Notes under the pieces: generated by a model
What the model saw: the letters and a program-made list of their open reading frames with translations, nothing else
What the model was told of the DNA's origin: nothing
The model's database searches: none
Position numbers and translations under genes: made by a program
Source of the DNA: a virus
Reading direction: 5' to 3' (one strand)
IMG/VR virus record: IMGVR_UViG_3300038456_000063
Coordinates: 1 to 52,923 of that record
Length of the DNA: 52,923 nt
Shown here: positions 1-52,923 of the stretch, in pieces
Position numbering within the stretch: the first letter of the stretch is position 1
Layout: each line of letters starts with the position of its first letter

Positions 1-214
1 TGGCATCCCAATCGGCCTCTTCTTGGCGGGCACGCTCATGGCCGCAGTCGGTGACATAGAGCGTGTAAACGTCTTCATAAAAGTGCCCTTGCTCGCGCTC
101 CACGAAGTCTTCCAAGATTTGGAAGGCGGCGAAGAGCATCAGGTGGTCACGGTCGCACCACGTCGGCGGCAGGGCCTCGCAGGTCACGACGTTGTACTTG
201 GCCACAGTCGGCAC
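1..214 (-). CDS. Hypothetical protein, 3'-truncated by window edge
   Basis: An open frame of 71 codons runs off the window without a stop. I start it at the GTG at 214; a second GTG at 205 is also possible, and there is no in-frame ATG before the upstream stop. The visible protein is moderately acidic with two Trp and several Cys and His residues (e.g. TWCDRDH and VTDCGHERARQEE). Codon third positions are G/C-rich as in neighbouring genes. I do not recognise a family. It overlaps the preceding 36-aa gene by 31 nt, suggesting coupled translation. Confidence 0.5.
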   Translation of the reverse strand, partial: MPTVAKYNVVTCEALPPTWCDRDHLMLFAAFQILEDFVEREQGHFYEDVYTLYVTDCGHERARQEEADWDA

Positions 215-294
215 TTCAGCCAGTACCAGCGGTCGTTGAACCAGCCGCAGGCCGCTTGCAGCCGGCGTCGTAGGCTTCGGTTACGCTTGCTCAT
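184..294 (-). CDS. Small basic protein, 36 aa
   Basis: Short frame beginning MSKRNRSLRRRLQAACGWF and ending TTS. Its ATG at 294 is preceded by AAGG at a normal ribosome-binding distance (GAAGGCAACC-ATG). It is strongly basic at the N-terminus and Trp-rich in the middle. It lies just downstream of a terminator-like hairpin and overlaps the next gene. No family is recognised. It could be a genuine small phage protein or an upstream ORF coupling translation of the next gene. Confidence 0.45.
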   Translation of the reverse strand: MSKRNRSLRRRLQAACGWFNDRWYWLKCRLWPSTTS

Positions 295-318
295 GGTTGC
301 CTTCTGTCTACGAAAACT

Positions 319-346
319 CCCGTTTCAGCCCGGAGGCTGAAACGGG
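319..346 (-). terminator. Rho-independent terminator-like hairpin
   Basis: A perfect 12-bp stem (CCCGTTTCAGCC / GGCTGAAACGGG) with a 4-nt loop, followed on the minus strand by GAGTTTTC. It sits between the SEC-C gene (stop at 366) and the next start at 294, so it would end the transcript reading the SEC-C gene. Confidence 0.65.
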
Positions 347-365
347 AAGAGTTTCACGACTCGCC

Positions 366-1001
366 TCACGGCGTCTGGGCCTCAGTCGTTTCGGGCGGGT
401 TGATCGTGATGGTGCCGCCCGTGAGTTGCACCGGGGCGCAGCCGTCCATCTGGATCGTGGCGCTCTCAATCGGGAGGGTCACGCCGGGCACCGGGAACTC
501 CGCTGCCGGGCCGTCACCCGCCGTGGCCGCGACGGGATCGGCGGCCATTTGCTGGGCAACCACGGCGGCGGTGTCGTCCGGGTCCGCCACAGGGGCCGCG
601 TCGGGGATGCCTACCGGGCCGGGTTCGCCGGCCGGGCCGGGATCGTCGGGAATTCCCTCCGGGGCCGCGTCAATCGGGGCATCGACGGGAAGGGCCGTGG
701 CGTCCACAGGGGCGGCGGCCTCGGGCACACCCGCCTGGGCCTGGATGGCAGCGAACTGCTCGGCGACGGCAGCCGGGACCGGACCCGGCTGGCCTTGGCC
801 CAGAATCCGGGCGACCATGAGTTGCTCGCGGACTGCCGGCGGCAGGGCCTTGAGCATCTTGATCTTGTTCAAGCAACAGTGCTTGGCCTTCTTGCCGGAC
901 CCGCAGGGGCACGGGTCATTGCGGCTGATGTACGATTGGCCCAGGTTGGCCGCCGCCTGCTTGCGGGCGGCCTTCAGTCTCTTCTTGGCGCGTGAACTCA
1001 T
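366..1001 (-). CDS. SEC-C zinc-motif protein with Pro/Ala-rich tail
   Basis: The 211-aa protein starts MSSRAKKRLKAARKQ. At about residues 25-45 it carries a clear SEC-C motif (RNDPCPCGSGKKAKHCC), the zinc-binding module known from the SecA C-terminus and many accessory proteins. The remaining ~150 residues are rich in Ala, Pro, Asp and Gly (repeats such as AAPEGIPDDPGPAGEPGP) and are probably disordered. I chose the ATG at 1001 because upstream in-frame residues look non-coding and GAGAGACC precedes it. The function in the phage is unknown; SEC-C suggests protein or nucleic-acid contact. Confidence 0.75.
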   Translation of the reverse strand: MSSRAKKRLKAARKQAAANLGQSYISRNDPCPCGSGKKAKHCCLNKIKMLKALPPAVREQLMVARILGQGQPGPVPAAVAEQFAAIQAQAGVPEAAAPVDATALPVDAPIDAAPEGIPDDPGPAGEPGPVGIPDAAPVADPDDTAAVVAQQMAADPVAATAGDGPAAEFPVPGVTLPIESATIQMDGCAPVQLTGGTITINPPETTEAQTP

Positions 1002-1017
1002 GGTCTCTCGATTTCTT

Positions 1018-1194
1018 TCAGTTGAGGTTGTAGCCGAACGCATGGGCCGCCATGCCCAGGCCGGAAAGGACGACAACGAAGGCAATGTAGCCGTCGATGT
1101 CCCAGAAGCGCCAGGCCAGGGCTCCACCCACGGCGATGGCTACTCCAAGCACGGCTTGTCCGATGTTCTTGGCGGTTTCGTTCAAGACGAGCAT
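1018..1194 (-). CDS. Small two-helix membrane protein, 58 aa
   Basis: Starts MLVLNETAKNIGQAVLG. Two hydrophobic segments are visible, roughly residues 12-28 (AVLGVAIAVGGALAW) and 36-52 (GYIAFVVVLSGLGMAAHAF), separated by a short polar turn. The start overlaps the end of the preceding gene by 13 nt. No family is recognised; it is a likely inner-membrane phage protein. A holin is possible, but no lysis partner is adjacent. Confidence 0.6.
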   Translation of the reverse strand: MLVLNETAKNIGQAVLGVAIAVGGALAWRFWDIDGYIAFVVVLSGLGMAAHAFGYNLN

Positions 1195-1433
1195 CCTCCC
1201 GTGAAGTTGTCGCTGGCCCCGATGGGCTTGCTGACCGGGGCGATGTTCGGGTCGTCGGTTTGGGTGGCGGCCTCGACGGGGTTGCCCACGTTCTGCCAGC
1301 CGCCGGGGCCGTAAACCTGCCCTGACCCACCCTGCACGGTCCTGGTCTCCGGGTTGCGGTCCACGGGATCGACCATGCCGTTCTGGACGAGTTGGGTGAT
1401 AATGGGCTTGCTGTTGGTGACGATGTTCTGCAT
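1182..1433 (-). CDS. Small MQN-type hypothetical protein, 83 aa
   Basis: Begins MQNIVTNSKPIITQLVQNG and continues as a Gly/Pro/Asn-rich, probably flexible protein ending GGCSS. Its first residues resemble those of two other small proteins of this window (starts at 40916 and 41241), which also begin MQNV, though similarity beyond the start is weak. It is coding-like by codon use and lies in a tight gene string. Function unknown. Confidence 0.6.
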   Translation of the reverse strand: MQNIVTNSKPIITQLVQNGMVDPVDRNPETRTVQGGSGQVYGPGGWQNVGNPVEAATQTDDPNIAPVSKPIGASDNFTGGCSS

Positions 1434-1442
1434 GACTGAAAC

Positions 1443-1667
1443 TCACTTTCCGAGTGGAGCCTTGCCCCAACCCACTTGATGCCAGAGTCGTTCGTGGTAA
1501 TAAAACAGGACCAGCTTCATGGCGAAACAGACGCCGGTGAAGGCAAGGCAACAGCCAAAGTTGCCAAACCACAGATAGGCCATCCACAGGCCCACCAGGT
1601 TGCTGAGAACTTCAAACGACAGACCCTTGGTGAGGGTCCGTTTCGAGGTACTGGAATCAGGCTTCAT
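1443..1667 (-). CDS. DUF2061-like small membrane protein
   Basis: 74 aa with an N-terminal SKRTLTKGLSFEVLSN stretch, a hydrophobic centre and a C-terminal KLVLFYYHERLWHQVGWG. The KxxxYYxHERxW pattern near the end is the hallmark I associate with the DUF2061 membrane family, found as short two-helix proteins in bacteria and phages. A purine-rich GAGGGAAG precedes the ATG. The stop overlaps the upstream region of the next gene in the string. Molecular role is not known. Confidence 0.7.
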   Translation of the reverse strand: MKPDSSTSKRTLTKGLSFEVLSNLVGLWMAYLWFGNFGCCLAFTGVCFAMKLVLFYYHERLWHQVGWGKAPLGK

Positions 1668-2308
1668 TTCTTCCCTCGCTTTACCGTGGTGGGCTTGACA
1701 GCCGGGGCCTTCTTGACAGACTTGGGCTTGCTGGGCTTGTTGGGCGAAGACTTGCAGTGCTCGCCCATCCAGTCGAAGAAGTACCAGCGGTTGAGCCGGT
1801 CGATTACCGGGTCGTGGGCAATGTGCTGAAGGTAGGTCTTCACTTCATCCCAGGTCGAGAAGATCATTTCAAAGGGCAAGGTGCCGAAGAGCCAATCCGG
1901 GGTGTGCTCGACGCCCTGCTCAATGCGAATCAGGATGGGCTTCTTGCAGCGGTTGGCCCAGAACAATTCCTCGTAGGTGCCCGTGGCATGGATGTCCAAG
2001 TCGAGGTTCACGACCAGGAAATCGCTCACGTCCACCATCCGCAGATCGACGGGGCGAATCTGCCGCATTTGGGTGCGGATGAATTCGTAGTCGCCGGCCT
2101 TCTTGGCTTTCTGCCGGAGGGCACGGTTCTCCAAGTCTTCCACGCCGATGTCGATAGGCTTGCGGCAGGGATCGAGCCAGAGGATTTTCAGGTCGCTCAA
2201 TGACTTCATCAGGTCTTGACGCCAGCCCACGCCGCCGTCCAGCACGCGGTCCATTGCCCCGCACAGGTAGCCACGGTTCATGGCCAGTCGGTTCATGGTT
2301 TTCTTCAT
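1664..2308 (-). CDS. Nucleoside 2-deoxyribosyltransferase-like protein
   Basis: 214 aa. The N-terminus contains YLCGAMDRVLDGGVGWRQDL, followed by ILWLDPCRKP, then VDVSDFLVVNLDLDIHATGTYEELFWANRCKKPILIRI. This is the glycine-rich entry, acidic catalytic and GTxxEL pattern of the nucleoside 2-deoxyribosyltransferase fold, which moves deoxyribose between bases. The C-terminal ~25 residues are Lys/Pro/Ser-rich. The ATG at 2308 overlaps the stop of deoC (ATGA), so the two salvage genes are translationally coupled. The ATG at 2296 is an alternative start. It could be a distant relative with another N-glycosidic substrate. Confidence 0.65.
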   Translation of the reverse strand: MKKTMNRLAMNRGYLCGAMDRVLDGGVGWRQDLMKSLSDLKILWLDPCRKPIDIGVEDLENRALRQKAKKAGDYEFIRTQMRQIRPVDLRMVDVSDFLVVNLDLDIHATGTYEELFWANRCKKPILIRIEQGVEHTPDWLFGTLPFEMIFSTWDEVKTYLQHIAHDPVIDRLNRWYFFDWMGEHCKSSPNKPSKPKSVKKAPAVKPTTVKRGKK

Positions 2309-3054
2309 GGCAGTAGTTCCGCGAACTTGGAGGAACCAATGCGGGTGCAGCCCATGTCGAGGTACTGGCACGCATCGGCGTAGGTGTTGATGCCGCCGCT
2401 GGCCTTGACTTGGCACCGGCCTTGGAGGACATCGAGCATGATCTTCACCATGCCGGCGGTGGCCCCTTGTGGGCCAAAGCCGGTGGAAGTCTTCACAAAG
2501 TCCACGCCCAGATCGACACACAGGCGGCAGGCGTCGGCAATCTGGTCGGGCGTGTAATAGCACGTCTCCAGGATGGCCTTGACGGTCACACAGCGTTCGT
2601 GGGCGGAATGGATGATGGGAACCAACTCGTTCGCCACCGGAGCCGAGTCGCCGTCCAGGAACCGGCCGTAGTTGATTACCACGTCAAGTTCCGTCGCGCC
2701 GGCCTCCATCGCCAACATGGCTTCCATGACTTTGGCGGCCGGGCAGGCGTTGCCGTGCGGGAAACCAATCACGGCAGCTACCCTCTCCGTATAGAGAGTT
2801 GCAAAAGAAACGAGACTGGTTGTGACGCAGACGGATTTTATTGCGTAGCGTTCCACCAACTCGCAGGCCGCCCGCACGTCTTCCAGGGTGGCCGTGGGTT
2901 TCAGCACCGCCAAGTCCAGGGCGGCGGCGATCCGTTTCACGCCGCAGGCCCGTCCATTGATCTCGCGGGCAACTTCCCGCTTGATCTCGGCGGAACGGGC
3001 CATTGCATTGGCGTACATGACATCGGCAGAGGGGAGGATCAGCTTGTCGGACAC
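2305..3054 (-). CDS. deoC: Deoxyribose-phosphate aldolase
   Basis: 249 aa, normal for DeoC. It cleaves 2-deoxyribose-5-phosphate to glyceraldehyde-3-phosphate and acetaldehyde during deoxynucleoside catabolism. Family signatures are all present: LDLAVLKPTAT near residues 46-55, TELDVVINYG with the catalytic Asp (~124), DFVKTSTGFGPQGAT with the Schiff-base Lys (~188), and VKASGGI with the second Lys (~217). I chose the GTG at 3054, preceded by GAGAGACC; it overlaps the end of the upstream methyltransferase by 16 nt. A copy of the conserved AACCAG-N11 element lies inside the gene at 2793-2821. It is coupled to the deoxyribosyltransferase-like gene downstream. Confidence 0.9.
   Translation of the reverse strand: MSDKLILPSADVMYANAMARSAEIKREVAREINGRACGVKRIAAALDLAVLKPTATLEDVRAACELVERYAIKSVCVTTSLVSFATLYTERVAAVIGFPHGNACPAAKVMEAMLAMEAGATELDVVINYGRFLDGDSAPVANELVPIIHSAHERCVTVKAILETCYYTPDQIADACRLCVDLGVDFVKTSTGFGPQGATAGMVKIMLDVLQGRCQVKASGGINTYADACQYLDMGCTRIGSSKFAELLP
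2793..2821 (-). promoter_or_regulatory. Copy 1 of AACCAG-N11-TTGCAACTCTCT element (inside deoC)
   Basis: On the minus strand it reads AACCAG, 11 nt, TTGCAACTCTCT, identical in both blocks and in spacing to four other copies in the window. This copy falls within deoC codons and encodes part of TTSLVSFATLYTE. It is the only copy fully buried in a conserved enzyme; the next start downstream is at 2308. Confidence 0.5.
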
Positions 3055-3881
3055 AGTTGGTCTCTCATTAGTTGGCAGTATTCGGGGGAAATGTCGATGC
3101 CGATGGAGAGCCGGCCGTGGGCACGGGCGTAGTTCAGGGTCGTGCCGCTGCCGGCGAAGGGGTCCAGCACGGTCCCGCCGTAGCGGCAGGTTGCCAGGAT
3201 GGGGAGTTCCACCAGTTGCTCGGAAAAGGTCGCCCGGTGGCCCTTGCCGCCGTGCGAGGAGGGGACTTGCCAGGTATCGTAGGGCGGCATGACGCCGCCC
3301 TTCTGAGTGCGGCGGCCGACGGTCTTCTTGTCGAAGTAGTAAAACCGCTCGCGGACAAAGTGGAACATATACTCGTGCGACATGGCGCAGCGGTCCCGCA
3401 CTTGGTCCGGGGTGGGGTTGGCCTTGACCCACACGTTGTCGTTGCGGACGATCCAGCCCTCGCCCTGCATGGCGATGGCAAAGCGGTGGGGAAGTAGCAA
3501 TAGCTGCTTGCCACGGGTCCACAGGCCGGGACGCCGCTTGTCTTGCGGCCGGCAGCCGAAGCGGCGGGCGGACTGCTTGTTCTCGCCTCCTCGGGCCTGC
3601 CCCCGGCCGCTCCAATAGGTGTCGCCCAGGTTCACCCACAGCGAGCCCGTATCGGACAACACGGGTATCAAAGCACGGAAGACTCCGACCAACTTGTCGA
3701 TGTACTCCTGTGGGTCGGCCTCCAAGCCAAGCTGGCCTTTCACGCCGTAGTCACGCTGCCCGTAGAACGGCGGCGACGTGACGATGCAGCTTACCGTGTG
3801 GCCGTGGCTTCTCAGCCACTTGGCACCGGCGACGGCATCGGCGTTGAGGATCGTGGTGTAGAGGTCTTGATGGAAGATCAT
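3039..3881 (-). CDS. DNA methyltransferase (N4-cytosine/N6-adenine type)
   Basis: 280 aa. Motif IV TSPPFYGQRDYG lies near the N-terminus (about residues 34-45) and motif I DPFAGSGTT near the C-terminus (about residues 240-248). This is the beta-class order seen in S-adenosylmethionine-dependent amino-methyltransferases of DNA. The central part contains WVNLGDTYWSGRG and NDNVWVKANPTPDQVRDRCAMSHEYMFHF, typical of the N4C/N6A family. The ATG at 3881 overlaps the upstream gene by 4 nt. It probably protects phage DNA from host restriction. No partner nuclease is adjacent. Confidence 0.85.
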   Translation of the reverse strand: MIFHQDLYTTILNADAVAGAKWLRSHGHTVSCIVTSPPFYGQRDYGVKGQLGLEADPQEYIDKLVGVFRALIPVLSDTGSLWVNLGDTYWSGRGQARGGENKQSARRFGCRPQDKRRPGLWTRGKQLLLLPHRFAIAMQGEGWIVRNDNVWVKANPTPDQVRDRCAMSHEYMFHFVRERFYYFDKKTVGRRTQKGGVMPPYDTWQVPSSHGGKGHRATFSEQLVELPILATCRYGGTVLDPFAGSGTTLNYARAHGRLSIGIDISPEYCQLMRDQLCPTS

Positions 3882-4327
3882 AGCCGCTCCAACTTCTCGA
3901 TCCGGGGCGTGACCTGGGAGTGTCCGAAACAGGGCCACCAGTCGTGGAGCGACTCGTGGACGAGGATCAGAGAGCCCGTGCCGACGGGGTGCTGAAGGGT
4001 TTCGTAGTCCAGCGTGACGCCGGGACAGAATGGGCTATTCATGCCCAGCGTCTTGTCGCCGGGGAACGAGGCCAGCGGCATGACCATCACGTCCCACGGG
4101 CCGATCTTGTGATAGCGGGCGATGCAGTAGTCCAAGACATTCTGCAAGTCAGGATCGTTGGTGCGGGTCTTCAAGACCTTCAAGTGGTCGATGGCCTTGT
4201 CCAGCCAGATTTGCTCGTAGGTGTGTTCACCCGTCGTCATGTAGTACAGGCCGCCGACAAAGGGAGCGGCGAGCATGAACATCGGGGCGACCATCACGAT
4301 CAAGAGCCAACGGCAGTACCGCTTCAT
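3878..4327 (-). CDS. Membrane-anchored HExxH protein, putative metallopeptidase
   Basis: 149 aa. Residues 6-28 are hydrophobic (WLLIVMVAPMFMLAAPFVGGLYY), forming a signal anchor. Near the C-terminus is SLILVHESLHDWWP, in which HESLH matches the HExxH zinc-protease motif. The rest shows no family I recognise. With an N-terminal anchor the domain should face the periplasm, which would fit a role in cell-envelope or protein cleavage, but that is inference from one motif. The ATG is at 4327, overlapping the RNA ligase stop. Confidence 0.55.
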   Translation of the reverse strand: MKRYCRWLLIVMVAPMFMLAAPFVGGLYYMTTGEHTYEQIWLDKAIDHLKVLKTRTNDPDLQNVLDYCIARYHKIGPWDVMVMPLASFPGDKTLGMNSPFCPGVTLDYETLQHPVGTGSLILVHESLHDWWPCFGHSQVTPRIEKLERL

Positions 4328-5445
4328 CACTCGGCCTCCCCGTTGTCTTGGGCGTTTTTGCGGTCGAGGTAGTCGGCCGACTTGCTCTTGAGGATCATTC
4401 GGCCCCGCAGCACGTCGCTGTAGGCTTCCACCACGGGCGTGATGACGATACCCTCGCGGCCCTTGAACTTGCTCTTGATGCCCTCGGGGCTTATCAGCGT
4501 GGTGGGGCCATCGGTGAGGGCCTCGACCATCTTGTGGCTGAAGGGGCCTTGGTAGAGCAGCGGGGCCAACTCCACGTCGTTGTTGTGGCACATGGCCTTG
4601 ACAATATCCCAGTCGAGATAGTCGCCATCGTGCGTAATGTCGAAGACGCGGAAGCCCACGTCGCCGGCCGGGATGCCGTAATCCATGTCCTGGATGCCGG
4701 GTCCGTACAACTCGCCGAAGACCACGATGTTGCGGCGCTCGCCGCAGAGGGTGTTGAGCATGTTCAAAACACCCTCGATCTCCAACGGCCGCCAGTAGAT
4801 CGACAGGTGGCCCTCCGTTTCCTTGGAGCGGTTCGTGTGGTGGCTGCCGGCCATGAATTGAAATTCGCCGTCGTGATAGACGCATCCCACCCGGCTGTTG
4901 GTGCCGTGAATCTTCTCCGTCACGCGGACGATGGTGCCGACCGGGATGGCGTCGGGGTGGCGGTAGTAGTTCTGAATGTCCGTGTACTCGTGGAACATCG
5001 GGCATTCCGGGGCCAGCCGGCCTTGGCCGCCGCCGCTGTTGTGAGCGGTGACGCGCGGCGGCTCGTACTTCTGGCCGGCGTAGAAGCCGGTGACGTTGGC
5101 TTGCTCCGTGCCGGCCCAGGCCGCGAGGTGCGCCAACTCGGGCGGCAGCTTGGCGATGAAGCCGTAGCTGGCGATGGTCCGCAGCCGGCAGGCGGCAACC
5201 CGGCAGGGAATCTTCAGGCCCTCGAAGGTCGCCGTCTTGAGGTACTTCTGCACGCCCAGAACCTCGCTCACGACGGCGGGGATCAGCATATCGGGCGGGA
5301 AATAGACGATGGCGTCTCCGGCCTGATACTCGCCCTTGGGCACAACCACTTGCGTGCCCAGAATCTTGGCGATCTCCAAACGGTCGGCTTGCGGGTGCGG
5401 CTCGATGGCCTTGATGGTCTCGACACTGATGATGATTTCGGACAT
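4327..5445 (-). CDS. RNA ligase (DRB0094/Rnl5-like)
   Basis: 372 aa. An N-terminal OB-like region (about 1-150, beginning SVETIKAIEPHPQADRLEIAKI) precedes a nucleotidyltransferase domain. Motif I is TEKIHGTN with the adenylated Lys at ~178; motif III is VVFGELYGPG; motif IV is EGIVITP; motif V is MILKSKSADYL. The N-terminal OB-fold and KxHGTN core resemble the Deinococcus DraRnl group, which seals nicked RNA. I start at the ATG at 5445. In phages such ligases can repair host-cleaved tRNA, and tRNA genes are present in this genome. Confidence 0.85.
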   Translation of the reverse strand: MSEIIISVETIKAIEPHPQADRLEIAKILGTQVVVPKGEYQAGDAIVYFPPDMLIPAVVSEVLGVQKYLKTATFEGLKIPCRVAACRLRTIASYGFIAKLPPELAHLAAWAGTEQANVTGFYAGQKYEPPRVTAHNSGGGQGRLAPECPMFHEYTDIQNYYRHPDAIPVGTIVRVTEKIHGTNSRVGCVYHDGEFQFMAGSHHTNRSKETEGHLSIYWRPLEIEGVLNMLNTLCGERRNIVVFGELYGPGIQDMDYGIPAGDVGFRVFDITHDGDYLDWDIVKAMCHNNDVELAPLLYQGPFSHKMVEALTDGPTTLISPEGIKSKFKGREGIVITPVVEAYSDVLRGRMILKSKSADYLDRKNAQDNGEAE

Positions 5446-5513
5446 GCGCGTACCTTCAGACAATTGGTGGTTACTGGGTCTCTACAGAGGGATTTCAGGC
5501 GGCCCGAACGGGC

Positions 5514-5753
5514 CTATTCGGCAGAAGGAGCATCGCCGCGCTCCTCGGTCTCTTGGGTCGTCACGACCAGTTGCAACTTCACCGGCGCTCCGGGCTTCAT
5601 CCCGGCGGGCCACAGGTCCAGCTTGAAGGTGCCGCCGCCGGGCAGCTTGCCTTCGACGGCAGGCCCGGCAAACTGCTCGGCCACGGCCTTTTCGACGGGC
5701 CACTCGTAGACATAGCTGGTTACGACGTTGCGTTGAATCTGGAACTTGGTCAT
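5514..5753 (-). CDS. Hypothetical protein, 79 aa
   Basis: Begins MTKFQIQRNVVTSYVYEWPVEKAV and ends TTQETEERGDAPSAE. Alternating hydrophobic pattern suggests a small beta-rich domain with an acidic, flexible tail. The ATG follows AGAGACAACCA, the AGAC/AACC-type leader common in this window. The stop codon runs into a GC hairpin (GGCCCG-TT-CGGGCC) without a T-run. No family recognised. Confidence 0.6.
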   Translation of the reverse strand: MTKFQIQRNVVTSYVYEWPVEKAVAEQFAGPAVEGKLPGGGTFKLDLWPAGMKPGAPVKLQLVVTTQETEERGDAPSAE

Positions 5754-5763
5754 TGGTTGTCTC

Positions 5764-6609
5764 TTAGGAAATCAGCGTTAGGGCGCGTGCCTTCAAGTAG
5801 CCTTCGACGACAAAATACTCGTCGCTGATCGTGCCGTCCGTGAAGTAGTTGAAGCTGCCGATGTTCGTCTTGACGGTTCGCCAGAAGCACACCGGGACGC
5901 CGGAAATGCGGAACACGTCGGCATTGCCCCAAAGGGTTTCTTCCACGGGGTAGCGCTGCTTCACATAGGCGTACAGGCAGTCGTAAACGCTGGCGTCGTC
6001 CGCAAGTTCTTCCTGGCGGCGATCTGTGCTGACCCGCCGCATCTGCACGTAGCGCAGATGCTTGAACCGCGAACAGAAGTCGATGATGTCGAAGACTTCC
6101 GCGTGGTTGAATCGCGTCACCACAATCTGGACTCGCGGGCGCTCGGTCTTGGTGATGATCTCTTCCCAGTCGGGAATGACCCGCGTGTCCATCATGGTCA
6201 TGCTGACGTGCGGCTTCAGCGTATGTATCGAGTAACCTGCCGATAGGTCGCACTGGTTAATGACGTGCATCCGCTTCATGGCGAGGTGGCCGTTCGTCCG
6301 CAGCCCCACTCCGAAGCCACGCTCGTGAAGGTGCTCGATCAACTCGCTCAAGTAGCCGTAGAGCAGGCTGTCCGTGTTCTGGCCGGTGATGTACAGTTTG
6401 CGGATGCCGTGCTCTTGGCAGCGGTCAAGGAACTCCTCGAAGCGGGGCCATTGCAGATAGGGTGTCCACAACTGGTTCTGACCGGCTAATTCCGCCTCAA
6501 TGTCCCTGCCCAGGCAGAAGTAGCAACGGATGTTGCATTTGCCTAATAGGTTAATGTTGGCGAAACTCGGTGCCTCGCGCTCGCGGTTCTTGGTGAACAA
6601 GTCGTTCAT
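5764..6609 (-). CDS. Radical SAM-type protein
   Basis: 281 aa. After a short N-terminus comes FANINLLGKCNIRCYFCLGRD, a CxxxCxxC motif that binds the 4Fe-4S cluster and S-adenosylmethionine. It is followed by KLYITGQNTDSLLYGYLSELIEHL (in the place of the usual GGEP strand, here GQN) and GVGLRTNGHL, a typical second radical SAM strand. No extra Cys cluster (SPASM) is visible in the C-terminus. The ATG at 6609 overlaps the preceding P-loop gene by 4 nt, so the two are co-translated. The substrate cannot be told from sequence. Confidence 0.8.
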   Translation of the reverse strand: MNDLFTKNREREAPSFANINLLGKCNIRCYFCLGRDIEAELAGQNQLWTPYLQWPRFEEFLDRCQEHGIRKLYITGQNTDSLLYGYLSELIEHLHERGFGVGLRTNGHLAMKRMHVINQCDLSAGYSIHTLKPHVSMTMMDTRVIPDWEEIITKTERPRVQIVVTRFNHAEVFDIIDFCSRFKHLRYVQMRRVSTDRRQEELADDASVYDCLYAYVKQRYPVEETLWGNADVFRISGVPVCFWRTVKTNIGSFNYFTDGTISDEYFVVEGYLKARALTLIS

Positions 6610-7445
6610 CGCGTGCCCTGCCCCCAGTCGTTGGTGTAGCCTTCCGACGGCTGCCCGCGTTGCTGCTCCGTGGCGTCCACGGCAAAGGTCTCGCCCTCGC
6701 TCGTCGGCGTGCCTTTCAACAGCTTGTTCTTCTCGACCAGCCGCAGGCACGCCTTGTAGACCGCACTGCCGGACAGATCGGACATGAGCCAGATTTGATG
6801 GGTTGAGAAAAAGCTGCTAAAGCCGTGCTCATAGTGCAAGTCCATGAGGGTTCGCATGACGGTCTTCTCGTGAACCGTCTCGGCCTCGTGTTCCGCCGCT
6901 CCCAGCTTCGTGCGGCGAATGCCGTACTCGACATCCAATTCGTCAATGACGCCTTGCAGGTCGCCCGGCTGGACCAGGGTGTAGGGGACGTGCCAGGCGT
7001 CCAGGTAATTGACGATGGTGCCGTGGATCGAGGCGGCAGCCTCGGCCGTCTGGTAGCGGCCTTGCGGCTTGTACTCGACCTTGCGGTCCACGAGGAAATT
7101 GATCGACTGGTGGGCCAACTCAAAGGCGTCGGCAACGTGCTTCAACTCGCTCGCCGCCGGCAGTTGTTTCATGCAGGCATACATGACCTGCAAGAGCATT
7201 GGCGAATCCGTGACGATGATGTTCACGCCCGATTGCAGATAGAGGTCTTCCGTATGCAATTGGCTGGCGAAGGTGTAGACATGATCGAACGACTTCAATT
7301 GCCGCTGCTGGTAGGCCCAGGTCTTGACGAACTCTTGGACCAACTCGGCGTCGAAGCCCTCGGCCTTCAAATAGCCGAACAACTGCGCCGCCAGGGTGCT
7401 TTTCCCGACACACGGACCACCAAAGAAATTCACTCGCAGACTCAT
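6606..7445 (-). CDS. P-loop ATPase/kinase (AAA_28, NadR-like)
   Basis: 279 aa. Walker A is FFGGPCVGKSTLAAQLF at residues ~7-23, followed by ELVQEFVKTWAYQQRQL and a Walker B-like VNIIVTDSPMLLQVM. This pattern matches the NadR-like AAA_28 group of small-molecule kinases and ATPases common in phages. Residues after ~200 (TVMRTLMDLHYEHGFSSFF and on) look like a separate winged-helix-like segment, and the last 30 are polar. It sits between two radical SAM-type genes and overlaps the downstream one. It could phosphorylate a nucleotide or drive the partner enzymes; substrate unknown. Confidence 0.75.
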   Translation of the reverse strand: MSLRVNFFGGPCVGKSTLAAQLFGYLKAEGFDAELVQEFVKTWAYQQRQLKSFDHVYTFASQLHTEDLYLQSGVNIIVTDSPMLLQVMYACMKQLPAASELKHVADAFELAHQSINFLVDRKVEYKPQGRYQTAEAAASIHGTIVNYLDAWHVPYTLVQPGDLQGVIDELDVEYGIRRTKLGAAEHEAETVHEKTVMRTLMDLHYEHGFSSFFSTHQIWLMSDLSGSAVYKACLRLVEKNKLLKGTPTSEGETFAVDATEQQRGQPSEGYTNDWGQGTR

Positions 7446-7502
7446 TCCAAAACTCCAAAAACCAGTTCGTCGATCGGCTACTTGCGTGGCAGCTATGTCG
7501 GT

Positions 7503-7530
7503 GCTATAGTCTCCGCTGCTACACGCCCAA
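7503..7530 (-). promoter_or_regulatory. Candidate sigma70-like promoter
   Basis: On the minus strand TTGGGC (7525-7530) and TATAGC (7503-7508) are separated by 16 nt, about 57 nt before the P-loop ATPase start at 7445. The surrounding gap (7446-7602) is otherwise non-coding. This is a weak consensus match and may be chance. Confidence 0.35.
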
Positions 7531-7602
7531 TTTACGTTCCCACCCGGAGCGGCCAACACCGAAACTGGGCCACTCACCCTCACCGATCAACGACCTGTGC
7601 GG

Positions 7603-8334
7603 TTACTCACCGGCCATTCGCTTCTTGGCCTGATGATAGTAGGTCTCGCAGTTGCGGCAGGCCCGGCAGTAGCCCATGTCGATGCTGCCGCACATGCTCA
7701 CGAGCCGGTTGTCTTGGTAGCGCTTGAGCACGTAACGCATGAAGTCCTTGGTCGGACACCAGTAGGAATTGATGTGTCGGACACGCCACTCGTAGCACTG
7801 GCCCACGGCGATCTTCCACTGCTCGGGCACGACCGGTTCGTGGTCGTAGTAGGACATGAAGGTCAGCACGGCGGGGATGCCGTCGCTGGTCCACCACCGC
7901 ACGGCCTCGTCGATGTAGGAAAGGTTGGTGCTGGACACGCGGAGGCGAATGAACATGAGGTTCCGAGGCACTTCATCCGCGAAGCTCGGCAACCATGCTT
8001 GCTCCTCTTCCCTGGGGTTGGCCGTGAGGACCACGGGACCGGAGAAGTCCAACTTGCCGCGCACGGAAGTATTGAAGAAAAAGTTCTTGTACCGCTTGGC
8101 GGTCTCGACCACCAGCTTGCGGTTGATGTTGCTGTCGTTGCCGCAATTCATCCGCACGATGTCGTCGCCGACTTCCTCCGGCGTCGGCACGGTCGGCACT
8201 TGGGTGTAGTAGGCACCCGGCCGATTGAAGAAGCACTGGTTGCAGCCGATGGGGCACTTGCCCTCTTGGGGCACACAGTCCCAGAGGCCCATGCCTTCCA
8301 TCTTCGGATTCCGCTTGACAGTTGGTTCGCTCAT
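7603..8334 (-). CDS. Second radical SAM-like iron-sulphur protein
   Basis: 243 aa. Near the N-terminus is EGKCPIGCNQCFFNRPGAYY, a CxxxCxxC motif as in radical SAM enzymes. A second Cys cluster, SMCGSIDMGYCRACRNC, lies at about residues 215-232 and could ligate an auxiliary iron-sulphur centre. Middle strands such as GPVVLTANPREEEQ and IPAVLTFMSYYDHEPV fit a beta/alpha barrel. It precedes the P-loop ATPase and first radical SAM gene by ~160 nt in the same direction. Not a family I can name; it may act on protein or nucleic-acid components with its neighbours. Confidence 0.65.
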   Translation of the reverse strand: MSEPTVKRNPKMEGMGLWDCVPQEGKCPIGCNQCFFNRPGAYYTQVPTVPTPEEVGDDIVRMNCGNDSNINRKLVVETAKRYKNFFFNTSVRGKLDFSGPVVLTANPREEEQAWLPSFADEVPRNLMFIRLRVSSTNLSYIDEAVRWWTSDGIPAVLTFMSYYDHEPVVPEQWKIAVGQCYEWRVRHINSYWCPTKDFMRYVLKRYQDNRLVSMCGSIDMGYCRACRNCETYYHQAKKRMAGE

Positions 8335-8708
8335 GTTGCACTTTCTGCGGTTGGTTGGCTGGACTCTCCGATCAGGTGTTCGGCGACCATGATGCCTGTC
8401 CTACGGACAAGGCAGCCGGCCCAGTAGACGATGGCGTGTTGATGCTTGCCCCGCTTGGCTGCTTCCAACTCGCCCAGAGCTTCGAGCACGGCCCGGCCCA
8501 GGTCGGTGGTCACGGGCTCGAATTCCGAATCCTCCACGGGCGTCAACTCGGGGTCCATGTACCGCAGGATGGTTTCCAGTTTGCTGTCCAGGGCGGGCTC
8601 GAATTCGCTGCCGCTGCCGCCGCACGTATTGCGGGCCTCAATCCTTTTCAGGATGTCGGTGGCGAGCATCCAGTGCTTAATCAGCCGGCGTAAGTTGTCC
8701 TTGGTCAT
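8331..8708 (-). CDS. Hypothetical protein, 125 aa
   Basis: Begins MTKDNLRRLIKHWMLATDILKRIEARN and is largely helical by appearance, with an acidic middle (MDPELTPVEDSEFEPVTTDLG) and a C-terminal helical part (AVLEALGELEAAKRGKHQHAIVYWAGC). The ATG at 8708 lies inside the 3' end of the MT-A70 gene (32-nt overlap), and the stop overlaps the next start (ATGA). The start has an AGACCGCCA leader. No family recognised. Confidence 0.6.
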   Translation of the reverse strand: MTKDNLRRLIKHWMLATDILKRIEARNTCGGSGSEFEPALDSKLETILRYMDPELTPVEDSEFEPVTTDLGRAVLEALGELEAAKRGKHQHAIVYWAGCLVRRTGIMVAEHLIGESSQPTAESAT

Positions 8709-9288
8709 TGGCGGTCTCAAAGGTGAAGGTGGATTCGATCTGGTTTCCCCATTGGCTCCATCCGGCCCTGGGTCGCCGGGCGAACAATTCCAGGTAAGGC
8801 CCCGGACTCTGCTCTTCAATCAGGTCATAGAAGAAGTCAGGCTTGACGCTGTGCGGCTGCCGGGGCAGGAGGTATGCCGTGGGCCGGCACGGACCCGCCA
8901 GACGCAGGCTGCCACGCACCGCGAACAGAAGATGCTCGGTCGCGGAGCGGAAGTAATATCCCGTCTTCATCGACGGCGACCCGTCCGCCTTGACCTTCAC
9001 CCACGTCAGCAGCGTCTTGGGGACAAAGCCCCAGGCCCGTGCAATCTCGTGGGCTTCGACAAGGAACGAGTTGGTCGTCCACAGGTACAAATGGGCCGGC
9101 TTCTCCACCACGCTGGGTATGGGGATGGCTTTGATCGTGGCGATCGCCATGCTCCCGTACCGTCCGGCCGACCCCGCGCTGCCGGTGACGCCGGCCCAGC
9201 TATTGGGTCGGTGGTCCGGTGCGGCACGCGGGCCATCTACGTTGTCGTAGGGCCAGGGCGGGTCGGCGTAGATGGTGGAGAACTTCAT
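8677..9288 (-). CDS. MT-A70 family DNA adenine methyltransferase
   Basis: 203 aa. The N-terminal IYADPPWPYDNVDG is the DPPW catalytic motif of the MT-A70 family of N6-adenine methyltransferases. It is followed by HLYLWTTNSFLVEAHEIARAWGF and TGYYFRSATEHLLFAVRG, and a C-terminal SPGPYLELFARRPRAGWSQWGNQI; all are typical. The ATG at 9288 is preceded by TTCAACC. Phage members methylate DNA adenines, usually to evade restriction. It is the second of three DNA methyltransferases in the window. Confidence 0.88.
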   Translation of the reverse strand: MKFSTIYADPPWPYDNVDGPRAAPDHRPNSWAGVTGSAGSAGRYGSMAIATIKAIPIPSVVEKPAHLYLWTTNSFLVEAHEIARAWGFVPKTLLTWVKVKADGSPSMKTGYYFRSATEHLLFAVRGSLRLAGPCRPTAYLLPRQPHSVKPDFFYDLIEEQSPGPYLELFARRPRAGWSQWGNQIESTFTFETANDQGQLTPAD

Positions 9289-9298
9289 GGTTGAACGG

Positions 9299-9607
9299 TC
9301 AGTAGGTGCGAATGGGTTGCGGCAGTTGCTTGACGCCGAATCGGTTGGTGGGTGCCCACCACACGGTCTCTTCATGGGCCTTTTGAATCTCGGCGGCCCA
9401 CTTGGCGAGGGCCTCAATGTCTTCCGACTTGAGGATCAGCATGTCGCCATACCCGCTCTGTTTGTGCCAGCGGCGCAGGGTGTCGAGGATGTAGTTGGCC
9501 AACATCCCGTTCGGCTCTCGCAGCGTGAGCGTGCAGATCGGCTCGGGACGGAACAGCGCGGGCCGGAAGCATCGCCGCCAGCGCTTGAACAGCCTCAGCA
9601 GGGTCAA
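9299..9607 (-). CDS. Hypothetical protein, 102 aa
   Basis: Begins with a basic, Arg/Phe-rich segment (LLRLFKRWRRCFRPALFRP), then a more ordered part with SEDIEALAKWAAEIQKAHEETVWW. The start overlaps the stop of the upstream zinc-ribbon gene (ATGA). I see no recognisable domain. The codon pattern is like its neighbours. Confidence 0.6.
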   Translation of the reverse strand: MTLLRLFKRWRRCFRPALFRPEPICTLTLREPNGMLANYILDTLRRWHKQSGYGDMLILKSEDIEALAKWAAEIQKAHEETVWWAPTNRFGVKQLPQPIRTY

Positions 9608-9855
9608 ATATCCTCCGCACTGCTATCGTTGCAGTCCGTACACTGCACAACCGGTGTATAGTTGTCGTTAATCTCGCCCTCGTAGGAGTCGTGTGTCGGG
9701 ATGGCAGCGGCCCCACGTAGGATGCAGCCACAGGACTGGCAGCGACCCACAAGACGCCGAAGGTCTTTGCCCTTCGTCTTGAAGGTTTCTGGGTTGACAC
9801 GGCGGCCCTTGTAACGCAACTCGCCGGGCTTAATGAAGGTAGGGGTGATGCTCAT
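9604..9855 (-). CDS. Zinc-ribbon-like small protein, 83 aa
   Basis: The C-terminal half has two paired-Cys knuckles: RCQSCGC at about residues 38-44 and VQCTDCN at about 70-76. These could bind one zinc. The N-terminus (FIKPGELRYKGRRVNPETFKTKGKDLRRL) is basic, consistent with nucleic-acid contact, but the function is unknown. Its ATG overlaps the stop of the 51-aa gene upstream. Confidence 0.65.
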   Translation of the reverse strand: MSITPTFIKPGELRYKGRRVNPETFKTKGKDLRRLVGRCQSCGCILRGAAAIPTHDSYEGEINDNYTPVVQCTDCNDSSAEDI

Positions 9856-10007
9856 GTTGTGGTCTTGTGAAAGCGGCAGATGCGGAAACCAAAGAGGTAC
9901 ACGTCGATGTAGCGGTAGTCGCCGTAAAAGCAGACGACGGTGCTCAAGGGGATGAGCGCTTGCCGCCAGTAAAAGACTTTGAAGAAAGATGCTGTACGAG
10001 GGGACAT
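9852..10007 (-). CDS. Small hydrophobic protein, 51 aa
   Basis: Begins MSPRTASFFKVFYWRQALI and contains an aromatic, hydrophobic core (IPLSTVVCFYGDYRYIDVYLFGF). The ATG at 10007 has a strong GGAAGG ribosome-binding site, better than most in this window. The stop overlaps the next ATG (ATGA). Probably a small membrane or membrane-associated protein; no family recognised. Confidence 0.6.
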   Translation of the reverse strand: MSPRTASFFKVFYWRQALIPLSTVVCFYGDYRYIDVYLFGFRICRFHKTTT

Positions 10008-10062
10008 GATTGCCTTCCAGTGATGGGTTGGTATCGGGCCTTAATGACGAGGGCGGCCCACA

Positions 10063-10128
10063 TCAGGACAATGCCGACCACAATCCAGCGGCCAGGACAA
10101 TCAAGATGAAAGCGGGGAACCGCTTCAT
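10063..10128 (-). CDS. Very short hydrophobic peptide, 21 aa
   Basis: ATG at 10128 opens a frame reading MKRFPAFILIVLAAGLWSALS and then a TGA overlapping another ATG (TGATG at 10063). It looks like a signal-peptide-like or transmembrane peptide. A second frame across the same DNA encodes a further hydrophobic stretch (VVGIVLMWAALVI), so a frameshifted single gene is possible. Weak evidence. Confidence 0.25.
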   Translation of the reverse strand: MKRFPAFILIVLAAGLWSALS

Positions 10129-10156
10129 TGGTTTTCTCACTTGGCTAGGGTTGAAG

Positions 10157-10897
10157 TCAGACTGCCACTTTGCGGCGACGAATCACCCACACTATCGCGG
10201 CGATCGCGCCGGCGACGGCAAGCAGGATGAAGGTCGAAGGCTCGGGCGTGACGACACACTGCTCGATAGAGACATTGCCCACGGTGCCGTAGGACGGCAG
10301 TTGCCCGTTGCTGTTGTAGTCGCTGCTCGTGCCCGTGGCCCCGGCGGCGAGGAAGTCGATACCGACTACTCCGGCGTTGGCAATCGTGTTCGCAAAACCG
10401 ATGCCGGTATTACCCACGGGCCACACGGTAAAGTTCGCCGGGTTCAGGGTGATTGAGAACGTCTCCCAGCCGTTCGTGCCGTTGCTAATGTCGATGCTCG
10501 ACGACGGATTGCTGAGGTAGTAGTTGTCGTTCCAATCGCTTGCGATAGTGAAGCGGGCCAGGGCCGGCTCGCCGCTAAGCACCAGACAGGGAGACGCCTT
10601 GAGGGTGACGGAGAGCGTGTCACCGACCTGGAAACTCTGCGAAGTCAACTGCTCCATGCCGTAGAGGCGCTGGCCGTCCGTACCCGTGCCCGTGACGATA
10701 CTGGCAATCGTGTTGCCGGACGTGGTGGACGTTATCAGGCCCGCATACGGGCCATCGCGGTTCTCGGGGCTGCCGTCGATGTAGCTGAGGTTGATGCCAG
10801 TGGGCGTAATGGTCTCGGTATTCGCGAGGCTGAGTTCGCTGGCCGAGGCCGTAATCGCCAAAGCAAACAGGAACAGGATGGGTAGCAGGTACTTCAT
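10157..10897 (-). CDS. PEP-CTERM exported protein
   Basis: 246 aa. The N-terminus is a signal peptide (MKYLLPILFLFALAITASAS). The C-terminus has the complete PEP-CTERM sorting signal: VTPEPST, then a hydrophobic helix (FILLAVAGAIAAIVWVI), then RRRKVAV. Such signals are processed by exosortase (EpsH/Xrt) in bacteria that make exopolysaccharide. The middle is Ser/Thr/Gly/Asn-rich and beta-like (DNYYLSNPSSSIDISNGTNG), as in many PEP-CTERM surface proteins. The ATG at 10897 follows AAAGAACGACCA. Presence in a phage implies use of the host exosortase and points to the host type. Confidence 0.88.
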   Translation of the reverse strand: MKYLLPILFLFALAITASASELSLANTETITPTGINLSYIDGSPENRDGPYAGLITSTTSGNTIASIVTGTGTDGQRLYGMEQLTSQSFQVGDTLSVTLKASPCLVLSGEPALARFTIASDWNDNYYLSNPSSSIDISNGTNGWETFSITLNPANFTVWPVGNTGIGFANTIANAGVVGIDFLAAGATGTSSDYNSNGQLPSYGTVGNVSIEQCVVTPEPSTFILLAVAGAIAAIVWVIRRRKVAV

Positions 10898-10931
10898 TGG
10901 TCGTTCTTTCACTGGGGTTAGGACGCGGAGT

Positions 10932-11102
10932 TTACTTTCTCCGCATGGCTCGAATCTTGGTTTGCCGTCTTTTCGCAGACGGCTTCTCGTATCGCTCCCG
11001 TTCGCGCAGTTCTTGGCGAACGCCGGAGCGGTCGAGAATCTTTTGCAGGCGGCGGTAGGCCGATTGAGCGGTTTCCCGCTCGCGTAACACGATCTTGACC
11101 AT
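10932..11102 (-). CDS. rpsU: Ribosomal protein bS21 homologue
   Basis: A 56-aa frame beginning MVKIVLRERETAQSAYRRLQ, continuing KILDRSGVRQELRERERYEK and ending in a basic tail with RRQTKIRAMRRK. This matches bS21: a short N-terminal strand, the helix with a YRRLQ/RRFKR-type centre, an RERERYEKPS segment, and the basic tail. Its ATG overlaps the stop of the DNA ligase (TAATG), and GGAG precedes it. bS21 joins the 30S subunit last, near the anti-Shine-Dalgarno region. Phage copies are known and are thought to bias host ribosomes toward phage mRNA. Confidence 0.88.
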   Translation of the reverse strand: MVKIVLRERETAQSAYRRLQKILDRSGVRQELRERERYEKPSAKRRQTKIRAMRRK

Positions 11103-12238
11103 TACTCCACGTCCCGCTTTCGGAAGTAGCGGGCCTCTTTGGGAATGCCGTCGTCGGTCAACTCCCGATAGATGAAGGTCACGGTCTGGCCCTTGCGGAA
11201 GACCTGACCCTGGAATTGCTCGGGCATATCGACGCCCGGATGCTGCGAGGCGTAGACCGACATTTCGCTGGTCTGGAAGGCCCGCTCGGCATCGGTGAGG
11301 CCGGAGAGTTCCAGCCGCTTGCCCTTGTAGTCCACGATCAAGGCCCCGATCATGCCTTGCAGGCGGCTGCCCTTGAGGGTCTCGCGGCCCGATGTGAAGC
11401 CAATCACCCGGCCCTCGGCATCCTCAAAGGGCTTGAACTTCAAGATGCCGTCGTGGCGCTTGGGAATCCAAGTCGCCGTGGGGTCTCGCATGACCACGCC
11501 CTCGCCGCCCTTGGCCAGCGTCCGGTCCAGGTGCAACTCGACCAGTTCGCGGGCAGCGGTCTCGTCGTTGGGCAGGAGGGTTTGCTGGTGCAGGAAGCAA
11601 TGGTCGTTCTGCGTCTCGATGGCCTCCGAGAGAAACTTCAACTCGTCGGCAAAGGTCGCGCCGGGGTTGAGGAAGCGGAAGTCGCCCTCAAACTCCTCCA
11701 TCCGCTGTTTCATCCATGCCATGATTGTGACGAAACTCGTCGTCACGACCATGTTCGTGTTCTTGATCTCGCCGTCGCCGAAAACTGCGTCCAGCGGCGG
11801 GCAGGAGTAGACGGCGTAGGCGATCTTCTTGAAGCGGGGATCGGGCTCGTCGCCGCCGCAGATCGAGCGGCAAAGCTGGAAGTTGCCACGCCCGGCCCAC
11901 AACTCCCCGTCCGCCGGGCAGCAAGGAAGCGAATTCAGAAACCAATCGGGAGCCATGATGGGGTTGCCGTAGCGGCTCCACAGGCCCGTGGCGATAGGCT
12001 TGATCTTGCCCTTCAGCTTGCCGGTCTTGGGGTCCGTGACCGAGGCCCAGGGGACTTCAATCGTGGGGACGCCCCGGCTCAAACCGCCATCCCAAAAGCA
12101 ACGGGTGCCGTCGAGCTTCTCGGAAATGTACCGGCCGGCGACCCGGAACGAGCATTGGCCCTTGCGGTCCTTCTTCTCGGGTTTGAAAGGCTCGGCCAGT
12201 TGGAGGAATTCGCGGCGATTGGAGGTTGCTTTTGCCAT
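11102..12238 (-). CDS. ATP-dependent DNA ligase
   Basis: 378 aa, a typical small phage ligase. Motif I SEKLDGTRC has the adenylated Lys at ~41; motif III is DGELWAGRGNF; motif IV is GGEGVVMRDP; motif V is ILKFKPFEDAEG. The C-terminal ~100 residues form the expected OB domain (DYKGKRLELSGL ... KGQTVTFIYRELTDDGIPKEARYFR). It seals nicks in phage DNA. I chose the ATG at 12238, because upstream in-frame sequence is not protein-like. It is followed directly by bS21, probably in the unit that begins at the element at 12470-12498. Confidence 0.9.
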   Translation of the reverse strand: MAKATSNRREFLQLAEPFKPEKKDRKGQCSFRVAGRYISEKLDGTRCFWDGGLSRGVPTIEVPWASVTDPKTGKLKGKIKPIATGLWSRYGNPIMAPDWFLNSLPCCPADGELWAGRGNFQLCRSICGGDEPDPRFKKIAYAVYSCPPLDAVFGDGEIKNTNMVVTTSFVTIMAWMKQRMEEFEGDFRFLNPGATFADELKFLSEAIETQNDHCFLHQQTLLPNDETAARELVELHLDRTLAKGGEGVVMRDPTATWIPKRHDGILKFKPFEDAEGRVIGFTSGRETLKGSRLQGMIGALIVDYKGKRLELSGLTDAERAFQTSEMSVYASQHPGVDMPEQFQGQVFRKGQTVTFIYRELTDDGIPKEARYFRKRDVE

Positions 12239-12266
12239 TGCTCGGTAGATGCCCTTGGGAGTTGGG

Positions 12267-12467
12267 TTATGAGGGGAAAGCGGCTTGGAGGAGTGGTTCC
12301 ACCGAATCGCGGTCGGCGGCACGGCGGATGTTTACACGTCGTTCGATCTGGATGGGCCGGCTGAAGACCCGCAGGCCGGGACGCCAAGCGGCGTGCTCAA
12401 GGAAGCGGGCGCTGATGAATTCGACAGTGTGTATTGGCGTTTCTCTCGAAAGTGGTGTGCTATCCAC
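12267..12467 (-). CDS. Hypothetical protein, 66 aa, GTG start beside regulatory element
   Basis: Open frame from a GTG at 12467 (VDSTPLSRETPIHTVEFISARF) to a stop at 12267, with an Arg-rich C-terminal half (IQIERRVNIRRAADRD). Codon third positions look coding. The GTG lies only 2 nt past the conserved element at 12470-12498, so if that element is a promoter this mRNA would be nearly leaderless. The true start could be further inside, or the frame may not be used. Function unknown. Confidence 0.4.
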   Translation of the reverse strand: MDSTPLSRETPIHTVEFISARFLEHAAWRPGLRVFSRPIQIERRVNIRRAADRDSVEPLLQAAFPS

Positions 12468-12469
12468 CT

Positions 12470-12498
12470 AGAGAGTTGCAAAAACTTGCACACTGGTT
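12470..12498 (-). promoter_or_regulatory. Copy 2 of AACCAG-N11-TTGCAACTCTCT element
   Basis: AACCAG, 11 nt and TTGCAACTCTCT on the minus strand, starting right at the stop codon of the HAD gene and ending just before the 66-aa gene that heads the ligase-bS21 string. As in copies 1, 3 and 5, a short downstream block of YGGA type follows. Candidate phage promoter. Confidence 0.65.
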
Positions 12499-12499
12499 T

Positions 12500-13120
12500 T
12501 CAAGGCTGCGCGGATTTTTGTCCGGCCACTCGAAACTCCCCTTGCCGGGCCAGCAGGCGGCCGAATCCTTCGACCAGATACATCGACGTGGAGCAACGAT
12601 GGAGACGGTTCCAGGGGCGGGGCACCAGCAGGGCTTGACCGCCATATCTGCGGAAGAGGCGGCAGTTCTTCTCGTTGTCGTCCACCAGCAGCGAACCGGA
12701 TTGGGCGAAGAACCATTTGCGGGGCGTAATCGCATAGCTGCGGTGCATCCACTCGGGGAAGTGCGCGTGAATCCAGTCCACCTTGCCGGCCGCACAGGCA
12801 GGGTCTTTGGTGGGGCTGGTGGCGATGATGATGTTCTCCCGGCCCACCAGCCGCTCGCACTGCTCCAAGAGCCAGGGGTATTGCGGCGACTCCGGGACGC
12901 CAGCCCAGTCCTGCCGGTTGAACCACGACCAAAAGGACGGCCGGGTGAAATACTCCCCGCCCAGCAGTTTGTTGGCAACCAGCGTCAGGTCCACGTTCCC
13001 GGTTATGGGGTATTCGCTGTAGTCCGTGGGGCTGATCTTGCAACCCACAAGACTCAGGAAGTGCATGGAAAGCGTATTGCATACGTCATCCAGGTCAAGA
13101 TAGATGCGACGTATCTTCAT
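12500..13120 (-). CDS. HAD-family 5'(3')-deoxyribonucleotidase-like phosphatase
   Basis: 206 aa. The N-terminal IYLDLDDVCNTL is HAD motif I (DxDxV). NIIIATSPTKD is the motif II Thr/Ser strand and SLLVDDNEKNC the motif III-IV Asp pair. The cap region between is short, as in NT5C-like nucleotidases. Likely dephosphorylates deoxynucleotides, fitting the deoxynucleotide genes elsewhere in the window. The ATG at 13120 overlaps the stop of the sigma gene. Other HAD phosphatase activities cannot be excluded. Confidence 0.75.
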   Translation of the reverse strand: MKIRRIYLDLDDVCNTLSMHFLSLVGCKISPTDYSEYPITGNVDLTLVANKLLGGEYFTRPSFWSWFNRQDWAGVPESPQYPWLLEQCERLVGRENIIIATSPTKDPACAAGKVDWIHAHFPEWMHRSYAITPRKWFFAQSGSLLVDDNEKNCRLFRRYGGQALLVPRPWNRLHRCSTSMYLVEGFGRLLARQGEFRVAGQKSAQP

Positions 13121-13788
13121 CGCTTGGCCTTTCTCGTATCACGCAAGCCGGCCTTGGCCAGCACGCGACGATACAGGTTCTCTTTCAAGCGGTAGGTGGT
13201 GGCCAGCGACGTGCCGATAACGGCGGCGATCTCTTGCAGGTTGTAGCTGGCCTCACGCATATCGACGTAGGTTCGCTCTTGCTCGGTCTCGCAGCAGGAT
13301 TCAATCAGGTCGCGCATTTCCGCGAGCGTCTCGGCACCGTCGCACGCGCAGGTGTCAGGGACCGCGCCGGAGGGCGTCATGGTCCTGATCCGCTTGCCGT
13401 TGGCCGTGGCGTTGTACTGCGTCTTGTGCGGAATCCGAATCATGGATTCGTCGTCCGTGAATTGAATCAACTGGCACATGATGGAGACGCCGATATACTC
13501 GACCGGAGCAGCCACGCCGCTGCCGTCCTTGGCGATGCTGTTTACGGCGTTCACCAAGCCGACAAAGCCGGCACTGGTCAGGTCGTCGCGGAGATAGGTA
13601 TACTGCGGGAAGGAAAAGATATAGTCGTCCACCTTGGACACGACCAGCGGCATGTTGCCTTCGATCATCGACTTGCGGGCCTCGACATCGCCCAGGGCGA
13701 CCTTGGGCGCGAGTTCCAGGTTGTCTTCCACGTTCAAGGGTGGCGACATCTGCGAAACGAGTTCACTGTTGTACTTGCTCATGGTCAC
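13117..13788 (-). CDS. RNA polymerase sigma factor, phage-encoded
   Basis: About 223 aa. Region 2 is visible: ALGDVEARKSMIEGNMPLVVSKV, then RDDLTSAGFVGLVNAVNSI, matching the core-binding and -10-recognition helices of sigma70 proteins. Region 4 is near the C-terminus: TEQERTYVDMREASYNLQEIAAVIGTSLATTYRLKENLYRRVL, a helix-turn-helix for -35 recognition. It has no region 1 and only a short, weak region 3. GTG at 13788 overlaps the upstream stop by 4 nt; ATG at 13782 is the alternative start. It probably directs host RNA polymerase to phage promoters, for which the AACCAG-N11 elements are candidates. Confidence 0.82.
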   Translation of the reverse strand: MTMSKYNSELVSQMSPPLNVEDNLELAPKVALGDVEARKSMIEGNMPLVVSKVDDYIFSFPQYTYLRDDLTSAGFVGLVNAVNSIAKDGSGVAAPVEYIGVSIMCQLIQFTDDESMIRIPHKTQYNATANGKRIRTMTPSGAVPDTCACDGAETLAEMRDLIESCCETEQERTYVDMREASYNLQEIAAVIGTSLATTYRLKENLYRRVLAKAGLRDTRKAKR

Positions 13789-14264
13789 GCTTTCGGATGG
13801 AGGATTGCGTCGATGCGCCAGGCGCAGATCGGCTCGAAGTTGTAGATGTTGAAGTCGGCGCTGCTGTACTCGTAGCCGTCCGGGTCGTAGATGCAGCCAC
13901 GGTCGTAGGCGACCATGTGGCCGCAGCGGATGCCCATGCCCTCAATCACGCCTTGCGTCGTGTAGAGCGTGTCGTAGAAGCGGAGGTTGAGATCGCGCTG
14001 GCCCAGATGATGGCCGGCATAGGGGCGACCAATCACGTCCAACGACACCGGGAAGATTTCCACCGGCGTGGCGGCAAAGCCCCGCTTCAGGCAGCAGTCG
14101 ATCAACTCCTGCATGTGGAAGCCGCGACGTTGCTCAAGACCAAGCGGGAACACGCCGCCGTCGTGGCCGATCTCGGCGATCAGGTCCGCGACAGGCACAT
14201 CGAGCACCATCGCAAAGGACGTGATGGCACACTGCCATCGTTCGGGTTTCTTTTGTAAGCGCAT
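13785..14264 (-). CDS. C39-like cysteine-peptidase-fold protein
   Basis: 159 aa. The N-terminus has ERWQCAITSFAMVLDVPVADLIAEIG, resembling the QxxCxxTSxAMVL helix of C39-like (papain-fold) peptidases. Later GIRCGHMVAYDRGCIYDPDG supplies the His and Asp-type positions. In these families Cys and His form the catalytic pair. It ends by overlapping the sigma gene start. It could process a protein or be an inactive relative; the substrate is unknown. The ATG is at 14264. Confidence 0.6.
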   Translation of the reverse strand: MRLQKKPERWQCAITSFAMVLDVPVADLIAEIGHDGGVFPLGLEQRRGFHMQELIDCCLKRGFAATPVEIFPVSLDVIGRPYAGHHLGQRDLNLRFYDTLYTTQGVIEGMGIRCGHMVAYDRGCIYDPDGYEYSSADFNIYNFEPICAWRIDAILHPKA

Positions 14265-14313
14265 AGAATCAGCCAGTTAGAGGTTCATCAGCGAGGGTTA
14301 AGAGAGCGGCGGG

Positions 14314-14727
14314 CTAGTCGAGTTGTGAGCGTTCAAGCTCTTCGCGGTCTAGCTCGTCGAGCAGTGCGTCGATGTCGGGAATCCGACCCCACGACTCTTT
14401 CCAGTAATCTTTCCAGTTGGCCTTCTTAAAGAGTTTTCCGTACTCTTCATCGGTGGCGGCGGTCAGTATCCAGATGCCGACACCCTTGGCGTCCCACAAG
14501 GGCCACTTCTGTTTCTGGGCCTTGGTGAAGCAGTATTTCTTCGGTTGCTTGCAGTCGATCCAGCGTGTGCCCCATTTCTCGTGGGCAATGAACAAGTCGG
14601 GAAAGCCGGTTTGATACAAGTTCCCGTGGGTATGTTCCACCATCCAGCCACGGGCCTTGAGGAATTTGATGAGCGCTTGCTGGATGTACCATTCCGGGCC
14701 GTGGGCGGGTTGGCGAATCTTCCTCAC
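14314..14727 (-). CDS. VRR-NUC-type PD-(D/E)XK endonuclease
   Basis: 137 aa. WYIQQALIKFLKARGWMVEHTHGN is followed by TGFPDLFIAHEKWGTRWIDCKQPKK. The E...GxPDL...(D/E)xK spacing with an early helix fits VRR-NUC and related Holliday-junction/structure-specific nucleases; the DCK here is in the place of the usual ExK. The C-terminus is acidic. It lies beside the DNA polymerase, in line with a repair or replication role. The ATG overlaps the upstream stop. Confidence 0.7.
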   Translation of the reverse strand: MRKIRQPAHGPEWYIQQALIKFLKARGWMVEHTHGNLYQTGFPDLFIAHEKWGTRWIDCKQPKKYCFTKAQKQKWPLWDAKGVGIWILTAATDEEYGKLFKKANWKDYWKESWGRIPDIDALLDELDREELERSQLD

Positions 14728-15023
14728 GTTGGCGTCTCCCAGGTCAGGCTCTTCACCAGCCGCCGCCCGCGCCGCTCGACCCGCCAGATGCGGGCGGGCG
14801 TGTGCGGCTTCACGGCATAAGCAAACTCGCCGGCCGCAGCGATGGCGTCGAGCCGGGCGATCAGCGCCGGGTTGATGGGGTCAACCAGCCTGGGTCGTGG
14901 GACCAGTCCCAGGAAATACCAGGGTCGGACGATCTTCCATTCGTACTTGGGGAAGAGGTTGCCGATGAAGGTCCAGCGACGGTCGATCGTGACTTCAATT
15001 TCGTAGTGGTTGACGTATCTCAT
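14724..15023 (-). CDS. Hypothetical protein, 99 aa
   Basis: Begins MRYVNHYEIEVTIDRRWTFIGNLF and contains aromatic-rich KIVRPWYFLGLVPRPRLVDPINPALIARLDAI, ending in a basic segment. Its ATG overlaps the polymerase stop and its stop overlaps the nuclease start, so the three are co-translated. No family recognised. Confidence 0.65.
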   Translation of the reverse strand: MRYVNHYEIEVTIDRRWTFIGNLFPKYEWKIVRPWYFLGLVPRPRLVDPINPALIARLDAIAAAGEFAYAVKPHTPARIWRVERRGRRLVKSLTWETPT

Positions 15024-17530
15024 TACATCATTTCCTTGGCGCGAATCTTGACTGTTTGTGCGGTGCCCTTCTTCTCGGCCCAGGACTCCATTTCCTTGTG
15101 CCAGGTAATACCGATCAACGGCACCTTGGGGCGGAAACTCTCCACGCTCTCGCGGACGACTTCCACGATGGTGTCGCCCAACTCGGGCTTGGTCACGGTG
15201 AGAAGTTCGTCGTGGACGTTCATAATGGACAGCCGTAGTTCACCGATGCCCGGCGGCTGCAAGTCCCACAGCTTGCGTTGCACGGCCTTGGTAATCTGGG
15301 CACCGGGGCTCTGAATCTCGTGGTTGGCAGCGGCCCGCATGTTGGCGGCCTGCATACCGAACGAGGCCCCGTAAAGCGCCGATGACACGGCACCGCCGGC
15401 CGTCTGCACGCGATCGCGCCGCACGACTTTGACCTTCACGCCGGACCAGTTCTTGGGCGGCTTGCGGGCCAGATCGAAGAGGGCCTTGCAGATTGTGTTT
15501 TCCAGGCTGAAGTAGCGGCGGAAGCCCAGGAAGGATTCGATGTACTCGGCCGGGTCCGCCCAGACCACCGCACTGCCCAGCCCGCCGGGCTGTCGCATGG
15601 AGCAGAAGGCGTTGAAGGTCTTTTCGCGGGCCTTGGGGATACCGGGGAATTTTTTGAAGAATCCGTCTTCAGCACGTTGAGCCACTTCGGGCGGAAGGCC
15701 GAATTTGCCCACGAGGGTATTCCAATCCCCTCCGTAAATCATCCCGAACACACCCTGCTTGCCCTTGGTGTACATATCGAACTCGGTGTCAGCCGAGGCC
15801 AAGATGTCTTCGTAGGTCTTGCCGGGGTACATTTCCATGCCGAACAAGGCGTGAATCTTCTTGCCACTGCACAGAGCCGCCCGCAAACTGGGGTCGTTGT
15901 ACACGGCGTCGGCCAGCGTTACCTCAAATGAATCGAAGTCGCCGCCGCAGAGGATGTAGCCGCCCCAGGTGAGCGGGAACATTCGCCGCACGTCTTTGGT
16001 GTGCTTGATGCCTTGCGGATTGAGACCGTCTGCCCCGGCCATGCGGGAAGAGAGAGTACCAATCACCACGAAACTCGCATGGAACTTGCCGGCCAGGAGC
16101 AGCTTGTTGTAAAGTTCCACTTCCTTGGCGGCGATCTTCACGTCGAGGATGTCGCCGGCGCGGACTGCGGCGGGGTGCTTGCCGGCACGCAAGACGCCCG
16201 TGCCGTGGCAGCGGGCGCACGCGGGGTCAGGCTCGTCGCCGCAGCGCGTGCAGGGCTCGTCTTCCGTGACTTCCCAATTCTTGATGGCCTCGATATTCGA
16301 CTTCTTCGTGGAGGCTTCCAGAATCACGCCCTCGGTCTCGTCCATCGCGGACGTGATGTAGGCGCGAACCTCGCCCGGCTTGTTGACGTTGACCGGGGAG
16401 TTGTCCACGATGTACTGGGCCTTCGCCAACAGGTCTCTCATGCCGGGCTTGTCGATCTCGAACCCGTGCCAGCGCACGATGGGGACCATGCAGGCCAGAG
16501 TCGAGTCGTCGTCACCGGGCGTAGGATCGCCGAAGTGATGGTCGAGGGCGCGGGTGTAGACAATATCGTCGTTGGCGTACTCGCGGGCGTCCGCCCGTGT
16601 CGCCCAGTGCTCGATGAATTTGCTGACGACGCCGGGCCAAGCATAACCCAGCAGCTTGTCTTCGCCGGCCTTGGGTTTGGCCTTGGGCTTGACCACTTCA
16701 TCGTCGTCGCGCTCGTCGTCCATGCCGAGGGTGTTGACCGGCACGGGGTCTTCCTCCACGGCGACCTTGATCTTGCCCTTCCGCTTGCCCCAGACTTCCC
16801 AATTCTTCTCCGGCGACGAAACGGCCAATGCTGTGGGCGCATAGCCCAACTCGTAGGGCCGCCAAGATGTGGACGGTTCTACGTCTTTGTAATGGAACTT
16901 AGGCTTGTAGCCGAGCGCGTGTTCGGCCAAGAACTTCAAACCGCCAGCGGGATTGAAGCGCAGCACCACGTCTTTGAAATCGGGGTCAAGGTCGCCGAAG
17001 CGGTCCTTGCGATCAAAGACTTGCCAGCGCGGGGCGTCCGGGTCAGCAGACCGGGCAAAATAGATGGAGTCGAGTTGGATACGATTCTCCAACTCGCTTC
17101 GTAGGGCGTGGGCCAGAGTGGTGGGTACTCGCTTGATGCGAATATCCTCACGGGCCATGAGAGCCTGATAGGGGCCTTTGCGGCTGTGCAGCATCAGGTC
17201 GAGGGCGGCGGCAGGCTTGACGCAGGGGCCGTCCTGGGCCTGCGGTTCAAGCATGGCGATCTCGTTGATATGCTCGCACGGAATCCAGTCGCGCGGGCAG
17301 AGCCGGAAGGTCGTGTAGGTCTTGACGACCATGAACCAGTCGAAGGAGAGATTGAAGCCGACGACGGCGTGCTCGCAAAACCACTCGATCAAGTCGAGCG
17401 TCTCGCCGATGGGATGCCGCCAGACTTCATAGAGCGTAATCGGCCCTTCTTCCACGGCGTACTGGAAGAGAACGGGCGTGCCGAAGAGGCCGCACGTTTC
17501 CGAGTCGAGATAAAGTTTCTTTAGGGCCAT
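15023..17530 (-). CDS. Family A DNA polymerase with 3'-5' exonuclease
   Basis: 835 aa. Exonuclease: LDSETCG (D9, E11), VGFNLSFDW (N60, D64), YANDD (Y318, D322). Polymerase: TLSSRM near 492, motif A CGGDFDSFE (D531), motif B KQGVFGMIYGG (K591, F595, Y599), motif C NVHDELL (D774, E775). Phe at 595 is the dNTP-selective form. The Arg that normally sits four residues before K591 is not obvious here. A four-Cys insert (C427, C430, C438, C441; CTRC...CARCHGTG), zinc-knuckle-like, lies just before the TLSSRM motif, and an acidic/Lys linker lies at 260-290. The ATG at 17530 was chosen because sequence upstream looks non-coding. Confidence 0.93.
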   Translation of the reverse strand: MALKKLYLDSETCGLFGTPVLFQYAVEEGPITLYEVWRHPIGETLDLIEWFCEHAVVGFNLSFDWFMVVKTYTTFRLCPRDWIPCEHINEIAMLEPQAQDGPCVKPAAALDLMLHSRKGPYQALMAREDIRIKRVPTTLAHALRSELENRIQLDSIYFARSADPDAPRWQVFDRKDRFGDLDPDFKDVVLRFNPAGGLKFLAEHALGYKPKFHYKDVEPSTSWRPYELGYAPTALAVSSPEKNWEVWGKRKGKIKVAVEEDPVPVNTLGMDDERDDDEVVKPKAKPKAGEDKLLGYAWPGVVSKFIEHWATRADAREYANDDIVYTRALDHHFGDPTPGDDDSTLACMVPIVRWHGFEIDKPGMRDLLAKAQYIVDNSPVNVNKPGEVRAYITSAMDETEGVILEASTKKSNIEAIKNWEVTEDEPCTRCGDEPDPACARCHGTGVLRAGKHPAAVRAGDILDVKIAAKEVELYNKLLLAGKFHASFVVIGTLSSRMAGADGLNPQGIKHTKDVRRMFPLTWGGYILCGGDFDSFEVTLADAVYNDPSLRAALCSGKKIHALFGMEMYPGKTYEDILASADTEFDMYTKGKQGVFGMIYGGDWNTLVGKFGLPPEVAQRAEDGFFKKFPGIPKAREKTFNAFCSMRQPGGLGSAVVWADPAEYIESFLGFRRYFSLENTICKALFDLARKPPKNWSGVKVKVVRRDRVQTAGGAVSSALYGASFGMQAANMRAAANHEIQSPGAQITKAVQRKLWDLQPPGIGELRLSIMNVHDELLTVTKPELGDTIVEVVRESVESFRPKVPLIGITWHKEMESWAEKKGTAQTVKIRAKEMM

Positions 17531-17576
17531 AACGTAATCGTGGTGAAAGTTCGTGGAGAGCGGGAGCCGGCGACGG

Positions 17577-17762
17577 TCAGGCGGCCTTTTCTTCCTCTTC
17601 CTCGTCCATGAGCCCCTCGGCAACGAGGTTCGCCTTGGCGCGACCGATCTGCCTCAGCGCAGCGGCCATGCCGTTGGCATCCATGTCGGCGGCGCACTCC
17701 ACGAATACTTCGTAGCAGAGGGCCAAAGTCTTCCAGGCTTCACATTGCTGTTTGATGGTCAT
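17577..17762 (-). CDS. Small acidic-tailed protein, 61 aa
   Basis: Begins MTIKQQCEAWKTLALCYEVFVECAAD, helical in appearance, and ends MDEEEEEKAA. It is the first gene after the structured region at 17783-17917 and immediately precedes the DNA polymerase, so its leader probably contains that element. No family recognised. Confidence 0.6.
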   Translation of the reverse strand: MTIKQQCEAWKTLALCYEVFVECAADMDANGMAAALRQIGRAKANLVAEGLMDEEEEEKAA

Positions 17763-17782
17763 GGTTTCTCTCGGGGTTGCGT

Positions 17783-17917
17783 GAGGGCTTCCGGCACATC
17801 GCGTGACTTTCCGCCAGCCACGGCGGGACTATCCTTACGGCCGGGCTACGGTCCACCCCAGTCGCCAGCCATCGCGGTTATGGGATCAGCGTATGTTTAC
17901 GCAGACCGGAAGCCCTC
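17783..17917 (-). ncRNA. Structured intergenic element, candidate RNA or 5' leader
   Basis: The gap between two genes is closed by a perfect 12-bp inverted repeat (GAGGGCTTCCGG at 17783-17794, complement at 17906-17917). Inside are two more perfect hairpins: CCGCC/GGCGG (17811-17815 with 17822-17826) and GCGTA/TACGC (17889-17893 with 17898-17902). On the minus strand a GGCU/AGCC pairing can also form in the centre. This looks like a multi-branched RNA in the leader of the 61-aa gene and polymerase string. I could not match it to a known riboswitch, ribozyme or group I intron core. Strand is inferred from the flanking genes. Confidence 0.5.
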
Positions 17918-17937
17918 CCACACAACATTTCAAAGGG

Positions 17938-18303
17938 TTAGAACACGTCGTAGGTCCAGCCGGGGCCAGCAATGCTGGCCGTGACGACCGGGCCTGTCAG
18001 GAAATCGCCATTACGAAAGTGAAGGAACATCTGCATCGTGCGGCCGATCCAATGGTCGATCCCCACGCTGGCGTCCAGAACGTAGACGCCCCGGAGGTAC
18101 TGGCCAATCGTCGGCTCCCGCAGCAGCGGAGTCGTACTCGCGACCTCGATCAGACACCGCGCAGGATCAAGCACGACGATCTCGAAGAGCAGGCTGTCTG
18201 TCTCGACGATGATGCGTGTGCCCTTTTTCTGCTTTGTCAGGTCGATCCCCGGCTGGGATTTCAGGGCCGCCAGGGCTTCTTCGGGCGTTGGTAGCGTCTG
18301 CAT
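17938..18303 (-). CDS. Hypothetical protein, 121 aa
   Basis: Begins MQTLPTPEEALAALKSQPGIDLTKQ and contains TRIIVETDSLLFEIVVLDPARCLIEVAST and a C-terminal FLTGPVVTASIAGPGWTYDVF; probably a small beta-rich protein. The ATG at 18303 has a good GGAGG site, and copy 3 of the conserved element ends 14 nt upstream. It overlaps the C-terminal reading frame of the ParB-like gene by 137 nt. No family recognised. Confidence 0.7.
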   Translation of the reverse strand: MQTLPTPEEALAALKSQPGIDLTKQKKGTRIIVETDSLLFEIVVLDPARCLIEVASTTPLLREPTIGQYLRGVYVLDASVGIDHWIGRTMQMFLHFRNGDFLTGPVVTASIAGPGWTYDVF

Positions 18304-19171
18304 CGTTTCCTCCACTAAGAGAGTTGCAATCGGCCGCTCTCTGGTTTTCAAGTTCGATGTCTTTTAGCAACTCCTTGTCGCTGACTTCGCCCATCGACCA
18401 CGCCAGGGCTCGCGTCGGCAGGCCGTTGACCCCAAAACCGAACATCTTGAGGATCATGGCGTTGATCTGTTCTTTGGTCCGCCTTGATTTGAAAGTGCGT
18501 TTACACGCATCGGGCAGTCCCGGCAGGCGTCCGCTCTTGCCACCCAATCGGCGGGCCTCGGCCGTCTTGTTGGCGATGAAGACCTGATCGTCCGGGGCCT
18601 CGCGGTGGAGGCGTTCGATGGTCACGGCCGACAAGAGGCCGGCGGCGGCCTGGGCCTGAATCTCGGGTGAGAGGGTCAGCAGGCGAAGACGGGCGGCGAC
18701 CCACTTGGTAGACCGGTTCAAGTCCTTGTGGCCCTGCCGGAGCGTGACGCCCTCGGGGTACAATCGCTGAAGGGCGATGGCCTCTTGCAGCATGTTGAGG
18801 TCTTCGCGCTCAAGGTTCTCGGTGAAGTTCAAGAGGCGGGCCTGATAATCGCTCAGGCCACGGCGGACCATCGCCGGCACGCGGGTCCACTTCAGATAGA
18901 ATTCGACGGCCCGGAAGCGGCGGTGGCCGGCGAGCAGGCGGTATTCGTAGCCCTCGGGCAGGCCGCCCTCAACCTCGGCGACGGGCTGGACCACGACGGG
19001 GAAGTCAAGGCCCTTTAGCTCGGCACCGTCCCCCTTCTGGCGAATGCTGTCGGCAAGTTCGGAGACCGATTCCAGCATGAATTGTCCCCGGCAGTTGAAG
19101 TCAGCATCGTAGTAGATGCTGCTCAACGGCAGGGCGAACACGTCATACTGGGGGAGTCTCTTTGCTGCCAC
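18167..19171 (-). CDS. ParB/Srx-fold nuclease-like protein
   Basis: 334 aa from GTG at 19171, with GGAG before it. The N-terminal ALPLSSIYYDADFNCRG, then EGYEYRLLAGHRRFRAVEFYL (the GxRRxRA box), then RLLNFTENLEREDLNMLQEA (the ENxxRxDL box), match the ParB N-terminal domain. A helix-turn-helix-like stretch follows (LNRSTKWVAARLRLLTLSPEIQ). The last ~45 residues run through element copy 3 and the start of the next gene and look less constrained. It could regulate transcription, bind DNA or partition DNA; the target is unknown. It overlaps the 57-aa gene upstream by 29 nt. Confidence 0.75.
   Translation of the reverse strand: MAAKRLPQYDVFALPLSSIYYDADFNCRGQFMLESVSELADSIRQKGDGAELKGLDFPVVVQPVAEVEGGLPEGYEYRLLAGHRRFRAVEFYLKWTRVPAMVRRGLSDYQARLLNFTENLEREDLNMLQEAIALQRLYPEGVTLRQGHKDLNRSTKWVAARLRLLTLSPEIQAQAAAGLLSAVTIERLHREAPDDQVFIANKTAEARRLGGKSGRLPGLPDACKRTFKSRRTKEQINAMILKMFGFGVNGLPTRALAWSMGEVSDKELLKDIELENQRAADCNSLSGGNDADATNARRSPGGPEIPAGDRPDKAEKGHTHHRRDRQPALRDRRA
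18318..18346 (-). promoter_or_regulatory. Copy 3 of AACCAG-N11-TTGCAACTCTCT element
   Basis: Same two blocks and 11-nt spacing on the minus strand, within the 3' end of the ParB-like gene. It ends 14 nt before the ATG of the 121-aa gene, directly ahead of its GGAGG site, so the transcript would start just after it. This is the tightest promoter-to-gene arrangement among the copies. Confidence 0.65.
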
Positions 19172-19316
19172 CGGCCGTCTCCTCAATATCGACTTGCACG
19201 TCCATCGAATCCAAATCGAGCCACTCACGGAGTTGGCCCTTGACCACTCGCACGACCTCTTCCAGGTCGGTGTCGTCCGGCAACCCGTGAAGTTGCACGC
19301 TCAAGCCGATACACAT
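19143..19316 (-). CDS. Hypothetical protein, 57 aa
   Basis: Frame beginning MCIGLSVQLHGLPDDTDLEE, then VVRVVKGQLREWLDLDSMD and an acidic end. It is coding-like by third-position G/C and fills the gap between the ParB-like and phosphoesterase genes exactly. Alternating hydrophobics suggest a small alpha/beta fold. No family recognised. Confidence 0.6.
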   Translation of the reverse strand: MCIGLSVQLHGLPDDTDLEEVVRVVKGQLREWLDLDSMDVQVDIEETAGGSKETPPV

Positions 19317-19319
19317 GGC

Positions 19320-20096
19320 TCACCCCAGTACCGTGTTGTTGAGCATCGGCCCGCAGTCCCAGTCCCAGACTTGGACCACGCCGTCGCCGATCCAGGCGAA
19401 ACTATTCTTGGCGGCGCACCACGACCCGGAGTTGTGATACCACTCGCCCTTGTGACCCGGCGTATGGGTGTGGCCGCCGATTACCACGTCGCATTCGCCC
19501 TTATCGACGTACTGCTTCAGACCGTCGATCAGTTGCACGTCGCGCGGCTTCTTGCCCCAGAAGCGAGCATGAAAGCTGACCATCTTTTCCAGGGTGCCGA
19601 CCCACAAGTCCTCGACGCTCCGTTTGCCCCGCATGGGGCCGCCGTTGCGGTCTTCCAGAATCCCCGTGATGGTCGTCAGGATGCGGCTCGTGCCCGGCAT
19701 TTCGTCGGCACAGTAGGGATCGGCCTCGTGGCCGTGGACGATCTTCACACGCAGCTTGCCGTCGTTCAGGACGAACGGGGTGGTCATGCTGTCGAAGAGC
19801 GGATGGTTCAGGAAGTGCTTGCCGACGAAATGCAGCAAGTCAACATCGTGGTTGCCGAGGATGTAGACGGCACCCATCGCCGCCAAGCGGTCGAGCAACG
19901 GCAGATAGTGCTCGATGCACCGGCTGAGATTGCACTGCCAGAGATCGAAAAGGTCTCCGGCGATAATCAATCGCCCGGCCTGATCGCCGATGAAATCGAG
20001 GAAGCGGCCGAATTGCTGGGGCCGGTCGCCATAGGCGAAGCGGTCGCGGGGACCGCCATCGCACAAGTGCAGGTCGGAAACGATAAAAGTCTGCAT
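19320..20096 (-). CDS. LpxH-like metallophosphoesterase
   Basis: 258 aa. The calcineurin-like motifs are in order: SDLHLC (DxH), GDLFDLW (GDxxD), LGNHD (GNHD), IVHGHEAD (H) and GGHTHTPG (GHTH). The GDLFDLW and HGHEAD wording resembles UDP-2,3-diacylglucosamine hydrolases (LpxH), but similar enzymes cleave cyclic nucleotides or other phosphodiesters. No lipid A genes are nearby, so a nucleotide or RNA-phosphate substrate is equally likely. The ATG at 20096 lies close to the tRNA cluster. Confidence 0.8.
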   Translation of the reverse strand: MQTFIVSDLHLCDGGPRDRFAYGDRPQQFGRFLDFIGDQAGRLIIAGDLFDLWQCNLSRCIEHYLPLLDRLAAMGAVYILGNHDVDLLHFVGKHFLNHPLFDSMTTPFVLNDGKLRVKIVHGHEADPYCADEMPGTSRILTTITGILEDRNGGPMRGKRSVEDLWVGTLEKMVSFHARFWGKKPRDVQLIDGLKQYVDKGECDVVIGGHTHTPGHKGEWYHNSGSWCAAKNSFAWIGDGVVQVWDWDCGPMLNNTVLG

Positions 20097-20115
20097 GTTG
20101 ATTCTCCAAAGGAAA

Positions 20116-20182
20116 GGCGGTGAGAGGGCTCGAACCTCCGCGCAGGATTTGTGACCTTGCTCTACCGCTGAGCTACACCGCT
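20116..20182 (-). tRNA. tRNA-like sequence, short anticodon region
   Basis: The 67-nt element has an acceptor stem with six pairs (positions 2-7), a normal D arm (GCTC ... GAGC) and a T arm with GGAGG-TTCGAGC-CCTCT. Only 19 nt lie between the D and T arms instead of about 22-23, so no good five-pair anticodon stem with a seven-base loop forms. The anticodon cannot be assigned; it may be a degenerate or non-decoding tRNA. Confidence 0.5.
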
Positions 20183-20190
20183 AAATAAGC

Positions 20191-20262
20191 TGCCGAGGTA
20201 GGACTTGAACCTACGACCACGCGATTAACAGTCGCGCGCTCTACCAACTGAGCTACTCGGCA
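20191..20262 (-). tRNA. tRNA-Asn (GTT)
   Basis: 72 nt with all arms canonical: acceptor TGCCGAG/CTCGGCA, D arm GCTC/GAGC, anticodon stem CGCGA/TCGCG with loop CTGTTAA (anticodon GTT), variable TGGTC, and T arm GTAGG-TTCAAGT-CCTAC. CCA is not encoded. It is adjacent to another tRNA-like sequence. Confidence 0.95.
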
Positions 20263-20286
20263 ATTGCCGGCCGCAGCCGGCTGGTT

Positions 20287-20693
20287 TCAGATGTCCACCG
20301 GAAAGCCTCGGGTGGGGTCGATGCCGTCGTCCCGGTCGTGACCTTCCTCGTCGTCGAGTTCGGTGTCGTCCAGGTCGTCTTCCTCTTCCTCGTCCAGGTC
20401 GAGATCGTCGCAGCCCGTGCAGCCATAGCAACCGGGGTCCATGCCAAGCATGTCGATCAACTCGTCCGCGAAACGCGGGTTCGTAAAGACCGTCTCGATG
20501 GTCCAGTCATGCGTGATCTTGGTCAGATCGTCGATCTGGGCCGCCATGTCCAGGGCGAGTTCTTCCGTGTCGAAGATGGCCACGGCAATGCTTAGGCCAT
20601 CCTCGTTATAGGAGAGGAGCCAGGTGCCGGGGACATCGCCTTCGGTGATACCGCTGAAGACGATGCCGGTGAGATTCTTGGGTGTCCTACTCA

Positions 20694-20694
<1 letters not shown>
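20287..20694 (-). CDS. Hypothetical protein with acidic C-terminus
   Basis: 135 aa. The N-terminal ~80 residues are a compact domain (GTWLLSYNEDGLSIAVAIFDTEELALDMAAQI). GCYGCTGCDD in the middle gives three closely spaced Cys, followed by a strongly acidic stretch (Asp/Glu-rich) and GFPVDI at the end. It overlaps the stop of the all-acidic protein upstream. No family recognised. Confidence 0.65.
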
Positions 20695-20951
<257 letters not shown>

Positions 20952-20999
20952 GGTAGTGCTCCACGAAAAGGACAGGGACAGAACAGGGTAAGTAAAAAG

Positions 21000-21078
21000 C
21001 GGCACCGGCAGGTCTCGAACCTGCAACATTCCTTCCGCCAAACAGGCGGTCGCCACGAGCCACTTGTGCGTCGGTGCC
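21000..21078 (-). tRNA. tRNA-like sequence, irregular D and anticodon arms
   Basis: The acceptor stem (GGCACCG/CGGTGCC) and T arm (GCAGG-TTCGAGA-CCTGC) are perfect. The middle folds as CCGCC/GGCGG, leaving only a five-base loop; read with a seven-base loop, the anticodon would be GTT with T instead of a purine at position 37. The D arm pairs poorly and the variable region is long. Possibly a non-canonical or non-decoding tRNA. Confidence 0.45.
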
Positions 21079-21083
21079 AGTCG

Positions 21084-21374
21084 CTAGCTGTTGGGCTTGC
21101 GGCTTTTCGCCTTCATTTCGGCAATCACAGTTTCGAGTGTCTGGTACTCGCCGTTGGCCATTGCCTCGGCACAGCGGCGGTGCATTTCAGCGTTGTACTT
21201 GACCACCACGTCGTCCTTGGCGAACTCGAAACCAAGCCACTGCCAGGACACGGAAAAGTGCAACTCGTGCCCGGCGTCCCAGAACCACTGTCGCTTCAAG
21301 AGCGGGATGAAGGTCTGGACCAAAAAGAGCGAGTTGGCCAGGAAAGTAATCAAGGGTACAAGCAGTCGAAGCAT
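21084..21374 (-). CDS. Membrane-anchored hypothetical protein, 96 aa
   Basis: Begins with a hydrophobic segment (LLVPLITFLANSLFLVQTFIPLL), a signal anchor, followed by a soluble part with WFWDAGHELHFSVSWQWLGFEF and a C-terminal helical part (MHRRCAEAMANGEYQTLETVIAEMKAK). It lies between the tRNA-like gene and the Pro-rich secreted protein. No family recognised. Confidence 0.6.
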   Translation of the reverse strand: MLRLLVPLITFLANSLFLVQTFIPLLKRQWFWDAGHELHFSVSWQWLGFEFAKDDVVVKYNAEMHRRCAEAMANGEYQTLETVIAEMKAKSRKPNS

Positions 21375-21386
21375 GACAGTCTTTCT

Positions 21387-21977
21387 TTAACGATGGTGTC
21401 CACCGCCGCCGCCATGTCCACCGCCGCCCGGATTGGGCCGAGGGGCGGGTGACGGCCGGGGAGTGGGTGACGGCCGGGGAGCGGGTGACGGCCGGGGAGC
21501 GGGTGACGGCCGGGGAGTGGGTGACGGCCGGGGAGCGGGTGACGGCCGGGGAGCGGGTTGCGGGCGTGGCTCGGGCCGAGGTTCAGGACGGGGTTCAGGG
21601 CGTGGGCCGGGGACGAAGCCGCCGTGCCCGCCGTGTCCACGGCCGTCGCCAATGATGATGGGAACACCAATGATGATGGGGTCCACAATAATGATCGGGT
21701 CTCGGATAACGACGCCTCGCGGCCAGAGGATGCGGCTGCCATCGGGGACCAGGAAGTTGTTGCCGCTCGGGGTGTGGATGATGGAGCCTCGGGGCGGGTA
21801 GATCGGAAACTGAACATACACGCCAGGGGCCATGAGGCACGAGCCATCGGGGATCGGCAGAACGGTGCGGTCCATCAACTGAAGCTGCGAACCGTAGGGG
21901 ATGGTGAAGGTCGTGGCCTTCGCCGTGGTGGCGAAGAGCATCAAGACCAGGGCAAGAAGCATTGCAAGGTATTTCAT
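21387..21977 (-). CDS. Exported Pro/Gly-rich repeat protein
   Basis: 196 aa. A signal peptide (MKYLAMLLALVLMLFATTAKA) is followed by a domain with IPYGSQLQLMDRTVLPIPDGS and IYPPRGSIIHTPSGNNFLVPDGSRILWPRG, then repeats of the PRPSPAPRPSPT type and a Gly/His-rich end (GGGGHGGGGGHHR). The IPDGS/PRGS/TPxGxxFxxPxGS pattern recurs in the next gene upstream, so the two are tandem paralogues. The six-residue repeat is an 18-bp tandem repeat in DNA. Function unknown; probably periplasmic or cell-surface. Confidence 0.75.
   Translation of the reverse strand: MKYLAMLLALVLMLFATTAKATTFTIPYGSQLQLMDRTVLPIPDGSCLMAPGVYVQFPIYPPRGSIIHTPSGNNFLVPDGSRILWPRGVVIRDPIIIVDPIIIGVPIIIGDGRGHGGHGGFVPGPRPEPRPEPRPEPRPQPAPRPSPAPRPSPTPRPSPAPRPSPAPRPSPTPRPSPAPRPNPGGGGHGGGGGHHR
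21451..21558. repeat. 18-bp tandem repeat, six units
   Basis: Six consecutive copies of GACGGCCGGGGAG[T/C]GGGT, differing only at one T/C position in the order T,C,C,T,C,C. That order suggests duplication of a three-unit block. It encodes the PRPSP[A/T]P repeat of the exported protein. Units sit in a coding frame, so this is a minisatellite, not a CRISPR array. Confidence 0.95.
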
Positions 21978-21990
21978 GGAAACCTCCAAA

Positions 21991-22425
21991 TTAACGGTGA
22001 TGGCCGCCACGGTGGCCGCCGGAATGGTTGGGGACCGAACGGGCCGGTCTCGGATAGCGCGGATCAGTGGGCACGTAGATCGGGTCAACAATAATCGGCG
22101 TGGTAATCGTCGGTGGGCTCACGGGCTCAACGATGATCGGTGGTGGTATGACTCCAGGCACCTGCCGCGCGGGGAGCAGGAGCCGCGAGCCGTAGATGAT
22201 CTGGTAGACGACGTGCTTGGGCGTGACGATCTTGGAGCCTCGCGGCGGGAAGTCGGGAAACTCCGGTATCAGGCCGGTCTCCGGCTCCGGGGTCTCAAGG
22301 ATCGAGCCCTCGGGTATGCGGTACGTTACCCCACCCGGCGTCACGACCCGCGTGCCGCTTGGGATAGCGAACGTCTCGGCCGTTGCCGTCGAGACGAGCA
22401 GGAGTAGGGCAACGAGATACTTCAT
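21991..22425 (-). CDS. Exported protein, paralogue of downstream gene
   Basis: 144 aa. Signal peptide MKYLVALLLLVSTATAETF, then FAIPSGTRVVTPGGVTYRIPEGSILE, a PPRGSKIVTPKHVVYQIIYGSRLLLP block, a Pro/Ile-rich linker (VIPPPIIVEPVSPPTITTPIIV) and a His/Gly-rich end. Repeated G-S/G-T turns spaced ~12 residues apart suggest a small beta-helix-like or hairpin array. Shared pattern with the 21387-21977 protein shows duplication. Function unknown. Confidence 0.7.
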   Translation of the reverse strand: MKYLVALLLLVSTATAETFAIPSGTRVVTPGGVTYRIPEGSILETPEPETGLIPEFPDFPPRGSKIVTPKHVVYQIIYGSRLLLPARQVPGVIPPPIIVEPVSPPTITTPIIVDPIYVPTDPRYPRPARSVPNHSGGHRGGHHR

Positions 22426-22793
22426 GGCTTGGGAATGTCCAAGGTCGAGAAGGCCAGAACACGCATGTCTTCCAGGTGTCGCTCGATGGCAGCCTGCGTG
22501 CCGGCGACGGCCTTGGCCTGGGACGGCCGCAGTCCGCACGTCCAGAGTCGGTCCATCAACTCCTGGGCCTCCTCGTGATGCAGGCGGAAGGTCGGCTCAA
22601 CACACGTACCCTCGGGAACCTCGAAGTCGAATTCCAGGTGCTTGCATACGCCGCGTCGTTCCCCGTTCTTGTGCCGGGTGACGACGAAGCTGATATATTC
22701 GTCGCACCACGGGTTGGCATAGGCCACGGCAGCGGTGAAGTCGTAACAATCGTAACCAGCTAAATTACGCAAGATCGTCGTGTCCTTTCGCAT
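22422..22793 (-). CDS. Hypothetical protein, 123 aa
   Basis: Begins MRKDTTILRNLAGYDCYDFTAAVAY and has conserved-looking Trp/Cys positions (NPWCDEYISFVVTRHKNGERRGVCKHLEFDF), followed by a helical C-terminus (RLHHEEAQELMDRLWTCGLRPSQA). The start at 22793 lies within the 3' end of the upstream gene. No family recognised. Confidence 0.65.
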   Translation of the reverse strand: MRKDTTILRNLAGYDCYDFTAAVAYANPWCDEYISFVVTRHKNGERRGVCKHLEFDFEVPEGTCVEPTFRLHHEEAQELMDRLWTCGLRPSQAKAVAGTQAAIERHLEDMRVLAFSTLDIPKP

Positions 22794-23052
22794 AGAACTC
22801 AGCCAGCGTGTGCAGCACATCGTCGTCCTGCATTTCCACCAGCTTGAAGATACGCAGGGGTTTGTGCTCGCCGAACATGACTTCCGTGTAGCGATACGTC
22901 GGGCTCGGCAGCGGACACGACGGTGTTATTGGCTTGTCGAATCCAAAGGCATTGAAGGGCCTCGGCACCTTCATCAGCAACACGGTCAGGCCATCATCAA
23001 TGGTCTTGACCATGCCGTCGCCAGGACCGCCGACCAGTAGAACTTGCTTCAT
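22765..23052 (-). CDS. Hypothetical protein, 95 aa
   Basis: Begins MKQVLLVGGPGDGMVKTIDDGL, then SCPLPSPTYRYTEVMFGEHKPLRIFKL and a C-terminal AEFYAKGHDDLA. The GGPGDG is near a strand end but does not form a Walker A (no GKT). The layout suggests a compact alpha/beta protein. It overlaps the upstream gene by 4 nt. Confidence 0.65.
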   Translation of the reverse strand: MKQVLLVGGPGDGMVKTIDDGLTVLLMKVPRPFNAFGFDKPITPSCPLPSPTYRYTEVMFGEHKPLRIFKLVEMQDDDVLHTLAEFYAKGHDDLA

Positions 23053-23222
23053 TTCTTCTCCAAACGCAGGTCAAGAACCAGGACATCGCCGGGCTCGCAG
23101 TTTAAGTCTTCGAGAATCTTGAGCCGGATCACGCCGCCGAGCTTTACGGTACAGTCCGCTTCCACTGCCTCGGGCGCGCCGCCCTTCGGCAGATGGAAGA
23201 TATTGATGCGGACTTCAGGCAT
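23049..23222 (-). CDS. Hypothetical protein, 57 aa
   Basis: Begins MPEVRINIFHLPKGGAPEAVEAD and contains CTVKLGGVIRLKILEDLNCEPGDVLVLDLRLEKK, a clear beta-rich pattern. ATG at 23222 overlaps the end of the upstream gene. No family recognised. Confidence 0.6.
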   Translation of the reverse strand: MPEVRINIFHLPKGGAPEAVEADCTVKLGGVIRLKILEDLNCEPGDVLVLDLRLEKK

Positions 23223-23409
23223 AGGCTTGCAGGAAGCCAATGAGTCCCTGCGGATCGAAGCGGAGTTCGTCGTCGGTGGCGAGCGTAATCGTTCCCGGCG
23301 GGAAAGCGATACGCGCGATGCCGTCTCTCCGCACGATGCTCTGGGTGGTCAGATCGACACTGGCGATCCGTTCGCCGTCTCGCCAGTGCTCAATGGTGTA
23401 GCGGTTCAT
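23215..23409 (-). CDS. Hypothetical protein, 64 aa
   Basis: Begins MNRYTIEHWRDGERIASVDLTTQSI and continues ARIAFPPGTITLATDDELRFDPQGL; a short beta-rich protein. Overlaps the downstream start by 8 nt. No family recognised. Confidence 0.6.
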   Translation of the reverse strand: MNRYTIEHWRDGERIASVDLTTQSIVRRDGIARIAFPPGTITLATDDELRFDPQGLIGFLQAYA

Positions 23410-23416
23410 GGTGCCC

Positions 23417-23746
23417 TCACATGAAATAGTGAATACACCACGCCATGCCGGTGGCCATCAGGACGCCGACGATCCCTTGCAGGACCGTGGCGGTTCCCTT
23501 CAATCGCTCCAGGCCCAGCATGACCGAGATTGTCATGGTTAGTCCGATGGCACCCAGGATGCCGAGGCCGGGGAAGCCCAGCGGCACAACGAACCACAAC
23601 CAGAGCTTCGTGATGCACCAGCCGCGAATGGCAATCAGCAGGACGATGTACAGAACGCCCATAAGGCTGAGGGTGCCGAGGCCCGTGGCCTTGATGATGG
23701 CATCCATATTCGGATCGGGTTTCTTTGCAGACGTTGCGGTGTTCAT
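23417..23746 (-). CDS. Multi-pass membrane protein, 109 aa
   Basis: After a polar N-terminus (MNTATSAKKPDPNMDAIIK) there are about three hydrophobic segments: GTLSLMGVLYIVLLIAI, WLWFVVPLGFPGLGILGAIGL and VLQGIVGVLMATGMAW. It lies before another small membrane gene, forming a short membrane-protein pair. No family recognised. Confidence 0.65.
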   Translation of the reverse strand: MNTATSAKKPDPNMDAIIKATGLGTLSLMGVLYIVLLIAIRGWCITKLWLWFVVPLGFPGLGILGAIGLTMTISVMLGLERLKGTATVLQGIVGVLMATGMAWCIHYFM

Positions 23747-23763
23747 ACGTTTCTCGCGGGTTG

Positions 23764-23892
23764 TTAGTAGAGGAAGTGATGGATGTTGTGGACGGCGTGC
23801 CCGGCGTTCATCCGGGCAAAAACCGCCACGAGCGTAGCTATGGCCGCCGCAAGGCTGAGCAGGGCGGCAAGGACGGGGAGAGCGTCTTTCAT
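23764..23892 (-). CDS. Single-pass membrane peptide, 42 aa
   Basis: Begins MKDALPVLAALLSLAAAIATL and ends ARMNAGHAVHNIHHFLY; one hydrophobic helix and a His-rich end. The ATG overlaps the stop of the upstream phosphoesterase (ATGA), so it is co-translated. Function unknown. Confidence 0.55.
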   Translation of the reverse strand: MKDALPVLAALLSLAAAIATLVAVFARMNAGHAVHNIHHFLY

Positions 23893-25205
23893 CGCAGTGG
23901 GCCGATCTCCCGCCCGCCGTCGATCAGGTATCGCTTCGGGCCGTTGGCCTCGCTCTCGTGACGCAGCTTGACGTTCATGCGCCAGGTGATGCCGTGCTTG
24001 GCATTGACGCCGTGAATCCATTGGGCCGGCTCACGGTAGCCGGAGAACGAGTTGTAGGCGTAGGAGTCGGTGCCGACCCAGGCCCCGTTGACCAGTAGCT
24101 CGCCGTCGATGTCCGACAACGTACTGGCCGTATGGTGGTGGCCGACGCAGAAATAGCGGCAGCGCTGCGCACCGCCCGCCGCACCCAGGGCGATCAGGCC
24201 CTTTTGCTTGCGGGTCATGGCGTACCAGGGGATACCGCCGTTGGAGCGAACGTCGTCACCGTGGGCGATGTTGAAGCCGACGCCGTTGATATTGATGTTC
24301 GCGGACCACGAATCGGGAATCGTGAAGCTGACGTTGGTAAGCGAGCGGCTGTGCAGCCGCGCGACTTCCGCCACGAGGTAATCCCAGTTGTCCTGTGCGC
24401 CGAGGTAGTCCTTCTTCGGTGTGCGGCGGCCGTGGTTGCCCGCCAGATAGAGCACGTTGACTTGCTCGAAATGGGCCGCCAAGTCGCGGAACATGAGCGA
24501 GTGAAGCTGGCCGATGGCGAGGCAATTGCGGAACTGGTTGCGATAGTATGACCGCTCGCACGCCTTATGGATTTCGCCGCTGGTGAAGTCGCCATAGGCG
24601 AGTACCCACAGCACGGGGAACTTGAACTTGGGCGAAAGCGTGTCGTGGCACCACTCGACGACCGTATCGACGTACCGCTCGGCACGGGCGCAAGAAATGG
24701 GGAAGTTGTAGTTTTCCAGGCCGCCGACCTCATCCGGCCGCACGACCTGATCGTGGTGGCCGTCGCTCAAGTGCATCACGCAATGCTCGGAAATCTCGGC
24801 CTTGCGGCGGAAGTCCATTGCAGCGGGGAGGGCCGCGAAGGGCTGGATGCGCTGTTCCATTTCGCCGGTGATGGCCTTGAACAACCCGCCGATCTTGGCA
24901 CCCGCCTTGACCTTCTGCCGCTCGCGGTTGCGCTCTTCGGTCAGGTGGACGATCTCGGCTTCCAACTCCAAGACCTTCTTGTCGGTCGGGTCGTAATCCT
25001 CGATAGGCTTGTGCTGGCCGCCAGCCTGCTTCGGGCAGGGCTCCTGGCCTTCCGGCCAGGGCACGTCCTTATGGACACGGCCCGTGGCGATGTCGCTCAC
25101 GATGGAGCGGCTGACCTTGTGTTTCTTGGCGATCTGCGGTTGCGGGACTTTGGCCGCAATCTGCGCCTTGATAGCGGCGACTTTCTTATCGGATAGTTTC
25201 GTCAT
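23889..25205 (-). CDS. Metallophosphoesterase with N-terminal helix-turn-helix
   Basis: 438 aa. Residues ~5-45 look like a resolvase-type helix-turn-helix (KVPQPQIAKKHKVSRSIVSDIATG), then a coiled segment (KVLELEAEIVHLTEERNRERQKV), then a calcineurin-like domain with MHLSDGHHD, LAYGDFTSGE, YLAGNHGR, IAHGDD and VGHHHTAS. The phosphoesterase motifs are present though the first two deviate slightly from DxH and GDxxD. Fusion of a DNA-binding-type domain to a phosphoesterase suggests a nucleic-acid substrate. ATG at 25205. Confidence 0.75.
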   Translation of the reverse strand: MTKLSDKKVAAIKAQIAAKVPQPQIAKKHKVSRSIVSDIATGRVHKDVPWPEGQEPCPKQAGGQHKPIEDYDPTDKKVLELEAEIVHLTEERNRERQKVKAGAKIGGLFKAITGEMEQRIQPFAALPAAMDFRRKAEISEHCVMHLSDGHHDQVVRPDEVGGLENYNFPISCARAERYVDTVVEWCHDTLSPKFKFPVLWVLAYGDFTSGEIHKACERSYYRNQFRNCLAIGQLHSLMFRDLAAHFEQVNVLYLAGNHGRRTPKKDYLGAQDNWDYLVAEVARLHSRSLTNVSFTIPDSWSANININGVGFNIAHGDDVRSNGGIPWYAMTRKQKGLIALGAAGGAQRCRYFCVGHHHTASTLSDIDGELLVNGAWVGTDSYAYNSFSGYREPAQWIHGVNAKHGITWRMNVKLRHESEANGPKRYLIDGGREIGPLR

Positions 25206-25215
25206 GGTGCTTTCT

Positions 25216-25374
25216 TCAATCAAAGTCCCTTGCGTCAAGGGGCTTGTCTTTGGTCTCTGGGTTCTGCTTAGCCTTACGCCGATTACGCCGGTGAAGGGCC
25301 TTCTTGAAGTCGCGCTTCCGATTGGGCGCGTCCACGATGCGGCTGACTCTCTTCCAAGCGCGAGGCCGTCCCAT
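25216..25374 (-). CDS. Small basic protein, 52 aa
   Basis: Begins MGRPRAWKRVSRIVDAPNRK and is rich in Arg and Lys (KKALHRRNRRKAKQNPETKDK). The ATG is at 25374. Likely to bind nucleic acid by charge. No family recognised. Confidence 0.5.
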   Translation of the reverse strand: MGRPRAWKRVSRIVDAPNRKRDFKKALHRRNRRKAKQNPETKDKPLDARDFD

Positions 25375-25441
25375 GTGAGCCTCCGAATCAATGGGAACAG
25401 CGGGGCGGGAATTACCCCGGCCCGGCGGATTGCGGGAACCG

Positions 25442-26431
25442 TCAGATGGCCGTAAAGTACGGCCGGGCGGACTTGTTGATGATGGCTTGAGCAGCCTTCG
25501 TGTTGGCCTTGATGCAGGCGCGGATCGCGCCGAGGATGCTGCCACCCTGCGGCCATTGCTCCGTGCCGTCGCACATCTTGGGAATCGCCGTCACTTTGAC
25601 CGTGGGGTCCAGTGCCCACTCGACGCCCATCGTCTTGGCCCAGGGAAGGATTCGACGCAGAGGAACGATGAAGTTCAGGCCGGCACCGCCGCCACGGGTG
25701 AGCATTCCCATGTACTTGCCGTCTTCCAGGAACATGCCGCCGCCCGACGAGCCGGGGTAGGCCATTGTGGAAGTCTGGTCGAACATCTTGCCTGTCTTAA
25801 TCAGGTCCACGTCGGTCTGCGAAATGACGCCGTAGCTTACGGAGTTGTAGAGCCCTTGCGTGCAGCCAACATGGATCAGCTTGGTGCCGATCTCTTGCAG
25901 ATCAGCGGTGAGATCGAACGTCGCGCTGACCGTGGCGGGCCGGAAGTTGTCTTGCAGGATTTCCAGTAGGGCAAGGTCTTCGCCCTCTTCGGGATCGCTG
26001 TAGGCAATGACTTTGGCCTGAACATCCGACGAGCCGATCGCGCGGCCCTTGTAGCGGAATTCCTGGTGGATCGTCACGTTCTTAAAAGTCTTGTCGCTTT
26101 TCATCTGTTCGCGGACAACGTGCCCGGCGGTCCAGACGTAGGAGCGGGTCACGTCGCCGACTTGGCGTGTCACCAGAGTACCGCTGCCGCTGCCGTGGTC
26201 CACTTTCACCAGGACGCTCACGGTTTGCAGATCGGCAAGGATTTTCGCGGGCGTCGGGGCGGCCGGAGCAACCGGGGCAACCGGGGCGGCGACCGGAGGC
26301 GCGGGAATGGCCGGAACTTCTGTGGCGACTATGGCCGGTGGTTTGGGGACCACGATGGCATTGGGCTTGGTGGCAAATGCCGCGCCGGCAAGCAGCAGAA
26401 CGGCACACAGGGAAAGGATCACGGACTTCAT
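25442..26431 (-). CDS. Secreted trypsin-like serine protease
   Basis: 329 aa. Signal peptide (MKSVILSLCAVLLLAGAAFA), then a Pro/Ala/Val-rich linker (~residues 28-62). The catalytic triad is readable: TAGHVV (H104), EDLALLEI (D152) and YPGSSGGGMF (S229 in GxSGG). The surrounding strands fit the trypsin fold of HtrA-type or phage-borne proteases, without a PDZ domain. It should act outside the cytoplasm. A C-terminal ~60-residue segment carries CDGTEQWPQGGS. Likely degrades host or phage envelope proteins; the target is unknown. Confidence 0.85.
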   Translation of the reverse strand: MKSVILSLCAVLLLAGAAFATKPNAIVVPKPPAIVATEVPAIPAPPVAAPVAPVAPAAPTPAKILADLQTVSVLVKVDHGSGSGTLVTRQVGDVTRSYVWTAGHVVREQMKSDKTFKNVTIHQEFRYKGRAIGSSDVQAKVIAYSDPEEGEDLALLEILQDNFRPATVSATFDLTADLQEIGTKLIHVGCTQGLYNSVSYGVISQTDVDLIKTGKMFDQTSTMAYPGSSGGGMFLEDGKYMGMLTRGGGAGLNFIVPLRRILPWAKTMGVEWALDPTVKVTAIPKMCDGTEQWPQGGSILGAIRACIKANTKAAQAIINKSARPYFTAI

Positions 26432-26465
26432 GTTGCAAGGCTCCAAATGCAAGGGGATACAGGTT

Positions 26466-26783
26466 TCAAACGCGAACGGTGTCAACTTGCTCGACTTCGA
26501 GCAGGCTGTCGTACTCGGGGACCAACCGACAAAGCAGGGCCTCGTGGAGAATGTCACTCAAGGTTTCGGCGTCACTCGACATGCTGCTCACATCAACGTG
26601 GACAACGTGATAGACACCCTCTTCATGCTCGCCGTTGTCGGGGAGCCTGACTTGGATTGCGTCCACCGTGTCCCAAGGGCGGCCTTGGAACGCGCGGGAC
26701 AGGCAGTTGATAATGACCTCGCGGGTCGGGATCGCTTTCCAGTTGCCTTCGTACAGCGTGAATTTGTAGGTGGCCTGGATCAT
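26466..26783 (-). CDS. Hypothetical protein, 105 aa
   Basis: Begins MIQATYKFTLYEGNWKAIPTREVI and continues DAIQVRLPDNGEHEEGVYHVVHVDVSSM, ending LVPEYDSLLEVEQVDTVRV. It looks like a compact alpha/beta protein. ATG overlaps the SNF2 stop by 4 nt. No family recognised. Confidence 0.65.
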   Translation of the reverse strand: MIQATYKFTLYEGNWKAIPTREVIINCLSRAFQGRPWDTVDAIQVRLPDNGEHEEGVYHVVHVDVSSMSSDAETLSDILHEALLCRLVPEYDSLLEVEQVDTVRV

Positions 26784-28747
26784 GTTCGGTACTCCTCGAA
26801 TTCACCTTCCTGGGTAGCGGCGTCGTTCCAGTCAACGTCCTGCATCAACTCGCCCATCGTCATCAATTCCAACTTGCGGTTGGCACGGATCACGTCGAGC
26901 ACACGCTTGTCGCTGGGTAGGTGGACCAGATCGACGATGGTGCAACCCAGGTTCTCGTCCATGCCCTTACGGTGGATTCGATCCTCCGACTGGACCCGGT
27001 ACTCCGGCTTCCAGGAATTGCTCCAATAGACCGCCATGCGGGATTCCACCAGGGTCAAGGACATACCGCCCGACTCGGGGTTGGCAACGAAGGCCACGCG
27101 GGGATGGGCCTCAATGTTGGCCCAGTAGTCCAGCGGCTCTTCCTCCACGGCCGTATCGTCGTGCGGCAGGACTTGGAAGTTGCCCTGGTCGCAACGGACC
27201 ACGGACCACTTCTCCCGCTTCATCAGGTTCACGACGCGATCCACCGACCCGGTGAAGCCGGCGAAGACCACGATGCGGCCCGTTTCCTCGCATTCGTCCA
27301 GGAGCATCCGCAGGGCGGCGTCCTTGGGACAGGCGACCTCGCGGGTGATGCGGACGATCTTGTGGACTTCCATCGAACCGCCGCAGACCGGGCAGGGTGC
27401 CTTCTCTTCGATCAGGCGCGCGAGTACCTCGTCCGGCAGCAGGTCGGTGCCGGGGTAGCAGCGGTCGCCGTCTTCCGGGTCGCGCCAACTGGCCACCGTG
27501 CCGTCCGTGCAGTGCGTGCATTTGGTCATGCCCTGCTTCTCGTCACGGTACTGGAAGCCGTCGCTCAACTCCCGCAGGAGGGTCATGCCGGTGACGGCGT
27601 TTGGGGCCGCTTCCACAAGGGCCTTGGCCACACGGAGGATGCTGGCGCTGGGCTTGCAGACGATCTGGCGATAGCGTTTCTCGGGCAGGTTCAGACAGTC
27701 TTTCTTGTGCTTGATAATCACCAAGCCCTTGAGCCGCTCGTGGAGGTAGGCGACCTCGTTCTTGCTGGGCACGAAGGGATGATACTCGGCCGGATCGGTG
27801 AGGCCGTCGAGTTCATGCGGCCCCTCTTCGCGCGTCTCGCCGCACTGGTTGCATTTGTTCTCGTCGTCGCGCCAGCCGGTGCGCTTCTTGAAGGAAGCCG
27901 TCTCGTACTGCTGATCGACCATGAAAGCCATGCGGGCTTCCATCGCCCTGGCACTGCCCTCGCGGAGGAAACCGGGCCATGCAATCTCGCACTGACTCCA
28001 CCAGTCGATGGGCGTCTTGGGCGACGGCGTACCGGACATCTCAATCACGTACCCGCCTTCCACGCCCCACTTCTCGCGGATCATATCGGCCAGCCGTTGA
28101 GCGGCCTTCGATCGCTGGCTGGTGGAATTCTTCAAGCGGCTGGATTCATCGCAGATCAGGCCGTGCGGCGGTGGCACGCCCTCGGGCCACTCGTCAATCA
28201 CGCGGACCAGACCTTCGTAGGTGTGGTACTGGATGTCGAATTGCTCGGCGGAGAACTTCCACTTGCGGAATTCGCGCTTGATGTTGGGCAGGCTCGTCTT
28301 GGGGCCGATCCAGAACCAATCATGGACGCCAGATCGCTCAATCAATTCCTGGGCCGAGAGGGTCTTGCCCGTGCCCATTTCCGCCGCCCAGAGTTGGAAG
28401 TGGTAGGTCAGGCCAGCGTCGGTCAAGTCCTTCTGGTGCGGCATGAGGGGCCGCTGGTACTCGTGCCGGATGATGTCGCGGTCGAACCAGGCGAACATAT
28501 CCTCGCCGCACATGAGCGCAAGCTGGAAATTGTTCCGCTGGCAATCCTCGACCGACCATTGCTTGATCGGGTTCTCTTCCTCATAGCCGTGCCACCGCGA
28601 GCCCTTCATCGCCTTGATTTCGTCCTTCAGGCTGAAGGGCGACTTGACAAAGAAGATGCGGCCGTCACGGCGGTCGATCTCAGCCGGACTGAGGACGGTG
28701 CGACCGCTGCTGGTGGTGGTTCTTAGCTTGATCTTTTCAATGGCCAT
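26780..28747 (-). CDS. SNF2-family helicase with zinc-binding inserts
   Basis: 655 aa. Walker A AEMGTGKTLSA, Walker B LICDESSRLKN, motif III MSGTPSPKTP, and motif VI SEDRIHRKGM mark SF2/SNF2-type ATPases that translocate on dsDNA. Between the helicase halves are Cys pairs: NKCNQCG, KCTHC and CPVCGG, likely one or two zinc knuckles. It probably remodels DNA-protein complexes, or takes part in recombination or repair, in phage replication. The ATG at 28747 overlaps the methyltransferase stop. Confidence 0.85.
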   Translation of the reverse strand: MAIEKIKLRTTTSSGRTVLSPAEIDRRDGRIFFVKSPFSLKDEIKAMKGSRWHGYEEENPIKQWSVEDCQRNNFQLALMCGEDMFAWFDRDIIRHEYQRPLMPHQKDLTDAGLTYHFQLWAAEMGTGKTLSAQELIERSGVHDWFWIGPKTSLPNIKREFRKWKFSAEQFDIQYHTYEGLVRVIDEWPEGVPPPHGLICDESSRLKNSTSQRSKAAQRLADMIREKWGVEGGYVIEMSGTPSPKTPIDWWSQCEIAWPGFLREGSARAMEARMAFMVDQQYETASFKKRTGWRDDENKCNQCGETREEGPHELDGLTDPAEYHPFVPSKNEVAYLHERLKGLVIIKHKKDCLNLPEKRYRQIVCKPSASILRVAKALVEAAPNAVTGMTLLRELSDGFQYRDEKQGMTKCTHCTDGTVASWRDPEDGDRCYPGTDLLPDEVLARLIEEKAPCPVCGGSMEVHKIVRITREVACPKDAALRMLLDECEETGRIVVFAGFTGSVDRVVNLMKREKWSVVRCDQGNFQVLPHDDTAVEEEPLDYWANIEAHPRVAFVANPESGGMSLTLVESRMAVYWSNSWKPEYRVQSEDRIHRKGMDENLGCTIVDLVHLPSDKRVLDVIRANRKLELMTMGELMQDVDWNDAATQEGEFEEYRT

Positions 28748-29976
28748 TATTTGCTCGGTTTCGTGAGTCGGGAGATTGCGATGTCGCAGTTGTGGGCGTC
28801 GAGTTCGACGCCGATGCAGTGTCGGGCCAGGCTTTGCGCGGCCAGGAGAGTCGAGCCGCTGCCGGCGAAGGGGTCGAGGATCACGCCGCCGTCTGGCGTG
28901 GAGAGCAACGTGAGCAGGTACTTCATCAGGGCCAGGGGCTTGACAGTGGGGTGGTCATTGCCCGACCCCTTTTCCTTCTTGGCGGCCTTGGCGCAGTAGA
29001 AGAAGCGCGAGGCCCCGCCGCTGTCGCCATAGCCCGTCAGGTCACTGCCGGCGCGGTTGGCGTCGGAGCCGTAGATGCCGCTCTCGCCGGACGTGCCCTT
29101 GCGTTTGCCGCTGGGTTTGCCGCTGGTGAGCGTGCCCGTCTGGTTGTCCAGTTGAGCCGCTGCTTCCTCGTCTAAGAGGAGATTGGCAGGCCAGCGGCCC
29201 TTGGTGGATTCGATGAATTGGGCACCGTTCTTCTCGGCCGTCCGCTTGATGCGGTTGCCTTGCTGGCCGTGGAAAGTCGTACCGTTGCGGTCGGCGTTGT
29301 ACTTGTAGCCGGGGTTCTCGCCGATGCGGCAGCCGTCGATATGGAAGCCAGCCACGCCCCAGTTCTCGGCGTTCTGGGCAATCGTGCCGTCCATCGGCTT
29401 CATGGCCAGGATGATCGGCTCCCAGGCCGGCTTCAGGGCTCCGGCCCAGCCGGTCCACGCCTTGGCCAACTCGGTGGCCGGGGCGGTAATCTCGACGGTC
29501 TTGATTCGCTCCTCAGCCGTGTGACCGCTGACGCCCTTGCCGTAGCTCACGCCGCCACTGTTGGCCGAGAGGGTGTAGCCGGGCAGGCCCATCTTGGTGC
29601 CAATGACCTTCCGCTCTGCCCCTTTGGCCTTGTCGATCATCTTGCCCACGTCGGCCGCCTTGGGAAAACCGCAGCCGTAAAGCCACATGAGCGTGTCGCG
29701 GATGTCCCAGCCGGCGTCTTCAATTGCGCAGGCCAGATGATGCCAGGTCCGCGTGCCGCCGAAGGCCAACATCAGGGCACCGGGCTTGCAAACCCGCAGA
29801 ATGGCCGCCCAATACTCCGGCCCAGGGACTTGGCGGTCCCATCCCCTTCCCATGAAGGAAAGGCCGTAGGGCGGATCAGTCACGACAAAATCGACCGACG
29901 ACTCGGGCAACGTGGGAAGCACGTCGCGCAGGTCGCCGTCGTAAAGCGCAATGCCATTTTCGTCGTGACGCTTCAA
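28747..29976 (-). CDS. DNA methyltransferase (N6A/N4C type), 409 aa
   Basis: Motif IV VTDPPYGLSFMGRGWD is near residue 35, the middle contains DTLMWLYGCGFPKA, and motif I DPFAGSGSTLLAA is near residue 375. This is the beta-class order, and it is longer than the first methylase because of a ~150-residue insert. The best start is the TTG at 29976 with AAAGG before it; no in-frame ATG is near. Copy 4 of the conserved element lies 66 nt upstream. Likely modifies phage DNA. Confidence 0.88.
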   Translation of the reverse strand: MKRHDENGIALYDGDLRDVLPTLPESSVDFVVTDPPYGLSFMGRGWDRQVPGPEYWAAILRVCKPGALMLAFGGTRTWHHLACAIEDAGWDIRDTLMWLYGCGFPKAADVGKMIDKAKGAERKVIGTKMGLPGYTLSANSGGVSYGKGVSGHTAEERIKTVEITAPATELAKAWTGWAGALKPAWEPIILAMKPMDGTIAQNAENWGVAGFHIDGCRIGENPGYKYNADRNGTTFHGQQGNRIKRTAEKNGAQFIESTKGRWPANLLLDEEAAAQLDNQTGTLTSGKPSGKRKGTSGESGIYGSDANRAGSDLTGYGDSGGASRFFYCAKAAKKEKGSGNDHPTVKPLALMKYLLTLLSTPDGGVILDPFAGSGSTLLAAQSLARHCIGVELDAHNCDIAISRLTKPSK

Positions 29977-30042
29977 GAGGATGCCTTTCGGAGATAGAGC
30001 GTTTACACACCCGGAGTCGGGCGTTGGTTCGTGGCTTCACTT

Positions 30043-30071
30043 AGAGAGTTGCAAAGCGTGAGAAACTGGTT
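30043..30071 (-). promoter_or_regulatory. Copy 4 of AACCAG-N11-TTGCAACTCTCT element
   Basis: Same blocks and 11-nt gap on the minus strand, immediately after the stop of the 173-aa gene and in a ~100-nt non-coding gap. It heads the methyltransferase-SNF2 string. A GTGTGTAAACGC site also lies in the leader (29999-30010). Confidence 0.65.
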
Positions 30072-30080
30072 GTGACGGTT

Positions 30081-30602
30081 TCACCGATTTCTCTTGTCCT
30101 CCAGGTAGAACGTCTGGTCCGAGGCGTTCCGGGCACGGAGGTCGGCCCACACGTTCAAGCCAGCCGTCTCGAAAAGGGAGTAGACCCGGTTGAAGCACTG
30201 CCGCACCGGCAACTCCACGGACGGATCGCTCCCCGCGCGAACGGCGTCTCGCCACTGCGCCAGGGTTCCGGTAATGACGGCGATCTGCACCGAACCTACG
30301 AGCGTGTCGGCGACGACAAAGGGCATCGTGGAGCATTGCAGAATGTCCAGCATGTCGCGGCTGTCGGCGGCGACGAGGATGCTGAAGCTGACGTGTACCA
30401 GGAGGCTGGGGAAGAGACCCACGGGACTCCTCTGGTCCCGTATCGCTGCCAAGCAACTGAGGAAGCGTTCGGCATCCGTCAAGTCGCGCGGGCTGGCGTC
30501 GGCCTTGGCGGACGGGCTGTAGCCCAGGGCCTCGAAACTCAGACCCAGGAAGGTCGTGAAGTCGATGCTGGGCTTGTTAATGAGTACGGCATCGGGCTTC
30601 AT
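30081..30602 (-). CDS. Hypothetical protein, possibly degenerate ThyX-like
   Basis: 173 aa. SPVGLFPSLLVHVSFSILVAADSRDMLD and GTLAQWRDAVRAGSDPSVELPVRQCFNRVYSLFE recall the layout of flavin-dependent thymidylate synthases (an HxxFxI strand and a Gx-W-R-D ... E-x-R helix). The RHR signature that makes ThyX active is not visible. The similarity is my impression and could be wrong. It ends right where copy 4 of the conserved element begins. Confidence 0.5.
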   Translation of the reverse strand: MKPDAVLINKPSIDFTTFLGLSFEALGYSPSAKADASPRDLTDAERFLSCLAAIRDQRSPVGLFPSLLVHVSFSILVAADSRDMLDILQCSTMPFVVADTLVGSVQIAVITGTLAQWRDAVRAGSDPSVELPVRQCFNRVYSLFETAGLNVWADLRARNASDQTFYLEDKRNR

Positions 30603-30617
30603 GGGAGTGACTTTGGG

Positions 30618-30812
30618 TTACTTGCGTTTGGATTCCAGCTTGTGGGCCAATTTGACCTGCCGTGTTACGCAGAGCAGGAGGTTGTTGATGATGGGCGCGA
30701 AGCGGAGCGTTTCGTCGCCGGCCTCCAAGACCAGGGCGTCGGTGGTGATGCGGAGGAGCGAGATCGTTTCGCGGGTACGCTTGATGGCCTTGCGGATTTG
30801 TTTCTTGGACAC
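30618..30812 (-). CDS. Small basic-start protein, 64 aa
   Basis: Starts at GTG 30812 (VSKKQIRKAIKRTRETISLL) with AAGG upstream, and continues ITTDALVLEAGDETLRFAPIINNLLL and a basic end. Probably a small helical protein. Precedes the ThyX-like gene by 15 nt. No family recognised. Confidence 0.55.
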   Translation of the reverse strand: MSKKQIRKAIKRTRETISLLRITTDALVLEAGDETLRFAPIINNLLLCVTRQVKLAHKLESKRK

Positions 30813-30845
30813 GGGACTGCCTTGAAAAGAAGTGGAAAGAAAAGG

Positions 30846-30950
30846 GACACAGCCGGGACTCGAACCCGGACGCATTGAAAGCTGACGAGACTTTAATGGT
30901 TAAAGGGTGTGCTCGTTCAGTCGAATGTTGCTGGCTTACAACACTGTGTC
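30846..30950 (-). ncRNA. tRNA-like RNA with long hairpin in place of anticodon arm
   Basis: The ends are tRNA-like: acceptor stem GACACAG/CTGTGTC (7 bp) and T arm CCGGG-TTCGAGT-CCCGG. A five-pair D-like stem (TGTTG/CAACA) follows the acceptor directly. The region where an anticodon arm should be forms a long rod: CATT/AATG, then CTG-(A)-ACGAG/CTCGTCAG, then CTTTAA/TTAAAG. At 105 nt it is longer than normal class II tRNA. I cannot identify an anticodon. It may be a tRNA with an insertion or a tRNA-like structure. Confidence 0.5.
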
Positions 30951-30959
30951 TGTGGTGCC

Positions 30960-30982
30960 CGCAGGTGAGCGCTTCACCTGCG
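30960..30982. other. Hairpin upstream of tRNA-like gene
   Basis: CGCAGGTGA / TCACCTGCG perfect 9-bp stem with a five-base loop, in the ~118-nt gap 30951-31068. There is no T-run, so it is not a clear terminator; it could be a processing signal or attenuator. I see no convincing gene in the rest of this gap. Confidence 0.4.
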
Positions 30983-31068
30983 GACGGAATGACCCGGCAA
31001 AGTGCGCAGAGAGGACCAGCAGGAGATCATCCTGCCCATGATGGTCGTCATGCGTGCCGAGGCGTTGA

Positions 31069-31809
31069 CTAGCGAGCGCGGGCCTTTTTGCCGGCGGGCT
31101 CTTTCACGACCTCGACGCCATCGCCCTTGCACTCGATGAAGGTCGTCATTTCCTTCTTGAGCCGCTGCATTGTCGGCATCTTGGTGAAGGGATTGCCGCA
31201 CTTGACCACGACGGGAACGTGCCAGGAGTAAGTGCCCTTCTCCACGAGCCGGCTCTTGAGCGTCAACGGCAAGGGGCCGTGCGCTACCAGGCCGTCCACG
31301 TCGTTGCCGGCCGCCTGCTGACGGGCGATGTCGGCCGTCGTCAAGGGCAGGAACGGGTAGAGCTTCTTGGCCTCGCTGCGGGTGCTCTTGCTGCCGCAGA
31401 AGAATTCGAGGAAACGGCCGGTGCCGCGCTCGATGACGAGGAAGCTGGGGCCGTACATGCAGTGCGATTCCTTTTCGAGCGACTGCGCGGCAATCCGCTT
31501 GAACTCGTCGGACTCGGGATCGTAGTTCACGATCACGGCGTCGGTGTCGGTCATGTCGATGGCCTTCGGGCGGCGGCCCAGCGGCAGAATGTCGATGGTG
31601 TCGCCCAGGTCGATGACCTCTTCACCCTCGGGAATGCCGTAGCAACCGGGGCGGACTTGCCCCTTGTTGATGGCCTTGCCCTTGGTGTAAAGCTGCAAGC
31701 GGCCGATGAACTCGGTGCTCTTGGCCAATTCGGCGAACTGATCGTCAGTGCCCAACTGGGTGGAAGGAAGCTGGTTGAAATCGACGGGGACCAGATTGTT
31801 TTCGGACAT
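31069..31809 (-). CDS. Hypothetical phage protein, 246 aa
   Basis: Begins MSENNLVPVDFNQLPSTQLG. Contains FIGRLQLYTKGKAINKGQVRPGCYGIPE, IDLGDTIDILPLGRRPKAIDM, and SCMYGPSFLVIERGTGRFLEFF-type beta strands, ending in basic EPAGKKARAR. It looks like a conserved phage-type structured protein. The size, strand-rich make-up and place near ParB and primase would suit a single-stranded DNA-binding or recombination role, but I cannot assign one. ATG at 31809. Confidence 0.6.
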   Translation of the reverse strand: MSENNLVPVDFNQLPSTQLGTDDQFAELAKSTEFIGRLQLYTKGKAINKGQVRPGCYGIPEGEEVIDLGDTIDILPLGRRPKAIDMTDTDAVIVNYDPESDEFKRIAAQSLEKESHCMYGPSFLVIERGTGRFLEFFCGSKSTRSEAKKLYPFLPLTTADIARQQAAGNDVDGLVAHGPLPLTLKSRLVEKGTYSWHVPVVVKCGNPFTKMPTMQRLKKEMTTFIECKGDGVEVVKEPAGKKARAR

Positions 31810-31879
31810 GGTGCAAAACCTCAGAGTTGAAGATTGGAAGAGAAACTTAAAGACAAACGGCAAACAGGGATCAAGCAGG

Positions 31880-31905
31880 GCGGGTGGCCGGTGCGGGTGG
31901 CCGGT
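31880..31905. repeat. 13-bp direct repeat in intergenic gap
   Basis: GCGGGTGGCCGGT occurs twice in tandem, followed by a partial copy (GCGGGT), in the ~140-nt non-coding gap 31810-31952 upstream of the 246-aa gene. No clear promoter hexamers are seen there. Confidence 0.8.
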
Positions 31906-31952
31906 GCGGGTTACATGATTAGGTCTCCGTGGCAATAAAGTGTGCGGATGTT

Positions 31953-32840
31953 TTAGGGTTCGGGGCGATCTGTGAAGTGCTTTCGCATTCGTTCGGCCTG
32001 CTTCCTGCGCTGCTCGTCCAGGCTCTTGGCATCCAGGTGCATGACCCAATCCAAGCAGGCGTTCCAACCGTCCACGGCCGTTCGCGCCTTGCCGACAGCC
32101 AAGAGGGTCGGACCCTCTTGGGGTCGCTCCTTCTCGGTCAACAGGTCACGCAGATTGCGAAGGTGCGCGATGGGCGTGAACTCGGCCGCAAAGAGTACAT
32201 CCAACTTCCCCTGCCGCGCCGCCTCCCGTTGCTGCTTGATGAAGACAGACACGGTGGCTTTGAATTCGGGGGTGGGTGCCGTCTTGGCAAAGTCCACAAA
32301 GCGATCTTGCTGGTTGTAAATGACACGGGACAACACGTAGGCCGACATGAGGGGAATCTCCCCACGGTCCACAGCCTTCTGGATGGCGGGTTGCAGCCGG
32401 AGTAATCCAAGCTGCTCGCCGATCCAGCCGTGACTATTGTGGACCATCCTTTGCAGCCGGGCATGAGACATGCCGGGGTGGTCGTCCAGTATCTTCTTCA
32501 GCCGTCGTGCAAAATCGCACTTCTTCGTCGTGGGTCGGATTGCATTGGCTTCAATCTGCGAGGCCAAAACCATTTCGTCCGTCATGCCGTGCCTTATCAG
32601 GCAGGGCACAGGAGTTAGCGCCAGTTCCTCGAAAGCCGTGTAGCGGTACATCCCGTCTACGACTTCAAACTTCCCAGGAATGCGCGGCGATGGCCGCACG
32701 CAGATCGAGTTCAACGGCCCGTTGGCCGCTAACGAATCCCGCAACTCCATGTACTCCAGCGAATCCTTTTCCACGATCCTGAGCAGCAGGTGGGTTTCGT
32801 GGATGTCGCAGAGCGGAATGTCACGGCTTTCGATCTTCAC
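31953..32840 (-). CDS. ParB-like nuclease-domain protein
   Basis: 295 aa from a GTG at 32840 with GGAG before it. PLCDIHETHLLLR is followed by DSLAANGPLNSICVRPSPRIPGKFEVVDGMYRYTAFEEL (the GxxRxxA box as DGMYRYTA) and SQIEANAIRPTTKKCDFARRL (ENxxR-like box). A helical region with a helix-turn-helix-like GMSHARLQRMVHNSHGWIGEQL follows. It is the first gene read leftward from the palindrome at 32863-32959. It is likely a DNA-binding regulator or a replication/partition protein, perhaps autoregulating the divergent region. Confidence 0.75.
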   Translation of the reverse strand: MKIESRDIPLCDIHETHLLLRIVEKDSLEYMELRDSLAANGPLNSICVRPSPRIPGKFEVVDGMYRYTAFEELALTPVPCLIRHGMTDEMVLASQIEANAIRPTTKKCDFARRLKKILDDHPGMSHARLQRMVHNSHGWIGEQLGLLRLQPAIQKAVDRGEIPLMSAYVLSRVIYNQQDRFVDFAKTAPTPEFKATVSVFIKQQREAARQGKLDVLFAAEFTPIAHLRNLRDLLTEKERPQEGPTLLAVGKARTAVDGWNACLDWVMHLDAKSLDEQRRKQAERMRKHFTDRPEP

Positions 32841-32862
32841 AGTGGGCTCCGAGATCAACAAC

Positions 32863-32959
32863 AACACCTACAGGAGATGGTAAAAACGAGCTTTTTTTTC
32901 AGAAAACATGGCAAAGTTTTTGAAAAAAAGGACCGTTTTTACCATCTCCTATAGGTGTT
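32863..32959. promoter_or_regulatory. 97-bp AT-rich inverted repeat, divergent control region
   Basis: A 26-nt arm (AACACCTACAGGAGATGG, then TAAAAACG) at 32863-32888 is mirrored at 32934-32959 with one mismatch. Inside it, T-runs and A-runs continue the symmetry (32889-32907 with 32916-32933), leaving a centre of about eight bases. The ParB-like gene is read leftward and the primase rightward from it, so both would have nearly identical upstream sequence (outward CCATCTCCT[A/G]TAGGTGTT). It may hold two back-to-back promoters with a shared operator, or a replication origin. Confidence 0.8.
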
Positions 32960-32999
32960 AAGTGCCAGTCTTTCCCGCGCCGGAAACGGCAAAGCGAGA

Positions 33000-33011
33000 G
33001 CGTGTAAACGC
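33000..33011 (+). promoter_or_regulatory. GCGTGTAAACGC palindromic site
   Basis: GCGT-GTAA-ACGC has 4-bp mirrored arms and lies 20 nt before the primase start. The same 12-mer recurs inside the primase gene (33765-33776) and in the ParB-like gene (18498-18509, opposite strand). Near matches lie at 61-72, 12329-12340 and 29999-30010. A candidate protein-binding site. Confidence 0.35.
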
Positions 33012-33030
33012 ACCCTATCAAGGAAGCGAC

Positions 33031-35742
33031 ATGAGAGTCACCCAAGCCATCCAAGTCTTCCTCAATGCCCGCCAACTGCCGGCCAACGCCGATCTGGTTG
33101 CGCGCTGGTCGTCAGCGCACGAAACCCAGGTCAACGTCGCCGCCGGCAATGGTGAACCCGTGGAGGGCAAGCGGACGACCTACAGCGATGGCATCAACGA
33201 GTGGTGGAATATAAGGCTGCCCAAGAACGCCAACAGCGACCCGTCCTGGAACGACTACGAACTGAAGTTCCCCTTTGAAATGCACGCCGAGGGCATCGGC
33301 TGCACGGGCTGGGACTGGGCCGCGCAGCGCTCGCGCTGGGTGGCCTTCGACTTTGACAGTCTTACGACGCACGCCAAGGGCGTGGGCGTCACGGACGAGG
33401 AATTGGAGCGGGTCAAGCTGGCGGCCGAGGCCCTGCCCTACGTGGAGACCCGGTTGAGTACCAGCGGCAGCGGCATCCACCTTTACGTCTACTTCGACGC
33501 CCAGGGCGTGCCCACGGCCAACCACACCGAACATGCCGCCCTGGCCCGTTGCGTGCTAGGTATGATGTCAAGCGACACGGGCTTCGACTTTGCCAGCCAG
33601 ATCGACTGCTGCGGCGGTGTGATGTGGATTTGGCACCGCAAAATGACGGCCGAGAACCACGGTCTCTCGCTTGTCAAGCCGGCCACCAAGGAACTCTCCG
33701 TGGCCGATCTGCCCACCAACTGGCGTGACCATATTGAGGTCGTGACCAAGAAGCGGAGCAAGGTGCGTGTAAACGCGGTCGAGGACGACAAACTCGATTC
33801 CTTCGAGCGTTTGGCTTCCAGCCGCAAGATCATCCCGCTGGACGAGAGCCACAAGCTACAGATCGAGTCCCTGATGCGGACTAATTTCACGACCTTGTGG
33901 ATCGCCGACCACCATCTGTTGCAAACACACACCTGCGCCCTGGCCCGTCTGACGGAAGAGCAGGCCGGGGAGTTGGGGCTGGTTGGCATCTTCAAGACGA
34001 TCTCCCAGGGCAACAATCCGGGCTCGCCCAATTGCTTCCTCTTTCCCTTGCCCAACGGTGCCTGGAAAGTCTACCGCTTTTCCCAGGGCATCAACGAGGC
34101 CGACACTTGGAGCCAGGACGGCGAGGGGTGGACCACCTGCTACTTCAACCGCACGCCCGATCTGGCCGCCGCCTCCAAGGCCCACGGCGGCCTGGAAGAC
34201 CCCGACAAGGAAGGGCAATACGTATTCAACGAGGCGGCCCTGGCCATCAAAGCCGCCGAGGCCCTCGGCCAGAAGATCGAACTCATGGACGAAATGATGG
34301 ACCGCGAGGCCCGCCTGAAGACCAGCAAGTCGGGCCGGCTGGCCGTGGAGATCGAGAAGCAGAAGGACGACAACCCCAAGAAGATGCCCGGCTGGATCGA
34401 CAAGAAGGGCAAGTGGGTCCGCATCTTTGAAGTCAAGACCGAGAGCACGAAAACCGACGAACTCGGCTTTTCGGAACACGACCATTTGATGCGCGAGTTG
34501 GTGGCCGCCTCCAAGGAAAGCGCCGGGTGGGTGTTGTTCAAGGACGGCGAATGGATACGGGAGCCACCCGGCAACATCAAGATGCTCCTGCAAAGCAAGG
34601 GGCTCGGCAAGCCGGAGGCCGAGGCCATGATGGGCGAGGCCATCGGCAAGAGTTGGACACTGGTGAATCTACCTTTCAAAGAAGAATACCCTGGCGGGAG
34701 ACAGTGGAATATGGATGCAGCGCAGTTGAAGTACGAACCGGCCATCCTTGGCGACGATGAAGAGCCCACGCATCCCCACTGGGACAAGGTGCTCAATCAT
34801 ATCGGCCAAGACCTGAACGCCGGCCTCCGCGACTCGCCGTGGGCGCAAAAGGCCGACATCAAGACCGGCGCTCAATATCTTCTGGCGTGGGTCTCCTGCA
34901 TGATTAAGTACCCGTTCTCGCCGCTGCCTTACCTCTTCCTCTATGGGCCGGAAAACAGCGGCAAGTCGATCTTCCACGAGGCCATCGCCCTGCTAATGAC
35001 CAAGGGCTGCGTGCCCGCCGATCGGGCCTTGACCAGTACCGGCGACTTCAACGGCGAGTTGGCCAGTTGCATCCTGGCTATCGTCGAAGAAAAGGACATT
35101 TCCAAGGCCAAGGGGGCGTTGAACAAGATCAAGGAATGGGTCACGGCCCGAATGCTTTCCATCCGCAAAATGCGGTGCGACAGCTACTCGCAGCCGAACA
35201 CGACGCACTGGGTCCAGTGCGCCAACCGCCGCGAGAACTGCCCTGTCTTTCCCGGCGACACCCGCATCACCGTTATCCATGTGCCGGACCTTCTGCCGGA
35301 CCAGGAAATCCCCAAGGAAAAGCTGATCGAGAAGCTCACGGAAGAGGCCGCTCATTTCATGTACTCCCTGATGAACATGGAATTGCCGGAGCCCTCCGGC
35401 CGTTTGCGGCTGCCCATTGTAATGACCGACAGCAAGGCGCGGAGCGAGGAAGAGAACCGCAACTCGCTGGAAGAATTCGTCGCCGACTGCTGCTACGAGG
35501 CCCCTGGGGTGTTGACCCCCTTCAAGGACTTCTTCGACAAGTTCTACGAGTCGCTGACCGTGAACGAGAAGGGCGACTGGTCCAAGCAGCGGGTTATAAA
35601 GGGCATCCCCTCGCGCTTCCCCACGGGGACGCACAGCAACAACAAAAAGTGCATCGCTAATCTCTCTCTGGAAGAAGTCACCATCGCCCCCGGCACCAAA
35701 CCCCTTGTCTTCGCGGGCGACAAGTTCGTTGTAAAGGAATAG
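33031..35742 (+). CDS. Primase-polymerase / SF3 helicase
   Basis: 903 aa. The N-terminal archaeo-eukaryotic primase-like domain has VAFDFDS (D107, D109), STSGSGIHLYVYF (~144-155) and GGVMWIWHRK. The C-terminal SF3 helicase has GPENSGKSIFHEA (Walker A, ~639-651), CILAIVEEKDISKAKGAL (Walker B-like) and HWVQCANRRENCPVF (motif C-like). It would prime and unwind phage DNA. I chose the ATG at 33031, with AAGGAAGCG before it; the open frame extends upstream but those 23 residues overlap the control region. It heads the rightward string. Confidence 0.88.
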   Translation: MRVTQAIQVFLNARQLPANADLVARWSSAHETQVNVAAGNGEPVEGKRTTYSDGINEWWNIRLPKNANSDPSWNDYELKFPFEMHAEGIGCTGWDWAAQRSRWVAFDFDSLTTHAKGVGVTDEELERVKLAAEALPYVETRLSTSGSGIHLYVYFDAQGVPTANHTEHAALARCVLGMMSSDTGFDFASQIDCCGGVMWIWHRKMTAENHGLSLVKPATKELSVADLPTNWRDHIEVVTKKRSKVRVNAVEDDKLDSFERLASSRKIIPLDESHKLQIESLMRTNFTTLWIADHHLLQTHTCALARLTEEQAGELGLVGIFKTISQGNNPGSPNCFLFPLPNGAWKVYRFSQGINEADTWSQDGEGWTTCYFNRTPDLAAASKAHGGLEDPDKEGQYVFNEAALAIKAAEALGQKIELMDEMMDREARLKTSKSGRLAVEIEKQKDDNPKKMPGWIDKKGKWVRIFEVKTESTKTDELGFSEHDHLMRELVAASKESAGWVLFKDGEWIREPPGNIKMLLQSKGLGKPEAEAMMGEAIGKSWTLVNLPFKEEYPGGRQWNMDAAQLKYEPAILGDDEEPTHPHWDKVLNHIGQDLNAGLRDSPWAQKADIKTGAQYLLAWVSCMIKYPFSPLPYLFLYGPENSGKSIFHEAIALLMTKGCVPADRALTSTGDFNGELASCILAIVEEKDISKAKGALNKIKEWVTARMLSIRKMRCDSYSQPNTTHWVQCANRRENCPVFPGDTRITVIHVPDLLPDQEIPKEKLIEKLTEEAAHFMYSLMNMELPEPSGRLRLPIVMTDSKARSEEENRNSLEEFVADCCYEAPGVLTPFKDFFDKFYESLTVNEKGDWSKQRVIKGIPSRFPTGTHSNNKKCIANLSLEEVTIAPGTKPLVFAGDKFVVKE

Positions 35743-35748
35743 GTCATC

Positions 35749-35928
35749 ATGTTGATCCTTGTCTACAAGATCACCGGCAAGTACACCCCCTCGATCTTTA
35801 CAGCCACATGCGTGGCGGAAGTTGAGTCGGACAAGATACCTCGCAATCAGGCCGCCTTTGCGGCCCGGCACGGCGGCGACTTCATCGACGTTGCCCCGGA
35901 GCCCGTGGCGGAAATGGCAGGTGTCTGA
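35749..35928 (+). CDS. Small hypothetical protein, 59 aa
   Basis: Begins MLILVYKITGKYTPSIFTATCV, then AEVESDKIPRNQAAFAARHGGDF, ending VAEMAGV. Tight spacing after the primase and a stop overlapping the next ATG (TGATG) support it as a gene. No family recognised. Confidence 0.65.
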   Translation: MLILVYKITGKYTPSIFTATCVAEVESDKIPRNQAAFAARHGGDFIDVAPEPVAEMAGV

Positions 35929-36167
35929 TGGCCCGCTTCATTCCTTGCGAGGGCTCGATGTACGAGGTCTGCACGCTGCTGGAACTCGGCGACCTGCAAA
36001 ACTTCGTCGGCGGCCTAGTGCGCTTCATCGCCATTGGTTTTGGCGACAACATCGTCTGCCATGAAGATGCCCTCAGCATCTATCCCGAAAACATCACTGC
36101 CTCCTCCCTCTATCACCAGCCCATCCACGGGCCGGCGGTCGTCCTGCAAATGAAGGAACTCCTATGA
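35928..36167 (+). CDS. Hypothetical protein, 79 aa
   Basis: Begins MARFIPCEGSMYEVCTLLELG and continues VGGLVRFIAIGFGDNIVCHEDALSIYPE. A small alpha/beta-like protein with scattered Cys. Overlaps the previous stop and the next start (ATGA), so all are co-translated. No family recognised. Confidence 0.65.
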   Translation: MARFIPCEGSMYEVCTLLELGDLQNFVGGLVRFIAIGFGDNIVCHEDALSIYPENITASSLYHQPIHGPAVVLQMKELL

Positions 36168-36814
36168 TTGTTATTGGACTCGGCCACTACTCGCGCACGG
36201 GCAAAGATACCGTTGCCAATTACTTCCTCGAATGCCTCAGCGAGTACAAGGTGTCGATGCGGGCCATCAAACGCTCGCTGGCCTGGAAGCTGAAGCAGCA
36301 GTGCTACGAGTTGTATGCCTGGGCCGGCGTCATGCCGCCCGAGCACTACGAGACCAAGGAAGGCGAGAAGGACCGCGATGTCAAGCTGCCGGCCCTGGGC
36401 ATGACGGCGGTGGAACTTTGGGTGGCCTTCGGCACCAAGGCCATCCGCAACAACGTCCATGACCGGACGTGGCTGGACTACCTCTTGAAGACCGACCACC
36501 AGTGCGACGTTCTGCTCATTCCCGACATTCGCTTCCCCAATGAGGCGGACGCGATCAAGGAAATGGGCGGACTGGCCATCAAGGTCGTGCGGCCAGGCTA
36601 CGGCCCCCGCAAGACCGTGGCCGACCGAGCCCTCTTGGGCTACGACGGCTGGGATTACGTCATCGGGGCCGAGGGCACGATGGACAGCCTGCGGCACTGG
36701 GCCTCCCGCTTCGCCTGCCACGTTGCCGGCGGCAAGAGTATTCCCGTGCAGACGGCCGCCGAAAGGGCCGCCGCCCTGAAGGTCGAGAACATCGAACCTT
36801 GGGAACCGGCGTGA
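36164..36814 (+). CDS. Deoxynucleoside monophosphate kinase-like
   Basis: 216 aa. The N-terminal MIVIGLGHYSRTGKDTVANYF is a P-loop in the SGKDT-type form seen in phage dNMP kinases (T4 gene 1-like) and dephospho-CoA-kinase folds. Internal VLLIPDIRFPNEADAI fits the kinase base-recognition strand, and VKVVRPGYGPR the lid region. It would phosphorylate dNMPs for phage DNA synthesis and suits the neighbouring nucleotide genes. Start overlaps the previous stop. Confidence 0.8.
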   Translation: MIVIGLGHYSRTGKDTVANYFLECLSEYKVSMRAIKRSLAWKLKQQCYELYAWAGVMPPEHYETKEGEKDRDVKLPALGMTAVELWVAFGTKAIRNNVHDRTWLDYLLKTDHQCDVLLIPDIRFPNEADAIKEMGGLAIKVVRPGYGPRKTVADRALLGYDGWDYVIGAEGTMDSLRHWASRFACHVAGGKSIPVQTAAERAAALKVENIEPWEPA

Positions 36815-36842
36815 CTATCATCACAATGGTGGTATACATGAT

Positions 36843-37025
36843 ATGCGAGTCACCAAGCGCAAGTGGAAACAAAAAGGCGGCCTCTGGAACACGGAGGCCG
36901 CCGACAAGATGGGGTCCGGGTACATTCCCTATCCCAAAGCCTGCGCCCGCATGGGCGATGGCCGACACGGCGGTAAGAAACTCAAGACCTTGCGAGCACA
37001 CCGACAAGACCGAAAACCGACATGA
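36843..37025 (+). CDS. Small basic protein, 60 aa
   Basis: Begins MRVTKRKWKQKGGLWNTEAADKM, with GYIPYPKACARMGDGRHGGKKL and a basic end. The stop overlaps the ATG of the exonuclease (ATGA). Basic composition suggests nucleic-acid contact. No family recognised. Confidence 0.55.
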   Translation: MRVTKRKWKQKGGLWNTEAADKMGSGYIPYPKACARMGDGRHGGKKLKTLRAHRQDRKPT

Positions 37026-37636
37026 AGACCTATTCCTCCCTCGTGACCTGCAACGGCAATCTGCTGGCCTCCATCGACTTGGAGACGACCGGCACGCAGC
37101 CGGGCTTCCACGAAATCATCCAGATTGCCATTGTGCCGCTCAATAGCGACATCCGCCCGATCGCCGACTTGCCGGTGTTCTACATGAACATCAAGCCCAA
37201 GTACCCCAAGCGGGCCTCCAAGGCGGCCACGCTCAAGCACGGCATCACGATTGAAGACTTGGTGCTGCACGCCCCGGAGTCGGAGAAGGTCGAGGATATG
37301 CTGGTGGAGTGGTTCGAGCGACTGGACCTTCCCTTCGGCAAGGTGCTCGTGCCGCTGGCCCACAACTGGGCCTTTGAGTCCAGCTTCCTCAAGGCATGGC
37401 TGGGCGTGGAAATGGTGGATAAGGTTTTCCACTCGCACGCCCGCGACGGAATGCTCACGGCCATCCACCTGAACGACCGGGCGGCCTTCGCCGGGGAGCC
37501 GGAGCCCTTCAACCGGGTCGGCCTCGGTTCGATCTGCAAGAAGTTCGGTATCGTCAACACGCACGCCCACGACGCGCTGGCCGACGCCTACGCCGGGGCT
37601 GAGGTCTACCGGGCAATGGCAATGGGGATGATCTAA
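37022..37636 (+). CDS. DnaQ-like 3'-5' exonuclease (DEDDh)
   Basis: 204 aa. Motif Exo I ASIDLETTGTQ (D, E), Exo II HNWAFESSF (N-x-x-F-E variant) and Exo III HAHDALADAYA (H, D) mark DEDDh exonucleases such as DnaQ/epsilon. It probably proofreads or trims DNA or RNA 3' ends. It is independent of the exonuclease domain within the phage polymerase. ATG overlaps the previous stop. Confidence 0.85.
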   Translation: MKTYSSLVTCNGNLLASIDLETTGTQPGFHEIIQIAIVPLNSDIRPIADLPVFYMNIKPKYPKRASKAATLKHGITIEDLVLHAPESEKVEDMLVEWFERLDLPFGKVLVPLAHNWAFESSFLKAWLGVEMVDKVFHSHARDGMLTAIHLNDRAAFAGEPEPFNRVGLGSICKKFGIVNTHAHDALADAYAGAEVYRAMAMGMI

Positions 37637-38584
37637 ATGGGTACACCAACGACCGTCCTGACATTGGCGCAGTGGAATCAGATTCTTACCAATATCAACA
37701 ATTCTAGCGCCAGTTGCGGGAACACGCCGCTGCCGGCCGTGACCGCGCCGCACCGTTGGTCCACGACCGACATACTTAACGCCCAGGTCGCCTGTGCAAA
37801 CGGCGGCCCATATACCACGCCGGTCGGGCCGCCATACTTGTGGCAGCAGAAGATCATCGACGAACTCAATGCAGGAATAGCAAAAGGCTGTTGCACCTGC
37901 AATAAAGGCGTCGATGGCAAAGTGATTCCTTTCGGCCCGGTAATCAATGCCACCGTCCAGACTTCTTGTGGCGGCGCACCGTTTCCCACCAATACAACAG
38001 CGCTCGCCCCGTTAATTAACGGCTACCAAGCTGTTGGACCAGGAATCAACGGACGAGGCTGGAAGGTAATCAGCTATCTGCTCGTAAACGGCAAACCAGT
38101 CTACCCCTATTCGGGTGTCTGGGCTTCCGGCACGGTCGGTTGTAGCGGCGCAATTGTCTGCAATAGCGGCACGATCAATCAGGTTTGGGGCATCGCGGTC
38201 TATGGTGGTAACACGCCTTGCAACGATGCTAACTATCTGAACTCGATTGCAGCCGCGCAGGCCATGATCGCCGCAGGCGGTCAGCCCGTGTCAGCTTGGA
38301 TACCACCCCAGCCCCCTGGCTGGTATCAACTGCAATTCTGCATGGTCATCGGCATCGGCGGGGCAACCTGCCAGACCGGCGGATGTCCGCAAACGTGCGG
38401 TTGTAATTGCAGTAACTACGGCGTGTATCTTTACACGGGGTCTAACTCATTCGTAAGCTGCGCGTGTGGAAACTATGCACAGTGCAATCAAATAGCCTCA
38501 AGCTGGGCCAACAGTGGCGGCGGCTGGGCGTCGATATTCTCTTGTGGTGGTGGTGGCGGTGGCGGTGGAGGAGGCCGTAGTTAA
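37637..38584 (+). CDS. Cys-rich, Gly-ended hypothetical protein
   Basis: 315 aa, starting directly at the exonuclease stop. Rich in Cys (about 20), Asn, Gly and aromatic residues, e.g. GCCTCNKGVDGK, GGCPQTCGCNCSNYG and CACGNYAQCNQI, and it ends in a run of ten Gly. There is no signal peptide; the N-terminus is MGTPTTVLTLAQWNQ. The DNA is less GC-rich than its neighbours, hinting at a different origin. Could be a disulphide- or zinc-rich structural protein. Not recognised. Confidence 0.65.
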   Translation: MGTPTTVLTLAQWNQILTNINNSSASCGNTPLPAVTAPHRWSTTDILNAQVACANGGPYTTPVGPPYLWQQKIIDELNAGIAKGCCTCNKGVDGKVIPFGPVINATVQTSCGGAPFPTNTTALAPLINGYQAVGPGINGRGWKVISYLLVNGKPVYPYSGVWASGTVGCSGAIVCNSGTINQVWGIAVYGGNTPCNDANYLNSIAAAQAMIAAGGQPVSAWIPPQPPGWYQLQFCMVIGIGGATCQTGGCPQTCGCNCSNYGVYLYTGSNSFVSCACGNYAQCNQIASSWANSGGGWASIFSCGGGGGGGGGGRS

Positions 38585-38586
38585 TC

Positions 38587-39267
38587 ATGTCTGAAATCAA
38601 AATTAGCATTATTGGTCCCGAAGTATTCGCCCCCGGCGAAATACCTGCTGTAACCCCTGTTGCGGTGCCTAATGCGGAAGAGTTCAACCGGGCGGTCGGT
38701 TCAAAGGTTATTTTTGTCGTTGATTGCGTGTATCGTACTCGAATCAATCACAACGAAAACACCGGCGATCACAGTTTGCACTGTGGGAATTCTCTCTGCG
38801 AGCACAATGGCAAAGAGGTCACATATCGAATCTGCGCATTTTGCCCCTTGCGAAAGGATGGGGCGCAGACTGTGATACCCGTGCCGACGCCTACCGCGCC
38901 GCCCTCCGAGCCACGCCCCGATCTGGCGGCCATCGCGCTGACCCTGCCAGCACCGAACCCGGAGAAGGATGCCGAGCGGACCTTCCAGCGGCCGATCTTC
39001 CATGCGGACGGCAGGATTGAATATCCCAGGCGGGACAAGGACTGGGAGCCGCCGCAGAACATCAACGGATATGTCCGCGACCCGGACAACAAGTGGGTCT
39101 TTCACCCCTTGTGGGTTCCTTGTGCATTCCGCCATCAAACGGCCTTCCTCAAGGCCAACTGCGGCTGCATCGACGTGATCTGCCGCTGCAACTCGCCGCA
39201 ATCACCTATGTTCGCTCAACGTCTCGCCCACGAAACGTGCGCGAATTGCCCCGTAAGAAAGAAGTAA
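38587..39267 (+). CDS. Cys-rich protein, paralogue A
   Basis: 226 aa. Three Cys groups (HCGNSLCEHN/CAFCPLRK; CGCIDVICRCN; CANCPVRKK) flank a Pro/Ala-rich linker and a central FHADGRIEYPR ... GYVRDPDNKWVFHPLWVPCAFR domain. The central pattern recurs in the next gene. The stop lies within an 11-bp tandem repeat. Possibly zinc-binding. Not a recognised family. Confidence 0.65.
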   Translation: MSEIKISIIGPEVFAPGEIPAVTPVAVPNAEEFNRAVGSKVIFVVDCVYRTRINHNENTGDHSLHCGNSLCEHNGKEVTYRICAFCPLRKDGAQTVIPVPTPTAPPSEPRPDLAAIALTLPAPNPEKDAERTFQRPIFHADGRIEYPRRDKDWEPPQNINGYVRDPDNKWVFHPLWVPCAFRHQTAFLKANCGCIDVICRCNSPQSPMFAQRLAHETCANCPVRKK

Positions 39268-39285
39268 GAAAGAAGTAAGAAAGAA
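39253..39285 (+). repeat. 11-bp tandem repeat, three units
   Basis: GTAAGAAAGAA is repeated three times, followed by a partial copy, spanning the stop codon of paralogue A (39265-39267) and reaching close to the start of paralogue B. Unit number changes would alter the C-terminal frame or the distance to the next start; GTAAGGAA serves as its ribosome-binding site. Confidence 0.9.
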
Positions 39286-39298
39286 GTAAGGAAAAACA

Positions 39299-39997
39299 AT
39301 GCAAGCAACCGTCAAGCCCTGCCTCAAGTGTCCCGAAGGTACGGCCGGTACACCCATCGCCCTGAACATGCAAGCGCCGGGGCGGGGCCACGACCAGCGC
39401 ATCAATTACGTCCTCAACGAGGGCGACGTGCGGGTGTTCCACTACACATTGGGTCAAGCCATCCCGGACGTGGAAATGAAATACGGACGCCCGGTGGTCC
39501 ACGAAGATGGATCGTTTGAGTTCCCGGTGCTGGAAGGGGTGGGCGATGCCGTGGGGGAGCCCGAAGACCTCTACGGCTACGAGCGGGACGGCGAGAATCG
39601 GCGGCTGTTCCGTCCGATGTGGCCAGATTGCTCCGAACGCGCCTTGGGCGTGTTCGTTCATGCGGGCGTCATGGCGGTGGCCGGCAGATGCAATCACTAC
39701 CTGGCAGAGCACTTCACCAGACCAGTCACGGTGGACCAGTGCCGGGAGTGCTCTGCCCGTCGCGCCAACCCTAAGCGCGAGCCAATGCCGAGAACGGCGA
39801 AAGAATTCATCGCCCGTGCCGAGGCCAGGGCGAGAGAGGATTTGAAGAAGAAGCTCGGCGACGATATTTTCGAGCGGGCCGAAGCGAACCTCAAGGCATG
39901 GCACTTTGGCAGGACCGTGAAGCCAGCGGTGCCTGTGGTGCCGACTACAAATAGAATTGCGAATTCGTCATCGCGTGGTGGTCCGCCTGCGTCGTGA
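39299..39997 (+). CDS. Cys-rich protein, paralogue B
   Basis: 232 aa. Begins MQATVKPCLKCPEGTAG; the middle has YGRPVVHEDGSFEFPV ... LYGYERDGENRRLFRPMWPDCSER and CRECSARR, matching paralogue A in order and spacing. The C-terminal ~80 residues are helical and charged (EFIARAEARAREDLKKKLGDDIFERAEANLKAW). Its last 53 nt overlap the convergent band-7 gene. No family recognised. Confidence 0.65.
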   Translation: MQATVKPCLKCPEGTAGTPIALNMQAPGRGHDQRINYVLNEGDVRVFHYTLGQAIPDVEMKYGRPVVHEDGSFEFPVLEGVGDAVGEPEDLYGYERDGENRRLFRPMWPDCSERALGVFVHAGVMAVAGRCNHYLAEHFTRPVTVDQCRECSARRANPKREPMPRTAKEFIARAEARAREDLKKKLGDDIFERAEANLKAWHFGRTVKPAVPVVPTTNRIANSSSRGGPPAS

Positions 39998-40520
39998 GCA
40001 GCTTGAACACCTTGGTCTCGGCAAAGTTCACCAGCTTGGCACGCACGATATGCACGCCGTACTGCCGGAGTTCCTTGCGGACTTCCTTGGTCATGGTGTT
40101 GGTAATCGACTCGTCCGCCGTGCCGTGGAGAATCTCTTCCAGGGTGTGCGTGGCGACGACGCGAACGACAGCGGACTGGGTGAGATCGTTGACGGTACTG
40201 TCCACGTCCCAGTTGGCCTTGCCGATGGCCTGGATGATGTCCCTGATCTTGTAGACCACCAGCGTCTTCACGGTGACTTTCTTGGCATCCTTGGTGGTCA
40301 AGACCTGATCGGGAATGGCAAGCGTCTGGCGGGCCGTGACCAGTACCTCAATCTCCGTGGTCAGCGGCCAGTAGAAGTGCAGGCCCGGTTGGAGGGCCTT
40401 GATATGCTTGCCCCGGACCCACTTCACCCCGGCATGGGTCGCCCGGATGATAACAATGTGTGGGATGAATCGGTAAAACGTCTCAATCAGTTGACTTAGC
40501 CATGCGAAGGCTGATTCCAT
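39945..40520 (-). CDS. SPFH/band-7 (stomatin-like) protein
   Basis: 191 aa. After a hydrophobic N-terminal stretch (FIPHIVIIRATHAGVKWVRGKH) it continues QPGLHFYWPLTTEIEVLVTARQTLAIPDQVLTTKDAKKVTVKTLVVYKIRD, the diagnostic SPFH-domain pattern, and ends with a helical LTQSAVVRVVATHTLEEIL ... HIVRAKLVNF. Host members form membrane microdomains or protect from proteases (HflK/C-like). It faces the + strand genes and overlaps their end by 53 nt. Confidence 0.82.
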   Translation of the reverse strand: MESAFAWLSQLIETFYRFIPHIVIIRATHAGVKWVRGKHIKALQPGLHFYWPLTTEIEVLVTARQTLAIPDQVLTTKDAKKVTVKTLVVYKIRDIIQAIGKANWDVDSTVNDLTQSAVVRVVATHTLEEILHGTADESITNTMTKEVRKELRQYGVHIVRAKLVNFAETKVFKLLTTQADHHAMTNSQFYL

Positions 40521-40581
40521 CGGAGCACCTTTGTTGCTGGGCGTTGTCGCGTTATGTCGCGTTTTGTTTTGTTCCGAAAAG

Positions 40582-40617
40582 AAAAGGGCATCCGGGCGTA
40601 AGCCTGGATGCCCTTTT
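40582..40617 (-). terminator. Strong bidirectional terminator
   Basis: A 12-bp stem AAAAGGGCATCC / GGATGCCCTTTT with a 12-nt loop that can extend the pairing (GGGC/GCCT). T-runs flank both sides, so it may terminate transcripts from either strand. It lies between the band-7 gene start (40520) and the stop of the next gene (40644). Confidence 0.85.
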
Positions 40618-40643
40618 GTCGTTGGTAGTCGCCTGATCCGCTC

Positions 40644-40916
40644 TTAGGGAATCGGGCACGGTGCGTCCGGGGCCGGGTTCGGGCTGCCGGGCAGCATGTC
40701 ACGGCGGGCGTGCGCTTCCTGCATCATGGTCAGGAGTTTGTTCTTGACCGGCGAGGAAGGCGTGCTGGCCGAGCCGAGATCGTGGGACTCACGAGCCTCT
40801 TTGGCCGCCCACCGGGCGTCTTGAACGTCCTGATGCACGGCGTCGTTCGTCCGGCCCTGGGCCTGGATCAAAACGATGTCCGGCGAGGGACTGTTCATAT
40901 TCCCTACGTTCTGCAT
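40644..40916 (-). CDS. MQN-type small protein, 90 aa
   Basis: Begins MQNVGNMNSPSPDIVLIQAQ and shares the PDIVLIQAxGxTxDxVxxDV pattern with the 41011-41241 protein, so they are paralogues. The C-terminal half is Pro/Ala-rich (PGSPNPAPDAPCPIP). ATG at 40916. The MQNVG-PDIVLIQA block may be a binding signal. No family recognised. Confidence 0.6.
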   Translation of the reverse strand: MQNVGNMNSPSPDIVLIQAQGRTNDAVHQDVQDARWAAKEARESHDLGSASTPSSPVKNKLLTMMQEAHARRDMLPGSPNPAPDAPCPIP

Positions 40917-40950
40917 AGTTGGTCCTTTAGGCGTAATCCATGTGGTTGCT

Positions 40951-40982
40951 GCGGAGCCCGCGCATCTTAGCACGGGCTCCGC
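40951..40982. terminator. GC-rich hairpin between small genes
   Basis: GCGGAGCCCG / CGGGCTCCGC, a perfect 10-bp stem with a 12-nt loop. The plus side is followed by GTTATT and the minus side lacks a T-run, so termination on the minus strand is uncertain; mRNA processing is the alternative. Confidence 0.5.
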
Positions 40983-41010
40983 GTTATTCGCACAGGCTTA
41001 CTGGGTCAGC

Positions 41011-41241
41011 TTACTTGCCAACCGTGTCGGCCGAGCCGCCGGCCCCGCCGTCGATGCCATTCCAACTGCCGTCGTAGACCTGGGCCTTGTTCTGCTCGGG
41101 AACCTGACCCATCTGCTTGCGGTACTCGTTGGCGCTCTTGGCCATCGCCACGTCGCGGTCCACTTGGTCGCCGGTCTTGCCTTCGGCCTGAATCAACACG
41201 ATGTCGGGGCACTTGCCGCTCAATCCACCTACGTTCTGCAT
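41011..41241 (-). CDS. MQN-type small protein, 76 aa
   Basis: Begins MQNVGGLSGKCPDIVLIQAEG and continues KTGDQVDRDVAMAKSANEYRKQ, a charged helix, ending GGAGGSADTVGK. It is a clear paralogue of the 40644-40916 protein over the first ~35 residues. ATG at 41241. No family recognised. Confidence 0.6.
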   Translation of the reverse strand: MQNVGGLSGKCPDIVLIQAEGKTGDQVDRDVAMAKSANEYRKQMGQVPEQNKAQVYDGSWNGIDGGAGGSADTVGK

Positions 41242-41315
41242 GATACTATCTTTCTCGAAAGAAAAGGGAAACAAACTTGGAAGCAAGCCTACGTTGGCTT
41301 ACCTCTCCACTCGCA

Positions 41316-41495
41316 CTACTTCTTGCGGTTCTTGGCCATTGCCTGCAACCGCTTGGCCAACGCAACCTGCCGGTTGGTCGTTGCGTCTTTGTGGGGCATC
41401 GACTCGAATTTGGACAGGCTCACGCCCGCCGCCTTGGCCTTTGCCTTCAAAGCGCCGGGGTGCTTGATCGCACCCTGAATCCAGTGGTCAGCCAT
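41316..41495 (-). CDS. Small basic HPGAL-motif protein, 59 aa
   Basis: Begins MADHWIQGAIKHPGALKAKA and ends VALAKRLQAMAKNRKK. The HPGALKAKA helix plus a basic tail resembles small phage proteins often seen near virion genes. Its codon pattern is coding-like and it fills the gap between the tail-tip gene and the MQN-type gene. Function unknown. Confidence 0.65.
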   Translation of the reverse strand: MADHWIQGAIKHPGALKAKAKAAGVSLSKFESMPHKDATTNRQVALAKRLQAMAKNRKK

Positions 41496-41535
41496 TGGAT
41501 CGCCTCGCTAAAGGGGTTAAGGGTTAAACTTCGGG

Positions 41536-44500
41536 TTACGACGACGGGGCTTGGAGGAACGCCGTGGCGATGCCTATTTTTTGGCCGGTCGAATCGTACT
41601 TCAAATCAACCTCGGCACCGTCTGGCATGTCGTCCGTGGTGGCATAGATGCCTGCCCCAGTGGCGTCAATCATCATCAACGTCGTCTGGTTCGTCGCACT
41701 GACATCAACACCAGCCGGCGGCGGCCCGACCGTGAATAGGTCAGTGAATCTGGCGTCCGTGCCCGTCGTCGTCAGGGCTTTGTTAAGCGGCCCGTCGTCG
41801 GTTCGGTTGTCTGCAACTTGAGCCACGGCCAACTCCAACCTCAAGCCACCTTTGGGATTGATGCTGAAGAAGTCTCCCAGCGACCCGCCGATCCCTGGGA
41901 ATGCCTGTGCATTCGAGATGTCCGTAATCCTCGTCTGCCAAAGGTCGATCTCAATTGGCTCGGCCGGCAGCGGCTCGTCAATCCACTGTTCCTCGTTGAG
42001 GAAGTTAATTCCTCGCGTGAGATAGGGCCTCGTGCCCGAAGGGTTCACGGCAATGGAGCCTGCCGGAAAGACCGACTGGGCCTCGAAACCCACGTCCGTA
42101 GGGGTCGGATCGCCGTAGTCGCTTCGGGGTCCGTAGACAACATTCGGACCACCTACAAAAACCGTCTGCCCGCTGATCTCGCCATTTACAACACCCGTGG
42201 GCAGATTGCCGCTGGCCCATATCCCGATCCCACCGCCACCGGCAGCGCCGCTGGCGATCTCGTCTGCCGGGGGCCAGGTTACGCTAGCCGGCAGCTTGGA
42301 AGGCCAATAGAAGGGGTAATAATCCATTTCCCCTGCCTTGACCGGCAACTCCAATTCAAAGTCGATGCAATCTTCTGCGGAATTGTAGCTGGCCTTCTTC
42401 ACGACGGCCGAGATCGGCCCGGACGTGGCGTAATTCTTGCCGCCATCGTCAAAGAGGATTGCATCCAGCGTCTCGAAGTTCAGCTTGTTCAGGAAGGTGC
42501 GGAACTTGAGCGTTTTCCACGTCGTTGACATGCGGATCATCCAGAAGGTCGCACACTTCAGAATGATGTCCGGCTGGTTGTAGATGAACCAGTTGAAGGA
42601 CTTTTCGTGCAGACCGTACATCGCCAGATTATGGCGTAGAATCATCGTCTGCTCGTGCTTCTCGGCATCGGACGGATAGGGATTGTCCGGGGCGAGGCTC
42701 AGCCGCCAAGTGACCTTCATCTTCGTCACGATATTCTCGGTGGGCGTATAGGCCACTTCCACACCCTGCTCCGAGTCAATGTCGCTGACCGTGATAACGC
42801 CCACGACCTGATTCTGCGGCGTATTGACTGCCACCGAGTAGGAGGTTTCCTCCGTGTAGACGGGCGTTTGGTTCCCGAACATATCGGTCGTCCAGCCCGT
42901 GATAACTTCCGTCGTCGTCGGGGTGGCCTCAACCTCGACAGGCTGGCCCGAGGCTGCGGCGACTGAGCCGGGCACGGCCGCCCACGTTGGGTCCAGGTGC
43001 CAGGTCGTGGGATCGGTCGCAATGACGCCTGCCAGATTGAAGTTCGGCAGCGTCGGCTCCTCCGGCAGGTACTTCATGTAGAACACGTCGTCGGAAATCC
43101 ACAGGGCACAGCGACATTGGAAGGCAATGTCCCGCAGGATTTCGATGATGTTCTTCGTTTCCAGGAGGGCGAAATTCGAGGGGAAGGCTTGGAGCTTCTG
43201 CCAGCAGTAGTTGAAGCTGTCGTTGTCCCAACTGAGGTCCGTATAGGTCTCGATCAGGTACGCGATGATGTCCACGGTGTTCGGTCCCACCGAGGATTGA
43301 AACGTCACGTAGATTTCGTTGCTCCAACCCTGGTTCGTGCCGTCGTCGTAGCGGTACGTGCTCAACTCCCGCTCCATCGTAATCACCACGGCCGTAATCG
43401 AGCCGTAGTTCACGGTGGAGACCGTGTACCAGTCGGTCGGCACCGTCGTCAAGACGTGCGGGCCGTCGTATTGCTTGAACGCCTTTACGGTCAACACCGT
43501 GCCGGGCACGATGCTGGCGACGTAGGAAACTGCGTCCGCCGTCTCCATCTTGACCGTCTGGCCGCCTTCCTTCCAGAAGATTCGTAACCAGGTACTCGCC
43601 GGTGGCAATTGGCCCACACCGAGACCGGGCGTGTTGACGCCCGACTTCGCGGGGCTGACCAGACAGCCTACGGAACGCATCGTGCAGGGCGGCGTGCATC
43701 CATTCGCCGTGCCGCAGGCCCCGTTCCAAAGCGTGTCCTGACTTAGGCCGTCGATGCCGCTTGAGAGCCAATCGCAAAGCGAGCCGCAGGGAACCTTCTG
43801 CGAAATGTCAAAGGCTTGATGGGTCACGCCGCCGGTCTTCGCCGACTCGCACTGCCCCTCTTGAAAAGTATAAAGGTCCGTGGCAAGCTGTACGGCGTCG
43901 TCCAGATTCACGCGCTCGCTGCAATAGAACAAGTTGCCATCAAAATAGCCGTAGAACGAACCGCCGCCGATGTTGACCCAAATTGGCGTGTTCTGCGGGA
44001 AGTCTTCACCGCCCAAGGTCTGGATCGGATTGTCGCCTACGCCGTTGGTGGCACAGTAGTCGGCCGCATCGTGGCGTGAGAGCGTGATGCACTCTTCCTT
44101 GGCAGCGACCTTCCGCGCCTGTTGGAGGTTCTTCTGCATCAACTTGTTGGCCTCGTCCATGCAGACGGCGCTTTGCAGTTTCTTGCTGGCACAGGGATTG
44201 GCCGGGTCGTAAGTGCGCGAATCGTAGCCATTGAAGGAAGAGATTCCCTGCTGGCCTTCCCAGTCGGCCCAACACATGGCGGCGCTCAACAGCATGTCGA
44301 TCTTGACATTGTTGACGAACATATTCTGATAGGTTGAGACATCCTTGGTGGCACCGCTGGCGTAGAGCGGCGCAGCCAGGGCCGCATCCGAACCCGAGGG
44401 GATGCCTACGGGCGTGATCGTGACGGCTTGGCAAATCCGGGTGATCTGCGTGGCCGGACAATCCTGCGTGGTGCCAAAGATCATCGGCCATGCCTTGCCG

Positions 44501-45003
44501 CACATGGCGCTGGGCAGCCAGCTAAATTGTCCCTCCTCCGGCGAGAAGCCGACTTCCTGGTCTTCCAGGTGCGAGAGCACGGTAATCTTCACGGTGCGGT
44601 CGCGCTCGTTCCATGACACCGGGGTGTTGATCTTGCCGGCGAAAATCAGGAACATATCGCTCATGTCCAGCCCGTTGAACCACTGGTAGACCCGCACGTC
44701 CTGCTTGTGGAAGTCGTACTGGTCGTAGAGGCTCTTGATCGAGCCATCCGTGTCGTCCAGGGTGAGTTCGATCTGTGCGGAACTCCCGTTGCCCAACACG
44801 ATGTCCACTACGTCGTCCAGGGTGCCCAGGGCAACGATCTTGCCGGGGATGGCCGGCGGGCCGGGGATGTCCCGGTCGGCATAGCTCTGGGTGGCGGCGG
44901 CTCCGTTCGCATCAACATACCAGTCGATCTCGACAATGCAGATCGGCTCATTTCCGTAGCGATTGGCCAGCTTGGCAAGACCGTTGGCAGAGATATTACG
45001 CAT
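41536..45003 (-). CDS. Large tail-tip/baseplate hub-like protein
   Basis: 1155 aa. Begins MRNISANGLAKLANRYGNEP. The first ~190 residues have GTLDDVVDIVLGNGSSAQIELTLDD, VRVYQWFNGLDMSDMFLIFAGKI and DRTVKITVLSHLEDQEVGFSPEEG, a layout like siphophage tail-hub proteins. A long middle section is Cys-containing and beta-rich, and the end is a distinct variable region (TDGPLNKALTTTGTDARFTDLF). The ATG at 45003 has GAGG before it; copy 5 of the conserved element lies 52 nt upstream. Probably contacts the cell or forms the tail tip. Confidence 0.72.
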   Translation of the reverse strand: MRNISANGLAKLANRYGNEPICIVEIDWYVDANGAAATQSYADRDIPGPPAIPGKIVALGTLDDVVDIVLGNGSSAQIELTLDDTDGSIKSLYDQYDFHKQDVRVYQWFNGLDMSDMFLIFAGKINTPVSWNERDRTVKITVLSHLEDQEVGFSPEEGQFSWLPSAMCGKAWPMIFGTTQDCPATQITRICQAVTITPVGIPSGSDAALAAPLYASGATKDVSTYQNMFVNNVKIDMLLSAAMCWADWEGQQGISSFNGYDSRTYDPANPCASKKLQSAVCMDEANKLMQKNLQQARKVAAKEECITLSRHDAADYCATNGVGDNPIQTLGGEDFPQNTPIWVNIGGGSFYGYFDGNLFYCSERVNLDDAVQLATDLYTFQEGQCESAKTGGVTHQAFDISQKVPCGSLCDWLSSGIDGLSQDTLWNGACGTANGCTPPCTMRSVGCLVSPAKSGVNTPGLGVGQLPPASTWLRIFWKEGGQTVKMETADAVSYVASIVPGTVLTVKAFKQYDGPHVLTTVPTDWYTVSTVNYGSITAVVITMERELSTYRYDDGTNQGWSNEIYVTFQSSVGPNTVDIIAYLIETYTDLSWDNDSFNYCWQKLQAFPSNFALLETKNIIEILRDIAFQCRCALWISDDVFYMKYLPEEPTLPNFNLAGVIATDPTTWHLDPTWAAVPGSVAAASGQPVEVEATPTTTEVITGWTTDMFGNQTPVYTEETSYSVAVNTPQNQVVGVITVSDIDSEQGVEVAYTPTENIVTKMKVTWRLSLAPDNPYPSDAEKHEQTMILRHNLAMYGLHEKSFNWFIYNQPDIILKCATFWMIRMSTTWKTLKFRTFLNKLNFETLDAILFDDGGKNYATSGPISAVVKKASYNSAEDCIDFELELPVKAGEMDYYPFYWPSKLPASVTWPPADEIASGAAGGGGIGIWASGNLPTGVVNGEISGQTVFVGGPNVVYGPRSDYGDPTPTDVGFEAQSVFPAGSIAVNPSGTRPYLTRGINFLNEEQWIDEPLPAEPIEIDLWQTRITDISNAQAFPGIGGSLGDFFSINPKGGLRLELAVAQVADNRTDDGPLNKALTTTGTDARFTDLFTVGPPPAGVDVSATNQTTLMMIDATGAGIYATTDDMPDGAEVDLKYDSTGQKIGIATAFLQAPSS

Positions 45004-45055
45004 ATTGAACCTCGGTAGTGAGGATGGACGGAGAATCCGCGCACCGTCTCCATCA

Positions 45056-45084
45056 AGAGAGTTGCAAAACGGACGTATCTGGTT
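45056..45084 (-). promoter_or_regulatory. Copy 5 of AACCAG-N11-TTGCAACTCTCT element
   Basis: Identical blocks and spacing on the minus strand, in the ~97-nt gap between the 132-aa tail gene and the tail-tip gene. The element begins after the upstream stop and ends 52 nt before the tail-tip ATG, so this group could be transcribed from it. Confidence 0.65.
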
Positions 45085-45100
45085 TTGAGGATTTTGCGGA

Positions 45101-45499
45101 TTATTGCAGAATCCCCTCAAACTCGATGTCGATGGCCTGAATCTCGCCACGGGGCCAGCCCTGCCGGGCCGGAGCCGCCCGTTCAGGGGTGTCGAACTCG
45201 AAGGGGTTGTTCATAAAGTTCCCAACCCAGGTACGCCCCAAGTGGTCAATCACGTAGATTTTCGAGGCAAAGTAAGACTGTATAAACGCTCTCAGTTCCA
45301 GTCCCTTGTTGCGGGTCAGTTGGAAGACCCACTTCAGTTTTCGCCGGCCGCCCTTGGTCTTGATGTAGGTGTAGCGGGTGCCATCCATCGCCCGCTTCAC
45401 CGTGACCGCATCCGTCAGGCTCATGGCATCGCTGAACCTGGGGTCAGGGAGCACCGTCGTGGTTTGCATCGTCGGATACGGGGCTTGCAAATAGAACAT
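45101..45499 (-). CDS. Small tail protein, 132 aa
   Basis: Begins MFYLQAPYPTMQTTTVLPDP and continues TYIKTKGGRRKLKWVFQLTRNKGLELRAFIQSYFASKIYVIDHLGRTWVGNFMNNPFEF, ending IDIEFEGILQ. Its layout echoes the C-terminal ~90 residues of the 885-aa protein upstream (EALLEFMENHLGLEIGLWDW ... SLEFEGQL), a fold seen in distal tail/tail-completion proteins. ATG at 45499. Adjacent to the tail-tip gene. Confidence 0.65.
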   Translation of the reverse strand: MFYLQAPYPTMQTTTVLPDPRFSDAMSLTDAVTVKRAMDGTRYTYIKTKGGRRKLKWVFQLTRNKGLELRAFIQSYFASKIYVIDHLGRTWVGNFMNNPFEFDTPERAAPARQGWPRGEIQAIDIEFEGILQ

Positions 45500-45509
45500 G
45501 ATGGCCTCC

Positions 45510-48167
45510 CTAAGCCGTGACAAGTTGACCCTCGAACTCCAAGGAGCCCGTGTAGCTGTACTTGCTGTCTTGCACCACCGGGTCAGTGGGCTTGGTGATG
45601 ATGCCAGTCCATTGGCGGCCCTCCCAATCCCAGAGGCCGATTTCTAGGCCCAGGTGGTTCTCCATGAATTCCAGCAAGGCTTCCGCCTGGGCAGGCTTCA
45701 ATGCAGAGAAGGTCAGCACGAGGGTCTGAATCTTCGGCCACATGGGGTCTGCGTAGACGACCAGCGTACCGCCGCGAGTCTCGCGGCTGATACGGTTGAA
45801 CTGCAAGCGGTCCTTGTTGCCAAACTCCGGGGCACGCAAGACGAGGGTGTCCGTGGCCGTGCCCGTAGGCGGGTAGAACAAAGTAAACTCGCCGGGTGCC
45901 AACGAGCTAGGACCAGTCAAGGTGGCTGGCGGCGGGGCCGGGTTGCCGGCGGTGCCGCTGCCCACGAAGGGGTGGTAGTCCCTCTTCACCAGCGCATAGG
46001 GCACGATGTAGACAAACGACTGCTCGACGACGATGTTGTCCGTGACGTGCAAGGCCCGCACGACCTTGACCGATGCCTTGTCTCCAATGGACAGGAAATC
46101 AATCGTCGGCGGCTTGCCGAGGGTGGCCAAAGCCATGTCGCCGAGAACGAGAGTGTCACCCTCGTCAGCCGGCACAACCGTGTTCGCGGCATCGTGGAGG
46201 GCCAGGGCGTCGGTCGCCCCTGCCGTCAGTCCGCCAGCGTGGACCACTCCGCAATCGGCGATGTGTCCGAATGAAAGCCGGTCTACTTGCACTTGCGAAG
46301 GATGTCCGACATTTCCTCCGGCGTAATCCTGCAAACCCGTGAAAGTGGTTTCGGACTCCAACGTATCGGGGTCGATAATTGAAGTGACCAACTGCGTGAG
46401 GGGATCGACCGCGCCGACGTAAACCGGCCCGGCTTCCCCGGCAACATCCGACACGGACAAGGCATCGGTGGCCGAGGCCCACTTGGGGCTGTGATAAGCC
46501 AAGACCCCCGAATCCGCAAGAGTCGTGATTGGGTCTTGTACCGACAGCCGTATCTTGGTGTTGTGGACAGATGGCGAGTCGGACACAGCGATAGTGTCCG
46601 TAACGGCCACGCGATGTGAGGCGTTCCGGCCGTTGCCGGCGTCTTGCACCTTGATCGTGTCGGTTGCAGCGGCACGCTGCTCGGAGTCGTGGCCGCCGGC
46701 TAGATTGGACACCGTGACCGTATCGACTGCCTTGGCTTGCGTCACCTTCCGGGCGGTCGCTCGATCCGAGATCGTCAGTGGATCAGCAATTCGTTTGGCG
46801 ACTAAGGCAGTGGCACTGTCGAAAAGTTGCAAAGCGCCGCTGTTGCCTTCTTCAATCGACTTGTGCCAGACGCCTTGATCCGTAATGGAAAGGCCGTCCA
46901 ATGCGGCGATTGCGAAGCTGTGCCCCGCCATGTTCGGTTCGGCAAAAGCCAGGTTGTCCGTCACAGCGCCGCTGAACGGTCGCCCATAGTAGGGAGCATC
47001 GTTCAAGGCTATGGCGTCCGTCGCGCCCACACCACGCGATACGAGGAGTGTCGCCTGTTGACCGAGAGAAAGAGCGCTGCTGGAATTCGCCAACTCGGCC
47101 GGAATGCGCTCTGCCATGAGGTAGAGTTCGCCGATGGACGTGACCGAGCCACCGTTATTCGCCGTGGCCAAGAGTCGATAGTAGCTGTAGCTGCTCGTGA
47201 GCGCCAGCGGATAGGCCCGCCGTTCGCCCGCATTCCAGCCCGTCTCCGCAGAGATCGCGTTGGTGAGCGTGACCCACGTACTGCCGTCGTTCGAGCCTTG
47301 CAGGCCGAAAGCCTGGGGCATTTCATCGGCGTGGGCGGGGTCAAGGGGAGCCCACAAGGCGAACGAGACGACTTCCGTGGGGCTGTTGAACTGGTATTGC
47401 CACCAGACCGGAGCACCGGTCGTAGGCACGGCCGCTATCGAAGCTATGCTGGTATCATCATAGGCGTTGTCGAACGCCATGTAGGCCGTGGACGAGCCAT
47501 CCGAGGAACTTGCCACGCCGACTCCCGCTGGCGTGGTGTTGCCCGACATGATCGGGACCAGATTGGGCGGCCCGTACAGGAACAACTCGCCCAGCGAGAC
47601 TTGGCTGGGGTCGCCATTGTTGGCCGTGACCGTAAGCCGATAGTAGGTGTACCAGTCGGCGAGATCGACTCCGAAGACCCGCTTCTGACCGGCCAGCCAA
47701 TTGGAGGCATTCGTCACCGTCGCCAAGGTCGTCCAATTGATCCCGTCGTTCGAGCCCAAGAGGCGGAAGTTCTGGGGCATTTCGGCCGGGTAATTGTCTG
47801 AGCGGCTCCAAAGGGCAAAACACTCGACCCTTTGCGGTTGCGGAAACTGGTACTGCCACCACACCGGGTAGCTGGCGGCCAGCACGCTCATGTGGTTGTC
47901 GTCATTGCCGCCGTCAAAGACGCGATAGGCAGGATCGCTGCCGGAACCGAAGAGGGCCGACGAACTGGCCACGCCGAGGGGCGTGTTGTCGCTCGTCATT
48001 ATCGGCGTCAAAGGCAACTGGATGCGGACTAGAGACACCGAGGCTGCATCGCCCATCGCCAGGGCATCGGTATCGTTGGTTCCGCCGAAGGCGGTGGCGT
48101 CGGCACCGACGATGATGTGGGCCAACTCTGACGAGGCAATTCCAAGTCTGCCAGTAAATGCACCCAT
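45510..48167 (-). CDS. Tail adhesin with two discoidin-like domains
   Basis: 885 aa. Residues ~55-200 and ~205-355 are two F5/8 type C (discoidin-like) repeats: VWWQYQFPQPQRVECFALWSRSD ... NFRLLGSNDGINWTTLATV ... YYRLTVTANNGDPSQVSLGELFLYGP, and a second copy with the same order. Then come T-D-x-I-x-V-x-D repeats (residues ~360-700, e.g. AVTDTIAVSD), probably a beta-solenoid. The C-terminal ~100 residues are a tail-type domain. Likely a receptor- or glycan-binding virion protein. Confidence 0.75.
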   Translation of the reverse strand: MGAFTGRLGIASSELAHIIVGADATAFGGTNDTDALAMGDAASVSLVRIQLPLTPIMTSDNTPLGVASSSALFGSGSDPAYRVFDGGNDDNHMSVLAASYPVWWQYQFPQPQRVECFALWSRSDNYPAEMPQNFRLLGSNDGINWTTLATVTNASNWLAGQKRVFGVDLADWYTYYRLTVTANNGDPSQVSLGELFLYGPPNLVPIMSGNTTPAGVGVASSSDGSSTAYMAFDNAYDDTSIASIAAVPTTGAPVWWQYQFNSPTEVVSFALWAPLDPAHADEMPQAFGLQGSNDGSTWVTLTNAISAETGWNAGERRAYPLALTSSYSYYRLLATANNGGSVTSIGELYLMAERIPAELANSSSALSLGQQATLLVSRGVGATDAIALNDAPYYGRPFSGAVTDNLAFAEPNMAGHSFAIAALDGLSITDQGVWHKSIEEGNSGALQLFDSATALVAKRIADPLTISDRATARKVTQAKAVDTVTVSNLAGGHDSEQRAAATDTIKVQDAGNGRNASHRVAVTDTIAVSDSPSVHNTKIRLSVQDPITTLADSGVLAYHSPKWASATDALSVSDVAGEAGPVYVGAVDPLTQLVTSIIDPDTLESETTFTGLQDYAGGNVGHPSQVQVDRLSFGHIADCGVVHAGGLTAGATDALALHDAANTVVPADEGDTLVLGDMALATLGKPPTIDFLSIGDKASVKVVRALHVTDNIVVEQSFVYIVPYALVKRDYHPFVGSGTAGNPAPPPATLTGPSSLAPGEFTLFYPPTGTATDTLVLRAPEFGNKDRLQFNRISRETRGGTLVVYADPMWPKIQTLVLTFSALKPAQAEALLEFMENHLGLEIGLWDWEGRQWTGIITKPTDPVVQDSKYSYTGSLEFEGQLVTA

Positions 48168-48179
48168 GAGATTACCTCG

Positions 48180-49877
48180 CTAGATTACTGGGGTTGTCCC
48201 GTCCGCGTTCAAGCCATTGTAGAGGTTCGTGACCTCTGCCTGGGTGAGAGCCCGGTTGTAGATGCGAATGTCGCACAAGAGGCCACGATAGCGATACTGT
48301 GGATAGCTGTTGTTCATATCCAACTGTGCCATGCCGCCCACGGCCACTTGAGCCAGTTGATCGTTGGAAGTGAAACCACCGACCCCGGTGTCGGGCTGAC
48401 TCACGGAGTTCAGATAGTATTGCGGAATGCTGGTCGGATAACCGACCGGCAGGATAATGACAAGGTGATACCACGTATCCTGGCTGGGGACGGCCGCGAT
48501 TCCCGAACCGCCCCAGTCATAGTCCTGGCTGATGGAGCCCGCATTTATGTTCGTGCTCCAATTGGCGCTTTGGTTCTGTGTTCCGTAACTGAACGCGCAA
48601 CCGGCGACACCTGACCAACTCACCGAGGAAGGCAGCTTGAACCAAAGGGAAAGGGTTCGCGGGTTGTATCCAAAAGGAAGGCTCCAACCTCCGACGCCCG
48701 TGCCTTCGGTCGTGTCCCGCACGACGACAGCGCCCGCGCCGTCCAGAGGGAAGACGGCGCTGCGACAGTTGGGGTTGGCAAGGTTCGCCGGCACGTCCGT
48801 CGAAAGACTCGGCCATGTGCCGCAGACCACATGCTGCAAGTGATTGCCCAACCCGGAAGAATCGGCAAAGCCGCCCGTGGGGTCGGCGTCATTCAGCTTG
48901 TACCAAGCGACAAGTCCCGCCTCCGGCAGATCGCCGGTGTAGCCCTCGTACCAGGCAAGCAGGGTATGGCTCGTGGCCACGTTGTTTTGGGCCATGCAGA
49001 AGAAAACCAACTGGTCGGGCAGGCCGCCGTTGAAGGTGCCGTCTTGCTGCTGGCTGCCGCCCCACACCAGAATCCAGTCGATGCCGTTGTTGGAGACGAA
49101 GAAGCCCCAGCCAATGCCCGTGTCCGTCACCAGAGCGGCCTTGATCCAAAGCCGTTCGTTGCAGGACACGGCAGTCGGACCCAAGTTGTAGCTGTTCGGT
49201 GTCGAGTCCGGCCCCGACTGACCGTTGCGAACAAAAATCTGCGATGTCGTAGGACACCATTGCAGCAGAGAGACCGCTCCCGTCGTGCTGCATCGAAAGC
49301 CGATTCCTTTGAAGCCGACACTGTTGCTGTTCGATCCCGCATCCACACAGGCCACTAGCTGGGTCACGGCCCCGGAAGGCAGGGGCCGGGTGAGAAACAT
49401 GCCGGCCGCGATGTTCGCGCCGACAGGCTTGAAGACCGAGATTCCGCCGCCATTCTGCGTCATTACGGCGTTGTGGTCGAGGTCAACGACACCGAAGTCG
49501 CCGGGGCTCAAGGCGTTGCCGATTTGCAGTGGGTTGCCCGTGGCGTTGACAATACGAAAGGGAAGCTGCGTCCCGGCCCAGGGGAGGTTGTCGGACAAGT
49601 AAGTCTGCACGGAGCCGGTGGTCAAAATCGAGGCCAGGGGCGTCCTGTCGTCGTAGGCGGCAGGGGTCGTGTTTTCCACGCCCCGGACTACCGTGAGCAC
49701 GTCGCCCGTGCGAGCGGTGCAAAGCACAATCTCGGTGCCAATCGTCAAGCGATAGTCGCCGCCGGCCGGAAACAAGGCACCGTCTCCGGTCTTCAACGTA
49801 AGGGTCGTCGCCGTGGACGTGATGCTACCATTCAGCGCGGATACGGCGGCGTTGACAAGTTGTTCGCGTCGAGTCAT
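48180..49877 (-). CDS. Tail fibre/adhesin with LamG-like domain, copy A
   Basis: 565 aa. The N-terminus MTRREQLVNAAVSALNGSI ... GDYRLTIGTEIVLCTARTGDVLTVVRGVENT is shared with two neighbours. The middle is a jelly-roll-like region (PLPSGAVTQLVACVDAGSN ... FVSNNGIDWILVW), followed by a C-terminal concanavalin/LamG-like domain (VAWYKLNDADPTGGFADSSGLGNH ... RGLLCDIRIYNRALTQAEVTNLY). A virion surface protein that likely binds carbohydrate. Confidence 0.78.
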   Translation of the reverse strand: MTRREQLVNAAVSALNGSITSTATTLTLKTGDGALFPAGGDYRLTIGTEIVLCTARTGDVLTVVRGVENTTPAAYDDRTPLASILTTGSVQTYLSDNLPWAGTQLPFRIVNATGNPLQIGNALSPGDFGVVDLDHNAVMTQNGGGISVFKPVGANIAAGMFLTRPLPSGAVTQLVACVDAGSNSNSVGFKGIGFRCSTTGAVSLLQWCPTTSQIFVRNGQSGPDSTPNSYNLGPTAVSCNERLWIKAALVTDTGIGWGFFVSNNGIDWILVWGGSQQQDGTFNGGLPDQLVFFCMAQNNVATSHTLLAWYEGYTGDLPEAGLVAWYKLNDADPTGGFADSSGLGNHLQHVVCGTWPSLSTDVPANLANPNCRSAVFPLDGAGAVVVRDTTEGTGVGGWSLPFGYNPRTLSLWFKLPSSVSWSGVAGCAFSYGTQNQSANWSTNINAGSISQDYDWGGSGIAAVPSQDTWYHLVIILPVGYPTSIPQYYLNSVSQPDTGVGGFTSNDQLAQVAVGGMAQLDMNNSYPQYRYRGLLCDIRIYNRALTQAEVTNLYNGLNADGTTPVI

Positions 49878-49893
49878 GGTATCACCTGTGTCT

Positions 49894-51525
49894 TTACAAA
49901 ACTATCGCCGTGCCGTCTGCATTGAGGCCAGAGTAGAGATTAGCGGCTTCCGTCTGACTGAGGGCACGCTTGTAGACCCGAATGTCGCAGACTTGGCCCA
50001 CGTAGTTCTGGTCCGTCGCGCCGGTCGCCCGCCGCGAGAAACAAATGCAGCCGGGTTGGGTGTTGATATATTGACTCATGGCCGTGGGCACCAGCACGCC
50101 GTCCACGTAGAAGGTCACAGTGCCGGAGAGGCAGACCACGGCAACGTGATGCCAGTTTCCGTCCGGCCAAGTGCTGTAGGGTGTTGGCCAACTGCTGGGG
50201 GAGACCGTGTTGGCCGAGGCCCAGCCCATATCAATACTAAAGCCGCCGGAATTAAGCTGAACCACGAACTGCGCGCTGTTCGTTACCTCTCCGTGGCCGA
50301 GCAAGTTCCCGCCGTTGGTGGATTTGAACCACATGGCATAGGTTCGATCCACGCTGCCAATCGCCCACATGCCGAAGTCGCCTGCCCCGGCGTTGCTGGC
50401 GTTGAAGCAACCGGCTGAGCCGTCGAAACTGAGGCTGCTCGTAAATGGCGAGCGGGGAACGTCCGTCAATGCCGCAGGGGATGTTTGCTGGCCGTTGGTG
50501 TACGTGCCATCGACCTGCATGTGCAAACTCGCCGGCCCGTAATCGGCTATGAGACCTTGGGCCGGGTTTTCATTGCACTTGTACCAGCTTATCAGTCCCG
50601 TCTCGGTGAGGTTGGCCCCTTCGTCCCAGGCAAAGAGATTCGCCGTGCTGCCTTGGGCGCTGGCAGACTGGGCCAGGAAGCCAATCTTATCAGGCAGGGA
50701 GGAGCCGAAGAGTGAACTCAAAATCTGATACTGGATCGGCACCCAGGTCAGACCGTTGCTGGATACGCTAAAGACCGCCGTTACCCCGTTGCAGCAAAGC
50801 CGCAGCCACATTCGCGGCAAGAAACTGACGACAGGGGTGCTCCCCCAGTTCGTGTTACCCCAGGTCGCGGCACTGGCCGTGCCGACAGCGCTAAATTGCT
50901 GCACGGTCAACTGGGAAGTGATCGGCGAGTACAACAGGGCGACACCGACGCCGGTGGTTGAATTGCAGAGTCCCAGGCCGGCATTCAGATTAGCCGCCCC
51001 GGAGACTCCCATTCCGCCCACGCACGCAGTCACCACGTAAGGGAACGGCGACGGCAAGGGGCGAGTCAGCCATGTCGCATAATTGCTGCCATTCGTTCCA
51101 CGCCGGTTGACGGTGATTGTTGGCCCAAGCTGCTTAATGCAGGGAGTGCTCCCGCTCTTAATCACGGTAAAGCTGCTGGCGGTCAGGGGATTGCCGTCGC
51201 TATCCGTGAGCCGAAGGGGCGGTTGCGTATCGACCAGTGGGATATTGTCCCGGAGAAACGCCTGGACGCCAGCTTGGGTCAGGACATGGACCACGGCGGC
51301 GCTGCTGGCATGGGACGTTGCCGTGGTCCCTTCAATCCCGCGAACAACGGTCAGAGTGTTGCCGGTGACGGCCGTGCAGAGCACAAGTTCCTTCTCCACG
51401 AGCAGGCGAAAATCGCCGGCAATGGGCAGGACGCTCGTGCTAGCCACGGAAAGGACCGTCGCCGCGCCATCGACGCCAACCGTCAGCGTCGTGGCCGCAT
51501 TATTCATCAGTTGTTCGCGTCTCAT
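49894..51525 (-). CDS. Tail fibre/adhesin with LamG-like domain, copy B
   Basis: 543 aa. Starts MRREQLMNNAATTLTVG and has the shared GDFRLLVEKELVLCTAVTGNTLTVVRGIEGT block, the jelly-roll-like middle and a C-terminal LamG-like domain (LISWYKCNENPAQGLIADYGP ... QVCDIRVYKRALSQTEAANLYS). It is a paralogue of copy A in the same order. ATG at 51525 directly follows the stop of copy C (2-nt gap). Confidence 0.78.
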   Translation of the reverse strand: MRREQLMNNAATTLTVGVDGAATVLSVASTSVLPIAGDFRLLVEKELVLCTAVTGNTLTVVRGIEGTTATSHASSAAVVHVLTQAGVQAFLRDNIPLVDTQPPLRLTDSDGNPLTASSFTVIKSGSTPCIKQLGPTITVNRRGTNGSNYATWLTRPLPSPFPYVVTACVGGMGVSGAANLNAGLGLCNSTTGVGVALLYSPITSQLTVQQFSAVGTASAATWGNTNWGSTPVVSFLPRMWLRLCCNGVTAVFSVSSNGLTWVPIQYQILSSLFGSSLPDKIGFLAQSASAQGSTANLFAWDEGANLTETGLISWYKCNENPAQGLIADYGPASLHMQVDGTYTNGQQTSPAALTDVPRSPFTSSLSFDGSAGCFNASNAGAGDFGMWAIGSVDRTYAMWFKSTNGGNLLGHGEVTNSAQFVVQLNSGGFSIDMGWASANTVSPSSWPTPYSTWPDGNWHHVAVVCLSGTVTFYVDGVLVPTAMSQYINTQPGCICFSRRATGATDQNYVGQVCDIRVYKRALSQTEAANLYSGLNADGTAIVL

Positions 51526-51528
51526 GCT

Positions 51529-52923
51529 TTAAGCCCCTTCGTCCCATGCCAAGAGGGTTCCGGTTTCCTGCGAATAGTTCTGCGTGCCGGCCCAAAAGAC
51601 CACGGTATCGAGCGCCGGGCTGGTGGCTGCATAGGTGCTGAGAAGCGTCCAATGCACACCGTCCGCCGAAACACTGTAGGACGACGTTCCATCGCCGTTG
51701 ACTCGGACTTGCAGCCACAGCCGGGAAACACTGCTGAAATCCCCGCCGTTGTAAGCTATGCTGCCCCGATTGTTCGTGGCGAGCCACTCCGCTACCGTGA
51801 GTTTCGTTTCATTGGCAAACCAGCACGTTATGAGCCTTCCATTGCCGCCGCCGCCAGCCGCCTGCTGAAAACTCGCCAGATTTATCAGGCCAATGCCAAC
51901 ATCGGAGAGAATAGTACCGCCCCAGGTCGTGCTAAGCCCTGTTACGCAGGCCGTGACTTGCGACGAGGCGGGGAGCGGGCGTGTCAGGCAAACGGCGTGA
52001 TAGCTGCCGTTGCCGTAACGCAACGCGACTTCAATCGTGCTGTCAACCTGTCGAACCCATCCGCCCCCGACCTGGGCGATGATGCCGAAATCGGAAAGTC
52101 CCAAGGGGTTGCCGAGGGCGTCTACCAGACGGAAGGGCCGCTGCAAGGTGCTCGTGTAGGGCACGTTGTCTTGCAGCAGAGTTTGCAATGAGCCTTGGGT
52201 CAGGACGTGGGCCACGACCGCGCCGCTGACATGGGCCGCTGCCACCGTGTTTTCCTGGCCCCGAAGGACCGTCAACACGTTGCTGGCAACCGCCACGCAG
52301 AGCATGATTTCCTGGTCCACCAGCAGGCGAAAATCGCCGCCGGTCGGAAACTGGGTGCCATCCGTCACGGTAATCGTGGTGGTTGTCGCCAGGGCCGCGC
52401 TTGCCAGTTGGGAGGCCGAGAGGTTCTCGAATTGTTCCCGGCGCACCGGGGACAAGATCAAATCGCTCGTGCTGCCGGTCGTGGCCGCAGCCGTCGTCGG
52501 CGTGCCGACCGTCACCAGGGACGTGCTACTTTGAATGCTGTGGTCCGTGGCAAGGTAGTTCGCCGAGCGGCCCACAAAAGTGATCCGCACTTCATCCAGG
52601 TTGCCGACAAACTGGCCGGAGCCGTTGCTATCGTTGCCCATCACAATGCCCGTGCCAGAGCCGCCGCCGATACCGCCATATTGGCTCACGGCGAGGGGGC
52701 TCCCGTCAACAGCATAGATATAGTTCGTGGGCGTTCCTTGTCCGCCGCCGTTGTAGGAGACGGCAAGCTGATGCCAACTGTTTTGGTTGTTGTCGAGGGC
52801 AACGACAGAGGAGTTAGAGACTAGCGCGTTGTAGCCTCTGAACCCGGAATAAAGCGTGTTGCCTGCCAGGCTGGGACTGCCAATCTCGCCAGTCGCCAGC
52901 ATGAACTCGCTCAAGCCGCTCAT
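51529..52923 (-). CDS. Tail fibre/adhesin copy C, domain order shifted, probably 5'-truncated
   Basis: At least 464 aa; the frame reaches the window edge. The visible order is LamG-like segment first (NSWHQLAVSYNGGGQGTPTNYIYAVDGSPL ... DEVRITFVGRS), then the RREQ... block (SPVRREQFENLSASQLASA ... GDFRLLVDQEIMLCVAVASNVLTVLRGQENT), then jelly-roll-like sequence ending LLAWDEGA. The N-terminal unit belongs to the previous module and the C-terminal LamG is missing, as if module boundaries shifted. An ATG at the very edge might be the start or internal. Confidence 0.7.
   Translation of the reverse strand: MSGLSEFMLATGEIGSPSLAGNTLYSGFRGYNALVSNSSVVALDNNQNSWHQLAVSYNGGGQGTPTNYIYAVDGSPLAVSQYGGIGGGSGTGIVMGNDSNGSGQFVGNLDEVRITFVGRSANYLATDHSIQSSTSLVTVGTPTTAAATTGSTSDLILSPVRREQFENLSASQLASAALATTTTITVTDGTQFPTGGDFRLLVDQEIMLCVAVASNVLTVLRGQENTVAAAHVSGAVVAHVLTQGSLQTLLQDNVPYTSTLQRPFRLVDALGNPLGLSDFGIIAQVGGGWVRQVDSTIEVALRYGNGSYHAVCLTRPLPASSQVTACVTGLSTTWGGTILSDVGIGLINLASFQQAAGGGGNGRLITCWFANETKLTVAEWLATNNRGSIAYNGGDFSSVSRLWLQVRVNGDGTSSYSVSADGVHWTLLSTYAATSPALDTVVFWAGTQNYSQETGTLLAWDEGA

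Follow-up and report, generated by a model that had tools for sequence, protein, structure and literature searches.

The DNA analysed here, positions 1 to 52,923 of IMG/VR record IMGVR_UViG_3300038456_000063 (the window, to which all position numbers refer), carries two divergent gene blocks. The leftward block is headed by a ParB-like gene and extends, without a change of strand, as far as genes for a polymerase and a sigma factor; the rightward block begins with a DUF5906 primase gene. Most of the gap between the two head genes is taken up by a single palindrome:

31953–32840, minus strand: ParB-like gene heading the leftward block (ParB_N, phrog_4715)
32863–32959, no strand: imperfect palindrome of 97 bp, read here as two promoter copies set head-to-head (inverted-repeat search of the window)
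33031–35742, plus strand: primase/helicase-like gene heading the rightward block (PF19263 DUF5906, phrog_1156)

The palindrome arms (32863–32905 and 32917–32959) span 43 nt each with 88% complementarity, and the centre between them is non-palindromic. With a score of 28, compared to 14 for the runner-up in the 52.9-kb window and at most 8–10 for shuffled intergenic DNA, the repeat is without equal in the window. The first-pass annotation had placed an inverted repeat at exactly this position between the divergent blocks and had described 26-nt arms with one mismatch, which correspond to the outer stem; the centre, then put at about eight bases, measures 11 nt.

No isolated phage matched the window at the nucleotide level, and the window primase matched those of isolated phages at only about 23–27%, over part of its length. 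Primase searches did return many related contigs, with Planctomycetota MAG contigs as the closest bacterial records. These relatives are contigs of unknown completeness, with genes called by a simple codon-usage script. In most of them, ParB and primase genes are divergent with a long palindrome in between, whose arms are near-perfect inside one phage and different from phage to phage. The arm sequence had been proposed as something to look for in related phages: the paired copies are indeed kept, but the sequence itself is not, and as an exact pattern it had no match in viral contigs. Arm-to-arm distance varied from 30 to 390 bp across relatives. Given this range and a sequence that differs in each phage, a hairpin is not required. 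Indeed, several loci apparently lack one, their arms being exact inverted copies of 16–29 nt that usually lie 190–390 bp apart, which argues against the hairpin as the conserved unit. Some distant or incomplete loci showed no clear arm pair. Individual loci carry further peculiarities, e.g. two copies of a 37-nt palindromic unit upstream of the primase (L107), open frames inserted between palindrome and primase that look HNH endonuclease-like by eye (L005, L018), or one stop codon inside the translated primase stretch (L005:6001-8661).

Position-by-position identity between copies within a genome revealed two conserved blocks separated by a spacer at background level. Agreement was 81–92% over positions –32 to –26 (–26 alone, 65%) and 76–100% over –16 to –1, compared to a far lower 27–51% over –25 to –19. 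In the window, these blocks map as follows:

32921–32928, plus strand: block A (–33 to –26) of the putative primase-side promoter, TGAAAAAA (from per-position identity between copies)
32938–32953, plus strand: block B (–16 to –1) of the putative primase-side promoter, TTTACCATCTCCTATA, copies within a genome being 76–100% identical; predicted start at 32954
32894–32901, minus strand: block A of the putative ParB-side promoter (from per-position identity between copies)
32869–32884, minus strand: block B of the putative ParB-side promoter; predicted start at 32868, leftward

Block A is of the type xTGAAAA/TTGGAAA, while block B is contiguous, phage-specific and ends in TA. The element is asymmetric, and every copy faces its gene at promoter distance. 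In the leaders of the packaging operon (see below), the ribosome-binding site comes directly after the downstream edge of block B, which suits a transcription start just past this block. Since the two arms carry one and the same promoter-like element, these data agree with the earlier suggestion of near-identical start sequences for the two outward transcripts. A host sigma-70 promoter, in turn, was sought and not found in the palindrome region, where both spacing and block B depart from the sigma-70 consensus, and we rejected this reading.

A search of whole contigs for the arm sequence yielded one more good copy, immediately ahead of a shared gene of ~190 aa, the first of a packaging/capsid operon. 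In G009, this gene is followed by those for terminase large subunit, portal, scaffold and major head protein. Scored over the 24 positions of the two blocks, in large contigs holding the first packaging-operon gene, the third copy reached 21–24 of 24 in nine relatives (G001, G002, G003, G005, G006, G008, G009, G010 and G013); no other site exceeded 18 matching positions, and shuffled patterns did not go beyond 19. G004 showed only partial likeness to the element at this place, and the most distant relatives (G011, G012 and G015) kept the paired arms with no third copy upstream of the orthologous gene. As the window stops before the packaging operon, the third copy of this phage is expected beyond its end and is unseen here.

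In one relative (G003; 106 kb), ParB and primase genes are not divergent and the palindrome is absent. Its contig nevertheless contains exactly three co-directional copies of the element, oriented towards their genes, before ParB, primase and packaging operon, which suggests that the palindrome is a by-product of setting two copies head to head. On the basis of this genome and of the arms lying 190–390 bp apart elsewhere, we dropped the view that a hairpin or cruciform is what is conserved. It also splits the proposal of a symmetric promoter-operator made from the window alone: the promoter part fits the data, whereas a symmetric operator does not agree with a unit that lacks symmetry, stands as a single copy ahead of the packaging genes and is present three times without a palindrome in G003.

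A candidate reader of these elements is encoded in the leftward operon:

13117–13788, minus strand: phage sigma factor, the probable reader of the promoters (phrog_351; sigma folds in the PDB)

The window gene matched phrog_351 with an E-value of 2.3e-10, and the sigma gene was detected in 18 of 20 contigs. By eye, the alignment contains region 2-like and region 4-like parts. A Pfam search with the window copy found no sigma family; at the same gene in G008, Sigma70_r4 scored above cut-off. The predicted structure (mean pLDDT 80) found mostly sigma factors as best PDB fold matches, with whole-chain TM-scores of only 0.3–0.4, perhaps because the orientation of the two sigma domains is uncertain. 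Some relatives have a second sigma-like gene: next to the conserved one, G002, G003 and G004 show an additional match to sigma70 region 4. ECF-type (group 4) factors are small two-domain sigma proteins whose promoters carry an upstream GAA-type block. The phage system resembles them in its small two-domain sigma and in a GAA-type upstream block that, in some members, lies 16–17 bp from a GTC-like stretch; block B, however, is longer and phage-specific here.

In a blind scan of 53 ortholog groups for partial correlation with promoter similarity, average relatedness removed, the sigma family ranked first (0.596), a rank that chance would give in about 2% of cases; 11–14 genomes entered the comparison. 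Alignment identities gave partial correlations of 0.609 (11 genomes) and 0.556 (14 genomes), with a Mantel p of 0.001, both values referring to the same protein. The runner-up was an exonuclease gene of the primase operon (0.444), and genes near the primase also correlated with promoter similarity. Judged from their sequences, promoter and sigma factor seem to have evolved in step within this group of uncultivated phages.

From the existence and location of the copies, their build of two blocks, the conservation in relatives and the finding that sigma tracks promoter sequence best among the 53 families, all read directly from sequence, we infer promoter identity, start sites and recognition by sigma. 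Most probably, then, the palindrome is a back-to-back promoter pair at which host RNA polymerase is guided by the sigma factor that the phage encodes. In each half, block A would be followed by a free spacer and block B, with transcription initiating at the G right after block B. The left copy would drive the ParB-headed operon, in which polymerase and sigma are also encoded, the right copy the primase operon, and the third, past the contig end, the packaging/capsid operon. With sigma encoded in the left operon, positive feedback may arise, and the overlap of the promoter pair could make the two polymerases mutually exclusive. Speaking against this model, the sigma operon would itself depend on sigma, and a scan of the minus strand from 13500 to 33400 revealed no sigma-70-type site.

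Other readers of the element were considered. T7-type promoters are contiguous blocks ending in TA, with a start at GG and a phage-specific sequence, and the contiguous, phage-specific block B with its TA end and a predicted GG start next to it would be compatible with three promoters for a T7-like single-subunit RNA polymerase rather than for sigma. A separate upstream block A and a free spacer are typical of sigma promoters instead, and it is sigma that tracks the promoter best, which renders such a polymerase quite unlikely. PF00940 matched in 0 of 20 contigs, a weak absence given that the control genomes were likewise without match. Alternatively, the element might be an activator or repressor site that sets a three-operon regulon, with the true promoters beside it, as a long contiguous conserved block and the presence of ParB-like proteins in the same genome, one with a recognised HTH domain, could suggest. 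Yet the block is asymmetric, always gene-oriented, at promoter distance and, in packaging leaders, ends just before the ribosome-binding site; moreover, with a rank of 36 of 53, the second ParB-like family shows no tracking of the element. We therefore regard a regulator site as improbable.

The remaining alternatives concern the palindrome itself. That it is an origin with an AT-rich core had been raised in the first-pass annotation. A replication origin working through a cruciform or strand opening at this core draws on the adjoining primase gene and on a locus without ParB neighbour (L028), where eight GCGCTTCC copies form an iteron-like array about 100–280 bp upstream of the primase. Against it, arms lie up to 390 bp apart or are present without a palindrome, the promoter-like element also precedes the packaging operon, some relatives lack the AT-rich core, and third-codon-position skew in same-strand genes, albeit confounded by early/late expression, shifts against the leading-strand G/T rule and not as expected for a bidirectional origin. 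We thus found no support for an origin and consider it unlikely as the explanation of the palindrome, though one could exist there alongside the promoters. Still less credible is a structured hairpin in one of the two leader RNAs: on the plus strand, mismatches within stems are A-C rather than G-U at a ratio of 10 to 1, as a minus-strand RNA would favour, but a single recurrent position may account for over half of this asymmetry, the arms can be up to 390 bp apart, single copies exist elsewhere, and all Rfam matches were sub-threshold and miRNA-shaped. N15-type hairpin telomeres are long palindromes with an inner mismatched zone. The present palindrome shares both traits; its centre, in contrast, is non-palindromic, and the protelomerase family PF16684 matched in 0 of 20 contigs while matching one genome of the control set, so that we dismissed a telomere. 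Within that control set, Synechococcus elongatus matches the ResT-TelK catalytic family.

Phage sigma factors with dedicated promoters, as favoured here, are of a known kind, for which our literature searches found only phiEco32-type precedents. Phages phiEco32 and 7-11 encode sigma-related factors and have few promoter copies per genome, which serve structural genes and a functional cluster, their gene clusters being divergent (PMC4331800). The present phages share the sigma-related factor, few promoter copies, promoters for structural genes and for a functional cluster, and divergent clusters. In addition, the phiEco32 consensus TAATGTATA (PMC4331800) is similar to the 3′ part of block B of certain relatives, e.g. 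TATAATGTA in G018. The comparison covers promoters and layout. The present phages differ in having one element type, placed once per operon before three operons, a separate upstream block, the palindromic head-to-head arrangement and strong sequence differences between related phages.

New would be the lineage, the unusually compact three-promoter layout and the apparent coevolution. As a tentative view, a large uncultivated phage lineage, probably infecting Planctomycetota, may run its replication and capsid operons through one three-promoter sigma regulon, whose specificity diversifies fast enough to leave related phages with mutually different sigma–promoter pairs and whose overlapping pair might act as an exclusive ParB/primase switch. 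The head-to-head promoters would explain a striking palindrome without origin or hairpin and suggest that master promoters of uncultivated phages can be found with no more than a genome sequence. As relatives differ in their sigma factor and each has three promoters to match, they would also offer a natural data set on how sigma reads promoters, and possibly a source of sigma–promoter pairs without cross-reaction.

The primase leader and the second ParB-like gene share a further short motif:

33000–33011, plus strand: 12-bp near-palindrome GCGTGTAAACGC, conserved in the primase leader, a possible operator
18167–19228: second ParB-like gene (ParB_N and HTH_ParB domains), carrying one copy of the 12-bp motif

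Among 52 close relatives, 28 have the 12-bp near-palindrome (GCGTnTAnACGC) in the leader of their primase gene, where shuffling predicts none. Further copies in the window lie at 33765 and 18497, with near copies at 61 and 29999, and the motif is possibly an operator or a ParB-type site.
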